64,000 nucleotides of DNA from Incurvaria masculella (Eukaryota > Arthropoda > Insecta > Lepidoptera > Incurvariidae), in NCBI GenBank assembly GCA_946894095.1, contig OX335665.1, positions 816,001 to 880,000 on the forward strand, given 5' to 3'. Under the pieces are notes generated by a model. That model did no database searches, was not told the origin of the DNA, and saw only the letters and a program-made list of their open reading frames with translations. Of this stretch, positions 1-64,000 are shown one piece after another. Within the stretch, counting starts at the first letter, position 1. Each line of letters begins with the position of its first letter. The position numbers and the translations under genes were made by a program.

Positions 1-717
1 CAACATGTTCTCAGAAATGTCACGATAGCTCCATTCGACATCTTTCATTTTTAACATTATAGAAAATATGATCCCATCACAGATGGGTGCAAGCATCCGT
101 CACTTTTAAAATTCTACGTTCCGTCAAAAATGTAAGATGGCTCTCTTCATTTCAATGGTACAAAAGCATCTGCCACTTTCAACATACTATTTACATCAAT
201 GACACCGACTCATCTGTCGAGTCGAAGGCCTGTCTTTGAGAAAAAATTACCATTAAAGTCATATTCGATATGACACAACACGGTTTGTGATACCTATCCA
301 CTCTACAGATAAGTTTGTGGGGTTTTACAACTAGAAGGTAATGTCAAAAGTGTCAGACATTACGCCATATCAATTGGGTACTGACATCTGTCACTTTTAA
401 CACCCTACATCCCGCCAAAAATGTCAGACAGCTTTCAATTTCAATTAGGCATAAGCGTCTATCATTTTTGGTCTACAGACACACTCGTTAATTTTGTCCG
501 ATCAATAATATACACAGCTGTATCATTATTGTGTGATAGAGCCAGAAATAACCGGTTCGTTGTCATACTTTAGGCTTTGTCGAGCATGATTATGAATACA
601 ACCTAATGCTAAGCACTATAACAGTTGTATCGGTTAAATTGAACCTAACCAAGCAGTAGGAGGACAGATGGCAGGTTCTCCAAATGGCATTGGTTTCCTC
701 CTAAGTCTTAGCCTAAC
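1..717. other. NUP153 3' flank, no gene seen
   Basis: No coding region is supported here. The stretch lies downstream of the NUP153 stop codon, so part of it is probably 3' UTR, although I see no clear AATAAA signal on the minus strand. It contains degenerate copies of a dispersed repeat, listed separately. Confidence 0.5.
60..475. repeat. degenerate short tandem/dispersed repeat
   Basis: A block of about 70 bp occurs near 91-162 and again near 385-452. It reads roughly 'gcatctgtcactttta', then 'ccgtcaaaaatgt', then 'tttcaattt', and each block is followed by the start of another unit ('aagcatctgccac', 'aagcgtctatcat'). The copies are diverged and I cannot assign a family. Confidence 0.45.
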
Positions 718-784
718 CTATCTCTGCGTCCTGCGGACTGCTTTTCTAACTCTTCGCGCGCCGGGAGCTGCCGCTTGTGGTGTT
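718..784 (-). CDS. NUP153: NUP153 last coding exon, basic C-terminus
   Basis: A strong acceptor (pyrimidine tract then TTTCAG) precedes 67 nt that complete the split glycine codon. They encode a short Ala/Pro stretch and then PGARRVRKAVRR followed by TQR and TAG. The basic ending is the conserved tail of NUP153 family proteins. The exon lies about 5.25 kb from the previous one and is too short to show up in simple ORF scans. Confidence 0.82.
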
Positions 785-3700
785 CTGAAAGAAAATTTGA
801 TAAGATACGTAAGAAACAAAGACTTTTAAGGTGGACCAACCCGGCGGGCCTAACTCATTCGCGGGCACGGTACAAAACCGTGCTGTTGCGCTCTGGGACC
901 TTCTCTGTTTCAAAGAATAAGACCAGCTCCGTGATGAGGAAGATGCAACATGTCCACAAAAAAGACAATGTGCATAGTGTATGAATTGGTAAGATTTACG
1001 AAAATTTTAATTTCAAAACGACTTATAGCTAAAAGTAAACCACGACCGCTGTAGTAAAAAATTTAACAAAAACCAAATAGATCAGAAATCTTGATTAAAT
1101 AAGCTATGTCTGATGACTAATCTTTTTACGATGTTCTTACTTTATCATTGCGTAATCTACCTCCAAAGTTATTGTATAAAACGCGCGAAAAATTCGAACT
1201 TTCGGACCTTATAACTTATAAACCAAACACAATTTTACAATGCCAATGGTCATCAGACATCTAGTTCGATCAAATAAAGCTATTTTGAGCAAAATTTTGG
1301 ATCTATGACAAGAAATATGGGCGTGATCTTCTTTCCCCTTTTGTATGGGGAGATGAGCGGGTTGGGCCACCTTAAGAACGGCCCGTAAGCTATGCTCCCC
1401 ATACAAACGTAGTTTACTAATAATTTGGAAAACGCTATTCCAATTAAATTGATATTTAATATCTAATATCAGGTAACAAATATCTGTGTCTGCATGCTTT
1501 AGTTTTTTTGAAAATTCCAAACCGAATGAAATGAAAGCAAAAATAAATTCTTCATACGAATTTGGTTTTCTCTATGGTTTGACCCAGAATACATTTACCG
1601 AAAAAACAAAGGCATGCCGACACAGATATTTGTAGCCTTATATTAGATACCAAATATCAAGTAAGTTGGAACATTGGTTTTTAAATGATTAGTAAACTAC
1701 GTTTGTATGGGAGGCGAAATTTTCAGGTGCTTACGGGCCGACCTTAATTCCATTCGCTAGTTCTTTAACTAAATCTTTTTTTGTTCGTTTGTTATTATGA
1801 GGGTCAGTTTGGTGTGGGAACAAGGTTAAAATATATCTTTAAAAAAGTTGGGTTGCAAAAATTTTTCTTTTTGTTGATTTCTCAAAAATAGGTAGGCGCA
1901 ATGCAGGTATGTACAGTTGTTACTTATCAAATGTATACACTGGAAAGAGAAGGAATTTCTAAGTCCCTTTTACTCTATGGTTAGCGTCAGCATGTCAGAA
2001 AGAGATCTCAAATTTGTCTCTATTTCCGGTGTATAGATTTCAGACAAAACGACTGTACATGAAACACCACAATAAAATGCAAAACAACAGCAGAAAAAAA
2101 TACTTATTACTTGATTGTGATTTCTTTTAGCTGTTTCTTCAGGCTCTGAGAAAGGACAATTATAGACTGTGGAAGTAAGCGTATAAGCCAGTTCATTAAA
2201 GAAACTATATAGAAATGGCGGCTTGTACTTGTCCGACGGACGGTACGGTCAGCATAATATTGTTACAAAGTATACATATATGTTTTTTTATTTTTGTAAT
2301 ATTTAATTTAATTTATTTATATTATAGATTAAACATAAATACATATCGCATTCCCTGGAATAAGTGACGTACCTGTTTAGTACGAAAAAGTATATTTACT
2401 TATAATGCATTAGTTCAAGAGGTAAGAAAAGGTTAATAAAACTGTGGGTCGTTTAAATGTGTTAATTTACGTATGTTTTAAAAGGCATCATTGCATGCCA
2501 CTAGGTCCATAAGATTCATCTGAACCAAGTAATTAACTTAAGGCTTTCGAGAAGTCACCGGAAATCTATGATTTGAAAATTTTAAGAAATGCATTCTTTG
2601 TCCATTGGTCAAGGCACAATTTTGTACGGCGACTGCGATTCAACTAGCGAAATCGTCTTCCAGGACCATACGTTTCCCTACCCCTAAAAATTAACAGATT
2701 TTAAATTAAAAAAAAATTACTTGAGAAAGCCTCTTTCTAGGCCTATATGTTTTTATTTTTATCGTAGACATCTGTATTTACAGTAAAAAAATAACAAAGA
2801 TAGACAACTTTTTCTAATGCTTATTAGCCAATCAATATTTTCCAATCTAAGAGGTATACAGCGTAAACTTTTCCAGTGGGCCTTCAGGGCTAGATCCGAA
2901 ACTATAAAAAATAGCGAAAAACACTCAAAGGATCACTCCTCTCACGGATTTTGATAAAAACTAAAAATGCAATTAAATGCAAAAAATAAACTGATTAAAA
3001 TGTTCCAGTATTCATACATTACCCGTACCTAAAAAATTAAAATACAGACGTAGATTTTGACAAAATATTTTAGAATCCGAAATTACATTAACATAGTTAA
3101 ACATTAAGAGCATGTAAACAGTTATTGCCCATAGTTTTATGATAGGATAATGACTCTCTTAACCCGTAAAGCGCGAACGACGCCGCATAGGCGTCCTCTG
3201 CCGCGCTCCCGCTATCTGCGCTGATTGGCGATTTTTTGTGTGGGCATAGATTTACTGGTCTATGATTGGCTTTTTCAAATGGATAGAGGAGTGTAGGACG
3301 CTTTTGATTGGCTAAACCGCGACCCAATAGCTGCAACTTCGTAAAACAAAATATTTTTTTGAAATCCGCGCTGGTCTCGCTGGCCAGTCGACCGAGATAC
3401 GTTTGCGCGCGTGGTTCTGTGCCGGCTGAAAAGGATGATTGACGAAAATATTACGTAAGTATTGTAATTTTTTTTATATCAATGAAATTGTAATATATTC
3501 AGCTATCTATCAATGCAGTGGTTATAGGTTTTTGCATTTTCTGTAGGCAGCAAAAAAATCAAATGTTTTTTGGCATGTTCAGATTTCAAAGATTTATCAC
3601 ATTTGTTTACAAAATTTGTTTACAAAAAATTACGTTTGCTTGAATGTAATTAGTCCGGATTGTGGCAAATTTTGTGTAGAATCCGGTGATGTATCACACT

Positions 3701-6700
3701 TGATATGTTTTCTTACATAAAAATGGAAAAAAGACCGAAAATCTAGAAAATCATATTTTGTAGTATAAACATTGTGAGTGTATTGGTGTCGGCCGCTCGG
3801 CCGCTCGGCCGCCCGCTGGCCGTTGGTCAAGTGTGATTCAAGTCATTTGTCGAGATCTCAGGAACTTCGTGAGCGTGGAGTTATAATACCAAATTTTGTT
3901 GCTTTGAAATCGTTTGGTATATCTAATAAGTAATCCCATTGCATCCTCTGCATACATTTCCATAGGGCAAGACGCATCTGGTAATAGAATAGAATTAAAA
4001 ATATGTACTATTTGTTTCGGTTACATAGTATTCTTGTTAGGGTTCCGTACCCAAAGGGTGAAAACGGAACCCTATTACTAATCCTCCGCTGTCCGTCCGT
4101 CCGTCCGTCTGTCCGTCCGTCCGTCTGTCACATGGCTGTATCTCAGTAACCGTAACAGATAGACAGCTGAAATTTTCACAGAGTGTGTATTTATTTTGCC
4201 GCTATAAGAACAAATAGGTAAAATTGAAAAATAATTTAAAATCCCATACAAAAAACGTGATTTTGTTATGTTAAATCTTTTACGATGGTACGGAACCCTT
4301 CGTGTGCGAGTCCGGCTCGCACTTGGCCGGTTTTTGGTTACAAGTCACACTGGGTCAATTGCCGTGCATGCTGTATGACATTTCGGCGAATTCTGCCGTG
4401 CATGTCGCACCTATTCTCATGCTAACGGGTGGTGTGTGGACACAAAAGATGCCTAAAATATACTTGCGACATGCACGGGAGCAATTACCATGCATGTCAA
4501 ACAACTTCAAAAATTTTTTTTCATCATATCTTGGGAAACTCTGGTCTTAGACTCATCATGCGACCCCTCAAACTAGATGGCCCGACCTGATCTACCTACC
4601 TGTCATGTCAAAACTTGTTTTCGTCATACATTGTAAATTTTGTAACTTCAATAATAGGAGGAGGTGTCTGACAGACGGACGGACAGACAACGCACAAACT
4701 CTACTTCAGATATAATCATTAGGTGTTTTTTTTTACCATCCGTCGCTAATTCGAATTTCTATTCATTTTAGGTTTCACTTTTACAAAATGTTAAAAAATA
4801 TACTTGTGCTGCTATATTTCTATGAACTTATATTTACGTGTTTTATTTCAAAGACCATGTCACCAATGCTTCGTGTCACGGAAGCCTGTTTCTACTCCAG
4901 CAACAAGATTCGACCTTCCTCGCGCTGAGTAAGTGCCTACCTATATAGATAGAACGCGCGCGCCCACCTATCTATAGATAGAGCGCGTGCTCACCGACGT
5001 GTGTTCAAGTGGAGCGTTTGCATGTATGAGTGCGCTGAGTGCAATTTTATAGCCGAATTTGAATGTTCAAAATAAAATGTTATTGATTACATATTATAAC
5101 ATTATCTTACACAAAAAAATTGTGTATATATAACAGTTTATGATGATATAAAATCTAACTCGATTCTAATTAGATTAGATTCTAATTAGACTGTTAGTAA
5201 TGTAGAGAGATTTTTCGGGTTTTTCCTTTACTGAAAATGTTATGTAAACTTTTTCTTTACAAAAATTTTATGTAAATATTCTTCCATCATTATTCAATAA
5301 ATTAAAAATAAATTCAACTGAGATAATATCGTAAATAATTTATAATAAATTCTAAAATATTATTTTGAAAAACAATAAGTGTCGCTTTTGTTCGCGATGT
5401 TTGGAACCAAATTATAATATTTTTTTGTATGGCGGGGTCATTAGTTTTTGACACAATGTTATAGCAGCTATCAAAAACTACGAAATAAAAAACAAATTTG
5501 TATCATAACTTTATCTTTTTTACCCTAAACCTCGAGTAACATCACAAAATATTTAAAAAAATTCTAAAGTCAATGTTATATGATTTTTATTATTTTATAT
5601 TTGAACCAAACTACTACAAAAGTAACGTAAATAAATGGAGGCACTATCTAGCTACATGGAACAGTTATTATTTTGAAGATACCTTGATCAGTGTCTTAGA
5701 TATAGATTTTTATTCGATTCGGGAGCGCGGTACAGGACGCCGATGCTGCGTCGTTCGCGCTCCAAAGGTTAAACACGATTTCACGGGCGACACTCCAAAA
5801 AATGTTCCCGCGGTTTGTTCAGTTCAACTAGTAAAACCCTATACCGACCTAACAACGCAACTGAGTACATATCACTGAGTGCTCTGATTTTATATTTTGT
5901 TTTGCAGTCGGTACCGCACTGTGTGAGTATAGATAGCGATATAGTGGAAGCGAGATAGCATGCGATTCGCAAGTACAAGCCGCCATTTCTATATAGTTTC
6001 TTTATTGAACCAGGATATAGCTGTCTCAACGTACCCGGCTGTCGTCCCGAGGCTAAATTGCACGCCCGGGGCCGCACCGCCGCCGAATGAGTACACGCCA
6101 GGTTGTGCTGGGGCCGCCTGCTGATAAAAAGACACCGTTCATAATACTGCTAACATAGGTTAAGTTGACGACGGCTTGTACACCAGAGAATACTTTTAAT
6201 GCTATTAATTACATTAATTTATATTATTGCATTAGGAGCTTTGTTAGTTATAAGTACATAATTTAAACTGAGGGTTGCTGTTTCTATTATTCTTTGTTCT
6301 TTGCCTTAATCTGTTCTAACAAGGAATTGTTTGGCATTAGCATTTAGATCTAAGTGTGTATTTCATAAGGATGGAACAATAGGTTATGTAAACCCGTGAA
6401 GTTTCTTTGCGGGTTCTTCTTTACTGGGTTGATCGAATCCGCGGTTCTTCGTGACGTATTTTAGTGTAGTTTGACTACCAAAAAGTTGAAATAAATGAAA
6501 TGAAATTAATTTAAAAGGTACATACCTGCCCAAATCCAAACATCGTTGGGGTTGTGTTAGCTCCAAAGTTAAATGCCGGCGCCTGACCCGCCGCCGCCTG
6601 TCCCAGGCCTCCCGACGGGTTCGTGGATGGGGCCGCTCCAAAAGTCGCGTTGCTGCCCATGCTCGGAGCCCCAAACATGGCCATGGGCGCCGGATTATTA

Positions 6701-9700
6701 TTAGCCGGTTGGCCAGCAAACAGAGCAGAAGATGAAGATGGGAACAGTTCGCTCGGCTTGGCTGCCTGGCTACCCCCAAACATCGCCCCCTGCGCTCCGA
6801 ACACTGAAGCGTTCGCCGTCGTGTTTGTCTGCGGTTGCGCCCCGAACATTGTGTTGGAAGGTGCTCCGAAGGAAAACGGCGCTTTGTTTTGCGAACTCGC
6901 CGGCTTGCTCGCGTCGCTTTGAACGCTCGACCCAAAGAGATTGGTCTGCGGTTGGGCACCAAACATGCTATTGTTGGGCATAGCGAAAGACGGAACCGCC
7001 GGCGTTGGGTTCGATGGTTGCTGGGTGGTGGAGGCGCCGAATGTCGCGTTGAAAGACGGCGGAGCGGACTCTGTGGATGTCCCACCGAAGGAGAAATTGA
7101 ATCTACTGGGGGTCGCTGGCTTTGCCGGCTCTTGAGCATTTGTGCCGAAGCTAAAGAGGGGTGCGGGCTGGGATGATGCGGGATTGTCGACTTTCGGAAG
7201 AGCGAACGCGCCCGTCGATGAGGGAAACATGGAAGCTTTGGTGGTGGCAGCTAAACTGACTTCGGTGGTAATCGACACATTGGAAGACACACCGAATAAT
7301 GTTGGTGTGTCGGAACGTTTAGTAGCATTAGATGGGACACCGAATAAGGCAGGGGATGCTTCCGATGTTTTTGCAACACTCGATGGCATTCCAAATAATG
7401 TTGGAGTTGTTTCTGAAGGTTTGACAGCACTAGAAGGCATTCCGAATAGTGTAGGAGTTGTTTCTGTCGTTTTGGCTGCATTTGAAGGCATCCCAAATAA
7501 TGTAGATGTTGTTTCGGAGGGTTTGGCGGTATTCGAAGGCATTCCAAATAGAGTGGGAGTGTTTTCTGTTGATTTAGCAACATTTGGCTGTATTCCGAAC
7601 AAAGTAGAGGATGCTTCGGTTTTCGCTGCATTTGGTGGAGTTCCAAATAATGTGGAAGATGATGCTTCAGTAGGTTTTCCCATGGCTGAAGAAATACCAA
7701 ATAATGTAGGAGCTGTTTCAGATGTTTTTCCAAATAATGTGCCCGATCCGTCACTAGTTTTTGAAATTCCGAACAATGATGAAGATGCTTCCGTAGTTTT
7801 GACTGAATTTGATGGAATCCCAAATAATGCAGTTGATGGCTCTGTGGTTTTAGTAGAATTGGATGGAATACCAAATAGTGTAGAAGAAACTTGTGTGGTT
7901 ACGGCAGTTGACGGAACTCCAAACAGTGGAGCAGCAGTTGCTGTGGTGGTTGCAGTATTTGATGGATTACTGAATGCAGCGCATGAAACTTCTGTTTTTG
8001 TTGTGTTTGATGAAATCCCAAACAATGTTCCCGTTGATTCCGATGTTTTAGGCAGGGTATTGAAATATTTCAATGACCCTTGGGTATTTGCTATACTTAA
8101 GGGAACACCAAATAAAGTACCAGGTGGATTTGAAATTGCGGGCTCATTGGTGGTTTTTTCCACGGATGATTTGCTAAGCTGACTAGGGTTGGCCGGAAGA
8201 TTAAAGCTTATAGGAGTGTTCATTGAAGGCAGTTTTAAGGTTGACGACTCCGTGTCCTTATCATTTTTAGAATTTTGCACTATTGGCAACTTAGATCCAT
8301 CTACTTCAGATTTTCCAGCCGTCTCATGCGTTTTATTTAAAGAGGTTTCTGGTAATTTGAATGAGACCGGGTCTTGAGCCTTAATAGGTGTTCCAAAACT
8401 AAACTTAGGTGCTTCCTTAGCTTCTTCTTTTTCAACAGATTTATTTTCGTTATCTGTAACAGGCTTGGGGACACCAAATGTGAAAGTTACAGTTTTCGAA
8501 GCACTACTTTTACTTGAATCTACATTCAGAATTCCTTTGGTGGATTTGTCTTCTTCCGCAGCCTTGGTTTTCTTTTCAATTTCTGCTGTATTCGAAGCAG
8601 GAATTCCAAATTTAAACGATGTTGGTGTGGCTGGGAAGTTGAACTTTGCGCTTTCTTCATTTATTTTGGCACCTGGTTTAGGTGTCTCGCAACATGCGCA
8701 TTTTGCAACTGAGTTATTATTTCTAGCTAAACATGTAGCACACTCCCATTGCTCTGTCTGTTTCTTTACAAGGTCTGAAAATTTGTTATCTTTAGATATA
8801 ATTCCACAGGTGCTTATTGAACCTTTATAGCTAGGTGAATTGGAACTTTTCTTCGGATTTAAGCCCCCGCAAGCAATGCATTTGGAGACGTTATCATCAT
8901 TGGTCACCCAGCAGTCACCACATGTCCATTTTAAAGAGTTGCTTTTAATGTTTGTCCCAAACCCTGATTGTATCTTCACTGCACCGCTATCTGTTGGTTT
9001 TGATCCACCACATGCAATGCAGTGTTTTACTTCATCTTTATTAAAGACCCAGCAGTCCTTACATTGCCAATTCTTGGACTTAGCATCGACCGATTTTGCT
9101 ATGCTCTTAGGTTTAGAGCCCCCACAAGCCACACATTTTAGGACCTCATCCTTGTTCATAACCCAACAGTCCTGACACTTCCAATCTTTTGATTTTTCAA
9201 TAGGAGGGTTGGCTTTAACAATTTCGGTATTGGATCCTCCACATGCAATGCATTTTTGGACATCAGCTTTATTGAAAACCCAACAGTCTTTGCATTGCCA
9301 ATCTTTTACAACAGGTGTTAGAGATTTGGCAATATTTGTTTCAGTTGATTTTGCCCCAGCTGTAGGCTTAGAACCACCACAAGCAATACAATTTTTAACA
9401 GCATCTTTGTTAAATACCCAACAGTCCTTGCATTGCCAATCTTTTACTACCTCTTTCACAACCGTAGGTTTCGCAACGAGCGCTGGCTTTGATCCGCCGC
9501 ATGCTATGCATTTAACACTATCATCTTTGTTAACCACCCAACAATCATCACATTTCCAATTCTTCACTGGCAATTCACCATTTTCTTTGACAGATGGTTT
9601 GGTAAACCCAAAATCGAAATCTTTGGGTTTTTGTGGGCCGTTTGTCATCTTTTTTCTCTGTGATATATCTTCTGGTTTACTGAAAGTAAACTTGCTTTTA

Positions 9701-12700
9701 CTAGTTGGTATTACACTCTGTGTTTCAATAACACCAGTGGGTTTAGAAAACTTGAATTCAGACAATTTTTCTTCGGGCTTCTCTTCAACAGCAGTGTTCT
9801 TGGGAATTTGCAAATCGATGTTAGCGGAAAAGGAGATTTTAGGTAAATTTGTCGCATCTATGTTTAAGATTCCGGATGGGAGGTTAAGTGGAGGCACAAT
9901 TTCGGTGTCAATGGTAGTCTGGGCTCCCTTCCTCGCAGAATTCCTACCGACTTGCGACTTCATCTTGTTTGAATGTTTTGCCCATGGAGTGGATGTAGTC
10001 ATCTCTCCAGAGCTGCAATTTAAACAATTCATGTTAAATATTAAGAGTAAATTTTTGAAGAATCGAACAAGAAAGGTAAACCGATTGATAAGCAACATAA
10101 AACCAGAGAGTCGAAAGTCACAAGCCAAGCACTACATTATGAGGATGATATACATTTGGTGGTTACCGAAATGGAGTTACCCTCTCAACTACACTTTGAC
10201 GATGAATGAACTGGTATCAAGCGGCGGTTACAATGCAAGAGAGTGATTAAATATGAGGTTTAGTAGCATTTTGTCAAACAACATGTTATTCGGCCAAGTA
10301 AACTCAAATTTACCACTCGGAATAGTACGATATGCAGCTAAACGTCAGATTAAATCACTTTTATGCCTGTTCACCTGCTTTTCAACTGGCAAGTTTTTTA
10401 CAATGGTAACCTAGTCTGTGAAGGCATTTCGATAAGATGAAGGGTCAGCCAATGTAAACGTTCGTATATAAATTAGCCAAAGCTAGGTAGTAACACTACG
10501 ATGTACTAATAAGGGGCTTCGAGGACACTCCTTAAGGTCGGCCCGTAAGCATCAGAAAATTTCGCCTCCCATACAAACGTAGTTTACTAATAATTTGAAA
10601 ACCGCTATTCCAACATACTTGATATTTGGTATCTAATATTAGGCTACAAATATCTGTGTCTGCATGCCTTTGTTTTTTCGGTAAATGTATTCTGGGTCAA
10701 ACCACAGAGAAAACAAAATTCGTATGAAGATTTTCTTTTGCTTTCATTTCATTTGGTTTGGATTTTTCAAATAAACAAAAGCATGCAGACACAGATATTT
10801 GTTACCTGATATTATATATTAAATATCAATTCAATTGGAATAGCGGTTTCCAAATGATTAGTAAACTACGTTTGTATGGGGAGCATAGCTTACGGGCCGT
10901 TCTTAACACTTAACGTCAATAATACTACTTCAAACCCGAGGAAGCAGAGTTGTTGACACTTGGAATAAATACAATTTTAAAAACAAATTGGACAGATATC
11001 AAAAACAAGAAACTTTAATTAAAACACTAGCATCAGCTTGTAGCTGCTAGTGTATATAACATATAATAATGACATATTAATAATACAGAAGGAATGGGGA
11101 ACGCTAATGGTGTACCCATTGAAAAATACAGAAAATCAATTTGACACAACAGTCTCACCTGGCGGGTTGGCGCGGCGGTGCGGCCACGGCGGGGTACGGA
11201 GCCGCGAGTGCGCTCGCGTCCGCCATCTGCCGCGCGGCGCGCGTGCTCTCGCGCAGCTGGGCGCCCTGCTTCAGCCGCAGCAGCGTGGGCAGCTGCGACA
11301 CGCGCAGCTCCTGCGTCTTGTACGCTGCAAGTCGACGCAGCTTTTAATATGGTTTCAATATTTATTTGGAATTCCATAACCATATTATCAATACTCATTG
11401 TTTTATGTAACTGGACTGGAACAAGCACCTCCATAAACTGGGGATAACTTAATTTAATGTCAATGATTTAAAAACAATGTACACATTTAACACTAACGAA
11501 AGGCTACGCGGTCACTCGGTAAAGATAAATCGCACCCAAGCATCAACAAATCCTCGAAAACATTTCCTAACAAACCGAGTTGGGGATAATTGGAACGGCC
11601 TACCTGAGGAAATAATAAGTGCATCGTCAGTAAATGTTTTTAAAAAAAAACTGGATCTTTACTTAAAAAAAAAAATTATTAAAAAAAAAATCATAGACAA
11701 AACAATAAAGAAATAAGTGCAAGTGCTTAAAAACAAAAGTGCAAGTGCATAAAAAGAAGTGCACGCATCAGCATAATGCTACTAGTGCATTACAATATAA
11801 TAATAATAATAATAAATAACAGATAGCCCTCTATGCCGTGGCTGCATGGAGGCAACAGAGACAACCACCCATGTGCTGTTGGAGTGCAGCAGTATGGCCA
11901 ATCAACAGGCACGGACCCTGGGAGCATCGGGATCCCTCCCCGAGGCCTGCGGGAACTTTCAAAACCTACTGGACTTCTGGGCTGAGCTGGGATGGCTCAA
12001 ATCGTCACCCCTGTTACTCACAATGACCTCTCTGTAGCATTAGGTTTAGGGCGAACAACAAGCGAACAACTAACTAACTAACATGTAACTGGACATGGAT
12101 GGCTAATACCACACCTACTGTCATGATAACTTGCTTTTACTGTAAGCTTTTACTAACCTAACCTAACCTAACCTAACCTAACCTAACTTAACCTATCCTA
12201 ACCCAATCGCAACCCTGAAGGAATTAGGTGCAATTCCAGAACCTTCCCTTTAATACTTTACTAGCCGTAATTGAACTAGATGGAAAACATGGACAATCTT
12301 TCATTGGCGCTTGGACCGTCTTTCATGCAATGTGATGGTACTAATCTGGGTAGACTCAAACTTACCACCAAAAGGGGAAAGGACATACAGTCGTATTTAG
12401 AGAGAACCTGTCAAAACTTAGTACGAGATTAGCACCGGACTAACCATACAAAAACCGGTTTAGTCCGACGTATTAAAGTTAGTCCGCCCACACTGAATAC
12501 GCCTGCTATAGTTTAACATGGATTCCGAACCATGGAACGGCTCGCATTTGTGACTATTCCATTTTCCAATGCGGAAAGATATAGAAAGTGGTGCACGCAC
12601 GGGCAGTGATTGAACCTATGATCGCCGACTCGCTTGCCCTTAGCTACGAAATGCTTCTATCATATATCTATTTCCAATGCAACGACATGGAAACACAAAA

Positions 12701-15700
12701 CTGTACCATAGACTAGAGATGAAACTGATTTCCGGTAACTATCCGGTACCCAGCCTTGTTTGAACTGTGGAACAAGCTGCCAGAAGATGTTGTTCAAGCA
12801 ACCACCACGAATTCTTTTAAAAAACGGCTTTCAAACACCTAAAAACGTTTAACTAAAGTAACCGTAATTACAAAGCACCAGTGAACCCAGATATGAAAAT
12901 ATCAGCTTAGGCTGCTCGTTCATCAAATAACCAAATTTTTAATAATTTGCCAGTCGAAAACCGATTTTGCTACACCATACATGGTTAAGTACGCGGAATC
13001 ATACTAAAATATAGGGTATTTTTCCCAGATTTGAATACGAAACACCGAAAAAACTAACGGCTGGACTCCGCTGACATTGACACGTATCAGATGTTAAGTT
13101 AGCGTCACATTTATGTTTAATCGTGGAGAATCGAGTGGTTATAGTTTGGTATTTGGTTGTTACGTCATTGCAGATATTCGTCTGATCGGAGATTTGACAG
13201 CGGTTTGGCTTTAGTTGGTAACAGAATGTTATTATGAATTTTAATTTTATTTATTTATTTGATGAACGAGCAGCCTAAGCTGATGTGTTCATGTCTGGGT
13301 TCACTGGTGCTTTCTTATTATGGTTACTTGAGTTTAGTGTTTTTAGGTGTTTTTCAAGCCTGTTCTTAAAATAATTGGTGGTGGGTGCTTCAACGACATC
13401 TTCTGACAGCTTGTTCCACATTTCCACTGCCCTATTCTACAGGAAGTGTTGTCACAGGTTTGTTGAGCTGACAGTGGCATTGAGCTTTAGGCTATGACCT
13501 CGGAGATGACTATTTGTGTTTCTAGTGAAGAGGTTCTGCAGTTCTGGACAGTCGTAATAATCATTGAGAATCTTGTATGTTTCTATGAGGTCGCCCCTTT
13601 CTCTACATTGTTCCAAGGTTGTCAGCTTGAGCAATTTTAGTCTTTCCTCGTATGGTTTCTTCTTCAGTACTTTTGTATCTTGGTCGCTCTTCTCTGAACT
13701 CGTTCTAGGAGACTAATATCTTTGACGAAGTAGGGATTCCATATTTGGAATCCATATTCCAGGAGTGGTCTAATGTGAGATTTGTATATTTTGATTAATG
13801 TCTCTATGGTCAGTTTCTGAAATTATTTCCGTATGATGTAGAATAGGGCATTTGCTCGTTTGACCATGGTCTCTATATGATTTGCCCATTTAACCAGTTA
13901 TTGTGCACTGAATTGACAATCTCACTTCTGAGAAAATAAAAAAGAAGAGCACTCACAAGAAGAGAACGACGGCGCGACGCTCTGCCCGATGAGACTCCTC
14001 GTGCCGTCCAACCCGGCGGGCGCCCTCGCCTGCACGCGCCGCTCGCCCGGCGGACTGCCGCACGACTCCAGCAGGCCCATCAGCCGCCGCGTGGCGCTGC
14101 TGACGGAGTTGTCGACGTCGTGCAGCGGCGCCGCGAGCACCGCCGTCGCGCGCCGCCGGATGTTCGGCGCGTTGAGGTACGTCGCGGAGGCGCCCGCTCC
14201 GCCGTAGCGCGTGCGGCCCGCGTAGAACGGCGAGCCGCTGGTGCTGTGCGGCCTCTTGGATGCGGCGGGCGTGGACGGCGCATCTGAAAGTGAAGGTATA
14301 TTGCCAAATAAGAATTAATGGTGAGCAATAATATTAAACAAGGTTTTTATTCTTTCAAAAATGTTCCTGTCTGAAATTCTTAGAAATCTTATTAGATTTG
14401 ACTCTAATGTGTAGATGTGGTTTCATCTCTAGTTTAGTGTAGATGTCAAATGCAGAGGAACCCAACCATTTTTCACAGGGTTTTTTTTTTAAACAAAAAA
14501 AACAAAAACATTTTTCACTGTTAAGTCCACAGAGGTCATTATTACACATACTTACCCTGTTACTATCACACCTAAATCATCATCTGAATAGTTATACAAT
14601 GTTTTGTTCTTTGCATTGACATGCAGTTTCTAATTCGAGTGAAAGGGACAAACTATCGTGTAACTATTTAGACGATAATCTTGGTTTAATAGTGACAGGG
14701 TTAATGTTTAGTTAATTTTTATTCAGATGTATGTAATTTATATATTTTTTACACCTTTAACTGAGGCCAGTCAAAACTCATTAGAGAGCTATACGAAACG
14801 GCAACAAACTCAATGAAACCCACTGCAATACTCCGCAGTGGAATGGCTTTGTATTTTGGACGGAAAAACCACAGGATAAAATGTCTTTGCGTATGACAGA
14901 TTGCAATCATATTTTTCAGACACTATTTTTAAAATATATCACCAAAAAATAACATCGATTAGAAGTGAGGAGTTCTATCTTCGGTATTATGGCACAAAAA
15001 GCAATTCAAACTACATGATAGCCAACTCTCAATACGACTAAATCTCAACTCACCCTTCGTTTTCCCCGAGTTATCCTCCGTAGGATCGCTCCTCCGGAAC
15101 AGATTGATCCTGGCTACGCTTCTGTTCCCGCCGGAGCGGGGCAGATCGGGCCACCGCTCCGACCTGCCCTCGCGGCTCGGCGGCGACGCGACGATTGGCT
15201 CCGCCCTGTGGCCGCTCGGACCCGCGGCTTGATCATCGGGCCGCGGCGTTGAGATAATCTGAATAAATACACTTTCGTTATTTATTTATTTAATTCAATA
15301 TTCATATGTATATTTATAAGTTTTAAACAGGCAGCATATGCTGGTGCGTCTAAATCCAATGATTAACTTGATAAATTGATAATAGTTGTTAAGTGGTTTC
15401 TCGATTTTGTTTGACTTGGTTATCCGAAGTCACCTTCAGCCGAAGAGACGACGACCGTTGGAGTAACCGTGTCCTACACTGGCGGCCGTGGACAGGAAAA
15501 CGGAGTGTGGGAAGACCACCCGCCAGGTGGGACGACGACATCAAGTGTGTCGGCGGAAGGCAGTGGTTCCGTACCGCTGAGGGCCGGGAGGACCGGAGAA
15601 AAATTGGAGAGGCGTATGTCCAGCAGTGGACGCAAACACGCTGACTGACTGACTGACTTGGTTACCCAGTCTAGCGTCCATGTCTCTACCACTCGGTCAG

Positions 15701-16922
15701 ATTCGTAGTTTTTGCTAGTTTTCGTTTTAGAGGCCGCGACTTGCAAATTCATGTTGTGTCCTCGAAGATGACCATAACATAGCAACCTAAATAACCATCA
15801 TGATGTGGCTGGGCGATTCATGATTTCCTAAATATGGTTAGGTTAGGTACGGTTAGGTTAGGTTACACGCACGGTGAGGGTACAGCACAAATGCACTGTT
15901 TCTGGGTGTTTTGTAGGTATACGACACTTGAAGAAAGAAGTCAAAGAGGAGACCTCATTGAAACTTTTAAAATACTTAATGCCCACTATGATGTGTCTGA
16001 ACAAAACAGGACTTCGTGGCCATTCGACAAACCAGGTTTAATTCAAACCCAAAGAAGTACTTTCTTTCAAACTGTGTAGTGGACTCCTGGAATAAATTGC
16101 CTCAAGAATTGATTAGTGCTATCACAGTAAATTGTTTTAAAAACCAGTTAGACAAACACCTTAATAGTATTAAACTTAACTAAAAACACAATAATATTAG
16201 TGCAATTTAAAGTACACGCATCAGCTTAAAGCTGCTGGTGTATACTATCCTCAATGGCTCAGTGGCGCGACACTTCGGCGATCGCTCTCCGAAGTTAAGC
16301 AACACTGGGTCCGGTCTAGTCTTGGATGGGTGACCATTCGACCGTTGAGAGAGGCTGGCCGTGGTTCGGATTCCACGTTAAACTGTAGGTCCACTTCCTT
16401 ACTTACTAGGTGGTGGGGTAAATCCCGCCCGGGTTGGTACCATCGCATTGGATGAACGATGGTCGAAGTGGCAATGAAAATTGTCCGTGTTTTCAATATA
16501 AGGATGGTCCTGGCATGGCACCTAGTTCCCATGTGGTGTGTTGGGCTAATACCATGAAAGAAAGTGTGGTATTAGCCATCCATGTCCAGTCACATAAAAA
16601 AAAACTTTTAATAACAATAATAATTTATTTTTTTGCAGTTTCCTTTCAAGAATCAGGCTATTAGGTTAGAATGTAGGGTTTACATTTAATACCCTCCGCA
16701 TGAACTCACCTCCGGCGGTGCGTAGTAGTTGGTGATGGAAGCGCTGGGCTCGTAGCGCGCCCTCTTCGCCGGCGGCGACTGCGTGCGCTCCGGCTCGCGC
16801 TCCGGCGTCGGCTCCGGCGTGTCCGCCTCCGGCACCGACCCGTTGGTGTTGGTCTGCCTTCGGCCCTTGAACCAGTCCGATATCGCCCGCGGCAGCAGGT
16901 CTGACACCTTCGATGGCATCAT
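718..16922 (-). CDS. NUP153: Nucleoporin NUP153 (nuclear pore basket, FG nucleoporin)
   Basis: NUP153 sits on the nuclear face of the pore and binds importins, Ran and the basket. Seven minus-strand exons join with matching phases: 16922-16710, 15258-15054, 14283-13957, 11324-11159, 10012-6526, 6120-6035 and 784-718. They total 4,551 nt, or 1,516 aa plus stop, close to the roughly 1,475 aa of the human protein. Order: an N-terminal amphipathic, basic region; a Ser/Pro/Arg-rich linker; seven RanBP2-type zinc fingers (about residues 450-745, pattern W-x-C-x2-C-x10-C-x2-C); dozens of FG motifs, mostly LFG; and a basic tail (RRVRKAVRR-like), as in other NUP153 proteins. Every junction is GT-AG. 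The start is tentative: exon 16932-16710 opens with an acceptor, and two adjacent in-frame ATGs lie at 16922 and 16919, but an upstream exon may exist. Introns are full of repeats. Identification is by domain order and the diagnostic C-terminus. Confidence 0.9.
830..1371. mobile_element. MITE, TTAA target (piggyBac-like), family A
   Basis: Ends are GGTGGACCAACCC and GGGTTGGGCCACC, flanked by TTAA at 826-829 and 1372-1375. There is no transposase. The internal part matches the region at 39.0-40.3 kb. TTAA duplication with short inverted ends is typical of piggyBac-mobilised MITEs. Confidence 0.75.
1376..1743. mobile_element. Palindromic MITE, TTAA target, family B (copy 1)
   Basis: Terminal inverted repeats GAACGGCCCGTAAGC / GCTTACGGGCCGACC are followed by long subterminal inverted repeats containing 'tacaaacgtagtttact'. 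The flanks are TTAA at 1372-1375 and 1744-1747. Other copies lie at 10536-10902 and 56416-56777. It shares its left TTAA with the family A element next to it. Confidence 0.82.
3160..3345. promoter_or_regulatory. CpG-containing block with four CCAAT/ATTGG motifs (uncertain)
   Basis: Three ATTGG motifs and one CCAAT occur within about 110 bp (3222-3330), next to a CG-rich segment. A similar CG-rich segment lies in inverse orientation at 5728-5772. It may be a promoter-like part of a repeat rather than of a host gene. Downstream, an ATG at 3436 is followed by a possible GTAAGT donor at 3455, but no further exon is found. Confidence 0.2.
4037..4335 (+). repeat. 'ggttccgtacc' lepidopteran interspersed repeat, copy 1
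   Basis: Begins 'ttagggttccgtacc', contains a (gtcc/gtct)n tract, and ends with a hairpin 'gtgcgagtccggctcgcac' then 'ttggccggttttt'. Other full or partial copies in the window: 28881-29012, 51240-51346, 52577-52908, 54224-54492, 60808-60872 and 62434-62735. The near-terminal hairpin and GTCY tract resemble non-autonomous Helitron-like elements of Lepidoptera (Lep1 type); the class is an inference. Confidence 0.7.
6035..6120 (-). CDS. NUP153: NUP153 penultimate coding exon
   Basis: This 86-nt exon encodes about 28 residues (a Gln/Ala/Pro/Gly-rich stretch with one SFGGG motif). It enters in phase 0 after the big exon and leaves with two bases (GG) before the donor GTACGT. The acceptor is a tandem ATCAGCAG, so splicing after the first or second AG changes only one in-frame codon. 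Confidence 0.8.
6183..6511 (-). mobile_element. Short interspersed element, family X (copy 1)
   Basis: The reverse complement matches 30030-30385 and, in two pieces, 51738-51782 plus 52019-52150. Shared blocks are 'tggtagt(a/c)aaactacac', 'gatccgcggatt', 'gatcaaccagt(g/a)aagaagaa' and 'aatgctactgcc'. There is no coding capacity. It ends about 14 bp from the NUP153 donor at 6525. Confidence 0.65.
6526..10012 (-). CDS. NUP153: NUP153 large exon: seven zinc fingers plus FG repeats
   Basis: This 3,487-nt exon runs from an acceptor (TTGCAG, just above 10012) to a donor (GGGCAG|GTATGT at 6526/6525). It encodes about three quarters of the protein. Plus-strand positions of about 8690-9590 hold seven RanBP2-type zinc fingers; six share the signature CxDCWV...C(I/V)ACGG, while the last has CATC...CACC. 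In other NUP153 proteins these fingers bind Ran and COPI. About 6530-8560 encodes FG repeats, many spaced 15-25 residues apart as LFGxxSN. The regular repeat also keeps long frames open on the opposite strand; those are shadows. Confidence 0.92.
10536..10902. mobile_element. Palindromic MITE, TTAA target, family B (copy 2)
   Basis: Flanked by TTAA at 10532-10535 and 10903-10906. Ends GGTCGGCCCGTAAGC / GCTTACGGGCCGTTC. It lies in the NUP153 intron between exons 11159-11324 and 6526-10012 and is highly similar to the copies at 1376 and 56416. Confidence 0.85.
11159..11324 (-). CDS. NUP153: NUP153 exon 4
   Basis: A 166-nt GC-rich exon between TTGCAG and GTGAGAC. It encodes an YKTQELRVSQLPTLLR-like stretch, then Ala/Pro-rich sequence. 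One base is carried in from exon 3 (completing Ser) and two bases carried out complete the Ser before GEMTTS of the big exon. Phase agreement on both sides supports the call. Confidence 0.85.
11458..11818 (+). mobile_element. CR1-type LINE 3' fragment (copy 1)
   Basis: Encodes the C-terminal tail typical of CR1-like reverse transcriptases (RLRGHSVKI...[20 protein letters not shown]). A 3' UTR follows, ending 'cacgcatcagcataatgctactagtgcatt' and then a (TAA)n tail. A close relative is at 54868-55205. It is 5'-truncated. Confidence 0.75.
11824..12075 (+). mobile_element. LINE C-terminal fragment (R1/Jockey/I-type)
   Basis: Encodes about 60 codons with CxxC...ETTTHVLLEC, the Cys/His motif found after RNase H or at the C-terminus of several arthropod LINE polyproteins. 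It ends with a short 'actaactaacta' tract. It is truncated and non-functional. Confidence 0.55.
12079..12650 (-). mobile_element. tRNA-headed SINE with internal (TTAGG)n tract
   Basis: The reverse complement shows the SINE body shared with 48918-49341 ('atggttcggaatccatg', 'ggtaccatc', 'attgtccatgttttcc', 'attagccatccatgtcca'). Two insertions break it: a telomere-type tract at 12152-12204 and foreign sequence at about 12389-12500. Confidence 0.6.
12152..12204 (-). repeat. Interstitial telomere-type (TTAGG)n repeat
   Basis: About seven tandem CCTAA units plus variants (cttaa, ctatc). TTAGG is the standard insect telomere repeat. A shorter tract (about 28 bp, plus strand) is at 15838-15866. 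Its position inside a SINE argues for local expansion or repair rather than a chromosome-end fusion. Confidence 0.7.
12752..12935 (+). mobile_element. CR1-type LINE 3' fragment
   Basis: Encodes LWNKLPEDVVQ...FKKRL, then a 3' UTR ending 'cagcttaggctgctcgttcatcaaataa'. The copy at 13252-13905 has the same ending in the opposite orientation, so the two form an inverted pair about 320 bp apart. Confidence 0.7.
13252..13905 (-). mobile_element. CR1-type LINE 3' fragment (inverted partner)
   Basis: The minus strand encodes the end of a CR1-like RT ORF ([16 protein letters not shown]...RGHSLKLNA), broken by frameshifts, with the 3' UTR at 13252-13300. It lies in a NUP153 intron. Confidence 0.75.
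13957..14283 (-). CDS. NUP153: NUP153 exon 3
   Basis: A 327-nt exon from CTTTCAG to CTT|GTGAGT. It encodes a Ser/Pro/Arg-rich segment (for example KRPHSTSGSPFY and ATYLNAPNIRRR) of the N-terminal region. It receives one base (G, completing Asp) from exon 2 and passes one base to exon 4. Confidence 0.85.
14561..14702. mobile_element. Short palindromic MITE (copy 1)
   Basis: Ends 'cctgttactat...' and '...atagtgacaggg'. Subterminal inverted motifs 'atctgaatagtt' and 'aactatttagacgat' surround a centre with 'gcattgacatgcagtttc'. A related copy is at 59085-59228. Confidence 0.6.
15054..15258 (-). CDS. NUP153: NUP153 exon 2
   Basis: A 205-nt exon between TTATTCAG and AAGG|GTGAGT. It starts in phase 0 after the exon ending YYAPPE and encodes IISTPRPDDQ... 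and a basic RINLFRRSD region. It passes one base to exon 3. Confidence 0.85.
15420..15652 (+). mobile_element. RTE-type LINE C-terminal fragment
   Basis: Encodes [21 protein letters not shown] followed by a RWDDD...GEAYVQQW tail, the characteristic C-terminus of RTE-clade reverse transcriptases. It ends in a (TGAC)n tail. Further RTE fragments are at 29190-29460, 51785-52018 and 54545-54855. Confidence 0.8.
15652..15790 (-). mobile_element. CR1-type LINE fragment
   Basis: The minus strand encodes YGHLRGHNMNLQ...KTSKNY...RVVETW, the CR1 RT tail. It abuts the RTE fragment tail to tail. Confidence 0.6.
15905..16248 (+). mobile_element. CR1-type LINE 3' fragment
   Basis: Encodes [19 protein letters not shown], then [14 protein letters not shown]...FKNQLDKHL with frameshifts, then the 3' end 'cacgcatcagcttaaagctgctggtgtata'. 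A 5S-headed SINE starts directly after it. Confidence 0.75.
16250..16605 (+). mobile_element. 5S rRNA-headed SINE (SINE3-like), copy 1
   Basis: The first ~90 bp resemble 5S rRNA with its internal RNA polymerase III control region ('gaagttaagcaac' and 'ggatgggtgacc'). The body ('attccacgttaaactgtagg', 'ggtaccatcgcattg') and A-rich tail are shared with 50201-50584 and with the tRNA-headed SINEs. It is a retroposed element, not a functional 5S gene. Confidence 0.85.
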
Positions 16923-16932
16923 TTTTGGGCGT
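16710..16932 (-). CDS. NUP153: NUP153 first recognisable coding exon
   Basis: A 223-nt exon between TGTTTCAG and CCGGAG|GTGAGT. Two in-frame ATGs lie ten bases from the acceptor. They are followed by PSKVSDLLPRAISDWFKGRR, an amphipathic basic helix like the membrane-binding N-terminus of NUP153, and then an acidic/Pro-rich stretch and KRARYEPS. The exon opens with an acceptor and an open frame upstream, so a further 5' exon is possible. Confidence 0.75.
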
Positions 16933-18153
16933 CTGAAACAGTATTCATTTAAATTGATTACGTACCCTGCATTCCGGAATTCGTGCATTGAAAATATCAC
17001 AGAGAAAGTGAATACAGTGAATACTTGTGTTCCGAATTGATATCACTGCTGATAGCAACAAACGCACGATACCAAATCGGAACGAATTTGAGCAGACATA
17101 TGTGTCAGAGCCTAACCTAACTACCACGAAAATGCATCGTTAGTCTCAAGAGTGTTTATTTCAGGCCTAGAATTGTCTAACTAGACTAACTAATGGCAAA
17201 AGACCTTCGTTATTTCAGAATACAAGTGCATACAATCAGAGAACTACAGATAAGCATGCTTAATGACAGCTTGATGACAGCCATTTAACAGCGTACACGG
17301 CGGACATGCTCTAAGCCGTGCGCCCTTTGTACGATCTGTGTGCGGCCTAGAGTCACGTCCCTCATGTCAACATGACGTTCACGGGAGTGAATATAAGCAA
17401 TTCGGAACAGTTGTGTACGCGTACATTGTGAATTCTCCGCAATATACGCATTTCGGAATGCAGTGCTAGATTTTCACTATTGTTCACTAAAATCCACATT
17501 ATTACGCCTAAAATAATGCTAAATATTACAAATCTGACCGTAGTGTCCTGGATGTGTGGCAGTGTCAGGATGATGAATAAATAATAAACGCCAATGGCAA
17601 AGAAAACACAAAGCTTATTGTAGATGTCACTTGAGCGACCTCACCATATAAACGGCAAAACTGTCATTCTTGTCAAGTTTTATATATGAGTTTTTAGATT
17701 AAATATTGTACTCAATGATGCAGTTAAAATAAGGTTCAAAGGAGAAGAACACAGTGTTACGTTATTCGTTGATTGAGACACCGTTAAGTGGACGTAATAT
17801 TTATTAGATACAGACTTGATAGTATCAACAAATATAGGAGAGATCTAGAGCCGTGTCGTTTCCTTGGATGACAGACAGGAATGGCGACCGGAACTCTCAG
17901 TGACAGTTGACGTATGTCAAGAGTGTTGCCACTCCCAACAAGCAGCACAAGATTTCCTCATGGGGGTAAAAAGTAGGCAGTTAAGAAAAATAAAAAAGAT
18001 AAATATATTTCATAAACCAACGGAACGTGTGCAGAAATCCCTAACGCCCGTTCCCATCACCTCCAGCTACATAAAATCCCAAAGCTGCCTTTCGGTTACA
18101 CTATGTAAATATGCAATGTAACCGAGAGTTACTTATTGGATTTCATGGCCGGT
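16933..18153. other. Upstream region of NUP153, no gene seen
   Basis: I find no convincing 5' exon of NUP153 here. A repeat at 18050-18135 (containing 'cagctacataaaatcccaaag' and 'ggttacactatgtaaatatg') recurs at 27703-27790. The rest is unassigned AT-rich sequence. Confidence 0.4.
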
Positions 18154-18409
18154 AGTCTCAGTTCTCACCAAAATTGGCGTTTACGTAACTTTAAAGTTCC
18201 GTAAAAACGTCAAACTCCATACAAGTTTTTACTGGAGATTCTGTGGTTTTACTTCTTCAAGCTGTCAAAGTCAAACTCGGCCTTCCGATTTGTATGAAAA
18301 CGCGGAGTCAGCGTACACGGCAACGTCGACGTATTTACGGCAACGTTGAGTAAGCTGTCAAATCAAACTCGGACTCGCAAATGGTAGTTCGCTTAACGCC
18401 CACTGCGCG

Positions 18410-18671
18410 AGTTACGCTGCCAGTACTAACGATTCCCATACATTCTGCAGCGTCAACATCACGCCACCAATCATTCGATCGGTGAAGCATGACCAAATAA
18501 GGCAATGTGTTGCGCCTTCCTGGGAAATGCATGGCTAGCACTTTATTAGCATAAATACCCTCAGCTCCTTAGAACCATTGATATTTTCTGATTGTCATTC
18601 ACGCCGTGTCCACGTCTCTAATAAAGTATTTGCTTTTTAAAAAGGCGTTCCCGTGACTCGTGAACTTAACT
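18410..18671 (+). repeat. Errantivirus 5' LTR
   Basis: 262 bp, starting AGTTACGCTG and ending GAACTTAACT. It contains AATAAAG at about 18620 (polyadenylation). It matches 25631-25892 with a constant offset of 7,221 and no difference that I could find. Confidence 0.95.
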
Positions 18672-18688
18672 GGCGCAGCCGGTAGGAT
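18671..18688 (+). other. Primer-binding site
   Basis: TGGCGCAGCCGGTAGGAT follows the 5' LTR and shares its first T with the LTR end. This is the tRNA-Ser-type primer site used by the 17.6/297/TED branch of errantiviruses. Confidence 0.75.
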
Positions 18689-19157
18689 TTTGCTACCTGG
18701 CGCGTTGTGGAACATAAGACTTTGATCCGTAACACGCTGGCGGTGTTTTAACATCTAAGTGCAACAGACCTACAAATAAATAAATAAATTAAGTTCAAAC
18801 AATTAAAGGACCTGTGAAAAGTGTGGACAGTGCTAGGCTACTTCTGGAGCAGAGGGGGAGTATCAGCAACAGCACAACCACAGCATCAGCAGCAGTCCAG
18901 GGTAGCAGTGCAGATAGTATTGCTGGACATCAGGCGGAGGACAACAATATCCACATTCCTCTCGGTGGAGCATGGGAGTAACGGGGTCTTTGTGAGTAAA
19001 ACTTTTCACTATCCCGCACACCTTCCTTTACAACTCCTCCTTGGAATAGTATATGTGTCTTGCGAGGTAAAATTCCTTGACAGGTCACCCCACCCTTGCA
19101 TCGGGTTTATTTTTTTTCTCTCCCTTAAAATCATCTTGATAAAACCCTCAAGGAAAA

Positions 19158-20258
19158 ATGGCTGAAGAAAATATTAGACTCGTTCCAGCAGAGATCGCCA
19201 AAATAATACCTACATTTGACGGTGATCAAACTCAACTAAATATTTTTATTAGTAAGTGCGAGTACATACTAAGCACTTTCGCAGGTGGTGCCCAACAAAA
19301 CTTATATATCTACCACCTGCTTACGAGTAAATTGAAGGGACCGGCAGCGGCCCTCATTGGAGAATCCGAAGAGTTCCTTAGCTGGGAACAGCTGAAAAAC
19401 CTGTTAAAACAGCACTTTGGCGACCCTAGGAGTGAGGAGTGCCTCGCCTTAGAGCTGGAATCGCTAAAAATTTATTCAGGCGAAAGTTACAACGATTTTT
19501 GCAACCGCGTGCAAAAAACAAAAAATACATTAATTTGCAAGGTGAACCAAGAAATAACAGAGGCCAACATGCGCCAGAGCAAACAATCAATTTATAACAA
19601 CACGGCGCTAAACGTATTTCTATACAACCTCACCCCTGCCCTGGTTAGGCAAGTAAGGTTAGGATCACCGAAAACCCTTGAAGATGCCCTGCGCATAGTC
19701 TTAGAAGAAGTTAATTTCAAAAAAATATACGACGCAAAAAACAAACCTCAAACCGGTATAACGAAACCCCAGTTTGGAAATCGTCCCCAAACATCAGCGG
19801 GACCCTCGAATGTTCTACCACGTTACCAAAACGGTGAAAATAAAAAATATTTTCCTCAACAAACAATGCGCACAATCAATATGCCTTCAAACTTTAGACA
19901 GGGTAGCAACCAATACCGCACTCATTCCCAACCCCCGAGAGCAGTTGAAGGACAGATGCGCAGTACACAATTCAGACATCAGCAAACAGGAGCACCGACG
20001 GACGCAACAATGCGATCTCTCCCACCACGGCAACCTTCCCGACAGGTCTACAGGCCAGCCCAGCAGGCTACCTCGCAGGAATTGTTTTACAACGAATCAT
20101 GCGAAGAGTCAACCGAGTATGTGGAGGACCTAGAGGAAGCCGAGCCGCAGTTGGAATGCGAGGAGGCGGAATTCTCAGACAATGCCTATCTCGAGGACTC
20201 ATTGCTTGAAAATGTCGAGAATTTTCGAATAACAGCCTCACACAAGAGATTCACCTAA
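19158..20258 (+). CDS. gag: Errantivirus Gag
   Basis: A 366-aa structural protein expected to form the particle and bind RNA. It begins with an MAEEN start and a conserved Gag-like fold region (FDGD...F...CE, about residues 18-35) that is typical of Ty3/Gypsy Gag of errantiviruses. The C-terminal half is Gln/Pro/Arg-rich and acidic at the end, and I see no CCHC zinc knuckle, as usual for errantiviruses. The reading frame is in the +1 position relative to pol, so Pol is expected from a -1 frameshift in the overlap 20210-20258. The ATG is preceded by a long leader, as in related elements. Confidence 0.88.
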   Translation: MAEENIRLVPAEIAKIIPTFDGDQTQLNIFISKCEYILSTFAGGAQQNLYIYHLLTSKLKGPAAALIGESEEFLSWEQLKNLLKQHFGDPRSEECLALELESLKIYSGESYNDFCNRVQKTKNTLICKVNQEITEANMRQSKQSIYNNTALNVFLYNLTPALVRQVRLGSPKTLEDALRIVLEEVNFKKIYDAKNKPQTGITKPQFGNRPQTSAGPSNVLPRYQNGENKKYFPQQTMRTINMPSNFRQGSNQYRTHSQPPRAVEGQMRSTQFRHQQTGAPTDATMRSLPPRQPSRQVYRPAQQATSQELFYNESCEESTEYVEDLEEAEPQLECEEAEFSDNAYLEDSLLENVENFRITASHKRFT

Positions 20259-23200
20259 ATACCGACAAAAACCTTAGACTTCCCTACATACAACTGCCCG
20301 AAATTGCATCCAAATTTATGATTGACACAGGTAGCACACGATCCTTTATAAGCCCTAAAATTGCGAACAAGTACCTACAACAGTTTGTTTCACAGGAGCC
20401 ATTCGATGTGGTCAGTACGCATGCAACAAGCCGACATAACCATGTTGTAAAAATTCCCTTGTTTAAAACATTTAAATCCCCCGATATCCACAAATTTTAT
20501 GTATATAATGTAGATTCGCGCTACGACGGACTGATAGGTAGCGACCTTTTAAACCAACTAGAAGCCAGTGTGGACATGAAATCTAGAACACTGTTTACAA
20601 AAAATACAAGCATTCCCATCACATACACTCCACCTGAGAAGGTAGATATCATCTTACAACCTCGCACAGAGTGCCGAGTCAAGCTTCCTGTCTACATATT
20701 CAAGGGCGATGCATTGTTAGATTATAAACAGTTCACCGAAGGCGTGCGAATGCCTGCAGCTATAGTGAAATGTGAGAACGGTTATGCCCACACAGTCATT
20801 CAGAATACTCTCGATCAGCAAATGACACTCACAATCACGAAACCATTTCATGTCGAGCCTTTTGTAACAAAACCGAGTAATGTCAATTTTACGGATAGTT
20901 ATGAAGAAAATCTAAATATAGATAAAATTCAAAAGAGAAATTTGTGCAAACTAAGACTAGACCATTGCAACAAAGAAGAGAAACACGAAATTTGGAAAAT
21001 ATGTAACGAATTTAAAGACATATTTTATTCGGAAGAATTACCCTTGACTTTTTCGAACCAGGTGAAGCACAAAATTAGAACGACCAATGAAGACCCTATC
21101 TATAACAGGGCATACCGACAGCCCCCTGCACAGACAGAGGAAATAAAAAGACAAGTGGAGAAACTATTAAAAGATGATGTCATCAAAGAATCAAATTCAC
21201 CTTGGAGTGCCCCTGTCCATCTAGTGCCCAAGAAAATTGATGCAACTGGCAAACAAAAATGGAGGATGGTAGTTGATTATCGGCGGCTCAACGAAATAAC
21301 CATAGATGACAAGTACCCCTTACCTAACATCAACGACCTCTTCGATAAATTGGGCAGAAGTACTTACTTTTCTACACTAGACCTGGCCAGCGGATACCAT
21401 CAGTTAGAAGTCGCACCAGAAGACCGTACAAAAACTGCCTTTAGCACTCAGTTTGGCCACTATGAGTTTAACCGTATGCCCTTTGGCCTAAAAACCGCCC
21501 CTGCCACCTTTCAGCGTGCTATGGACAATATACTGCGAGGACTGCAAGGCTTGCACTGCCTTGTTTACCTCGACGACATAATCATTTTCTCATCGAGTCT
21601 CCAAGAACACACTGACAAGCTGAGAAAAATATTCCAACGTTTGAGGGAAACAAACATGAAAGTACAGCTTGACAAATCGGAATTCTTACGAAAGGAGGTA
21701 TTATATTTAGGCCACACCATAACTAAGGATGGACTTAAACCAAATGAGGACAAAATCGCAGCTGTAATGAAATACCCCATTCCAACAACAAGGACAGAGA
21801 TAAAAAGCTTCCTCGGATTGGTGGGCTATTACAGAAAGTTCATACCTGACTTTGCAAAAATAACTCGACCCCTAACTGCATGTTTGAAGAAAAACAAAAA
21901 AATAATAGTGGATGATTCATATATAAAATCATTCGAAAAGTGTAAAGAACTCTTGACCAATGCACCACTCCTACAATACCCTAACTTCGAAAAGCCGTAC
22001 ATATTAGCCACGGACGCGAGTAATCAAGCCATCGGCAGCGTACTGTCTCAGGGGCCCGTGGGAAACGACAAACCAGTCGCTTATGCCAGCAGAACGCTCA
22101 GTGATACGGAAACGAGGTATAGTACCATAGAAAAGGAACTACTCGCCGTCATCTGGGCTGTAAAATATTTCAGACCTTACTTATACGGCCGAAAATTCAC
22201 TATACTAACAGATCACAGACCATTGGCATGGCTGTATGGACTTAAAGAACCTAATAGCAAACTTACAAGATGGAGACTAAGACTACAAGAATTCGATTTT
22301 GATATCATTTACAAAAAGGGAAAACTTAATACCAACGCAGACGCCCTTTCTAGAATAAAGATTAACGCACTGAGCGACGATACTTCATCCATGCAAGTAA
22401 ACCTCGACGAGGAAGATATAAACCAACAAGACGATATGCAAGAAGTAATTGAGCAACATTTGAGAGCGCAAATGCAGGAAGCAGTTGAGGAAATGAAAAC
22501 CGAGAAAGATAATAATTGTGAAGACGAAAAAGAATCAGTTATCCCAATCATAGACATTTCTGACTCTAATAGTGATGTTACTGCCCATTCCGTAACTAAC
22601 AGAGAGCATGAAGCAATACCAATTCTTCATGAAGCAGTCGACACTAAAGCAAACCAAATACTAGTTTATACATGGTTTAAAAATAAACTTGCAGTAAAAG
22701 ACCGGTCAGAAGAAAAAAATAAAATACTAGAAGTCCACCTCCCAATAAAGAATGATGAATTAGTAAAACAATTTCTAAAAGAATACGTAGACTATAAAAA
22801 GAAGTACCACATCTATTTCGAAAACGAAGAACTAAGGAAAAGTTTCAACAGAGTTATAACCACTTTATTCAAAAAAGGTAAACAAAATATGATAGAATGT
22901 ACAGAGCGAGTCATACACCTCACAGACGAATCAGACCAAAGAGATATCGTAATAAAAAACCATGAAGGAAAAACGTGCCATAGAGGGATAACAGAAACAT
23001 TGACAAGAATCAAAAGACATTACTATTGGAATAAAATGAAGGAAACAGTTTCGGCAATCATAAATGCATGCGAACCTTGCAGAAAAATGAAATATGACCG
23101 AAAACCAATAAAACCCTCTCTACAACTAACCCAAACTCAGAACGCACCCTTTCAGGAAATCTTTATAGACCTCTTCTCAATAGAATCAAAATATTTTCTT

Positions 23201-24007
23201 ACAGCCGTCGACGCATTTAGTAAACTAGGCCAAGCAATAGAAATTTCAAACCGTAGTACACCTGAAGTGGTAAGAGCGCTAATAAAATACTTTTCACTAT
23301 ATGGTACGCCTAGCAAAATCAGCAGCGATGCCGGCAGTGAATTTAATAATGAATTACTAAAAGAACTCATGCTGCTATATAAAATCGATGCCCATATAAG
23401 CACCCCTAACAACCCTAATTCGACAGCAATTGTGGAACGGTTTCACTCAACCATAACAGAAATTTATAGACTAGTAAAAAATGAACAAAAAGAAATGGAC
23501 GTACCATCAATCATGACATATGCAATCATGGCATATAACAATACCATACATAGTGCTACGCACTTGACTCCATTCGAAATAGTTTTTGGCCATACAGATA
23601 CAGGAAATATATTCGATATAGACAGAGAAAAAACACTATTGCAAAAACTGTTACAAGACCATCGGAAGAGACTATCCATTATATACGAATCTGTAAGCGA
23701 AAAACTAATAAATGACAAGGAAAGGGTTCATGAGAAAAGAGCTGGTGAAAACCCACCAGACCTTCAGGAAAAAGACACAATTTACTTTAAAAACTCGAGA
23801 AACAGAAAAGGAAAAGAAAAAGCTCGATATGAAAAAGCCGAAGTCAACGGACCACCTAATAGAAATGTTGTGCCTGTAAGTCTTGGCGGAAGGAAAACCA
23901 AAGTTCATATTAAAAATGTGAAACGCCCCCCGCAGGTCGTGGATGGTGATGCTGGCCCTAGCACAAGCGGAATCAGGAGAGTCCATGCTACTAAAAAGGT
24001 TGGATAA
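20210..24007 (+). CDS. pol: Errantivirus Pol (protease, RT, RNase H, integrase)
   Basis: The open frame starts at 20210, overlapping gag by about 48 nt, with the first ATG at 20318. Domains in order: aspartic protease (DTGS); reverse transcriptase (LDLASGYHQL, YLDDII catalytic motif); RNase H (ATDAS... and the DHRPL region); and integrase with an H-H-C-C zinc motif ending CEPC and a D,D,E core (FIDLF, SSDAGSEF, ERFHS). About 1,229 aa follow the first Met, the usual length for a gypsy-type Pol. All key residues are present and no stop or frameshift is seen. Its 3' end overlaps env by 65 nt. Confidence 0.95.
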   Translation, partial: KCREFSNNSLTQEIHLNTDKNLRLPYIQLPEIASKFMIDTGSTRSFISPKIANKYLQQFVSQEPFDVVSTHATSRHNHVVKIPLFKTFKSPDIHKFYVYNVDSRYDGLIGSDLLNQLEASVDMKSRTLFTKNTSIPITYTPPEKVDIILQPRTECRVKLPVYIFKGDALLDYKQFTEGVRMPAAIVKCENGYAHTVIQNTLDQQMTLTITKPFHVEPFVTKPSNVNFTDSYEENLNIDKIQKRNLCKLRLDHCNKEEKHEIWKICNEFKDIFYSEELPLTFSNQVKHKIRTTNEDPIYNRAYRQPPAQTEEIKRQVEKLLKDDVIKESNSPWSAPVHLVPKKIDATGKQKWRMVVDYRRLNEITIDDKYPLPNINDLFDKLGRSTYFSTLDLASGYHQLEVAPEDRTKTAFSTQFGHYEFNRMPFGLKTAPATFQRAMDNILRGLQGLHCLVYLDDIIIFSSSLQEHTDKLRKIFQRLRETNMKVQLDKSEFLRKEVLYLGHTITKDGLKPNEDKIAAVMKYPIPTTRTEIKSFLGLVGYYRKFIPDFAKITRPLTACLKKNKKIIVDDSYIKSFEKCKELLTNAPLLQYPNFEKPYILATDASNQAIGSVLSQGPVGNDKPVAYASRTLSDTETRYSTIEKELLAVIWAVKYFRPYLYGRKFTILTDHRPLAWLYGLKEPNSKLTRWRLRLQEFDFDIIYKKGKLNTNADALSRIKINALSDDTSSMQVNLDEEDINQQDDMQEVIEQHLRAQMQEAVEEMKTEKDNNCEDEKESVIPIIDISDSNSDVTAHSVTNREHEAIPILHEAVDTKANQILVYTWFKNKLAVKDRSEEKNKILEVHLPIKNDELVKQFLKEYVDYKKKYHIYFENEELRKSFNRVITTLFKKGKQNMIECTERVIHLTDESDQRDIVIKNHEGKTCHRGITETLTRIKRHYYWNKMKETVSAIINACEPCRKMKYDRKPIKPSLQLTQTQNAPFQEIFIDLFSIESKYFLTAVDAFSKLGQAIEISNRSTPEVVRALIKYFSLYGTPSKISSDAGSEFNNELLKELMLLYKIDAHISTPNNPNSTAIVERFHSTITEIYRLVKNEQKEMDVPSIMTYAIMAYNNTIHSATHLTPFEIVFGHTDTGNIFDIDREKTLLQKLLQDHRKRLSIIYESVSEKLINDKERVHEKRAGENPPDLQEKDTIYFKNSRNRKGKEKARYEKAEVNGPPNRNVVPVSLGGRKTKVHIKNVKRPPQVVDGDAGPSTSGIRRVHATKKVG

Positions 24008-25706
24008 GAACCCAGGTATCTTACCCCTACGACTAGGTCATGCGAAAATACAACATGATGAATGGAAAATAGTTAAGACTTTAGATTTAAATGAACTAAC
24101 TTTAGACTTAGAAAATAATCTAATGAAGTATGACAGATTAGATGAGTTAATTTTAGGAAAAGAAGAATGCTACCGAGAATTCGTAGGACATAAAAACCAA
24201 GTAGATTATATGAAACAAATAGCAATAGACAAATTAAATCAACTATCACCAACCAGCCGTTCAAAGAGAGGCCTCCTCAACCCTATTGGTTCTATGATTA
24301 AATTATTAACAGGAAATTTGGATCACAAAGACGCTGAACATTATGACACAATTATCCATCAGGCACAGTCCAAGCTGAACAGACAAGGAACCAAAATCAC
24401 TCTAATCTCCAAAATAATAGAAAACGAAGTAAATATTAGCAAAACAATAGATCAAAATATAGCTAGTCTAGATAAACGATTAACACGTATCGAAACTATA
24501 ATCAAAGAAAACGATACAACTCGAATGCGAAGTTTCTTTTATATCAATATACTTTCTATGTATAATCAATTTATGAGTAATTTTAGAACAATTCAAATCA
24601 AAATCGATGAAATCGAAACAGCAATTGCGTTTAGCAAATTAAATATATTGCATCAGTCCATTATAAACTCGACTGATTTGCTCAACATTCTAACTACAAT
24701 AGAGAAAACTGATGTGTTAACTTACGCAGCTAGCAAAAGTAATCTTATTAAGATAGAACAAAGTATTAAAGTTAAAGCCTATGCAAAAGCCAAGCAACTT
24801 GTATTTATTTTGGAAGTACCCCTATTAGAAAAAGACACATATACTTATTACAAGGTTATCCCTATTCCAATGTACAAACCAGAAACCCATGAAACCCATA
24901 TCATTCTTCCAAAATATCCTTACCTTCTAGTGAATGGAATGAAATACAAGACTATTGTGAAACCATGTGAGACCCTAGAGGAAGAACATCATCTATGCAG
25001 ACCAAACGACGAGACACCCTATGCAGAATCTACATGCATCACCCAACTTATGCAATATCACAATAATTATTCTTCCTGTGAACTACACCGAGTCGAAATC
25101 GAGGAGGTGAAGATTCACAAACTACCACTAAGACAATGGTTGGTATACACACGAAACGAAGTAGTTACTACAGAAGAATGCAACGAAGAATCATCGAACC
25201 AACTCATCCAAGGCACCTACATCCTGACAGACATTGGAGCCTGTGAAATATCCATTGGGAACATCCATATAAAACCAGAACGGATCACCTACACCAGAAA
25301 TCCCTCAAGAATTCCAATCATCCCACTGGCACTACAGTCATCAGGACCACAACTCAAATTGGCGGAAACGAAACCCATCAAGCTTACAGGAGTCAACATG
25401 GACAACATAGAGTTCCTGATGCACACTCTTCAAGAAAATGATGGACCAATTGAAACAAATGTCTTAAAAGTTAATTCAATAAGTTTAGGAACAGTGATCC
25501 TATATGTGGCTATTACCTTAACATTAATAGTTTTTTCACTAGTAAAATTTAGAAATATAATATTTGTAAAGAAAAATTATTCGAGTGAAGAAAAACCATC
25601 CTCGGATAATTTTCCTCTTAAGGAGGGAGGAGTTACGCTGCCAGTACTAACGATTCCCATACATTCTGCAGCGTCAACATCACGCCACCAATCATTCGAT
25701 CGGTGA
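23943..25706 (+). CDS. env: Errantivirus Env (F-like glycoprotein)
   Basis: A 587-aa type I membrane protein frame. A dibasic, furin-type site (SRSKRG) near residue 110 is followed by a Gly/Leu-rich fusion-peptide-like segment and then a helical heptad region. A Cys-rich ectodomain and one transmembrane helix lie near residues 535-557, with a short cytoplasmic tail. This order matches errantivirus Env, which is related to baculovirus F proteins. I see no clear N-terminal signal peptide at the first ATG, so translation probably uses a spliced mRNA with a different leader. The frame is unbroken; its last codons run into the 3' LTR. Confidence 0.88.
   Translation: MVMLALAQAESGESMLLKRLDKNPGILPLRLGHAKIQHDEWKIVKTLDLNELTLDLENNLMKYDRLDELILGKEECYREFVGHKNQVDYMKQIAIDKLNQLSPTSRSKRGLLNPIGSMIKLLTGNLDHKDAEHYDTIIHQAQSKLNRQGTKITLISKIIENEVNISKTIDQNIASLDKRLTRIETIIKENDTTRMRSFFYINILSMYNQFMSNFRTIQIKIDEIETAIAFSKLNILHQSIINSTDLLNILTTIEKTDVLTYAASKSNLIKIEQSIKVKAYAKAKQLVFILEVPLLEKDTYTYYKVIPIPMYKPETHETHIILPKYPYLLVNGMKYKTIVKPCETLEEEHHLCRPNDETPYAESTCITQLMQYHNNYSSCELHRVEIEEVKIHKLPLRQWLVYTRNEVVTTEECNEESSNQLIQGTYILTDIGACEISIGNIHIKPERITYTRNPSRIPIIPLALQSSGPQLKLAETKPIKLTGVNMDNIEFLMHTLQENDGPIETNVLKVNSISLGTVILYVAITLTLIVFSLVKFRNIIFVKKNYSSEEKPSSDNFPLKEGGVTLPVLTIPIHSAASTSRHQSFDR
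25619..25630 (+). other. Polypurine tract
   Basis: A run of purines (AAGGAGGGAGG) sits immediately before the 3' LTR, the expected plus-strand primer of reverse transcription. Confidence 0.85.
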
Positions 25707-25892
25707 AGCATGACCAAATAAGGCAATGTGTTGCGCCTTCCTGGGAAATGCATGGCTAGCACTTTATTAGCATAAATACCCTCAGCTCCTTAGAACCATT
25801 GATATTTTCTGATTGTCATTCACGCCGTGTCCACGTCTCTAATAAAGTATTTGCTTTTTAAAAAGGCGTTCCCGTGACTCGTGAACTTAACT
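25631..25892 (+). repeat. Errantivirus 3' LTR
   Basis: 262 bp, apparently identical to the 5' LTR. The env frame extends into it (stop at 25704-25706). Confidence 0.95.
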
Positions 25893-25977
25893 CGCGCGCT
25901 CTTCAATTTCTCCATACATTTGAAAACGCCAGTCGATCGGTTTGCCGTAAACGCCAATTTAGGTGACAACTGAGACT

Positions 25978-26940
25978 TCGGGTACAGGTGATATATAAGA
26001 CAGTCATCCTCTACGTATTTTGCAACCCAAGCCTGTGTTAGACGAAAACCTCTACGGCTCCAATCACTGCGCACAGAACAATAACAGCATAGTTGCTATT
26101 GCTGACCGACCGAGTCACACGAGTCATGTGGATAGCATGGCCAGTATTAAGAGGTTGTCACATTCTGCTAGAGTCCAGAATACTGAAATGCTTTCTTCGA
26201 GTATTACAAAACATTGCAAACTGTGGTCGCAAAAATACAAACAGTCATAGAGGGCGCCACATGCTAAGGATAACCATCATGAACAGTTGCACCGAGTGGA
26301 TAACCCATGGAGCTGCGAAATAAAGGCATAACGGACAATTTGAGAGTTTAATTTACCTGGTCCCCAAGGCCTCCTATGCAGCAGGCATGTCGAAAACCTG
26401 TCTTCTAAGCGCCCGCGCGTTTCTGCAACGTCGGACGCGGGATGCCGGGGCGATGCACAATGTTATTGGCGGTGCACGAGGAATTTGAAAATACTTAAAA
26501 ATCACACGAAATAATGGCTTGCACGCGAGATTTTGGCGAAATTTTCAAGAACGTGACCCCACGCTGTGGCGTCATTTGTCAAATTGTTCTGTCACTTGCC
26601 TTTGGTTGTCAAATGAACGAAGTGTTACTTTTGAGTTTTAACTTGAATAGTACTGTCCTGCTCTACTGCTTACAAAAATATGAAACAGAGCCAAGAAAAT
26701 AACGAGAGCTTTGATTAGCGAAAGCAAAGATATTTTCCTAAACGTCAAAAAATGGCGGCTGAAAACACAGAATATACTGCCAAAGAGTTCGTTAAAATCG
26801 CTGCGCCAAATATAACGGTCCGACTTGAACCATCGTTACCAAAAGCGCGTTTACAACTAGTCCGATCATAGCCGACTTAATTTCTCTCTGTATCCACCAA
26901 CAGTAAAGTCGGTTATGGTCCGATCCATGAACTGTGTGAC
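25978..26940. other. Intergenic, no gene seen
   Basis: Short open frames occur but none shows a recognisable domain or splice pattern. I see no assignable repeat apart from the MITE end on the left. Confidence 0.4.
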
Positions 26941-26944
26941 GTTA

Positions 26945-27170
26945 TCTTTACGTTACTCAATGCCGTACTCTGTGCTCATGCTTTGGAGGTAGGTCACTGG
27001 GCCTCATTGCGCCGGGCGGATATAGCAGCCTCAAAAATGCAGCGGGTGCTGGACCTGCTACCTGAGTGGCTGGACAAGTGGTGGATGACCGTTAACGTCG
27101 GGAAAACGGCCGCCATCGTAACTGGCCAACAGCCCACATACCCACGCAACCTACAGCCCCGAGGTCAGGA
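26945..27170 (+). mobile_element. Jockey-type RT fragment
   Basis: Encodes RADIAASKMQRVLDLLPEWLDKW followed by KTAAIV, the segment after the RT active site in Jockey/R1-like LINEs (DxA...L..W...W....N..K). It is a short relic. Confidence 0.55.
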
Positions 27171-28002
27171 TGCAAAGTGGCAAAACTTCAGCATATCTAC
27201 TCAGGAAAGCGAAAGCGAGTTAGTCACAGAAGAAAGTGAGACGCTTTCGCCTGACGTCATCAAATATAAAATGCTATGTTAGTGACACCGCACTCTTATC
27301 AGAATAATTAGATAGGGACAACACTAGGGTGACATGAGTACGAAAGCGTTGTGACTCAGGGGTGAGTTACCGGTGTCACGCAGGTGATAATTTCATGAGT
27401 AGGACTGGATTAAAACTGTCCTAGTATAAACGAAGCGATTATAGTATTAATGTTTAATATGAACGATTTTAGATGATTTTAGCAAACTTAGGGCCGAGTG
27501 CACGAAAGGACAAAAAATCAAAATCCACGTCAAAGTATGATCAAACACGTCACTTTGTGTGGACAGTATGGAAGAACTCTATGCGGATCACTAAAAGTTG
27601 AGTTGAGTTAAAGTTGAGTTGAACATTGATTAACTCAGCCGTCTATTCGTGCAACCGGGGCTTAGGCCCTTTTGTGATCACCGTTTAGGCACGTTTTCAC
27701 CACTTCCAGCTACAAAAATCCCAAAGTTATCGTTGGGTTACACCATGTAAATATGTGTTGCAACCGAAAGTTAACTATCAGTTTCCACAAGGATAAATAA
27801 CCCCTGGGATTTAAATAAACGCATCCATTTGCACTTCACATAAAAAGGTTGGCCCAATTGCCGAACGCAGCCGCTGTCACAACGGGCTGTCATTTATCTG
27901 TCAACATTCTTTTCAATTCTTTTGCGCACGTGTTGAAGTGCCAAGTTCCTCACAAGAGGAACTTATGTTTATCGTCTTGAAGGAGTCATCAAAAGCAGCA
28001 CC
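27171..28002. other. Upstream region of NOG1
   Basis: Intergenic sequence with a repeat at 27703-27790 (copy of 18050-18135). The last ~160 bp form the probable NOG1 promoter and 5' UTR. Confidence 0.5.
27927..27932 (+). promoter_or_regulatory. Canonical E-box CACGTG upstream of NOG1
   Basis: A palindromic CACGTG lies 71 bp before the NOG1 start codon. In insects, Myc/Max binds this site at ribosome-biogenesis genes, which fits the function of NOG1. One hexamer alone is weak evidence; the gene context raises it. Confidence 0.45.
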
Positions 28003-31000
28003 ATGAGTCTGTACAACTTCAAGAAGATTGCGGTGGTACCCACCGCAAAGGTAGTACTTTTCACATAATTCAGTCATATGTTTATAAATTCAACACCCAT
28101 AACCTCACTTCTTCAGCGACTGAAGAATATAATATTTGAGAATTAAAGTACATTCCTACATATCTAAGTGTTTCATTCTACACTACGAGTAACGCAAAAA
28201 AATTCAAACTATTACAACAAAATATTTTTCTTAGCATACAATAGAAATATTGTGCAATATATACGAGACGTTATTAATGCTAACTCAACCAATCAATTCA
28301 AAAATCCTTTGGACACTCACTTTAAAAGAAAATAAAACAAAGAACCAATTAATTCATATTACAATGGCAATTGACTAAAAAAAAAAACAAAAACAAATAA
28401 ATAAATGTGTTACCAAAAACTAATTAAATAACTTTTCACATGACGATCAACTTAATCTAATGAAAAATAAGATTTAGACATATCAGCTTAGGCTGCCTGT
28501 CTAAAATAAATACATAAATAAATAAATATTTATGCCCGTGGACTATCACGCTATCGACTCGATAATGTTCTTTGCTTTATATAATTGATTTATGTTTGTT
28601 TAATAGTAAGGATTTTAATTTAAATAAATCCCTCTTCACTAGTTTCAACTTAGATACAAATGTGTTTATTCTTTTTGTACAGGACTTTATCGATATAATG
28701 CTGTCCAAAACGCAACGCAAGACACCGACCGTCGTCCACAAACATTACAAGATATCACGAATACGAGCGTTTTACATGCGCAAAGTCAAGTTCACTCAGC
28801 AGAACTTCCACGACCGACTCTCCAGGATTATTCAGGTAATTCGACCAAAATATCCGGTGCCATAAAGTCGCTGTTTTGTTTTTTAGGGTCACGTACCCAA
28901 CGGAACCCTATTAGTAAGCCTCCGTTGTCCGTCCGTCTGTCACAGGCTTGTATCTCATGAACCGTAATTGGTAGGCAACTGAAATTTTCAGAGTGTATAT
29001 ATTTTGCCGTAATGAAACCGATGATAGCTTCGATCGTCACCTTTATTTTGTCACTTTTCAGGAGTTTCCAAAGCTGGACGACGTACATCCTTTCTACGCG
29101 GACCTCATGAACGTTCTCTACGACAAAGACCACTACAAATTGGGCCTCGGGCAACTCAACACGGCGCGCCATCTCATCGACAAGTGAGTCTCGTTCAGCG
29201 TGTTTGCGTCCACTGCTGCACATACGCCTCTCCAATTTTCCTCCAGTCCTCCCGGCCCTCAGCGGTACGGAACCGCAGCTTTCCGCCGATGGACTTGATG
29301 TTTTCGTCCCACCTGGCGGGTGGTATTCCCACACTCCGTTTTCCTGTTCACGGCCGCCAGTGTAGGACACGGTTACTCCAACGGTTGTCGCCTCTTCAGC
29401 TGACGTGACCAGCCCACTGCCACTTGAGCTCAGCCACCCAGCCTCGTTACGCACCATATCCCGTAGCGATATTCGTTCGTATAGTCATTAGCAATGAAGT
29501 TTTTGGGGACTAGAGCAGACTCTGCGAGGACAATAGTGTTTTTTTTTTTGATAGACTAGCAGCTTTGGCTGATGCGTCTATGTCACAACAATTTAAGTTT
29601 ATTCCAAGGAATGTGATATGTATGTATGTATAATCGACCGTGAACCAAGGACACATTAATTAAAGTAAAATCCTAGTAAAAATAACTACTTTACGAATAT
29701 ACTACAAAGCTGGAGCCGAACCAGAAAAACATACCATTCGCGGATATTCCGTCTACCAATTTCGCCACCTGCTGTATATCCATGATTTGGAATTCTCCTA
29801 CAATCCCTCCACCTGTAATGAATGCCTCCTACTAACACAGTGTTTAAGGTTATACCTACATACATTTATTTAACGCTTCATCTTCAACAAATCATCATTA
29901 GTTTCATCATTAACAAATAGACGGTTTCGCGTGCGAGTTGGAGAGGATATGTCCGAACCTTACCAAGTTCTAAGCGGTGTACCACAGGGATCCGTCGTCG
30001 GCCCAGCCGCCTTCAGAGTATTCCTAACAGATTTCATTTCATTTCATTTATTTATTCAACTTCTGGTAGTAAAACTACACTAAGTCATGTCACAATTTGA
30101 TTGATCCGCGGATTCGATCAACCAGTGAAGAAGAACCCGCAAAGAAACTTCACTGGTCTATAAATTATGTTTTTTTTTTGGTCTTCTTTTTTTTCGTCCA
30201 CATAAATGATATAACACAATTATTATTTCATACCTAAATGCTACTGCCAAACTTACATTGGTAGAACGGTCTGGAGCAAAGAACTAAGGACTACGAGGAA
30301 ACAACAACCCACAATGTGAAAACTCTTAATTAATAAATAAATTACTTAACTTAATAACTTTTTTTATTTATGATTTAGGGGAGATAACACACCTCACCTT
30401 CTCTCTTTTCGCTGATGATACCAAATTTTTTGCTAACCCTATTATCGCCCAGCAAAAAATCCAGGACACCCTCGACAGGATTTCTGGATGGACAAAGGAA
30501 TGGCTATTGTCGCTCAATGCCAGTAAATGCACTGTGCTACACCTAGGACCCAAAAACCCGCATCACTCTTACTGGCTTGATGGAAAAATTATAGAGACAG
30601 TGACAACGCAACATGACCGCAATGTGACAATTTCAGAAGATCTTAAATGGGAGACACACATTACAGAAGTCGTCAAGAAAGCCAATTCCCTTCTATACAT
30701 GATCAGAAAAGCCTTCTCGTACATAAATACAGAACTATTCCTAAAATTATATAAGGCCTATGTTCGCCCCTTATTGGAATATGCTTTTCTGATTTGGAAC
30801 CCTTATTTTAGAAATATATATAGACCTTGTGGAGGGTGTTCAAAGACGGGCCACAAAAATGATTGCAACAGTTCAGAATCAAAGTTATGAACATCGACTT
30901 AAAATTCTCGGACTCAGCACCCTAGAGGAACGCCGCCAGCGAGGAGACCTCATAGAAACATACAAAATCCTCAATGATTACTATAATTTACCAAATCTCA

Positions 31001-34000
31001 AAGAAATGTTCACAAAAAATACAAACAAACACCTTAGAGGGCACAGCTTAAAACTGAACCAATCTGCATCAAATTCTAGGAAACACTTCTTGGTCAACAG
31101 AGTTGTAGACTCTTGGAACAAGCTGCCGGAGGAGGTCATTAGTGCTGAAACTGTAAATGGATTTAAAAACCGACTAGACAAACATTTAAAGGCAATAAAA
31201 AAACAAATAATCAATAATAATAATAAACAATCAATAATCAATAAATAAAATCAATATACAAAATACATAATTTGAATGATAAGTAATATTAATAATATCA
31301 ATTTAATAATTGAAAAAATACACAAGTGCACTCCGGGAAAAATGAAATTCACTCATCAGCTTCAAGCTGCTAGTGATATAAATAACATAATAATAATAAT
31401 CTGCGTTGCGGACATTGACTGCAAAGATTGAACCATTCGAACATATTGACGTGGTCACCAAAATCTAATTCTTACATCGTTTTCAGCGTTGCCAAGGACT
31501 ATGTGCGTCTGCTAAAGTACGGAGACTCGCTGTACCGATGCAAGCAGCTAAAGCGCGCCGCGCTTGGTCGCATGGCTACCATCATGAAGCGTCAGGGCGC
31601 CAACCTCAGCTATCTCGAGCAGGTAAACGGAGTCCCACCCTCGTTGGTTTTGGACACTGAAGAGTTCATTCAAATTCTGTCCTTATTTCGAAACACACAC
31701 AAGACCATTTGTCGCGTATTTAAAGTCAGAAAAAAAACCACATGTTCTTAACTCTAACTATAAAGAAAGGACTATACTGCCGCAGCAGGCGCATCGCCCA
31801 TTGTCCCCAGAATAAAGGTTTGGTAGTAGCAAGTCGACCGGTTGGTGAGTGAACCCTTCCTTATTCCAAGGGGACTATAGCGTCATCTTAGCTGCACCAG
31901 GTGAGTCCATCTTTCCAAAACCAAAACCTTACATTCCACTGCAAAACTCGTCATTGGCAATAATCATTTTCAGGTGCGGCAACACTTGGCCCGCCTGCCG
32001 TCCATCGACCCGTATACACGCACCATCATCATCTGTGGCTTCCCCAACGTCGGCAAGTCCAGTTTCATCAACAAGGTATGCAGTTGCACATAGCTATAGG
32101 TAGTCGTCCCTTGTTACCTGACACGGATGGCGGAAGTCACACCTTGTCAATAAACTTTTCAATGGCACAGAATTTGAGAATTATTTTTATTTTGATACAT
32201 TTTTGTAACCATTAAATACATTCAAAATATCAAGTGAATAAATATACTTTTTCGTACTAAGCAAAAATCAAATCAAAAAATTATTTATTAAAAAATATAA
32301 ATATACATGCTTTACATTCATAGACCCCTGCACTAGATAAATTCTGTCTTGCAGAGGTCATTTTCACTTTAAACATTTTTTTTTAAATTCCTTTGCGCTT
32401 TCGAAAAAAAAAAAAAAACAATATGAGCTAAAGCTACTAAAAAAAATAATAAAATTAAAAACAAATCAAATATTAAATCAACAAAACGAAATTCAATAAT
32501 ATAATAAAATTTGTATGTTCATTTCAATCTAATCAGGTGTAAATCAAGTGTGTTTGAGGAGGTTCAAAAAGGGGGGTTAAAAAAAAAAAAAAAAAAGGTG
32601 GGGGGGAGGGTGAGGAGTGTCGGGATTCTGTATATAAAGGTGTTTGCAGGCGTATTTGGTTTGAATTTGATGATATCTAGGAGGAGATTTGGAGAAGTTT
32701 TTCGGTTTTATCATAATCAAGCGAATTCAGCCACGTTTTAGGAACATTTTTACGACTATTAATGGTGTTTAAATCCAGAGTGTGCGCTTTGTTTATTTTA
32801 TTATACAAATGTGGTGCGAGAAAAGAACTAAAACGTTGGGCAAAAAGCGTTCTGCATTGTGACGGCTTTGGTTGGTTACGACCTCTGGTCTGAATCTCGC
32901 CTAGATCGGGGCGGGCGGGCTTGCTTTCAAAATTTTGCAGAAGACGACTTATGAATAGCTGTCGCACTGACAACATACCGGTTTCGTACAGCAAACTGTA
33001 AGTGCTGTAGCGAAAGGGCTTTTTGAAAATCACACGAAGTGTGGCACGTTGTGCTCTTTCTAATATTATTAGATCTGTTTTTGCCGCACCTCCCCACACT
33101 CTTATGCAATAGGTTAGTATAGACTCAGTCATTGCGTAGTACACGGTTTTTAAAAGTTTAATGTTAGCTATGGTCCTAATACATTTATAAAAATATATTA
33201 ATTTTCTCATTCTTGAGGCAATTGATTCAATATGGTTACGCCACGTCAAGTGCTCATCCAAGATCACACCCAAATACCTGATGTGACTCACTCTTTCTAA
33301 GTGCTCACATGAACAAGGGCCGAAGAGGGAACACGTATGTAATGTAATCCGGTGATCCTCACGTACTCCTCTCGCCCTCGTTATAGTAAAGCACATATAC
33401 TTAGTTTTGCTAGCATTTACAGTTAATAAGTTATGATCTAGCCATTTCTTTACACTAATCAACCCTTTCTCCGCCTGAATAAACGTTTGCGCCCAGTTGT
33501 AGCCTGAGAAAAGCAATACAGTATCATCTGCATATGTGATTATTTTCGAATCTATTATTGATAAATCACACAACTCATTTATGTAAATTAAGAACAGCGT
33601 TGGTCCTAGGATGCTACCCTGAGGTACTCCATATTTTATTTGACACTTGTCGCTAACTAAGTCCTTTATTTTTACTTGCTGAGTACGTTCATTTAAATAG
33701 GATTCAAACCATAAAAGTGGCAGCCCTCGCACTCCTACCCGCTCCATTTTTGCTAGTAGTAGTGGTATCGAAACCGTGTCAAACGCTTTGGCCAGATCTA
33801 AGAAAATGCCTACTGAGACTTTTTTCTTATCAAGATGCTCGACAACGTAATCAACTACAGAGGTAACAGCCTTTTCCGTTGACCTCTTTGGTCTGAACCC
33901 ATATTGGTTTTCTGATAGTAGTTCGTGTGTTTCTAAATAATTGCATAGTCTAGCTTTCATAATCTTTTCTAGAATTTTGGAAAGTGATGGCAGCAAAGAA

Positions 34001-37000
34001 ATGGGCCTGTAGTTTTGTACGTCTTTCTGGTGGCCGGATTTGTAGATTGGACATATCATTGCATTTTTGAAGGCAGTAGGAAAGATACCGGTTGAAAGGC
34101 TGAGATTACATATGTGTGTCAGAGGCTCAAGTATATGTGGTTTGATCTTTTTTAAGCACCTGGCGGTAATGTTATCCCACCCCGGAGCACTATCATTTTT
34201 TAGTTCAGCAATGATTTTGGAGACCTCGTAAATATCAGTCGGGCTTACGAAAAAGGTGTTAGAATTTTTTGTCGCCTTGGTGGCTTCCAAAATCAGCGCA
34301 TCTTCTGTTAAGTTTAGGTTTCCTAGTTTTTCCTGTGCAAATCTTTCTCCCACCTCCACAAAATACTTATTTATTTCGTTTAAGCGTTGCAAATTTGTGT
34401 TTGTGGTGTTATTTGGAATTGAAAGCAGTTGTGTAGCTGTGCTGTCTTTTGACGCGCCGATGTTAGCAGCCTCCTTCATTATTTCCCAAAGTTTCTTAGG
34501 GTTGTCCCTGTTGTACACAATTTTGGTACTATAGTAAAGATCTTTCGCTGTTTTACAGGCCAAAATACAGGTATTTCTATATTGCTTGTATGTATTTAAA
34601 TAGGTAAAAGGATACTGCCGTGAGAGCATATGTAGACTGTCTCGTTTGTCTATACATCTTAACAAGTTCGGTGTAATCCAGGGCTTTTTTATTATAATTG
34701 TTGTTTTGAGAGTTTGCGTCGATGTGTGTGCTTGTATTACGGATTGGATCGTCTTTATGAAAGTATTTGCGGCGGTGTCTACATCGTGCTCCATGAGTAT
34801 ATCAGTCCATGTTTTGTCCTTCAGGCTATTGCATATATTAGTAAAATCTGTTTTTGTAATGGTTTTAGTGCTGTTTTTGCTCTTATTTTTAATCTTATGC
34901 AAGCATGCTAGTACTGGCAGATGGTCCGTAACAGGTGAGTCGCAGATGATTGAAGTTACATCGTTTCGGCTTTTAACCATTACATGATCCAGACAAGCTT
35001 TTTCACGCGTTGGCTGAGTTACCGCTGGCAACAGTCCCAACTCTGAGCACATACATAGGTATTGCATAGCTTTATTATTCCTAGATGATGGTGTGATGTC
35101 TAAATTGATATCGCCTGTAAGGATAAAATGCTGGGCCTTGTTGTTCTTATCAATAGTGTCGTGTAACGAATGCAGAAAAGGATCAATATCATGAGTCGAA
35201 GGGGATCGATATATAGCAAGTAAAACGGTATTGTGGCCGACTCGTAAAAGTAAGCTGTTGGCATCGTCAATATCTGGCTCCTCATAGGAGACTTGCAGAT
35301 TTTGTTTATAGTATACTACAACACCGTCGTTTTGTAGCCGGTTTTTTATTGTTCTGATCGCCGTGTATCCCTCCATATACATTTCGTCAGGTACCTCTTT
35401 CAGCCAGCACTCCGTGAGTACTATGACATCAAAAAGTATGTCCAATCTGTGTAAGAGAATGGTTAAATTGTCAAAGTTTTTCTTGATGCTACGTATGTTG
35501 AGTGTAAGTGTAGTTAGCGTAGTAAACTGGTTCAGTACAGCCTTGCAGTTTTCTGCTTGTGATATTACTATTGATTTTACATTGCACACGTTGTCGATGT
35601 CATTGCACATATCTATATTATTTGACGCGGCCATTATCTTGTGTGATTGGTTTAAGAAAACAGAATAAAAAGCCATGAGCAATTTGAGTTGAATAATGTA
35701 TGCAGTTATAGTATACATATGTATAAGGATGGGTTAGGGTTTCTGTAGGTATGTATGTGGTTGTGTTGGGTAATGTGTATATGTGAGCGTCACAGTCGAC
35801 ATTAGTTTTACATTGAAATAGAATGAAAATATTAATTAATAAATGAGATGAGTAGTTTATGGCCCATTTCAGTATTGTACTTAAAACGAATTTGCTGAAC
35901 ATACTATTGAGAACAATTCTCTTAAACAAAATTAATACCCCTAAATACCAAGGACATATAAACATATCTAACTGTAAGGGTTCCAATACAGTTAACACAT
36001 AGCCATATGGTACATGCAACCTGAAAAATGATAAAATAAAATGTACAGTAATTTTATAAAATGCGAAGGACATTTTAAGATATTTTGTTTTTAAATATAT
36101 AATGTTCTTAAATGTTTCAAAATCATCACCAGAGTTAATTGTGGCATACGTTTCGTAAAACAGATCTACAATAAAAGATAAAACCATTTTGTCCCAGAAT
36201 AATATAGTCCGTGCAAATAGAAGCACAGTGTACATTTGGTGATAACAATACATTATTTTTAATTTCATTTCATAATAGTAGATAGTCGATATTTGAGAAA
36301 ACAAATATGCTATATAATCCAGAAAGAATCCTAAAAATAATAATATTACAATTTCACTTAATGCATCTAGAGAGCTTAAATTTATAAAACAGAATGTGTA
36401 AAAATAGCACCTATTTTTTAAATCAAAATTAAAAATGTCATAACACAAATGAGAATGATATTTTTTTGAATATTTTTTCAGCATCATTTTTTAAATATAG
36501 GTGTAGATATATCGTATGACGTTAAAAATATTTATGAAATTCTCTTCGGGCCTTCTACCTTTATAAAATCACTTGTCGACCTAATATAGTGAACTTTGTT
36601 CGTCCCTTCCTCTTTTTTTAAGAGTATTTGACCATTTTTGGTCCATACAAACTTATAATTATAATTTTTCGCGAATTTCTTTGTTTCTTGAAGCAGCACT
36701 TTCCGCTGCTGCGTAAGTTGTTCGTTGAAGTAGAGTTTAGGAGCGGTGGCCACCGGGATCTTTGGGTCCAGTAGGTTGGCCTTCAGCTGTTTGCTTCTGC
36801 AAGCCGTCAGCACCCTCTGCTTCGTTTCCACGTTGTTTAGCTTGTAGATGATAGAAGGCGTGCGCAGCGGCGCCGGCGCCAGCGATGCGGGTGCACCTTC
36901 TCCGGAGGGGGTGCCGCGCGTATGGGGAGGGCGCGGGGCGGGAAGGCGGCGTCCCCACTCGACCTCGGCGGGGGAGAGGGGGCAGCCGGCCTGGGAGCAC

Positions 37001-40000
37001 ACCTTCATGATTGCATCGACGGGCTGCACGTTCTCGGGCACACCTTGCACCTCGATATTGGCGGCGAGACTCTCTTGTTCCACGTTGTCGAATTTGTACC
37101 GCATTTCGTGAACTATCTTGCGAAGTTCCGCTCGTTCCTCGTTTGCTTCCTTTATTTGTGTAGCTTGAAATTTCACCAGCTTTTCCAGCTCATCGCCGCG
37201 GTCGCCCTGGTATTCCAAAGATTTCAATATCTCTTTCTGAGTCTCCTTCAGATCGTTAAGTTGCTGGTGGTAGTTCTGCAATGTAGCCAGAATTAGTTTT
37301 GTATCTTTCTGAAGAGATGAGACAGCATTACCGATATCTATTGATGCAGAAAAGGGGCTGGATGGGTGTTCGATTGGATCGTCCATAACTATTGAGGGTT
37401 TTTTTTTATTTTTGCACGAAGGGCATTTCCATTCAAACTCGTCGTTTTTCAAACTATTTACAGCTGCTGGTGTTAACTTAGCACACTTTGTGTGGAACCA
37501 GTTACTGCAGGCTCCCATACATTGGAGTCCCGGTTTGGATCTGGCGATTTTATCATTACAAATAGTACAGCTATTCATTTCAGCTGTGTTCACGTATGCT
37601 TGCAAGGTTTGCAAACGTACCGCTTGTGTGCTGTAGGATGTCGTTGCTTCACAACCGAAACATAGATGTCGCTGAGTTTAAGATCATGTAGCCGGTATTG
37701 GGAGTTGAGGTATTTACCAACAGATGTCGCTGACTTTTAGATCATGCAGCCGCAATTGGGAGTTGAGCTATTCTCCAACAGGTGTCGCCATAAATGTTTG
37801 AGGGTAGGTTATGGCGATATTATTAGGATATTAATGATTTGCACATGCATTTATAGTTATATTGTTCAAAAGTCTTGAGTATTTGACACTGACCTTTCTG
37901 TGTTCCTTTTATTTCGGTTTTCATAAAGTATTTACTCCATTTTACGTTTATATTTTTTGTTCATATTTTTGTGTTTTTAGAACTATTTGCCACACTTCAC
38001 GTTGTAATAACACTCACACTACTAATCCACATGCAAATTTATTTAAGTCAGATGTTTTTACACTTTAAATCGGTATATTTGATATTATTTTAAACCTTTT
38101 CAGCAGGAGCTCTTTCGTATTATTGTTATCCGAGCTAGCGCCATCTAGCAATAGCAGGTACGTCGCTTATTTCAAGGAATGTGACATGTATGTATGTATA
38201 ATCGACCGTGAAGCAAGGACACATTAATCGAAGAAAGAGTCCAGTAAAAAGAACTACTTTACGAATATACTGCAAGGCTGGACCCGAACCATCAAACCAT
38301 ACCATTCGGTATTGCGTCTACCAATTTCGCCACTGGATGTATACCCATAATTTCGAATTCTCATCCAGTAATCAAAGACTACTTCAAACAACTGTTTAAG
38401 ATTATACCTACATGTAATTCGTAAAGTAGATCTTTTTACTGGGCTCTTTCTTTAATTTATGTGCCCAAGCTTCACGCCACTCATACATGCATGTCACATA
38501 TCAAGGGGAATCTGAGCAGACCGTAATGTCTAATAAGAAAATAGAGTAGTGACGAAAGCGACCAGGTATCTGGGAGATTGAATCATCTGGGTCGTTTTTT
38601 TGTTTAGAGCATGAGACATGTATTGCAGATCAGTTTCCTGCTTCAGATAAATATCAGACCAAAAACGTTTTTGCTCATTTTCAGATTTTTTCTAAGGTCC
38701 TTCTTCCGAGCTGTGCAGCTACAATTATAATAAAACGATGGTATTTCCAGATAACCCGAGCCGACGTAGAGGTCCAGCCGTACGCGTTTACCACAAAGTC
38801 GCTGTACGTCGGCCACACCGACTACAAGTACCTCCGCTGGCAGGTAGGCTGACTCCCCTCTTCTAGGCGAATGTACAGTCAGCGACACGGTAAAAGCCAC
38901 AATTTGAACTTTTACTATGGACGATGCAAAAGAAATGACCCACGAATTCTCGCCATTGAGGTGAGTCTGTCTGATGTCTATTTTTTTTAAGATAAATACA
39001 TTTTATCTTTGAGTAATCCACCTCTAAAGTTATTGTATAAAACATGCGAAAAATTCGAACTTTCGGACCTTATAACTTAGAAACCAAACACAATTGTACA
39101 ATGTCAACAGTCATCAGAGATCTAGTTCGATCAAATAAAGCTATTTTGAGCAAAATGTTGGATCTCTGACAAGAAATATGGGCGTGATCTTCTTTTTCCG
39201 TTTGTATGGGGAGTTGAGCGGGAAGGCCCACCTTAAGGTGGCCCAACCCGGTGGAACTAACACATTCACGGGCACAGTACAAAACCGTGCTGTTGCCCTC
39301 TGTACCTCTGTTTCAAAGAAAAATACAGGCTCCGTGATGAGGAAGATGCAACATGTCCACAAAAAAGACAATGTGCATAGTGTTATGCAATGCTACATTT
39401 TAGCTCATTAAATAGATACCACAACAAACACACTGAAATAATTCCTAAAATTAATCAAATTGAAAACGACGTCAATGTCCTAAAAACTCTTATGTAACGC
39501 AAGTATAACTTCTACAGATTTTTTTGTACCTTTGTACTACCAGGAGCCAAGTAACACTAATATTTTTAATGAAATACAGTGTATTGAACATTAATTGCTT
39601 GGATATGCGAACAATGTATTTATACACTTTATAATATATATTAATATTATCTGGAAAAATACACCTACACTACTCTCAACTATAACCTACCATATTCCGA
39701 CGAAAGACCCTCTCTCCCATAGCACAGGGAATCCTATTTTGTAAGACAGGGATCCTACAAAATTTAACTACTACATGTTAAAGTATTAAGCAAAAATATT
39801 CTTCAATGAACACGATACATACTTACATTACTACACTATCTGAAACCTGTTGTTTTGTTTATTTTTCTTGTACTTGTTCTGAACTTGCTTAATCAGTGAA
39901 ATAAAGATTTATTATTATTATGTATGATTTGGTAAGATTTACGAAAATTTTAATTACAAAACGACTTATAGCTAAAAGTAAACCACGACCGCTGTAGTCA

Positions 40001-43000
40001 AAAATTTAACAAAAACCGAACAGATTATAAATCTTGATTAAATAAGCCATGTCTGATGACTAATCTTTTTAAGATGTACTTAATTTATCATAACGTAATC
40101 CACTTCCAAAGTTATTGTATATAACTCGTACAAATTCGTATTGTATAAATTCGAACTTTCGGACCTTAAAACTTAGAAACCAAACACAATTTTACAATGC
40201 CAACTGTCATCAGACATGTAGTTCGATCAAATAAAGCTATTTCAAGCAAAATTTGGGATCTCTGACAAGAAATATGGGCGTGATCTTCTTTCCCGTTTGT
40301 ATGGGGAGTTGAGCGGGATGGCCCACCTTAAAGCAAAATATTGTGAGAAAATTCTCAACTTGGGTGGTGCGGGGGCGTGTAGGTATTGGTAATAGTTGGG
40401 TGACAGAAATGGATGGGACGACAGCTAAGTCAGCCGGTGTAAGAGCAAGTATTCTGTTTTCGGAATCTAAAACTGGCACCCATTTATGCATATATGCATG
40501 TATCAACTGTATGCAAGTGCTAATTAAATGTGCTCACCACTGCATGGTAATTATATAGACAATAGGGGACAACAAGGGAAAACCTTACTTTTTTCTGAAT
40601 AAAAAAAAAGTCAAATTACAGTCACATGCTTTTGTCACTTGGCTTCCCTAACGAACACTGTCCCTTTTGAATAAGCTGCCAGTCCAAAACTAATTAGTGT
40701 CCGACCGAAACTGGTTTGCCGGCCGAAACCGAATATTCGGCCGAGGTTTCAGTTTTGGGCTAAACCGAAACTCACGTGGTCAAGTATAAAATTCCTTAAA
40801 ATACCGAAATTTGGTGCATTTTACCCGTTATTTTGCATTAATTAGGACATGAAATGGAAACATAGTATATTAAGTATGTTGTAATCATTTATTTAATTTA
40901 ATATAAGAAAATATTAATAATATTTTGTATTATTTAACAGTTTCGGTTTTGGTAAAAGGTTCGGCCAATTTTGGCTGAAACCAAACTTGGTTTTTGGCCG
41001 AAACCGAACTTTCGGTTGGACACTAAAACGAATAAATGTAAACTAATATAAAAAGTGGAAAAGTTTGTTTGTTTTTTTGTTTGAACACGCTAATCTCTGA
41101 AACCACTAGTTGGGTTTAAAAAAGGGTTTTTTGTCATGACACCCCCATTTAAATATAGAATAAGCAAAAACTATGATACTTTTGAGATTACCGCGGTCGT
41201 TAGACATGTTTGAAAAATGTTATGGCTTTTCACGCGGCAGGAAGAGACATTCTTTGACGTTTCGAGCTAATCATTTAGCCCGTTGTCGAGGAGGCATCCG
41301 CCACGTTCGTACGGAGAAGACGACTCCAGCAGTTCAGTGGCAGGTGCTTAGTTGACAACGGGCTGAATGATTCGCTCGAAACGTTGGAGAATGTCTCTTC
41401 CTGCCGCGTGAAAAGCCGTAACATTTTTCAAACAAGCGAAAACTAAGTAATTTATTTATTTATGAATTAAACAAAATTTCAGGTGATCGACACGCCCGGC
41501 ATCCTGGACCACCCGCTCGAGGAGCGCAACGTGATCGAGATGCAGGCGGTCACCGCGCTCGCCCACCTCCGCGCCGCCGTGCTCTACTTCGTGGACCCCT
41601 CCGAGCAGTGCGGCCACACCCTCGAGGAGCAGGTAGCTACCCGACACGCCCGGCATCCTGGACCACCCGCTCGAGGAGCGCAACGTGATCGAGATGCAGG
41701 CGGTCACCGCGCTCGCCCACCTCCGCGCCGCCGTGCTCTACTTCGTGGACCCCTCCGAGCAGTGCGGCCACACCCTCGAGGAGCAGGTAGCTACCCGACA
41801 CGCCCGGCATCCTGGACCACCCGCTCGAGGAGCGCAACGTGATCGAGATGCAGGCGGTCACCGCGCTCGCCCACCTTCGCGCCGCCGTGCTCTACTTCGT
41901 GGACCCCTCCGAGCAGTGCGGCCACACCCTCGAGGAGCAGGTAGCTACCCGACACGCCCGGCATCCTGGACCACCCGCTCGAGGAGCGCAACGTGATCGA
42001 GATGCAGGCGGTCACCGCGCTCGCCCACCTCCGCGCCGCCGTGCTCTACTTCGTGGACCCCCCGAGCAGTGCGGCCACACCCTCGAGGAGCAGGTAGCTT
42101 CCCGACACGCCCGGCATCCTGGACCACCCGCTCGAGGAGCGCAACGTGATCGAGATGCAGGCGGTCACCGCGCTCGCCCACCTCCGCGCCGCCGTGCTCT
42201 ACTTCGTGGACCCCTCCGAGCAGTGCGGCCACACCCTCGAGGAGCAGGTAGCTACCCGACACGCCCGGCATCCTGGACCACCCGCTCGAGGAGCGCAACG
42301 TGATCGAGATGCAGGCGGTCACCGCGCTCGCCCACCTCCGCGCCGCCGTGCTCTACTTCGTGGACCCCTCCGAGCAGTGCGGCCACACCCTCGAGGAGCA
42401 GGTAGCTACCCGACACGCCCGGCATCCTGGACCACCCGCTCGAGGAGCGCAACGTGATCGAGATGCAGGCGGTCACCGCGCTCGCCCACCTCCGCGCCGC
42501 CGTGCTCTACTTCGTGGACCCCTCCGAGCAGTGCGGCCACACCCTCGAGGAGCAGGTAGCTACCCGACACGCCCGGCATCCTGGACCACCCGCTCGAGGA
42601 GCGCAACGTGATCGAGATGCAGGCGGTCACCGCGCTCGCCCACCTCCGCGCCGCCGTGCTCTACTTCGTGGACCCCTCCGAGCAGTGCGGCCACACCCTC
42701 GAGGAGCAGGTAGCTACCCGACACGCCCGGCATCCTGGACCACCCGCTCGAGGAGCGCAACGTGATCGAGATGCAGGCGGTCACCGCGCTCGCCCACCTC
42801 CGCGCCGCCGTGCTCTACTTCGTGGACCTCTCCGAGCAGTGCGGCCACACCCTCGAGGAGCAGGTAGCTACCCGACACGCCCGGCATCCTGGACCACCCG
42901 CTCGAGGAGCGCAACGTGATCGAGATGCAGGCGGTCACCGCGCTCGCCCACCTCCGCGCCGCCGTGCTCTACTTCGTGGACCCCTCCGAGCAGTGCGGCC

Positions 43001-46000
43001 ACACCCTCGAGGAGCAGGTAGCTACCCGACACGCCCGGCATCCTGGACCACCCGCTCGAGGAGCGCAACGTGATCGAGATGCAGGCGGTCACCGCGCTCG
43101 CCCACCTCCGCGCCGCCGTGCTCTACTTCGTGGACCCCTCCGAGCAGTGCGGCCACACCCTCGAGGAGCAGGTAGCTACCCGACACGCCCGGCATCCTGG
43201 ACCACCCGCTCGAGGAGCGCAACGTGATCGAGATGCAGGCGGTCACCGCGCTCGCCCACCTCCGCGCCGCCGTGCTCTACTTCGTGGACCCCTCCGAGCA
43301 GTGCGGCCACACCCTCGAGGAGCAGGTAGCTACCCGACACGCCCGGCATCCTGGACCACCCGCTCGAGGAGCGCAACGTGATCGAGATGCAGGCGGTCAC
43401 CGCGCTCGCCCACCTCCGCGCCGCCGTGCTCTACTTCGTGGACCCCTCCGAGCAGTGCGGCCACACCCTCGAGGAGCAGGTAGCTACCGGACACGCCCGG
43501 CATCCTGGACCACCCGCTCGAGGAGCGCAACGTGATCGAGATGCAGGCGGTCACCGCGCTCGCCCACCTCCGCGCCGCCGTGCTCTACTTCGTGGACCCC
43601 TCCGAGCAGTGCGGCCACACCCTCGAGGAGCAGGTAGCTACCCGACACGCCCGGCATCCTGGACCACCCGCTCGAGGAGCGCAACGTGATCGAGATGCAG
43701 GCGGTCACCGCGCTCGCCCACCTCCGCGCCGCCGTGCTCTACTTCGTGGACCCCTCCGAGCAGTGCGGCCACACCCTCGAGGAGCAGGTAGCTACCCGAC
43801 ACGCCCGGCATCCTGGACCACCCGCTCGAGGAGCGCAACGTGATCGAGATGCAGGCGGTCACCGCGCTCGCCCACCTCCGCGCCGCCGTGCTCTACTTCG
43901 TGGACCCCTCCGAGCAGTGCGGCCACACCCTCGAGGAGCAGGTAGCTACCCGACACGCCCGGCATCCTGGACCACCCGCTCGAGGAGCGCAACGTGATCG
44001 AGATGCAGGCGGTCACCGCGCTCGCCCACCTCCGCGCCGCCGTGCTCTACTTCGTGGACCCCCCGAGCAGTGCGGCCACACCCTCGAGGAGCAGGTAGCT
44101 ACCCGACACGCCCGGCATCCTGGACCACCCGCTCTAGGAGCGCAACGTGATCGAGATGCAGGCAGTCACCGCGCTCGCCCACCTCCGCGCCGCCGTGCTC
44201 TACTTCGTGGACCCCTCCGAGCAGTGCGGCCACACCCTCGAGGAGCAGGTAGCTACCCGACACGCCCGGCATCCTGGACCACCCGCTCGAGGAACGCAAC
44301 GTGATCGAGATGCAGGCGGTCACCGCGCTCGCCCACCTCCGCGCCGCCGTGCTCTACTTCGTGGACCCCTCCGAGCAGTGCGGCCACACCCTCGAGGAGC
44401 AGGTAGCTACCCGACACGCCCGGCATCCTGGACCACCCGCTCGAGGAACGCAACGTGATCGAGATGCAGGCGGTCACCGCGCTCGCCCACCTCCGCGCCG
44501 CCGTGCTCTACTTCGTGGACCCCTCCGAGCAGTGCGGCCACACCCTCGAGGAGCAGGTAGCTACCCGACACGCCCGGCATCCTGGACCACCCGCTCGAGG
44601 AGCGCAACGTGATCGAGATGCAGGCGGTCACCGCGCTCGCCCACCTCCGCGCCGCCGTGCTCTACTTCGTGGACCCCTCCGAGCAGTGCGGCCACACCCT
44701 CGAGGAGCAGGTAGCTACCCGACACGCCCGGCATCCTGGACCACCCGCTCGAGGAGCGCAACGTGATCGAGATGCAGGCGGTCACCGCGCTCGCCCACCT
44801 CCGCGCCGCCGTGCTCTACTTCGTGGACCCCCCGAGCAGTGCGGCCACACCCTCGAGGAGCAGGTAGCTTCCCGACACGCCCGGCATCCTGGACCACCCG
44901 CTCGAGGAGCGCAACGTGATCGAGATGCAGGCGGTCACCGCGCTCGCCCACCTCCGCGCCGCCGTGCTCTACTTCGTGGACCCCTCCGAGCAGTGCGGCC
45001 ACACCCTCGAGGAGCAGGTAGCTACCCGACACGCCCGGCATCCTGGACCACCCGCTCGAGGAGCGCAACGTGATCGAGATGCAGGCAGTCACCGCGCTCG
45101 CCCACCTCCGCGCCGCCGTGCTCTACTTCGTGGACCCCTCCGAGCAGTGCGGCCACACCCTCGAGGAGCAGGTAGCTACCCGACACGCCCGGCATCCTGG
45201 ACCACCCGCTCGAGGAGCGCAACGTGATCGAGATGCAGGCGGTCACCGCGCTCGCCCACCTCCGCGCCGCCGTGCTCTACTTCGTGGACCCCTCCGAGCA
45301 GTGCGGCCACACCCTCGAGGAGCAGGTAGCTACCCGACACGCCCGGCATCCTGGACCACCCGCTCGAGGAGCGCAACGTGATCGAGATGCAGGCGGTCAC
45401 CGCGCTCGCCCACCTCCGCGCCGCCGTGCTCTACTTCGTGGACCCCTCCGAGCAGTGCGGCCACACCCTCGAGGAGCAGGTAGCTACCCGACACGCCCGG
45501 CATCCTGGACCACCCGCTCGAGGAGCGCAACGTGATCGAGATGCAGGCGGTCACCGCGCTCGCCCACCTCCGCGCCGCCGTGCTCTACTTCGTGGACCCC
45601 TCCGAGCAGTGCGGCCACACCCTCGAGGAGCAGGTAGCTACCCGACACGCCCGGCATCCTGGACCACCCGCTCGAGGAGCGCAACGTGATCGAGATGCAG
45701 GCGGTCACCGCGCTCGCCCACCTCCGCGCCGCCGTGCTCTACTTCGTGGACCCCTCCGAGCAGTGCGGCCACACCCTCGAGGAGCAGGTAGCTACCCGAC
45801 ACGCCCGGCATCCTGGACCACCCGCTCGAGGAGCGCAACGTGATCGAGATGCAGGCGGTCACCGCGCTCGCCCACCTCCGCGCCGCCGTGCTCTACTTCG
45901 TGGACCCCTCCGAGCAGTGCGGCCACACCCTCGAGGAGCAGGTAGCTACCCGACACGCCCGGCATCCTGGACCACCCGCTCGAGGAGCGCAACGTGATCG

Positions 46001-49000
46001 AGATGCAGGCGGTCACCGCGCTCGCCCACCTCCGCGCCGCCGTGCTCTACTTCGTGGACCCCTCCGAGCAGTGCGGCCACACCCTCGAGGAGCAGGTAGC
46101 TACCCGACACGCCCGGCATCCTGGACCACCCGCTCGAGGAGCGCAACGTGATCGAGATGCAGGCGGTCACCGCGCTCGCCCACCTCCGCGCCGCCGTGCT
46201 CTACTTCGTGGACCCCTCCGAGCAGTGCGGCCACACCCTCGAGGAGCAGGTAGCTACCCGACACGCCCGGCATCCTGGACCACCCGCTCGAGGAGCGCAA
46301 CGTGATCGAGATGCAGGCAGTCACCGCGCTGGCCCACCTCCGCGCCGCCGTGCTCTACTTCGTGGACCCCTCCGAGCAGTGCGGCCACACCCTCGAGGAG
46401 CAGGTAGCTACCCGACACGCCCGGCATCCTGGACCACCCGCTCGAGGAGCGCAACGTGATCGAGATGCAGGCGGTCACCGCGCTCGCCCACCTCCGCGCC
46501 GCCGTGCTCTACTTCGTGGACCCCTCCGAGCAGTGCGGCCACACCCTCGAGGAGCAGGTAGCTACCCGACACGCCCGGCATCCTGGACCACCCGCTCGAG
46601 GAGCGCAACGTGATCGAGATGCAGGCGGTCACCGCGCTGGCCCACCTCCGCGCCGCCGTGCTCTACTTCGTGGACCCCTCCGAGCAGTGCGGCCACACCC
46701 TCGAGGAGCAGGTAGCTACCCGACACGCCCGGCATCCTGGACCACCCGCTCGAGGAGCGCAACGTGATCGAGATGCAGGCGGTCACCGCGCTCGCCCACC
46801 TCCGCGCCGCCGTGCTCTACTTCGTGGACCCCTCCGAGCAGTGCGGCCACACCCTCGAGGAGCAGGTAGCTACCCGACACGCCCGGCATCCTGGACCACC
46901 CGCTCGAGGAGCGCAACGTGATCGAGATGCAGGCGGTCACCGCGCTGGCCCACCTCCGCGCCGCCGTGCTCTACTTCGTGGACCCCTCCGAGCAGTGCGG
47001 CCACACCCTCGAGGAGCAGGTAGCTACCCGACACGCCCGGCATCCTGGACCACCCGCTCGAGGAGCGCAACGTGATCGAGATGCAGGCGGTCACCGCGCT
47101 CGCCCACCTCCGCGCCGCCGTGCTCTACTTCGTGGACCCCTCCGAGCAGTGCGGCCACACCCTCGAGGAGCAGGTAGCTACCCGACACGCCCGGCATCCT
47201 GGACCACCCGCTCGAGGAGCGCAACGTGATCGAGATGCAGGCGGTCACCGCGCTCGCCCACCTCCGCGCCGCCGTGCTCTACTTCGTGGACCCCTCCGAG
47301 CAGTGCGGCCACACCCTCGAGGAGCAGGTAGCTACCCGACACGCCCGGCATCCTGGACCACCCGCTCGAGGAGCGCAACGTGATCGAGATGCAGGCGGTC
47401 ACCGCGCTGGCCCACCTCCGCGCCGCCGTGCTCTACTTCGTGGACCCCTCCGAGCAGTGCGGCCACACCCTCGAGGAGCAGGTAGCTACCCGACACGCCC
47501 GGCATCCTGGACCACCCGCTCGAGGAGCGCAACGTGATCGAGATGCAGGCGGTCACCGCGCTCGCCCACCTCCGCGCCGCCGTGCTCTACTTCGTGGACC
47601 CCTCCGAGCAGTGCGGCCACACCCTCGAGGAGCAGGTAGCTACCCGACACGCCCGGCATCCTGGACCACCCGCTCGAGGAGCGCAACGTGATCGAGATGC
47701 AGGCGGTCACCGCGCTGGCCCACCTCCGCGCCGCCGTGCTCTACTTCGTGGACCCCTCCGAGCAGTGCGGCCACACCCTCGAGGAGCAGGTAGCTACCCG
47801 ACACGCCCGGCATCCTGGACCACCCGCTCGAGGAGCGCAACGTGATCGAGATGCAGGCGGTCACCGCGCTCGCCCACCTCCGCGCCGCCGTGCTCTACTT
47901 CGTGGACCCCTCCGAGCAGTGCGGCCACACCCTCTAGGAGCAGCCGACAGCGGAGGCTTAGTGCACGCGCGAAAAAAGAGCGCGCTAAAACTACCAACCA
48001 AACTTAAATGTGCATACATGCTATACGCAAATATAGTCGCAGACATATTGGAGAGAATTCATGCCATATGCAACAGTTCATGACAAATATAATTTTATTT
48101 GCAATTGTGTTTTATCTGCTTCATGGCAATCTGTTTAGAAAACAATAAGCCACTTCTTTATTTGATGTTACTCTGTTTTGGTTGTCTTCTCCCCACCAAC
48201 TAACATGTTGCCAATTGGAGCAGGCCAGTCCCCACAAACAGCACCCATTCACGAGCATCACGCCGGGCACAGCCATTACCTCTCTCGACCATATTTCAGG
48301 GAAAGAGATAACCCGAACCAAGCGTCACTGTAAGCAAGGACCTTAAAGTTATGCACTGCTCCAGTGGCAACAAAACACTGTGAAACACTTGCACGTTTGG
48401 TTTTAATACCATAATAATAGTTTTGTCATAAACTACTAGAGTGAGCGGACCACATAGTTACATATGCCCTTTAAATGCTACCACCTACAGAAAATTAAGA
48501 GTATAATGGTTTGGAGAGCAGCCTTATCAATAAAGTAAGAATAAGATTCCCGTATGAGATTTTGACCAATACCGATAAACATGACACCGTGTGAGTAGTG
48601 AAAAGTTAAAATAGACCCCCTGTTCCAGATATCGCTGTTCGAGAGCATAAAGCCGCTGTTCAGCAACAAGCCGCTGATCGTCGTGCTCAACAAGATGGAC
48701 ATCGTGCAGGTGGAGGAGCTGCCGCCGCACAAGCGGGCGCTCGTCGACGAGCTGCAGGAGAACTGCAAGAAGGCCAACATTGTCAAGTACGGGCCCCGCG
48801 AAATATTTTAATTGCAACTCCGAAGGGATGTAGGGTCTCTCTGGCTTCTATCGTCTTTACCATGGAGGATGCTCGACGGAGCTCGTCCCTCCGTCGCATT
48901 TCTAGCTTCAAGCTTCACATTTCCGAGCGGCTCGTAGCCTAGTGGCGCGGGGACTGGCCTAGCGTACCAGAGGCCCGGGTTCGATACCAACTTGCACCAC

Positions 49001-52000
49001 TGTCTTTCTCTTTCAGAGTTCGATAAGTGCATTTCGTCACGAATGCGAGCTGCTCCATGGTTCGGAATCCATGTAAAACTGTAGGTCCCCTTCCCCTACT
49101 AGGTGGTAGGGTTTGAGCCCGCCCGGGTTGGTACCATCGCATTGAATGAAAAGATGGTCGAAGCGGCAATGAAAAATTGTCCGTGTTTTCCATCCAGTTC
49201 AATGTAGCCGTGCCTCATAAAGGGAAGGTCCTGGCATGGCACCTAATTCCTTCGGGAATGTGGTGTATTGGGCTAATATCATAACGGTAGTTGTGTGGGA
49301 TTAGCCATCCATGTCAGGTCGCATAAAAAAAAAAAAAAAACCTGCCTTTTATGATGAGGATGGAAAACGCGGACAATTCTTGCCGCTTTGGCCATCTTTT
49401 CATCCAATGCGATGGTACCAACACGGGCGGGTTTAAACCCTATCACCTAGGGGACCTACAGTTTGACATGGATTCCGAACCATGGAGCAGCTCGCATTCT
49501 TGACGAAATGCACTTATCGAACTCGAAAAGAGAAAGAAAGTGGTGCATGAACTGGGCGAGGATTTGAACACAGACCGACCTGGTATGCAAGGCAAGTCCC
49601 CGCTCCACTTTTTTTTTTTTTTTTTTTTTATGTTAAGCGCGGCATATTGCGTACGCCAGGACATCTTAAGGTGCCCGACGACGCCCATGGGATTTCGAAT
49701 TTACAGGGGGGCTGCGAAAACCATGCCGGCCGGCCAGGTGCTTCTTCACACCATGTTTGAAGGACCCCAGGTTGTACTTTGGGGGAAATACATCGGAAGG
49801 GAGTTCATTCCATAGTTTTCCGACCCTATAGATGAAGGATCTAGAAGATCGGTGGGTTCTTATTTTTGGAATGTCGACTGTGAATGTGTGCATTTTCTCC
49901 CTGTTCCGCGTTGACCGCAGGTAGAAAGGGGACGGAGGAACAGCGTTATGCAGCTCCGACGAGCATTCTCCGTGGTAAAGACGATAAATATAAGAGATAT
50001 TAATTTATTTGGTGAACGAGCAGCCTAAGTTGATGTGTTCATATCTGAGTTTGCATGACGACTTGACCAAAAATGCTTACTGTGGCATTTATGTTACAAG
50101 GGATTGAAATAATGTATTCACACAAACGGGTACCAATAACCCGTATTTCTGTAAGCATTGGCAAACAAATTTGTAAACTTAGTGGCCCAGTGGAGTCAGC
50201 CTCAGTGGCCCAGTGGCGCGACACTTCGGTGATCGCTCTCCGAAGTTAAGCAACGCTGGGTCCGGTCTGGTCTTGGATGGGTGACCATTCGACCGTTGAG
50301 AGAGGCTGGCCGTGGTTCGGATTCCACGTTAAACTGTAGGTCCCCTTCCTTACTTACTAGGTGGTAGGGTTAATCCCGCCCGGGTCGGTACCATCGCATT
50401 GAATGAACGATGGTCGAAGCGGCAATGAAAATTGTCCGTGTTTTCCATCCAGTTCAATGTAGCCGAGCAATATAAGGGAGGTCCTGGCATGGCACCTAGT
50501 TCCCATGTGGTGTGTTGGGCTAATACCATGACAGAAGGTGTGGTATTAGCCATCATGTCCAGTCACATAAAAAAAAAAAAAAAAGTGGACGTTAAAAAAA
50601 AATTCAGCGAAGTTTCTTGCCAGTTCTTCTTCGCCGTGAATGCTGAACTGGCTTATGATAAAATATGACAACTCCGAGTGTGCTGCCTGTGGATGATGAA
50701 TAAACAATAAACAATTAAAAGAACATCACTTAGACATTGGTATTGACATTCATAATTGTGTTGGTTCAGCGTCGACGGCAACAGCGGGCTGGCGGAGGTG
50801 CCGGTGATGCGTACGTCCACCATGACAGGCGACGGCGTGCAGGAGGTCAAGATGGAGGCGTGCGAGCGCCTCCTCGGCCACCGCATCACAGAGAAGATGC
50901 GCAGCAAGAAGGTGTGGCATGCATGCTCTGCGGAATAGTTTTAATATTACTTCATAAACAAAAAACAAAAAAGTAGTTGGCACTAGTGTAATTAAAAGAC
51001 CGTGGCTTCGATCCCTGTGTATACACCTCTTTCTTTTGTATCCAAAATTGAAATGTGAATATTGGGTGGGAACGTTGGTCATTCCAGCGACTAAGGAAGG
51101 ACGGGAAACAGTGTAAACACTTTTACTAGCGCTATCGGTAGAACGATGCTCGGCACGAATTCGCTCACTACTGATGTAGAACTTCAGAGGTAGATATTTC
51201 GTGCAACGAACATTGCATTCGAATACTCACACAATTTAAACTGTCTACCTATCATGGTTCATAAGATACAGCATTTTAACAGAAACCCGGCTGGCTTGGT
51301 AATAGGGTTCTGTTGGCACCCTTTGGGTACGGAATTCTATAAAATTTAAAACAAGGGACCAAGGTGTAAGCCCTGCGTAACTCCTGAAGAAAATTGTAAA
51401 ACAAGGGACCAAGGTGTAAGCCTTGAGGGACTCCTCAAGAAACATTGTAAAACAAGGGACCAAAGTGTAAGCCTTGAGGTACTCCTGAAGCTATCTTAGC
51501 GGAGTCTCATCGTATCGTTTTGCGGTCGCAGGTGGACGGCATCCTGAACCGCCTGCACGTGGCGATGCCGACGGCGCGCGACGCGCGCGCGCGCCCGCCG
51601 TGCATCCCCGCCGGCGTGGCGGCGAAGCGCGCGGCGGCGGCTGCGCGCGACGCACGCAAGCGCAAGCTCGAGCGCGAGATCGAGCTGGAGGAGGGCGACG
51701 ACTACGTCCTCGGTGCGTTTTGTGTTCATTGTTATTATTTCATTTCATTTATTTAAACTCTTTTGGTAGTCAAACTACACACACAGTCAGTCAGTCAGCG
51801 TGTTTGCGTCCACTGCTGGACATACGCCTCTCCAATTTTTCTCCAGTCCTCCCGGCCCCCAGCGGTACGGAACCACTCCTTTTCGCCGACGCACTGGTGA
51901 CCACCTGGTCTTCCCACGCTCCGTTTTCCTGTCCACGGCCGCCGGTGTATAGGACACAGTTACTCACACACACTACTAACACAGTTACGGTGATGTGACC

Positions 52001-55000
52001 AGCCCATTGCCATTTGAGCTACACTAAGTTACGTCAAAAACTCCCGCAGAGAAAGATCCGCGGATTCCATCAACCAGTAAAGAAGAATCGGTAAAGAAAC
52101 ATTACTGGTACATACTTAGATCTAAATGCTACTGCCGAAAAATTCAATATTGATGCGGCAGGGACTTAAATGGGCACCAACCTGTATCGTACCAACATAA
52201 ATCAGCGTTTGCGGAACTTCGAAGTAGGGGTCGCATTCATTGTTCAAAGTTGCATTCATGAAGATAACGCTCATCTGATTAGATTTAATTTTCCATGGCG
52301 GCCGTCTTGTTCTCAGACCTGAAAAAGAACTACATTGAGATCGCGGAGGAGGAGAGGCACGACGTCATCCCGGAGTTCTGGGAGGGGCACAACATCGCCG
52401 ACTACATCGACCCGGACATCTTCGAGGTGAGCGCTGGACATTCACTTCACACCCCTGGAGGTTTTCTTGATACTGTTTGCGAAATATTTTGCAAGTACAA
52501 TCTCAAAGTACAACTTAAAACATAACTTCAAATCACTATTTTGAAGCTACACAGCGATTAACATTTTTTTTGAGTAAAAAACCGGTCAAGTGCGAGTCGG
52601 ACTCGTACACGAAGGGTTCCGTTCCATCGTACAAGATTGAACACAAAAATCACGTATTTTGTATGGGGTGAGGGATAAAAATTAAAGGACCAAAGGAGGG
52701 TCCTTTAATTTTTATACCCTTTTTATTTTACCTATTTGTTGTTACAGCGGCAAAATAGCTTTGAAAATTTCAGCTGTCTACCTATTACGGTTCATGAGAT
52801 ACAGCCCTGTGACTGACAGACAGACGGACGGACGGACGGACGGACTGACAGCGGAGGCTTAGTAATTCGTTTCCGTTTTCACCCTTTGGGTACGGAACCC
52901 TAAAAAATTCCAGTACATTTTGTATGAAACGATTTCTGACTCATCCGTCAGTTGACTCTGTACGTCTTTACATTCTAAGCGTATGCTTCCTTTTCGCTCG
53001 CTAGCCACTGAACCCTAAAAACTTGCCGATTCAAAACGTGCACGCTCCGCGCAGAAACTGGCGGCGCTGGAGCAGGAGGAGGAGCTGCGCGAGGCGGCCG
53101 GCATGTACGCCGCGCCCAAGATGGAGCTCGACGACACCATGCGTGAGATCCGCGCGCTCGCCGTGCAGATACGGTGAGTGCCGCCCGGGTGATAACCGCT
53201 CGGTCGCCCGCCAGCTCGGTTAGTCCCAAGATGATGTCCGTAGATGTCGCTGAGATATCCATTAAAATAATTTGTATGTATTTAATGGATACGACATTAC
53301 CGTTATCTCACTAATTTGAGTTTCAGCGACATCTACATTTGAAGCATTGTAATCAGATTTTGAAAATTAAAATTTTATTACATTAAAATTACATTCATCA
53401 GAAGCAGGATTTGAACCTGCGACCTTTGGATTACATGGCCACTGCTCTAAACCAACTGAGCTATCCCGACAATTACAATGCTTCAAATGTAGATGTCGCT
53501 GAGATATCCATTAAAAGAATTTTATGTATTTAATGGATACAACATTATTGTTATCTCATTAATTTGAGTTTCAGCGACATCTACATTCGAAGCTTTGTAA
53601 TCAGAAATACATAAAATTATCAAGTTAAATCCGGGCTCCGATACCAAAATCGACTTTGGTGACGACAGCAATAAGATCGATAGCTCAATCATTGCAGTCA
53701 AAATGCCTTAGCGTAGGATCAATACGCAAAAACATCATCAGCGCTATCTAGCAGAAGATAGGGGAAGCATTGTGTCGTTTCGAATATAATCGAGAAATTC
53801 GTTGGCTGACGTAATTGTCGGGATAGCTCTGTGGTATAGCTAGATGGTTTAGAGCAGTGGACAAGGTCGCAGGTTCAAGTCTTGCTTCCGACGAATGTCA
53901 CGACCAATACTTTTTCAGATTATTTTCAAAATCTGATTGCAATGCTTCGAATGTAGACGTCGCTAAAACTCAAATTAATCCATTCAAATATTTAAAAAAT
54001 ATCATATCGTCATAGACTTGAGCGTGGTGATTTCCCCCCGGTTGCAGCAATAAGAAGGCGATACTGAAGGACGAGAGCCGGCTCGTGAAGCAGTCGACGA
54101 AGCCGGTGATGCCGCGCAACACGCGCGCGCGCGAGCGCGACCGCTCCGTCGGGCGACTCCGCGGCGAGATGGAACAGCTGGGTACGCCTCGTGCTATTTA
54201 TTTATTAGGCCTCACAAGCCTGGTAAAACCGGCTAAGTGCGAGTCAGACTCGCACACGAAGGGTTCCGTACCATCGTACAAGATTGAACACAAAAAAAAA
54301 ACCCTTTTTTTGTATGTATGTGTAATCTTACCTATTTGTTGTTATAGCGGCAAAATAAATAAACACTCTGTGAAAATTTCAGCTGCCTACCTATTACGGT
54401 TCATGAAATACAGCCCTGTGACGGACGGACGGATAGCGGAGGCTTAGTAATAGGGTTCCGTTGGCACCCTTTGGGCACGGAACCCGAAAAAAGCAGGTAG
54501 CATGGGGATCTTATCGAAATATATGAAATACTGCACGATTCCATCTTTTGCCTTTTGTTGTCCACTGCTGGACGTAGGCCTCCCCCAGACTTCGTCAAGT
54601 TGTGTGGTCTCCTGTTTTACTTCACCAGTTGTCACCTGCTGTCGGACGTATATCGTCTGATCAACGCGCTGGCGCTTTTTCCTGTGTAGGGTTTCCACAT
54701 CAAAACTTCAGTGATCCATCTGTGGTCATCTCTGCGACATAAGTGTCCTGCCCACTGCCACTTGAGTTTAGCAACCCTATGCACAACGACCTTGGTGCTT
54801 TGGCGTATCAGCGAATTTGGCATTCGGTCGCGCAGTGATTCCTGATGCAGCATGATTCATATGGTGTCAATAATTTCAAAACAATGTACACATTTAACAC
54901 TAATGAGAGGCTACGGGGTCACTCACTAAAGTTAAATCGCACCCAAGCATTAACAAATCCTTGAAAACACTTCCTAACGAACCGAGTTTTGGATAATTGC

Positions 55001-57018
55001 AACAGCCTGCCTTATGAAATAATAAGTGCATCGTCAGTAAATGTTTTCAAAAACAAACTGGATCTTTACTTAAAATAAAAAAAATCTGAGACAAAAAAAT
55101 AAATAAATAAGTGCAAGTGCTTAAAAATAAAAGTGCAATTGCATAAAAATAAGTGCACGCATCAGCATGATGCTGCTAGTGCATTACAATATAATAATAA
55201 TAAAGATCTATGGCAAACTAACAGCCAAAAACATACAATAGAAAAGGATTGTACTGCCCTCCTTATTAAAACGGCGGTGTTTAGTGCAGAGTTCCGAAGT
55301 ATGGTTTGTTTCTGGTGGCGAGCTGTCACAATTAGTTGCACGAACTGCATAGAGGTTGGATTTTGTCAGTAGGCCAACGACACGTGTATTTTTGCGGGGT
55401 GCGGTTTTGAGTGAGTGTTTCGGTGCGGGTTACGAGTCGTTGAGGACCTTTTAGTGAGTCCTGTAGTGCCGTGAGGTTGCATTCTTCAGCCAACCAGCAC
55501 CAACCCGCTACGCTGCTCGTGTCACGCTGAGGGTTCAGTGATCTCCCTAGCATCCAATCCCAGACCCATATGCTCATGACCTCTGCAGCGCCACTACTAA
55601 GACGGGGTGAGCACCGCCGCTACTTGGATAAGTTTAGGTCGCCCGTCCTTCCTTGATCGCTGTATGCGAATGACGAACTGTCGCGGTGTGCAACATTTAC
55701 AACTGTACGTCCGGCAGGCGTGGACATGTCGGAGACGAAGGGCGCCAACTTCACGAAGACGCGCGCGCGCTCGCGCTCGGCTTCCGCGCCGGCGGCGAAG
55801 CGATCCAAGATGGCGGACGGCAGCGTCGCCGAGCGCGGCCGCAGCGTGAGCCGGCCCGCGCGCGACACGCAGGGCGTCAAGGACGTCGCCGTGAGTGGAC
55901 TTGAATTGACATGTTTCGTAACCTAACCCCTAACTCGAAAGAATGCAACTTGAACATAATGTCACCGAAGTTACCTAACCTCACATCACGTGATGTAACC
56001 TACATCATGGTCCGATTTGAACAAGCGACCCGATGATGTCAAAGCTGTCGGCATCACGAACAATGGGAAAGAAAACTGCTTATTTATCACGACAGGTGGA
56101 GTCTAAGCGAGCTCACCTGAAAGATCTGTCAAAGCTGTCAGATACCACACAAAATCAAACAGAATTGATTTGAAATTTTTATTTTGAATGGTACCAGACA
56201 GCTACGACAGATCTTTTAGGTGACCTCGATTAGACGTCAACTGTCGTGATAAATAAGGAGTTTTCTTCCTCATTAGATAAATGTTGTCATTGTCAAATAG
56301 CATGTTCGCCGCCACAGTTATAGTTTGCAACTTCCTATTTTGAGGGAGTTATTTATTTCAGAAATAGCGACGAAACACTGTGGCGACAAGTACATGGACG
56401 CACAGAGCCCCTTAAGAACGGCCCGTAAGCTCCCCATACAAACGTAGTTTACTAATCATTTGAAAGCCGGTATTCCAATTGAATTGATATTTAAAATCTA
56501 ATATCAGTTAACAAATATCTGTGTCTGCATGATTTTGTTTTTTGAAAAATCCAAACTGAATGAAATGAAAGTAAAAAGAAAATCTTCATACGAATTTTGT
56601 TTTCTCTGTGGTTTGACCCAGAATACATTTCTCGAAAAAACAAAGACATGCAGACACAGATATTTGTTGCCTAATATCAGATACCAAATATCACGTAAGT
56701 TGGAACAGTGTTATTCAAATGATTAGTAAACTACGTTTGCATGGGAGGCGAAATTTTCTGATGCTTACGGGCCGACCTTAAATGCTCTGCACCTACACAT
56801 ATGTAACTCCTTTACATATATTTATTTATCTCATTTATTTACACATATGTATCCCCCCGCAGATGCAGCGCAAGGGAAAGAAGATGGCGCACGTCGCGAT
56901 CGCGAAGAAGGTCGGCAAGATGGGGCTCAAGGGCGAGGCGGACCGCTTCATCGGCACCAAGATGCCGAAGCACCTGTTCTCGGGCAAGCGCGGCGCGGGC
57001 AAGACGGACCGGAGATAG
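28003..57018 (+). CDS. NOG1: NOG1/GTPBP4 nucleolar GTPase, 60S ribosome assembly
   Basis: NOG1 is an Obg/TRAFAC GTPase that joins pre-60S particles in the nucleolus and leaves in the cytoplasm. Fifteen exons, all GT-AG and phase-consistent: 28003-28050, 28683-28835, 29062-29183, 31487-31622, 31974-32075, 38751-38843, 41483-41632, 48629-48786, 50770-50911, 51532-51712, 52317-52426, 53055-53173, 54048-54181, 55718-55890 and 56863-57018. They give 658 aa (human about 634). Visible motifs: the N-terminal MSLYNFKKI start; G1 GFPNVGKSS (about 175-183); G2 Thr in AFTTKS (about 200); G3 DTPG (221-224); G4 NKMD (289-292); [12 protein letters not shown]; and a Lys-rich C-terminus ending [12 protein letters not shown]. 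The start is fixed by family conservation and the context ACCATGA. Exons are GC-rich against AT-rich introns. Exon 7 is followed by a huge tandem array of itself, described separately. Confidence 0.96.
28881..29012 (+). repeat. 'ggttccgtacc' repeat, copy 2 (partial)
   Basis: In NOG1 intron 2, ending about 50 bp before the exon 3 acceptor. It is the left part of the element with an internal deletion. Confidence 0.65.
29190..29460 (-). mobile_element. RTE-type LINE C-terminal fragment
   Basis: Reverse complement of the RTE tail seen at 15420-15652 (shared 'cagtgtaggacacggttactcc' region read in reverse, and 'gtccactgctg' ending). It begins six bases after the exon 3 donor of NOG1. Confidence 0.7.
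29600..29880 (-). mobile_element. tRNA-derived SINE (copy 1)
   Basis: The reverse complement contains an A box (TGGCGAAATTGGTAGACGG) and a B box (GGTTCGGCTCC) at tRNA-like spacing. The other copy is at 38165-38420. It lies in NOG1 intron 3. Confidence 0.65.
29925..31400 (+). mobile_element. CR1-type LINE, 5'-truncated, interrupted
   Basis: Encodes the RT palm ([10 protein letters not shown], then [10 protein letters not shown] after an insertion), the thumb and the tail ([15 protein letters not shown]...[13 protein letters not shown]...RGHSLKLNQ...NKLPEEVIS), and then the 3' UTR 'catcagcttcaagctgctagtg'. A family X element (30030-30385) splits the RT and a frameshift lies near 30835. It is dead. 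It sits in NOG1 intron 3. Confidence 0.85.
30030..30385 (+). mobile_element. Family X element (copy 2), inserted in LINE
   Basis: Matches the reverse complement of 6183-6511. The insertion splits the LINE RT between the GVPQGS block and the FADD block, so it is younger than the LINE. Confidence 0.65.
32677..35634 (-). CDS. LINE ORF2: AP endonuclease and reverse transcriptase
   Basis: 985 aa from the chosen Met; the frame is open up to 35718. I chose the ATG at 35634 (AAGATAATGG, good context) because it overlaps the preceding ORF by only 17 nt and leads straight to the endonuclease. The endonuclease comes first (LNIRSI, TECWL, YRSP, GDINLD, TDHLPV near residues 40-240). RT follows with [57 protein letters not shown] and the catalytic YADD, then thumb and tail. 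There is no RNase H. The motif set fits the CR1/Jockey group. The frame is intact. Confidence 0.92.
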   Translation of the reverse strand: MAASNNIDMCNDIDNVCNVKSIVISQAENCKAVLNQFTTLTTLTLNIRSIKKNFDNLTILLHRLDILFDVIVLTECWLKEVPDEMYMEGYTAIRTIKNRLQNDGVVVYYKQNLQVSYEEPDIDDANSLLLRVGHNTVLLAIYRSPSTHDIDPFLHSLHDTIDKNNKAQHFILTGDINLDITPSSRNNKAMQYLCMCSELGLLPAVTQPTREKACLDHVMVKSRNDVTSIICDSPVTDHLPVLACLHKIKNKSKNSTKTITKTDFTNICNSLKDKTWTDILMEHDVDTAANTFIKTIQSVIQAHTSTQTLKTTIIIKKPWITPNLLRCIDKRDSLHMLSRQYPFTYLNTYKQYRNTCILACKTAKDLYYSTKIVYNRDNPKKLWEIMKEAANIGASKDSTATQLLSIPNNTTNTNLQRLNEINKYFVEVGERFAQEKLGNLNLTEDALILEATKATKNSNTFFVSPTDIYEVSKIIAELKNDSAPGWDNITARCLKKIKPHILEPLTHICNLSLSTGIFPTAFKNAMICPIYKSGHQKDVQNYRPISLLPSLSKILEKIMKARLCNYLETHELLSENQYGFRPKRSTEKAVTSVVDYVVEHLDKKKVSVGIFLDLAKAFDTVSIPLLLAKMERVGVRGLPLLWFESYLNERTQQVKIKDLVSDKCQIKYGVPQGSILGPTLFLIYINELCDLSIIDSKIITYADDTVLLFSGYNWAQTFIQAEKGLISVKKWLDHNLLTVNASKTKYMCFTITRARGVREDHRITLHTCSLFGPCSCEHLERVSHIRYLGVILDEHLTWRNHIESIASRMRKLIYFYKCIRTIANIKLLKTVYYAMTESILTYCIRVWGGAAKTDLIILERAQRATLRVIFKKPFRYSTYSLLYETGMLSVRQLFISRLLQNFESKPARPDLGEIQTRGRNQPKPSQCRTLFAQRFSSFLAPHLYNKINKAHTLDLNTINSRKNVPKTWLNSLDYDKTEKLLQISS
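35618..36487 (-). CDS. Hydrophobic middle ORF of the LINE, function unknown
   Basis: A 289-codon frame lies between ORF1 (ends 36532) and ORF2. It starts 44 bp after the ORF1 stop and overlaps the chosen ORF2 start by 17 nt. It is rich in Phe, Tyr, Leu and Ile, with four or five segments that could span a membrane (for example around residues 38-65, 80-105, 140-170, 180-210 and 215-235). I recognise no family; it lacks a GDSL esterase motif and the TYxxxxxQF signature of insect gustatory receptors. In DNA of this AT content 289 codons without a stop is unlikely by chance, so it is probably or recently was coding. It could be a captured host gene piece or an unusual ORF1 extension. Confidence 0.5.
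   Translation of the reverse strand: MMLKKYSKKYHSHLCYDIFNFDLKNRCYFYTFCFINLSSLDALSEIVILLFLGFFLDYIAYLFSQISTIYYYEMKLKIMYCYHQMYTVLLFARTILFWDKMVLSFIVDLFYETYATINSGDDFETFKNIIYLKTKYLKMSFAFYKITVHFILSFFRLHVPYGYVLTVLEPLQLDMFICPWYLGVLILFKRIVLNSMFSKFVLSTILKWAINYSSHLLINIFILFQCKTNVDCDAHIYTLPNTTTYIPTETLTHPYTYVYYNCIHYSTQIAHGFLFCFLKPITQDNGRVK
36532..37614 (-). CDS. LINE ORF1: PHD finger, coiled coil, RRM-like RNA-binding protein
   Basis: 360 aa, with a possible later start at 37578 (MNSC). The N-terminus holds a PHD-type zinc finger (CTIC...C...C..WFHTKC...WKCPSC). A coiled coil follows (about residues 105-180), then an RRM-like segment ([11 protein letters not shown]...), a Pro/Ala-rich GC-rich insert and a C-terminal domain ([13 protein letters not shown]...). 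That last domain resembles the baculovirus FP/L1 ORF1-type domain found in several insect LINEs. It probably binds the element RNA as a trimer. It is intact. Confidence 0.82.
   Translation of the reverse strand: MQTLQAYVNTAEMNSCTICNDKIARSKPGLQCMGACSNWFHTKCAKLTPAAVNSLKNDEFEWKCPSCKNKKKPSIVMDDPIEHPSSPFSASIDIGNAVSSLQKDTKLILATLQNYHQQLNDLKETQKEILKSLEYQGDRGDELEKLVKFQATQIKEANEERAELRKIVHEMRYKFDNVEQESLAANIEVQGVPENVQPVDAIMKVCSQAGCPLSPAEVEWGRRLPAPRPPHTRGTPSGEGAPASLAPAPLRTPSIIYKLNNVETKQRVLTACRSKQLKANLLDPKIPVATAPKLYFNEQLTQQRKVLLQETKKFAKNYNYKFVWTKNGQILLKKEEGTNKVHYIRSTSDFIKVEGPKRIS
37665..37795 (-). repeat. 58-bp tandem monomers at the LINE 5' end
   Basis: Units starting 'gatgtcgctga' begin at 37665 and 37723, with a partial third at 37781 ('ggtgtcgcc'); shared blocks are 'gatcatg(t/c)agcc' and 'attgggagttgag'. 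They lie upstream of ORF1 in element orientation, like promoter monomers of other LINEs. Confidence 0.7.
38165..38420 (-). mobile_element. tRNA-derived SINE (copy 2)
   Basis: Shares about 250 bp with 29600-29880, including 'gaatgtgacatgtatgtatg' and the reversed tRNA A-box region 'gtctaccaatttcgccac'. Confidence 0.65.
39005..39231. mobile_element. Family A MITE, right part
   Basis: Matches 1150-1371; ends GGAAGGCCCACC followed by TTAA at 39232-39235. The left part is missing. Confidence 0.65.
39236..40327. mobile_element. Family A MITE (TTAA target) with a 530-bp insertion
   Basis: Starts GGTGGCCCAACCC after TTAA (39232-39235) and ends GGATGGCCCACC before TTAA (40328-40331). Compared with 830-1371 it carries extra sequence at about 39385-39922, ending 'aaataaagatttattattatta'. 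That looks like a retroposed 3' end with a possible TATG duplication. Confidence 0.65.
40328..41200. other. NOG1 intron 6, low-complexity and repeat sequence
   Basis: No gene is seen. From about 40700 to 41030 there are repeated, mutually inverted 'ttcggccgaaacc' motifs forming a diffuse foldback region. Confidence 0.5.
41207..41434. mobile_element. Foldback MITE next to NOG1 exon 7
   Basis: Arms of about 80 bp (41207-41292 and 41353-41434) are inverse complements: 'tgtttgaaaaatgttatggc', 'cacgcggcaggaagagacatt' and 'agcccgttgtcga' versus their complements. It ends 48 bp before exon 7. Confidence 0.8.
41483..41632 (+). CDS. NOG1: NOG1 exon 7 (authentic copy, G3 motif)
   Basis: A 150-nt exon, phase 0 on both sides, from acceptor TTTCAG to donor CAG|GTAGCT. 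It encodes [16 protein letters not shown] and continues to [11 protein letters not shown], including the G3 DTPG motif (residues 221-224). It is the only copy preceded by a real acceptor with a pyrimidine tract, and its first six bases (GTGATC) are missing from all other copies. Confidence 0.93.
41483..47943 (+). repeat. 42-copy tandem array of NOG1 exon 7 (154-bp unit)
   Basis: Each extra unit holds exon bases 7-150 (144 nt) plus ten bases GTAGCTACCC, the start of the intron including the splice donor. Counting the internal 'gtgatcgagatg' landmark from 41531 to 47842 gives 41 intervals: 38 of 154 bp and three of 153 bp (copies 4, 17 and 22, each lacking one T). Copies differ at only a handful of bases. 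None of the 41 extra copies has an upstream acceptor, so they are read as intron 7. The block is GC-rich in an AT-rich neighbourhood. Confidence 0.97.
47944..48628 (+). other. Remainder of NOG1 intron 7
   Basis: The array stops at 47943 without its usual donor and continues with 'ccgacagcggaggcttagt', a piece that also occurs inside the 'ggttccgtacc' repeats. A dispersed repeat follows at 48195-48390 (also 63025-63215), then AT-rich sequence to the exon 8 acceptor (GTTCCAG). Confidence 0.6.
48195..48390. repeat. Dispersed repeat shared with 63025-63215
   Basis: Shares 'taacatgttgccaattggag', 'ccagtccccacaaacagcac' and 'actgctccagtggcaacaa' with the second copy. No coding capacity; the family is unknown. 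Confidence 0.6.
48918..49341 (+). mobile_element. tRNA-headed SINE
   Basis: The head has tRNA-like A and B boxes (TAGCCTAGTGG, GGTTCGATACC). The body matches that of the 5S-headed SINEs and ends in A-rich tail sequence. It lies in NOG1 intron 8. Confidence 0.75.
49345..49602 (-). mobile_element. tRNA-headed SINE, inverted copy
   Basis: Reverse complement of the same SINE body and head, tail to tail with the copy ending at 49341. It has an internal deletion near its tail. Confidence 0.65.
49608..49985 (-). mobile_element. Poly(A) LINE 3' fragment
   Basis: The minus strand encodes [19 protein letters not shown] followed by a FK..V..HL tail, and ends in a long A-run (plus-strand T at 49608-49631). 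It is 5'-truncated. Confidence 0.6.
50201..50584 (+). mobile_element. 5S rRNA-headed SINE, copy 2
   Basis: Nearly the same as 16250-16605: 5S-like promoter region ('gaagttaagcaac', 'ggatgggtgacc'), shared body, A-tail. It lies in NOG1 intron 8. Confidence 0.85.
51240..51346 (-). repeat. 'ggttccgtacc' repeat, copy 3 (fragment)
   Basis: Inverted piece ending 'ctttgggtacggaattc', with an internal portion missing. Confidence 0.5.
51348..51490. repeat. Three-copy minisatellite, unit about 50 bp
   Basis: Three units each begin 'aaaacaagggaccaa(g/a)gtgtaagcc' and contain 'actcctgaag'-like ends. It ends about 40 bp before NOG1 exon 10. Confidence 0.8.
51738..52150 (+). mobile_element. Family X element (copy 3) split by an RTE fragment
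   Basis: Pieces 51738-51782 and 52019-52150 match family X. An RTE C-terminal fragment on the minus strand (51785-52018) lies between them. NOG1 intron 10. Confidence 0.6.
52577..52908 (-). repeat. 'ggttccgtacc' repeat, copy 4
   Basis: Full inverted copy with the end hairpin ('gtgcgagtcggactcg') and a (GACG)n tract. It lies in NOG1 intron 11. Confidence 0.75.
53225..53960. repeat. Two tRNA-like SINE cores in opposite orientation with inverted flanks
   Basis: A tRNA-like core is at 53395-53470 (minus) and another at 53818-53905 (plus): 'gtcgggatagct', 'gtttagagcagtgg', 'ggtcgcaggttcaa'. The anticodon-stem pairing is imperfect, so these are SINE or pseudogene copies. Flanks repeat 'gtagatgtcgctgagatatc' in both orientations. 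They lie in NOG1 intron 12. Confidence 0.65.
54224..54492 (-). repeat. 'ggttccgtacc' repeat, copy 5
   Basis: Inverted copy, about 43 bp after NOG1 exon 13, with the end hairpin and the 'gacggacgga' tract. Confidence 0.75.
54545..54855 (-). mobile_element. RTE-type LINE C-terminal fragment
   Basis: The minus strand encodes [19 protein letters not shown] and a degraded GK.....R tail, followed by the usual 'gtccactgctggacgtaggcc' 3' region. Confidence 0.7.
54868..55205 (+). mobile_element. CR1-type LINE 3' fragment (copy 2)
   Basis: Closely related to 11458-11818: the same RT tail, 'cacgcatcagcatgatgctgctagtgcatt' 3' end and (TAA)n tail. Confidence 0.75.
56416..56777. mobile_element. Palindromic MITE, TTAA target, family B (copy 3)
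   Basis: Flanked by TTAA at 56412-56415 and 56778-56781; ends GAACGGCCCGTAAGC / GCTTACGGGCCGACC. It sits about 85 bp before NOG1 exon 15. Confidence 0.85.
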
Positions 57019-58061
57019 GCGAGCCGTGCGTTTGCGTTGCGGTCGTTACGTGTGCGATTTGTATGCTTGCGTTGCGATCGGTGTTGCCATTTTGGGGGGA
57101 ATTTCGCCGGTTTAGGGAATTTGGGCTGCAGTCGCTTCATTCGAGTATTCTGAAGATAATAGAATTTGAAAATATGGTTTTATTGTGTATTCTTCATTCA
57201 TAATAAGTACAATGCACTCAGTGTTGTCATATTTTATCATTTGCCGGTTCAGCAATCACGTCGAAGAACTGGCAAAAAACTTTGCTAGTTTTTTTCAAAA
57301 TTAATATTGTATAGTTCACAAAACCCAAGGAATTGCATACTGGATGTATGCTAATTCCTAAAAAAACAATTGCAAAAAATTTTTCAGGAAGATGACCATT
57401 CAAGATGGCGACCGTTTAGTTCAGATTTTGACCACGCGAAACAAGAGTAATGTGGCAAAGCTCAAACTTAGCTATTAAAACTGCTATTAAAAAGATAATA
57501 ACAGAAAAAGACGATCGGCATGTATCTAAAAGATTTTAGTGAAATCATATCTGATTGATACAGAAAATAGTTACATGGGAAATGTAAATGTATAATTTAT
57601 ACCTTTCTGAGGTACTTGTGTTTAAAAAAAACTATTAAAAAATATACTGAAACCGTGTTATTATTTGGATTCAGCGGGGCGTCGTATGCCACACAGTCGA
57701 AACATGGCAATCGTTCGCAAATGTGCTCTCAAAATGCATTCAAGTCAGTTCCCACGCACACAAATCCTCCAGTAAGTCCGCGACTATGTTTGCATGTGGC
57801 ATGCACGTTAAGTTGGGTTTATAGTTCTTGAAATTGTTTTGCAGCGAGCCGCATCGAAAGCGCACTAGATGGCATTCTCCTTACTTTTTATCTATGGAAG
57901 CGATGGTACTAGCCCAGAAGCGGGAGCACAAACGCAACAACACAGCTGTATCGATCGATAAATGTGTTTTTGTTTCGCTTTTCGTGAGAGCGGAAACGGG
58001 AAAGAAGCGTTCATTGGTCGAAATAGATGTATCGTTCGTTTGTGCTCCTACTGTGGGTTAA

Positions 58062-58400
58062 CCCTACTGCCTAGTCAGTAAAGCTTAGTTTTCCGTGGAA
58101 TCCGAACCATGAAAAATATTTTTGTCATAGAACAATGGAGTAGCCAGTGCTGTCATGAAACCTGTTTTTTTTTCTCCACTTATTTTTCCATAGTTCAAAC
58201 ATCTTTTCATCAAATGTACCAACTAGTAGGGAAATAAATACCACCTAGGAGCGAAAGGAGAACCTACAATTACATAAACTCCGAACCACGTAACAGCTCG
58301 CATTCGTAACGAAATGCACTTATCTAACTCAGAAATAGAAAGATAGCGGTACATGAACAGGTCGGGGATTGGTAACCAGACCTCTGGAATGTAAGGCAAG
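58062..58400 (-). mobile_element. tRNA-headed SINE, degenerate inverted copy
   Basis: Shares 'ttccgtggaatccgaaccatg'-type and 'cgaaatgcacttatctaactc' blocks with the SINE at 49345-49602, with many changes. Confidence 0.55.
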
Positions 58401-59084
58401 TCCCTACGGTACTAAATACAAGCGGCTGACGGCCGACTTTTATGGGTAGTGCCAAATGAAATCTCACAGCAAATACAGGCAATTCATTGACGCTTTCACT
58501 TCAGACTCACAGGGTTTGACAGACATTCAATAGGTCGATAGCCATGGTAGTCAATAAAAAAAAAAACTGGTGGAAAAGACAAAAACAAGACTTTACAATT
58601 CTTATTCATTTATCTTCTTGTATCAAAAATTGTCATATTTAACAAGTAATTTAAAGGCACTGTATGAAACAATTTGGCCTACAGTTAAATCAATCATTAG
58701 GAATGGTGTTTTTTCTGACTTCTAACACATATTTGGTTTCAAATAGAATGGCTCATATTCAAGTATTTATTAGTAAGTGTTTTATATTCTTACACATTTT
58801 GGTTTCCAGCAATTTGGCCTATAATTAAATTAGTATTAATTAGGAACTATGATTAGGAATGTTTATAACTTCTTAAATATTTTTAAACAATAATTAAGTA
58901 AGTCTTTATTAAAACAGTTCTTACATATTTTGGCTTTCAGCAATATGGCCTATAATTAAATGAGTATTCATACTATATATTAAAGTAAAACATTTTAAAC
59001 TTCCTACATCCAAAATGGCGATGCCGTAACACTTATTAATTACATATGTTTCTGTTTGCATGGAAAACCTTAAAAATATGCCCT

Positions 59085-59228
59085 ATTACTAATAAACCGA
59101 GATCATCGCCTGAACAGTTGTACAATGTTTTGTCCCGTTCTTTCGAATTCGAAACTGCATGTCAATGCAAAGGACTAAACATTGTGTAACTATTCAGACG
59201 ATGATCAGCGTTTATTAGTAACAGGGAT
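59085..59228. mobile_element. Short palindromic MITE (copy 2)
   Basis: Related to 14561-14702: 'cctgaacagttgtacaatg' facing 'cattgtgtaactattcagac' around a centre with 'actgcatgtcaatgc'. Confidence 0.6.
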
Positions 59229-61705
59229 GGAGTATTATTTCACTAAAGAAAACTTGTATAGCATAGATACTGATGGTTCCTAGTATACACTTTATGGATT
59301 ACTCGTTTTCATTTACAGAAAAAACTGCATTGGTTCACACTGTCATTAAAGATTGGATATTAAACTAAAAATAATCAAAAATCAACATATTCATCTGGAA
59401 TAAACTCTTAAAATGCTTTACTTTACTAACAAAATTTAACTATAAACTATAAAAGTACAAATTGAGCCATGACTCAAAAAAGTTATCTTATTCTAAGGGA
59501 ACTAGGGTTCTCAAGTTATAGTAAGAAAATAAAAGTATTGTACTGGTCAGTCCCTACAACAAAATAATACAAATTCTTAAAAGTATAAACATACAAACTA
59601 AAGTTAAGTATTATTTCTAAAATTATTAGCACAAAAAAAATCAGGAATGCTTCATACAGTCTCTATTGGTCACATTAGGCGTACGCACACGAACACACGA
59701 GGTATTGTCAGTACATAGAGACATTATGTTATGTGCAAAGGGAAGCAGGTAAAAATAATGTCGCATGACAAAATATGCAGAATGGATTTTTCTCGAAAAT
59801 AAAGCAAAGAAATCAAATCTTAGTTTAGTCTCATCCTGAAAATAATGTACCTGTATTGGCATTATATCTCTTATAATATTAAGAAGGAAAAAAAGCAACT
59901 ATAATGGGGAAAATTACTCTAGTGATTCAGTCAGTCATGTAAATGCCTGTCACTCACATCTACTCACCTGTCTTGCCAAATATTGACAATTTGTGAGAAG
60001 AAGGAGTTGACATGGTGTAGCGTCATTGTTTATTCTTATTCTGACATTAAAAGTAATGCTCAAGATTTGATAAAAAAAAATATTCTTCAACAACTTAAAA
60101 TTTTTGTTTGACAATCCAAATACATAAAATATTTTGATTTTTTTTTCTAAGATTAAAAAACATACTTTTTCAATACCATCCAAATACATAAGTTAGGATT
60201 TTAAGAAATTTCGAAAATTTTAAATTTAAAATGTTTCGATTTTCACCCAAATGCATTAGTGTTGATGAGCTCAGTTATCAAATGTCAGTTCCGAAGATAC
60301 AACTTTATAACCCACACCATTTGTGTACACACTCGAGTTCTTTTTTTATATGTAATTTCTGCTAAATTTTACTCAGTTGAATATAAAAAAAACTAAAACA
60401 AGAACATGCAGACTTGAGATTGTTAATCAAGTGATGTTAGATAACAAAAAAACCAGTAAATTGCCAGAGTGGCTTCAAAATTCTTTCATATATTATACGT
60501 CTATATAACAGTATAGAATCGCTTACAGAGCTATGTAAGTAGGTTTGTAAATACGGCTAGTCAACATTAAAATATATAACGTCAAATAAAAAAACAGAAT
60601 ATTTAAACAAAATACCTTATCAAAAAACCTGAGGTTGTTTTGTTTGAGTAACATTATTAAAAAAAAAAGTGTGTTACATCTATAGAATATTTTGTGTTTA
60701 CGATTGAAAGAAACTGCTAGTGATATTTTCTTAAGAAAACAATCAAAATTGAAAAAGTTGTTAAAAAAAATCTATTCAAAATATTAATAAACTGATTGAA
60801 AAAAATGTGGAACAGACGGACGGACATGGCGAAACTATAAGGGTTCCTTGTTGACTACGGAACCCTAAAAAAGGCCCAAGACAGCTTTTAATGACAACAA
60901 AAACACTGTAAATATAATATATAAACCCTAGTTTTTGGGATAAATGTATTTGGGATAATGATTGAATGTAGAATTCAAACTCAAAAAATACCTCCAAAGG
61001 GCCGCAGGATTTTTGATAAGACCTTAAATAACATTTTGTTTTTATGTTAACAACGCCTCAACCTAGAAAAATACATATCTTAGGATACAGTAAGTAATTA
61101 GTCACTTATTATTTAAAAAACCAAATTTAATTCTATAAAAAAAAGCTAGCAGGGGGCCCATTATTCGCTGTATGCATGTGTGTTTAAATTTAGAATACAA
61201 CATCTAAACCAATAGTGCATATTTTCAAAGCCAATAATATAACAGGGAATAAATAGGGTGTAATTAAAATGACAGGTTCAACTATATTTCATATTAAGGA
61301 TTGGTTAGAAAAAAAATAATTTTGAATTTAAAAGAGTTAAATAAAGGGTCTGCTCTACTGCTATTTAAAATGTTGAAATATAGAATTCCAAATTTAAAAT
61401 AAGCAACAGACGGTTCTGAATTTAAAATAATTTGTTGTCTCATTGGCTTTTATTTCAGAACAAAATATTATGTTAACATTTTTTTTCTTTAGGTTTAATT
61501 TCAGTTTGGAGATTATTGGTCATATTCAAATGGCTACTGAGTTATCACTGATTGACATTTGACATGTCAACCGATCATAGCAAACTACAATGACCAAAAT
61601 AAAAAAAATATATATAATCCGAAAACAAGGTATGGATTTAAAACCATATGGAATAAACAAGAGATGTAATGCACACACACATACATGAGCCCCTTGCACG
61701 TCAGC

Positions 61706-63771
61706 TTAGTAGGACCAGCGAGCCGCAGTCCCGGGCGGCGGAGCGACGTACTCAGTGGGGAGCACGGGGCCGGGAGTCCATGCCGGCTGGTAAGGCTGGT
61801 CGCGGAATACCCGCTGTCATATGCAAAAAAAAATCCGATTAGAATACATAACCATTTTCATAAAAAAAGAGGGGGTTCCATACAATGGCTCGTGCCTGTT
61901 TCCTCAGACAAATTTAGAAATATTTTCCTGAAATTTTGCACATTTATTTATTTTGTATTAGACAGGCAGTCTAGGACGATGTGTCTAAGGGCCGATTTTT
62001 CAATCCTCAGATAGTACTTATCGGACGGATGGTGCAACTTCACGTTGGTCAAAAGACGGATAGTCATTGCCAGAGAATTATAAATTCTATCACAATTATC
62101 TGACTATAATTTTACTTGTTAACAAATTAACTTACTATTTCGGATGGATAAGCTGAAGCAATCCGTCGAATAGTTATCTGGTTGTTTATCTGACTATTGA
62201 AAAATCAGTCCTAAATCGAGTACATAGTTCATTGATGCATTAACAGGTTTAATTTTTTGTTTTTACTTATTCGGTTTCAGTTCACTTAGTTTCTTATTTT
62301 AAAAATGTATTTATTTAGATAAGCATCCAAACGGATCTTATTTTGATTGGTGTTGTTTGCGCTGATAATGTCCTGTGGAAGTTGGTTGATCCCACAATCA
62401 CCTGAGAGCTGCTACGCCAGTACGTTTTTGTTTTTTTAGGGTTCCGTACCCACAGGGTGCCAACGGAACCCTATTACTAAGCCTCCGCTGTCAGTCCATC
62501 CGTCCGTCCGTCTGTCACAGGGCTGTATCTCATGAACCGTAATAGATAGGCAAATAAAATTTTCACAGAATTTGTATTTATTTTGCCGCTATACCAACAA
62601 ATAGGTAACATTAAAAAATATTAAAGAATAAAGGGGGCCCCCATACAAACAATGTGATTGTATGGTGTTAAATCTTGTACAACGGTACGGAACCCTTCGT
62701 GTGCGAGTCCGACTCGCACTTGGCCGGTTCTTTTTTGAGATAAATTAACTTATAGCCGTTATAAACGTCTATAAAAGAGTGTAAATGTTTATTATCATCC
62801 AGACAGTGCACTGCACTCGAATTTGTCATATTTTATCGTTAGCTAGTTCGGCAATCCCAGTGAAGAACTGGCAAGAAAATCAGCTGGTTTTTTTTTTCAA
62901 CATCCACTTAGTCTAAGTTAACAAAAGTATTAAGAATCGCAGGTAAAAACAGCAAATTAATATGAATTGACGAGAATCAACAATTCATGTCATTAGCAAC
63001 TTCATTTGTAAACCATGCCCGTCATCTAACATGTTGCCAATTGGAGCAAGCCAGTCCCCACAAACAGCACCCGTTCACAAGCACCACGCTGGGCACAGCC
63101 ATCGCCTCTCTCAACCATATTTTAGGGAAAGAGGACACCCGACCCTAGCATCACCACAAGCAAGGACCTTAAAGCGAGGCACTGCTCCAGTGGCAACAAG
63201 AAAAAGTTGTGAAAACTTTGTACTATTTATTTATAATACTATTATTTTTGTAATGAACAACAACAGTGACCTCTAAACAAAGAGCATACTCTTTGTATAC
63301 ACATACAATTGTATACTACTTTGTATACATATACAAATGGTCCACAAGCCAAAATGTCGGCAAATGCCCGCGAAATACAGTCTAGTCATATAGCTTCACA
63401 TACTATAACTATAAGGGTTTCCCAGGAACTATTTTTACACTTCGTCAAATATGACCGAGTTATTGAAGGCAAATATTCCCCCTTATTTCAAAATGGCGGC
63501 TAACGAATCAGCGAAATTCGGTCGCAATTTTGAATTTAAACTCCCAGTAACTCAAACACTGGAGCAATCAAATTTGTGAACGATTTTTTTGTAGATTGAA
63601 ATGGTTGCCGACCTGAGGCAATAGCTCCAGACCTGCTAAGAATATTCCAAGTGGTAAGTTAACATTAAAAGTTACCTTGAGTAAATCAATTGCAGCCTTC
63701 GCCGCCTCGAAGTAAGCCTCGGGGCCAGAACCGCACGGTGCCGTGTACCCGGTGCACAGCTCCTGCAACCT
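61706..63771 (-). CDS. 3' end of an unidentified protein-coding gene (partial)
   Basis: Two exons join in phase 0. Exon 63771-63676 (96 nt, acceptor ATGGCAG, donor AAG|GTAACT) encodes RLQELCTGYTAPCGSGPEAY and continues to KAAIDLLK. Exon 61813-61706 (108 nt, acceptor ATGACAG) encodes RVFRDQPYQPAWTPG..., a Pro-rich tail and TAA. Neither AT content nor repeats explain these GC-rich frames, and the phases fit. I do not recognise the family. Upstream exons are outside the window. Confidence 0.6.
61988..62212. mobile_element. Palindromic MITE
   Basis: Ends 'ggccgatttttcaat' and 'attgaaaaatcagtcc', with inverted subterminal 'cagataGT...ACtatctg'-like sequences. It lies in the intron of the partial gene. 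Confidence 0.65.
62434..62735 (+). repeat. 'ggttccgtacc' repeat, copy 7 (full)
   Basis: Complete forward copy with a GTCC tract and the end hairpin 'gtgcgagtccgactcgcac' then 'ttggccggtt'. Confidence 0.8.
63025..63215. repeat. Dispersed repeat shared with 48195-48390
   Basis: About 190 bp in the same orientation as the first copy. Non-coding. Confidence 0.6.
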
Positions 63772-64000
63772 CTGCCATATTAACACTCAGCACATTACTC
63801 GGATCTCAACATTTCAGTCGCCGCACATCTTTGTCGCCCCATCTCCGTGAAGATTGAGGGTCATAATTCCTATTTCACTGAATACACTCCTAAAAGATTG
63901 TTTCCTTTCATACTGTAATGGTTGTAATTTCAGTACAGAGTCTGCATAGGAATTTTAGTGATTTCAAATTTCCCTCTTATTATATTCTCCTACCCACGGT
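63772..64000. other. Right edge, no feature supported
   Basis: Presumably intron of the partial minus-strand gene. No further exon is recognisable before the window ends. Confidence 0.4.

Follow-up and report, generated by a model that had tools for sequence, protein, structure and literature searches.

The NOG1 gene and the array of its exon 7

In the window analysed here (the whole 64-kb stretch of DNA, which contains no N), a complete, probably lepidopteran NOG1/GTPBP4 gene hosts a tandem array made of the greater part of its own exon 7. The features at the locus are:

28003..57018, + strand: complete 15-exon NOG1/GTPBP4 gene, 658 aa and a stop codon, host of the array (exon model, Pfam, homology)
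41207..41434, no strand: fold-back (MITE-like) element with two 98-nt arms, 88% complementary (DNA fold z = -17.7)
41483..41632, + strand: exon 7 proper, consisting of copy 1 and the unique 5' bases GTGAT; 50 codons including DTPG (exon model, alignment of relatives)
41488..47943, + strand: tandem array of 42 units, 154 bp each, which join the end of exon 7 to the first bases of the intron (Tandem Repeats Finder, unit reading, assembly search)
41642..47943, + strand: the 41 extra copies in intron 7, without exon 7's acceptor (unit reading)
47799..47943, + strand: copy 42, the last, with a TAG in the exon frame; the 8 donor-holding bases GTAGCTAC are missing after it
47946..47962, + strand: 17-bp piece GACAGCGGAGGCTTAGT of a dispersed repeat (exact matches at 52847 on the + strand and 62476 on the - strand, a shorter one at 54435)
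48629..48786, + strand: exon 8, the next in the gene model

The predicted protein carries the Pfam domains NOG1_N, NOG1, NOGCT and MMR_HSR1, and its best named lepidopteran relatives show 85% identity, with 100% of the query covered. Its domain content, together with homology over the full length, identifies the gene as NOG1/GTPBP4, a ribosome-assembly gene. The original prediction had named the host as NOG1, and this is borne out by GT/AG boundaries at all 14 introns of the model, by matches of exons 6-8 to solved-structure chains named nucleolar GTP-binding protein 1 or GTP-binding protein 4 (best 1.7e-56), and by an alignment with 11 relatives that is ungapped across exon 7, with one exon 7 in all 11. 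Exon 7, whose DTPG is the G3 motif, follows an acceptor (...AAATTTCAG) ending at 41482 and precedes a donor (GTAGCTACC) starting at 41633. Intron 7 measures 6,996 nt and is the longest of the gene's 14 introns.

Tandem Repeats Finder reports a single array at 41488-47943 with a period of 154, 41.9 copies, 99% matches and 0% indels. Reading the array unit by unit gives 42 copies spaced at 154 bp or, in three of the 41 gaps, 153 bp; the two results confirm the predicted in-place repeat of about 42-fold. The array adjoins exon 7 without a break, with 41 copies directly after copy 1. Each unit comprises the last 144-145 bases of exon 7 and the first 9-10 bases of the intron. The prediction had given it as exon bases 7-150 plus ten intron bases, of which the length of 154 bp stands, but a shared base C makes exon bases 6-150 plus nine intron bases an equally valid reading. 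This length is close to that of a nucleosome. Similarly, an own donor had been claimed for every copy; it is kept as CAG|GTAGCT in 41 of the 42 units (39 with GTAGCTAC, 2 with GTAGCTTC), but is gone from copy 42. Of the 42 copies, 26 are identical to the consensus, copy 1 among them, and the right-edge copy is the most altered of the array. Chance is no explanation for such an arrangement.

The copies fall into 12 unit types, and the mean pairwise difference among copies 1-41 is 0.57%. Copies with a common variant lie close together: the mean gap is 6.5 copies versus 13.6 in shuffles, and 41 of 10,000 shuffles of copies 2-41 were as low as observed. The variant C73G is common to the late copies 32, 34, 36, 39 and 41 (steps of 2, 2, 3 and 2), and the linked pair T113-/A152T occurs in copies 4 and 22. 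Four of seven coding substitution types are synonymous versus a proportion of 0.238 expected (P = 0.06, not significant), counting variant types from copies 1-42 without the 1-bp deletion, the 8-bp loss, A152T (intronic in the unit) and the change at unit base 1. The excess of synonymous changes among the coding variants is thus only weak, and is compatible both with selection on the copies and with its absence.

A search of the source assembly (552 Mb, 31 contigs) placed all 42 matches of the unit at the array locus and none elsewhere, these counts being lower bounds; within the window, nothing outside the array resembles the unit at E 1e-3. A 351-residue NOG1 query produced 49 matches to the same assembly, every one in C25:854751-870147, the array's host gene, and found no second NOG1. 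The finding of unit matches at this locus only, and of no second NOG1 in the assembly, means that the array is neither a dispersed satellite nor part of a broken paralogue or pseudogene; both candidates are ruled out. The claims that this is not an ordinary satellite and that NOG1 exon 7 was amplified in place with its donor are therefore upheld. The same two results suggest that NOG1 protein very probably comes from the array-bearing locus.

Splice sites and reading frame

Exon 7's acceptor is present at copy 1 only and is absent from copies 2-42, in agreement with the prediction that the first copy keeps the acceptor and the intact 5' end. The repeated unit is accordingly not a whole exon with acceptor and donor, and contains only weak internal AGs. 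In a simple frequency matrix, exon 7's acceptor is the lowest-scoring of the gene's 14 acceptors at 1.92, donor 7 is the sixth lowest of the 14 donors, and three AGs inside the unit score 1.44, 1.49 and 1.93. With internal AGs scoring near or equal to the native acceptor, pseudo-exons may be formed from them.

According to a frame computation, donor 1 is the only one of the 41 donors that yields the full-length 658-aa protein, and with each of the other 40 a stop falls upstream of the last junction by more than 50 nt. Because 154 is not a multiple of 3, the unit does not keep the frame, and translation continued past copy 1 would end, after 119 codons, at a stop in copy 3. Taken singly, most copies have an open exon frame; copies 18 and 42 contain a stop, and copies 4, 17 and 22 a 1-bp deletion. 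The extra copies had been described as locked in the intron. They do lie in intron 7, but "locked" follows from frame and splice anatomy, which point to it as the likeliest outcome. No RNA structure is indicated in the unit (fold z -0.21), and no Rfam element reaches the gathering threshold in the array, the window's two tRNA matches lying elsewhere.

Probable origin and tolerance of the array

The array probably began as a short in-place duplication of the exon's end with its donor, grew by unequal exchange and is tolerated through exon definition. A 154-bp stretch, spanning the end of exon 7, the donor and the start of the intron, would have been duplicated head to tail, probably by repair or slippage and possibly at a pair of 5-bp CGACA repeats, of which the first occupies exon bases 6-10 and the second lies just inside the intron. 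Under such a breakpoint, intron 7 would originally have started with GTAGCTACCCGACAGCGG. The left edge of the array reads GTGAT|CGACA|CGCCC and the right edge CGACA|GCGGAGG, 8 bases having gone from copy 42 just before it; both sequences are as expected if CGACA repeats mediated the duplication. The right-hand sequence is shared, too, with the 17-bp dispersed-repeat piece, which starts two bases from the edge and whose GACA overlaps the candidate homology, so part of the agreement may be coincidental, and a later repair may have removed the original right edge. The fold-back element ends 53 bases left of the array, and is a possible but unproven trigger of the duplication; as 13 inverted repeats, this element included, are listed for the window outside the array (arms of at least 40 nt, at most 400 apart), its nearness is weak evidence.

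Unequal exchange and gene conversion between neighbours would then have brought the array to 42 copies and kept it uniform, with intron 7 growing to about 7 kb. Gene function would be preserved because the acceptor exists at copy 1 only and exon definition selects donor 1: acceptor and donor, 150 nt apart, would be recognised while copy 1 is being transcribed, and the 40 later donors, all intronic and each lacking a true acceptor, would be mostly ignored. The array would have no selected function.

The alternative that comes closest, although we think it unlikely, is a working splicing regulator, in which 40 decoy donors compete with donor 1, some transcripts undergo nonsense-mediated decay, and copy number sets NOG1 dosage. 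The transcripts from 40 of the 41 donors would stop early, and in the simple matrix acceptor 7 scores lowest and donor 7 sixth lowest of 14. However, donor 1 should be favoured, since it closes a 150-nt exon directly behind an acceptor, and the low divergence among copies 1-41 gives no sign of an old array or one kept by selection. With slightly less weight, we also consider the possibility of an assembly artefact, in which a true count of one or a few copies was inflated by the assembler. The near-identity of the copies, with an exact self-overlap of up to 1,077 bp (at one-unit offset, offsets of 140-5,999 tried), would make such an error conceivable. Against it stand a chromosome-scale assembly (contig 25 is 9.95 Mb), a window without N, flanks that form an intact gene, and 12 unit types with locally clustered common variants, including the T113-/A152T pair in copies 4 and 22. 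We give similarly little weight to a combined scenario, a NOG1 brake tuned by copy number through decoy donors, with exon 7 steadily overwritten by intronic copies. Competition of near-identical decoys with the true donor would make NOG1 output depend on array length, and overwriting of the exon would mean that selection on the exon keeps the 6.5-kb array near the coding sequence.

It is highly improbable that the exon was captured elsewhere and inserted here as a satellite or transposon-borne, Helentron-like array. The right edge does touch 17 bp of a dispersed repeat, and excerpts of PMC7492417 report Helentron-borne arrays in oyster; however, copy 1 is the native exon, and the unit was found neither elsewhere in the assembly (as lower-bound counts) nor, at E 1e-3, elsewhere in the window. 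Viral contigs and contigs of prokaryote genomes contained no match to the junction 24-mer, and a phage collection none to the unit, all of these being collections other than insect ones. We place almost no credence in the copies serving as coding exons, alternative or repeated, by which the protein would be extended or diversified: most copies, 4, 17, 18, 22 and 42 excepted, are open in the exon frame by themselves, but copies 2-42 lack the acceptor, the 11 aligned relatives have one exon 7, none of 186 retrieved relatives contains the junction peptide or a second DTPGILD (being predicted proteins, they say little on DNA arrays elsewhere), and coding expansion is ruled out by the frame and the stops.

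The locus amounts to a natural experiment. Its 41 near-identical 5' splice sites follow one another every 154 nt, each after an almost whole exon, and only the first is usable for protein, in the sole NOG1 gene found in the genome. Exon definition and transcription order could thus be tested in vivo against the competition that duplicated donors tend to show. The locus also suggests how a satellite-like array can arise from a coding exon while the gene apparently survives, and how a non-coding array could stay uniform through selection acting on a single copy.

Comparison with known systems

The original prediction held that no case like this had been described for NOG1. In a narrow literature search by gene name, no NOG1 exon array was found among the matches listed, but the kind of arrangement is already known, as excerpts on ABCA7 (PMC5954066) and LPA KIV-2 (PMC11201333) indicate; the comparisons below are limited to excerpts of the sources cited.

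Short homogenised arrays of a few kb, similar to that in NOG1, are formed by young Drosophila Y satellites, which amount to 5.5-26 kb in all (PMC8794474). One of them has grown from three tandem copies in a transposon end, and microhomology-mediated repair is discussed for these chromosomes (PMC8794474). Those satellites lie on Y chromosomes, whereas the NOG1 array begins within a coding exon, and its host is a single-copy housekeeping gene. The Helentron-borne tandem arrays of Crassostrea gigas are likewise short and satellite-like (PMC7492417), but they are dispersed on mobile elements, whereas the NOG1 array was found at one locus with the native exon as copy 1.

In the human LPA KIV-2 VNTR, as in NOG1, exon sequence is tandemly amplified within one gene, with up to 40 units per allele of ~5.6 kb each, containing complete exons, two per kringle (PMC11201333). 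LPA thereby gains coding kringles; the NOG1 copies, without acceptor and out of frame, should add nothing to the normal protein. The human ABCA7 intron-18 VNTR starts at an exon's splice donor and comprises ~12 to 427 units, up to 10.7 kb (PMC5954066). Splicing from the donor of the next unit causes a frameshift; both length polymorphism and effects on splicing have been measured, and the donor-repeating array is linked to disease risk (PMC5954066). Both the ABCA7 and NOG1 arrays lie directly after an exon and repeat its donor. However, the 25-bp ABCA7 unit starts at the donor and so consists of intron bases only, whereas 144-145 of the 154 bp in the NOG1 unit are coding exon. What is new in the NOG1 array is that nearly a whole coding exon is repeated together with its donor, without an acceptor and out of frame.

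Amplification of NOG1 exon 7 at a single locus

Tandem Repeats Finder reports one long array at 41488-47943, with a period of 154 bp, 41.9 copies and a 99% match. Cutting the array unit by unit yields 42 copies spaced by 154 or 153 bp, 26 of them identical to the consensus, with 12 unit types represented. Directly upstream of copy 1, the native exon 7, the sequence continues without break into GTGAT and the acceptor (AAATTTCAG); upstream of copies 2-42 stands GTAGCTACC or GTAGCTTCC, the start of the intron behind the donor. The splice donor is kept in 41 copies (39 GTAGCTAC, two GTAGCTTC), and copy 42 lacks the 8 donor bases GTAGCTAC and carries TAG. At 70%, the GC content of the array exceeds that of the flanking introns (36% and 41%). 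The assembly sequence of the window contains no N.

The assembly comprises 552 Mb in 31 contigs, the window corresponding to positions 816001-880000 of contig 25 (9.95 Mb). Both assembly searches scored the best candidates only, so that their counts are lower bounds: the unit matches at least 42 places, all within 857483-863943 of contig 25, and a 351-residue NOG1 query that starts at exon 6 and reaches into exon 13 has at least 49 matches, all between 854751 and 870147 of that contig. This places the array at one locus, in the only NOG1 gene found. The original prediction of an in-place, approximately 42-fold amplification of exon 7 is thus confirmed by the repeat finder, the unit reading and the single locus, but its proposal that each copy has its own donor fails for copy 42. 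Judged from the assembled sequence, the array is a real, single-locus feature.

The surrounding 15-exon gene model (28003-57018) has GT/AG boundaries in 14 of 14 introns and encodes 658 codons plus a stop, with the Pfam domains NOG1_N, NOG1, NOGCT and MMR_HSR1. Exons 6-8 match solved-structure chains named nucleolar GTP-binding protein 1 (best 1.7e-56; six distinct sequences at 1e-10 or below). Among the best 120 of 7,990 scored candidates in the protein search, the top match is unnamed (86%), and the best named matches listed are lepidopteran NOG1 proteins (∼85% over the full length), which point to Lepidoptera as the order of the source. An aphid record (59%) ranks fourth by score among the matches listed because it holds two NOG1 copies: this partial Aphis craccivora protein (P0004, 993 aa) has GFPNVGKSS at residues 34 and 523, two copies in one gene model. 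Other repeats and elements in the window are as follows.

7369-7619: tandem repeat, unit 51 bp or, in a second call, 102 bp; copies ∼75% alike; the length is a multiple of three and the repeat possibly coding
12153-12203: ∼10 copies of (CTAAC), the insect telomere motif, at an internal position (Tandem Repeats Finder)
36532-37614 (-): 360-aa ORF inside NOG1 intron 5, resembling by eye the ORF1 of non-LTR retrotransposons
48197-48444 and 63023-63269: a dispersed repeat present twice at 81% identity, the former copy lying in NOG1 intron 7 past the right edge of the array
51341-51490: 51-bp unit repeated 3.0 times (90% match), NOG1 intron 9, ∼40 bases before exon 10 (Tandem Repeats Finder)
53396-53470 (-): tRNA-Thr (anticodon tgt), NOG1 intron 12
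53817-53893 (+): weaker tRNA-like match on the opposite strand, NOG1 intron 12
53558-53605 / 53932-53979: inverted-repeat pair enclosing the second tRNA-like match (intron 12)

Splice sites and coding content of the copies

Splice sites were scored with a simple matrix of general splice-site frequencies. By this matrix, the donor of exon 7 has the sixth lowest score of the gene's 14 donors, and the acceptor of exon 7, at 1.92, the lowest of 14. Three AGs inside the unit score 1.44, 1.49 and 1.93 (true acceptor: 1.92); no GT in the unit other than the donor exceeds 2.34, far below the donor's 6.4. In computed transcripts, use of donor 1 (that of exon 7 itself) gives the normal protein, whereas with each of the other 40 donors translation would end early, more than 50 nt upstream of the last junction, which usually exposes a transcript to nonsense-mediated decay. 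Skipping of exon 7 would keep the frame and lose 50 residues, including the DTPG motif. Given these donor, acceptor and frame results, the copies are best seen as putative intronic pseudo-exons that bear donors and lack a true acceptor. It is possible that such decoy donors set NOG1 dosage. We found no unusual RNA fold in the unit (z -0.21).

Synonymous changes account for 4 of the 7 coding substitution types (expected fraction 0.238; P = 0.06), including all three coding substitutions common to two or more copies. One 1-bp deletion is common to three copies, and stops are present in two. There is no good evidence for the translation of copies 2-42. Copy 1 must work, and exchange with it could occasionally purge bad copies.

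Exon 7 is gap-free in the alignment with 11 relatives. In a search with the array reading frame, 42 of 66 matches end exon 7 in [EQ]QV; by a hand count following a rough pattern match, 31 of these continue into unrelated sequence, the pattern predicted if relatives share this exon 7 donor and have an ordinary intron behind it. The junction peptide occurs in none of the 186 retrieved relatives; as these are predicted proteins, this argues only weakly for absence of the array elsewhere.

Origin and growth of the array

The left edge of the array reads GTGAT/CGACA/CGCCC, the internal junctions GTAGCTACC/CGACA/CGCCC, and the right edge, where the 8 bases are lost, CGACA/GCGGAGG. Such edges would remain after a tandem duplication involving two CGACA repeats separated by 154 bp. 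However, the 17 bp at the right edge (47946-47962, GACAGCGGAGGCTTAGT) match exactly part of a dispersed repeat that recurs at 52847 and 62476. Alternatively, therefore, this edge may stem from a later repair that added a short templated insert, the CGACA match being partly chance.

Following the duplication, the array would have grown by unequal exchange between copies. In support of this, copies that share a variant lie close together (a mean gap of 6.5 copies versus 13.6 in shuffles, a value this low arising in 41 of 10,000 shuffles), and C73G alternates along copies 32, 34, 36, 39 and 41. Copies 1-41 differ pairwise by 0.57% on average; the array is therefore either recent or rapidly homogenised. 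Fifty-three bases separate the array from the end of a strong fold-back element to its left (98-nt arms, DNA fold z -17.7), but this is one of 13 inverted repeats with arms of at least 40 nt listed outside the array in the window. Most likely, the array is a tolerated, young, in-place amplification.

Comparison with known exon-associated arrays

The suggestion that no such case has been described holds for NOG1 itself in a limited search of the open-licence literature, with few queries naming the gene, but related kinds of array are known. The ABCA7 intron 18 VNTR starts with the donor of exon 18, its alleles range from ∼12 to 427 units, and one retained unit causes a frame shift (PMC5954066). 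In LPA KIV-2, whole exons are repeated (PMC11201333). The NOG1 array lies between these types: it repeats nearly the whole of a coding exon together with its donor, without the acceptor and out of frame.
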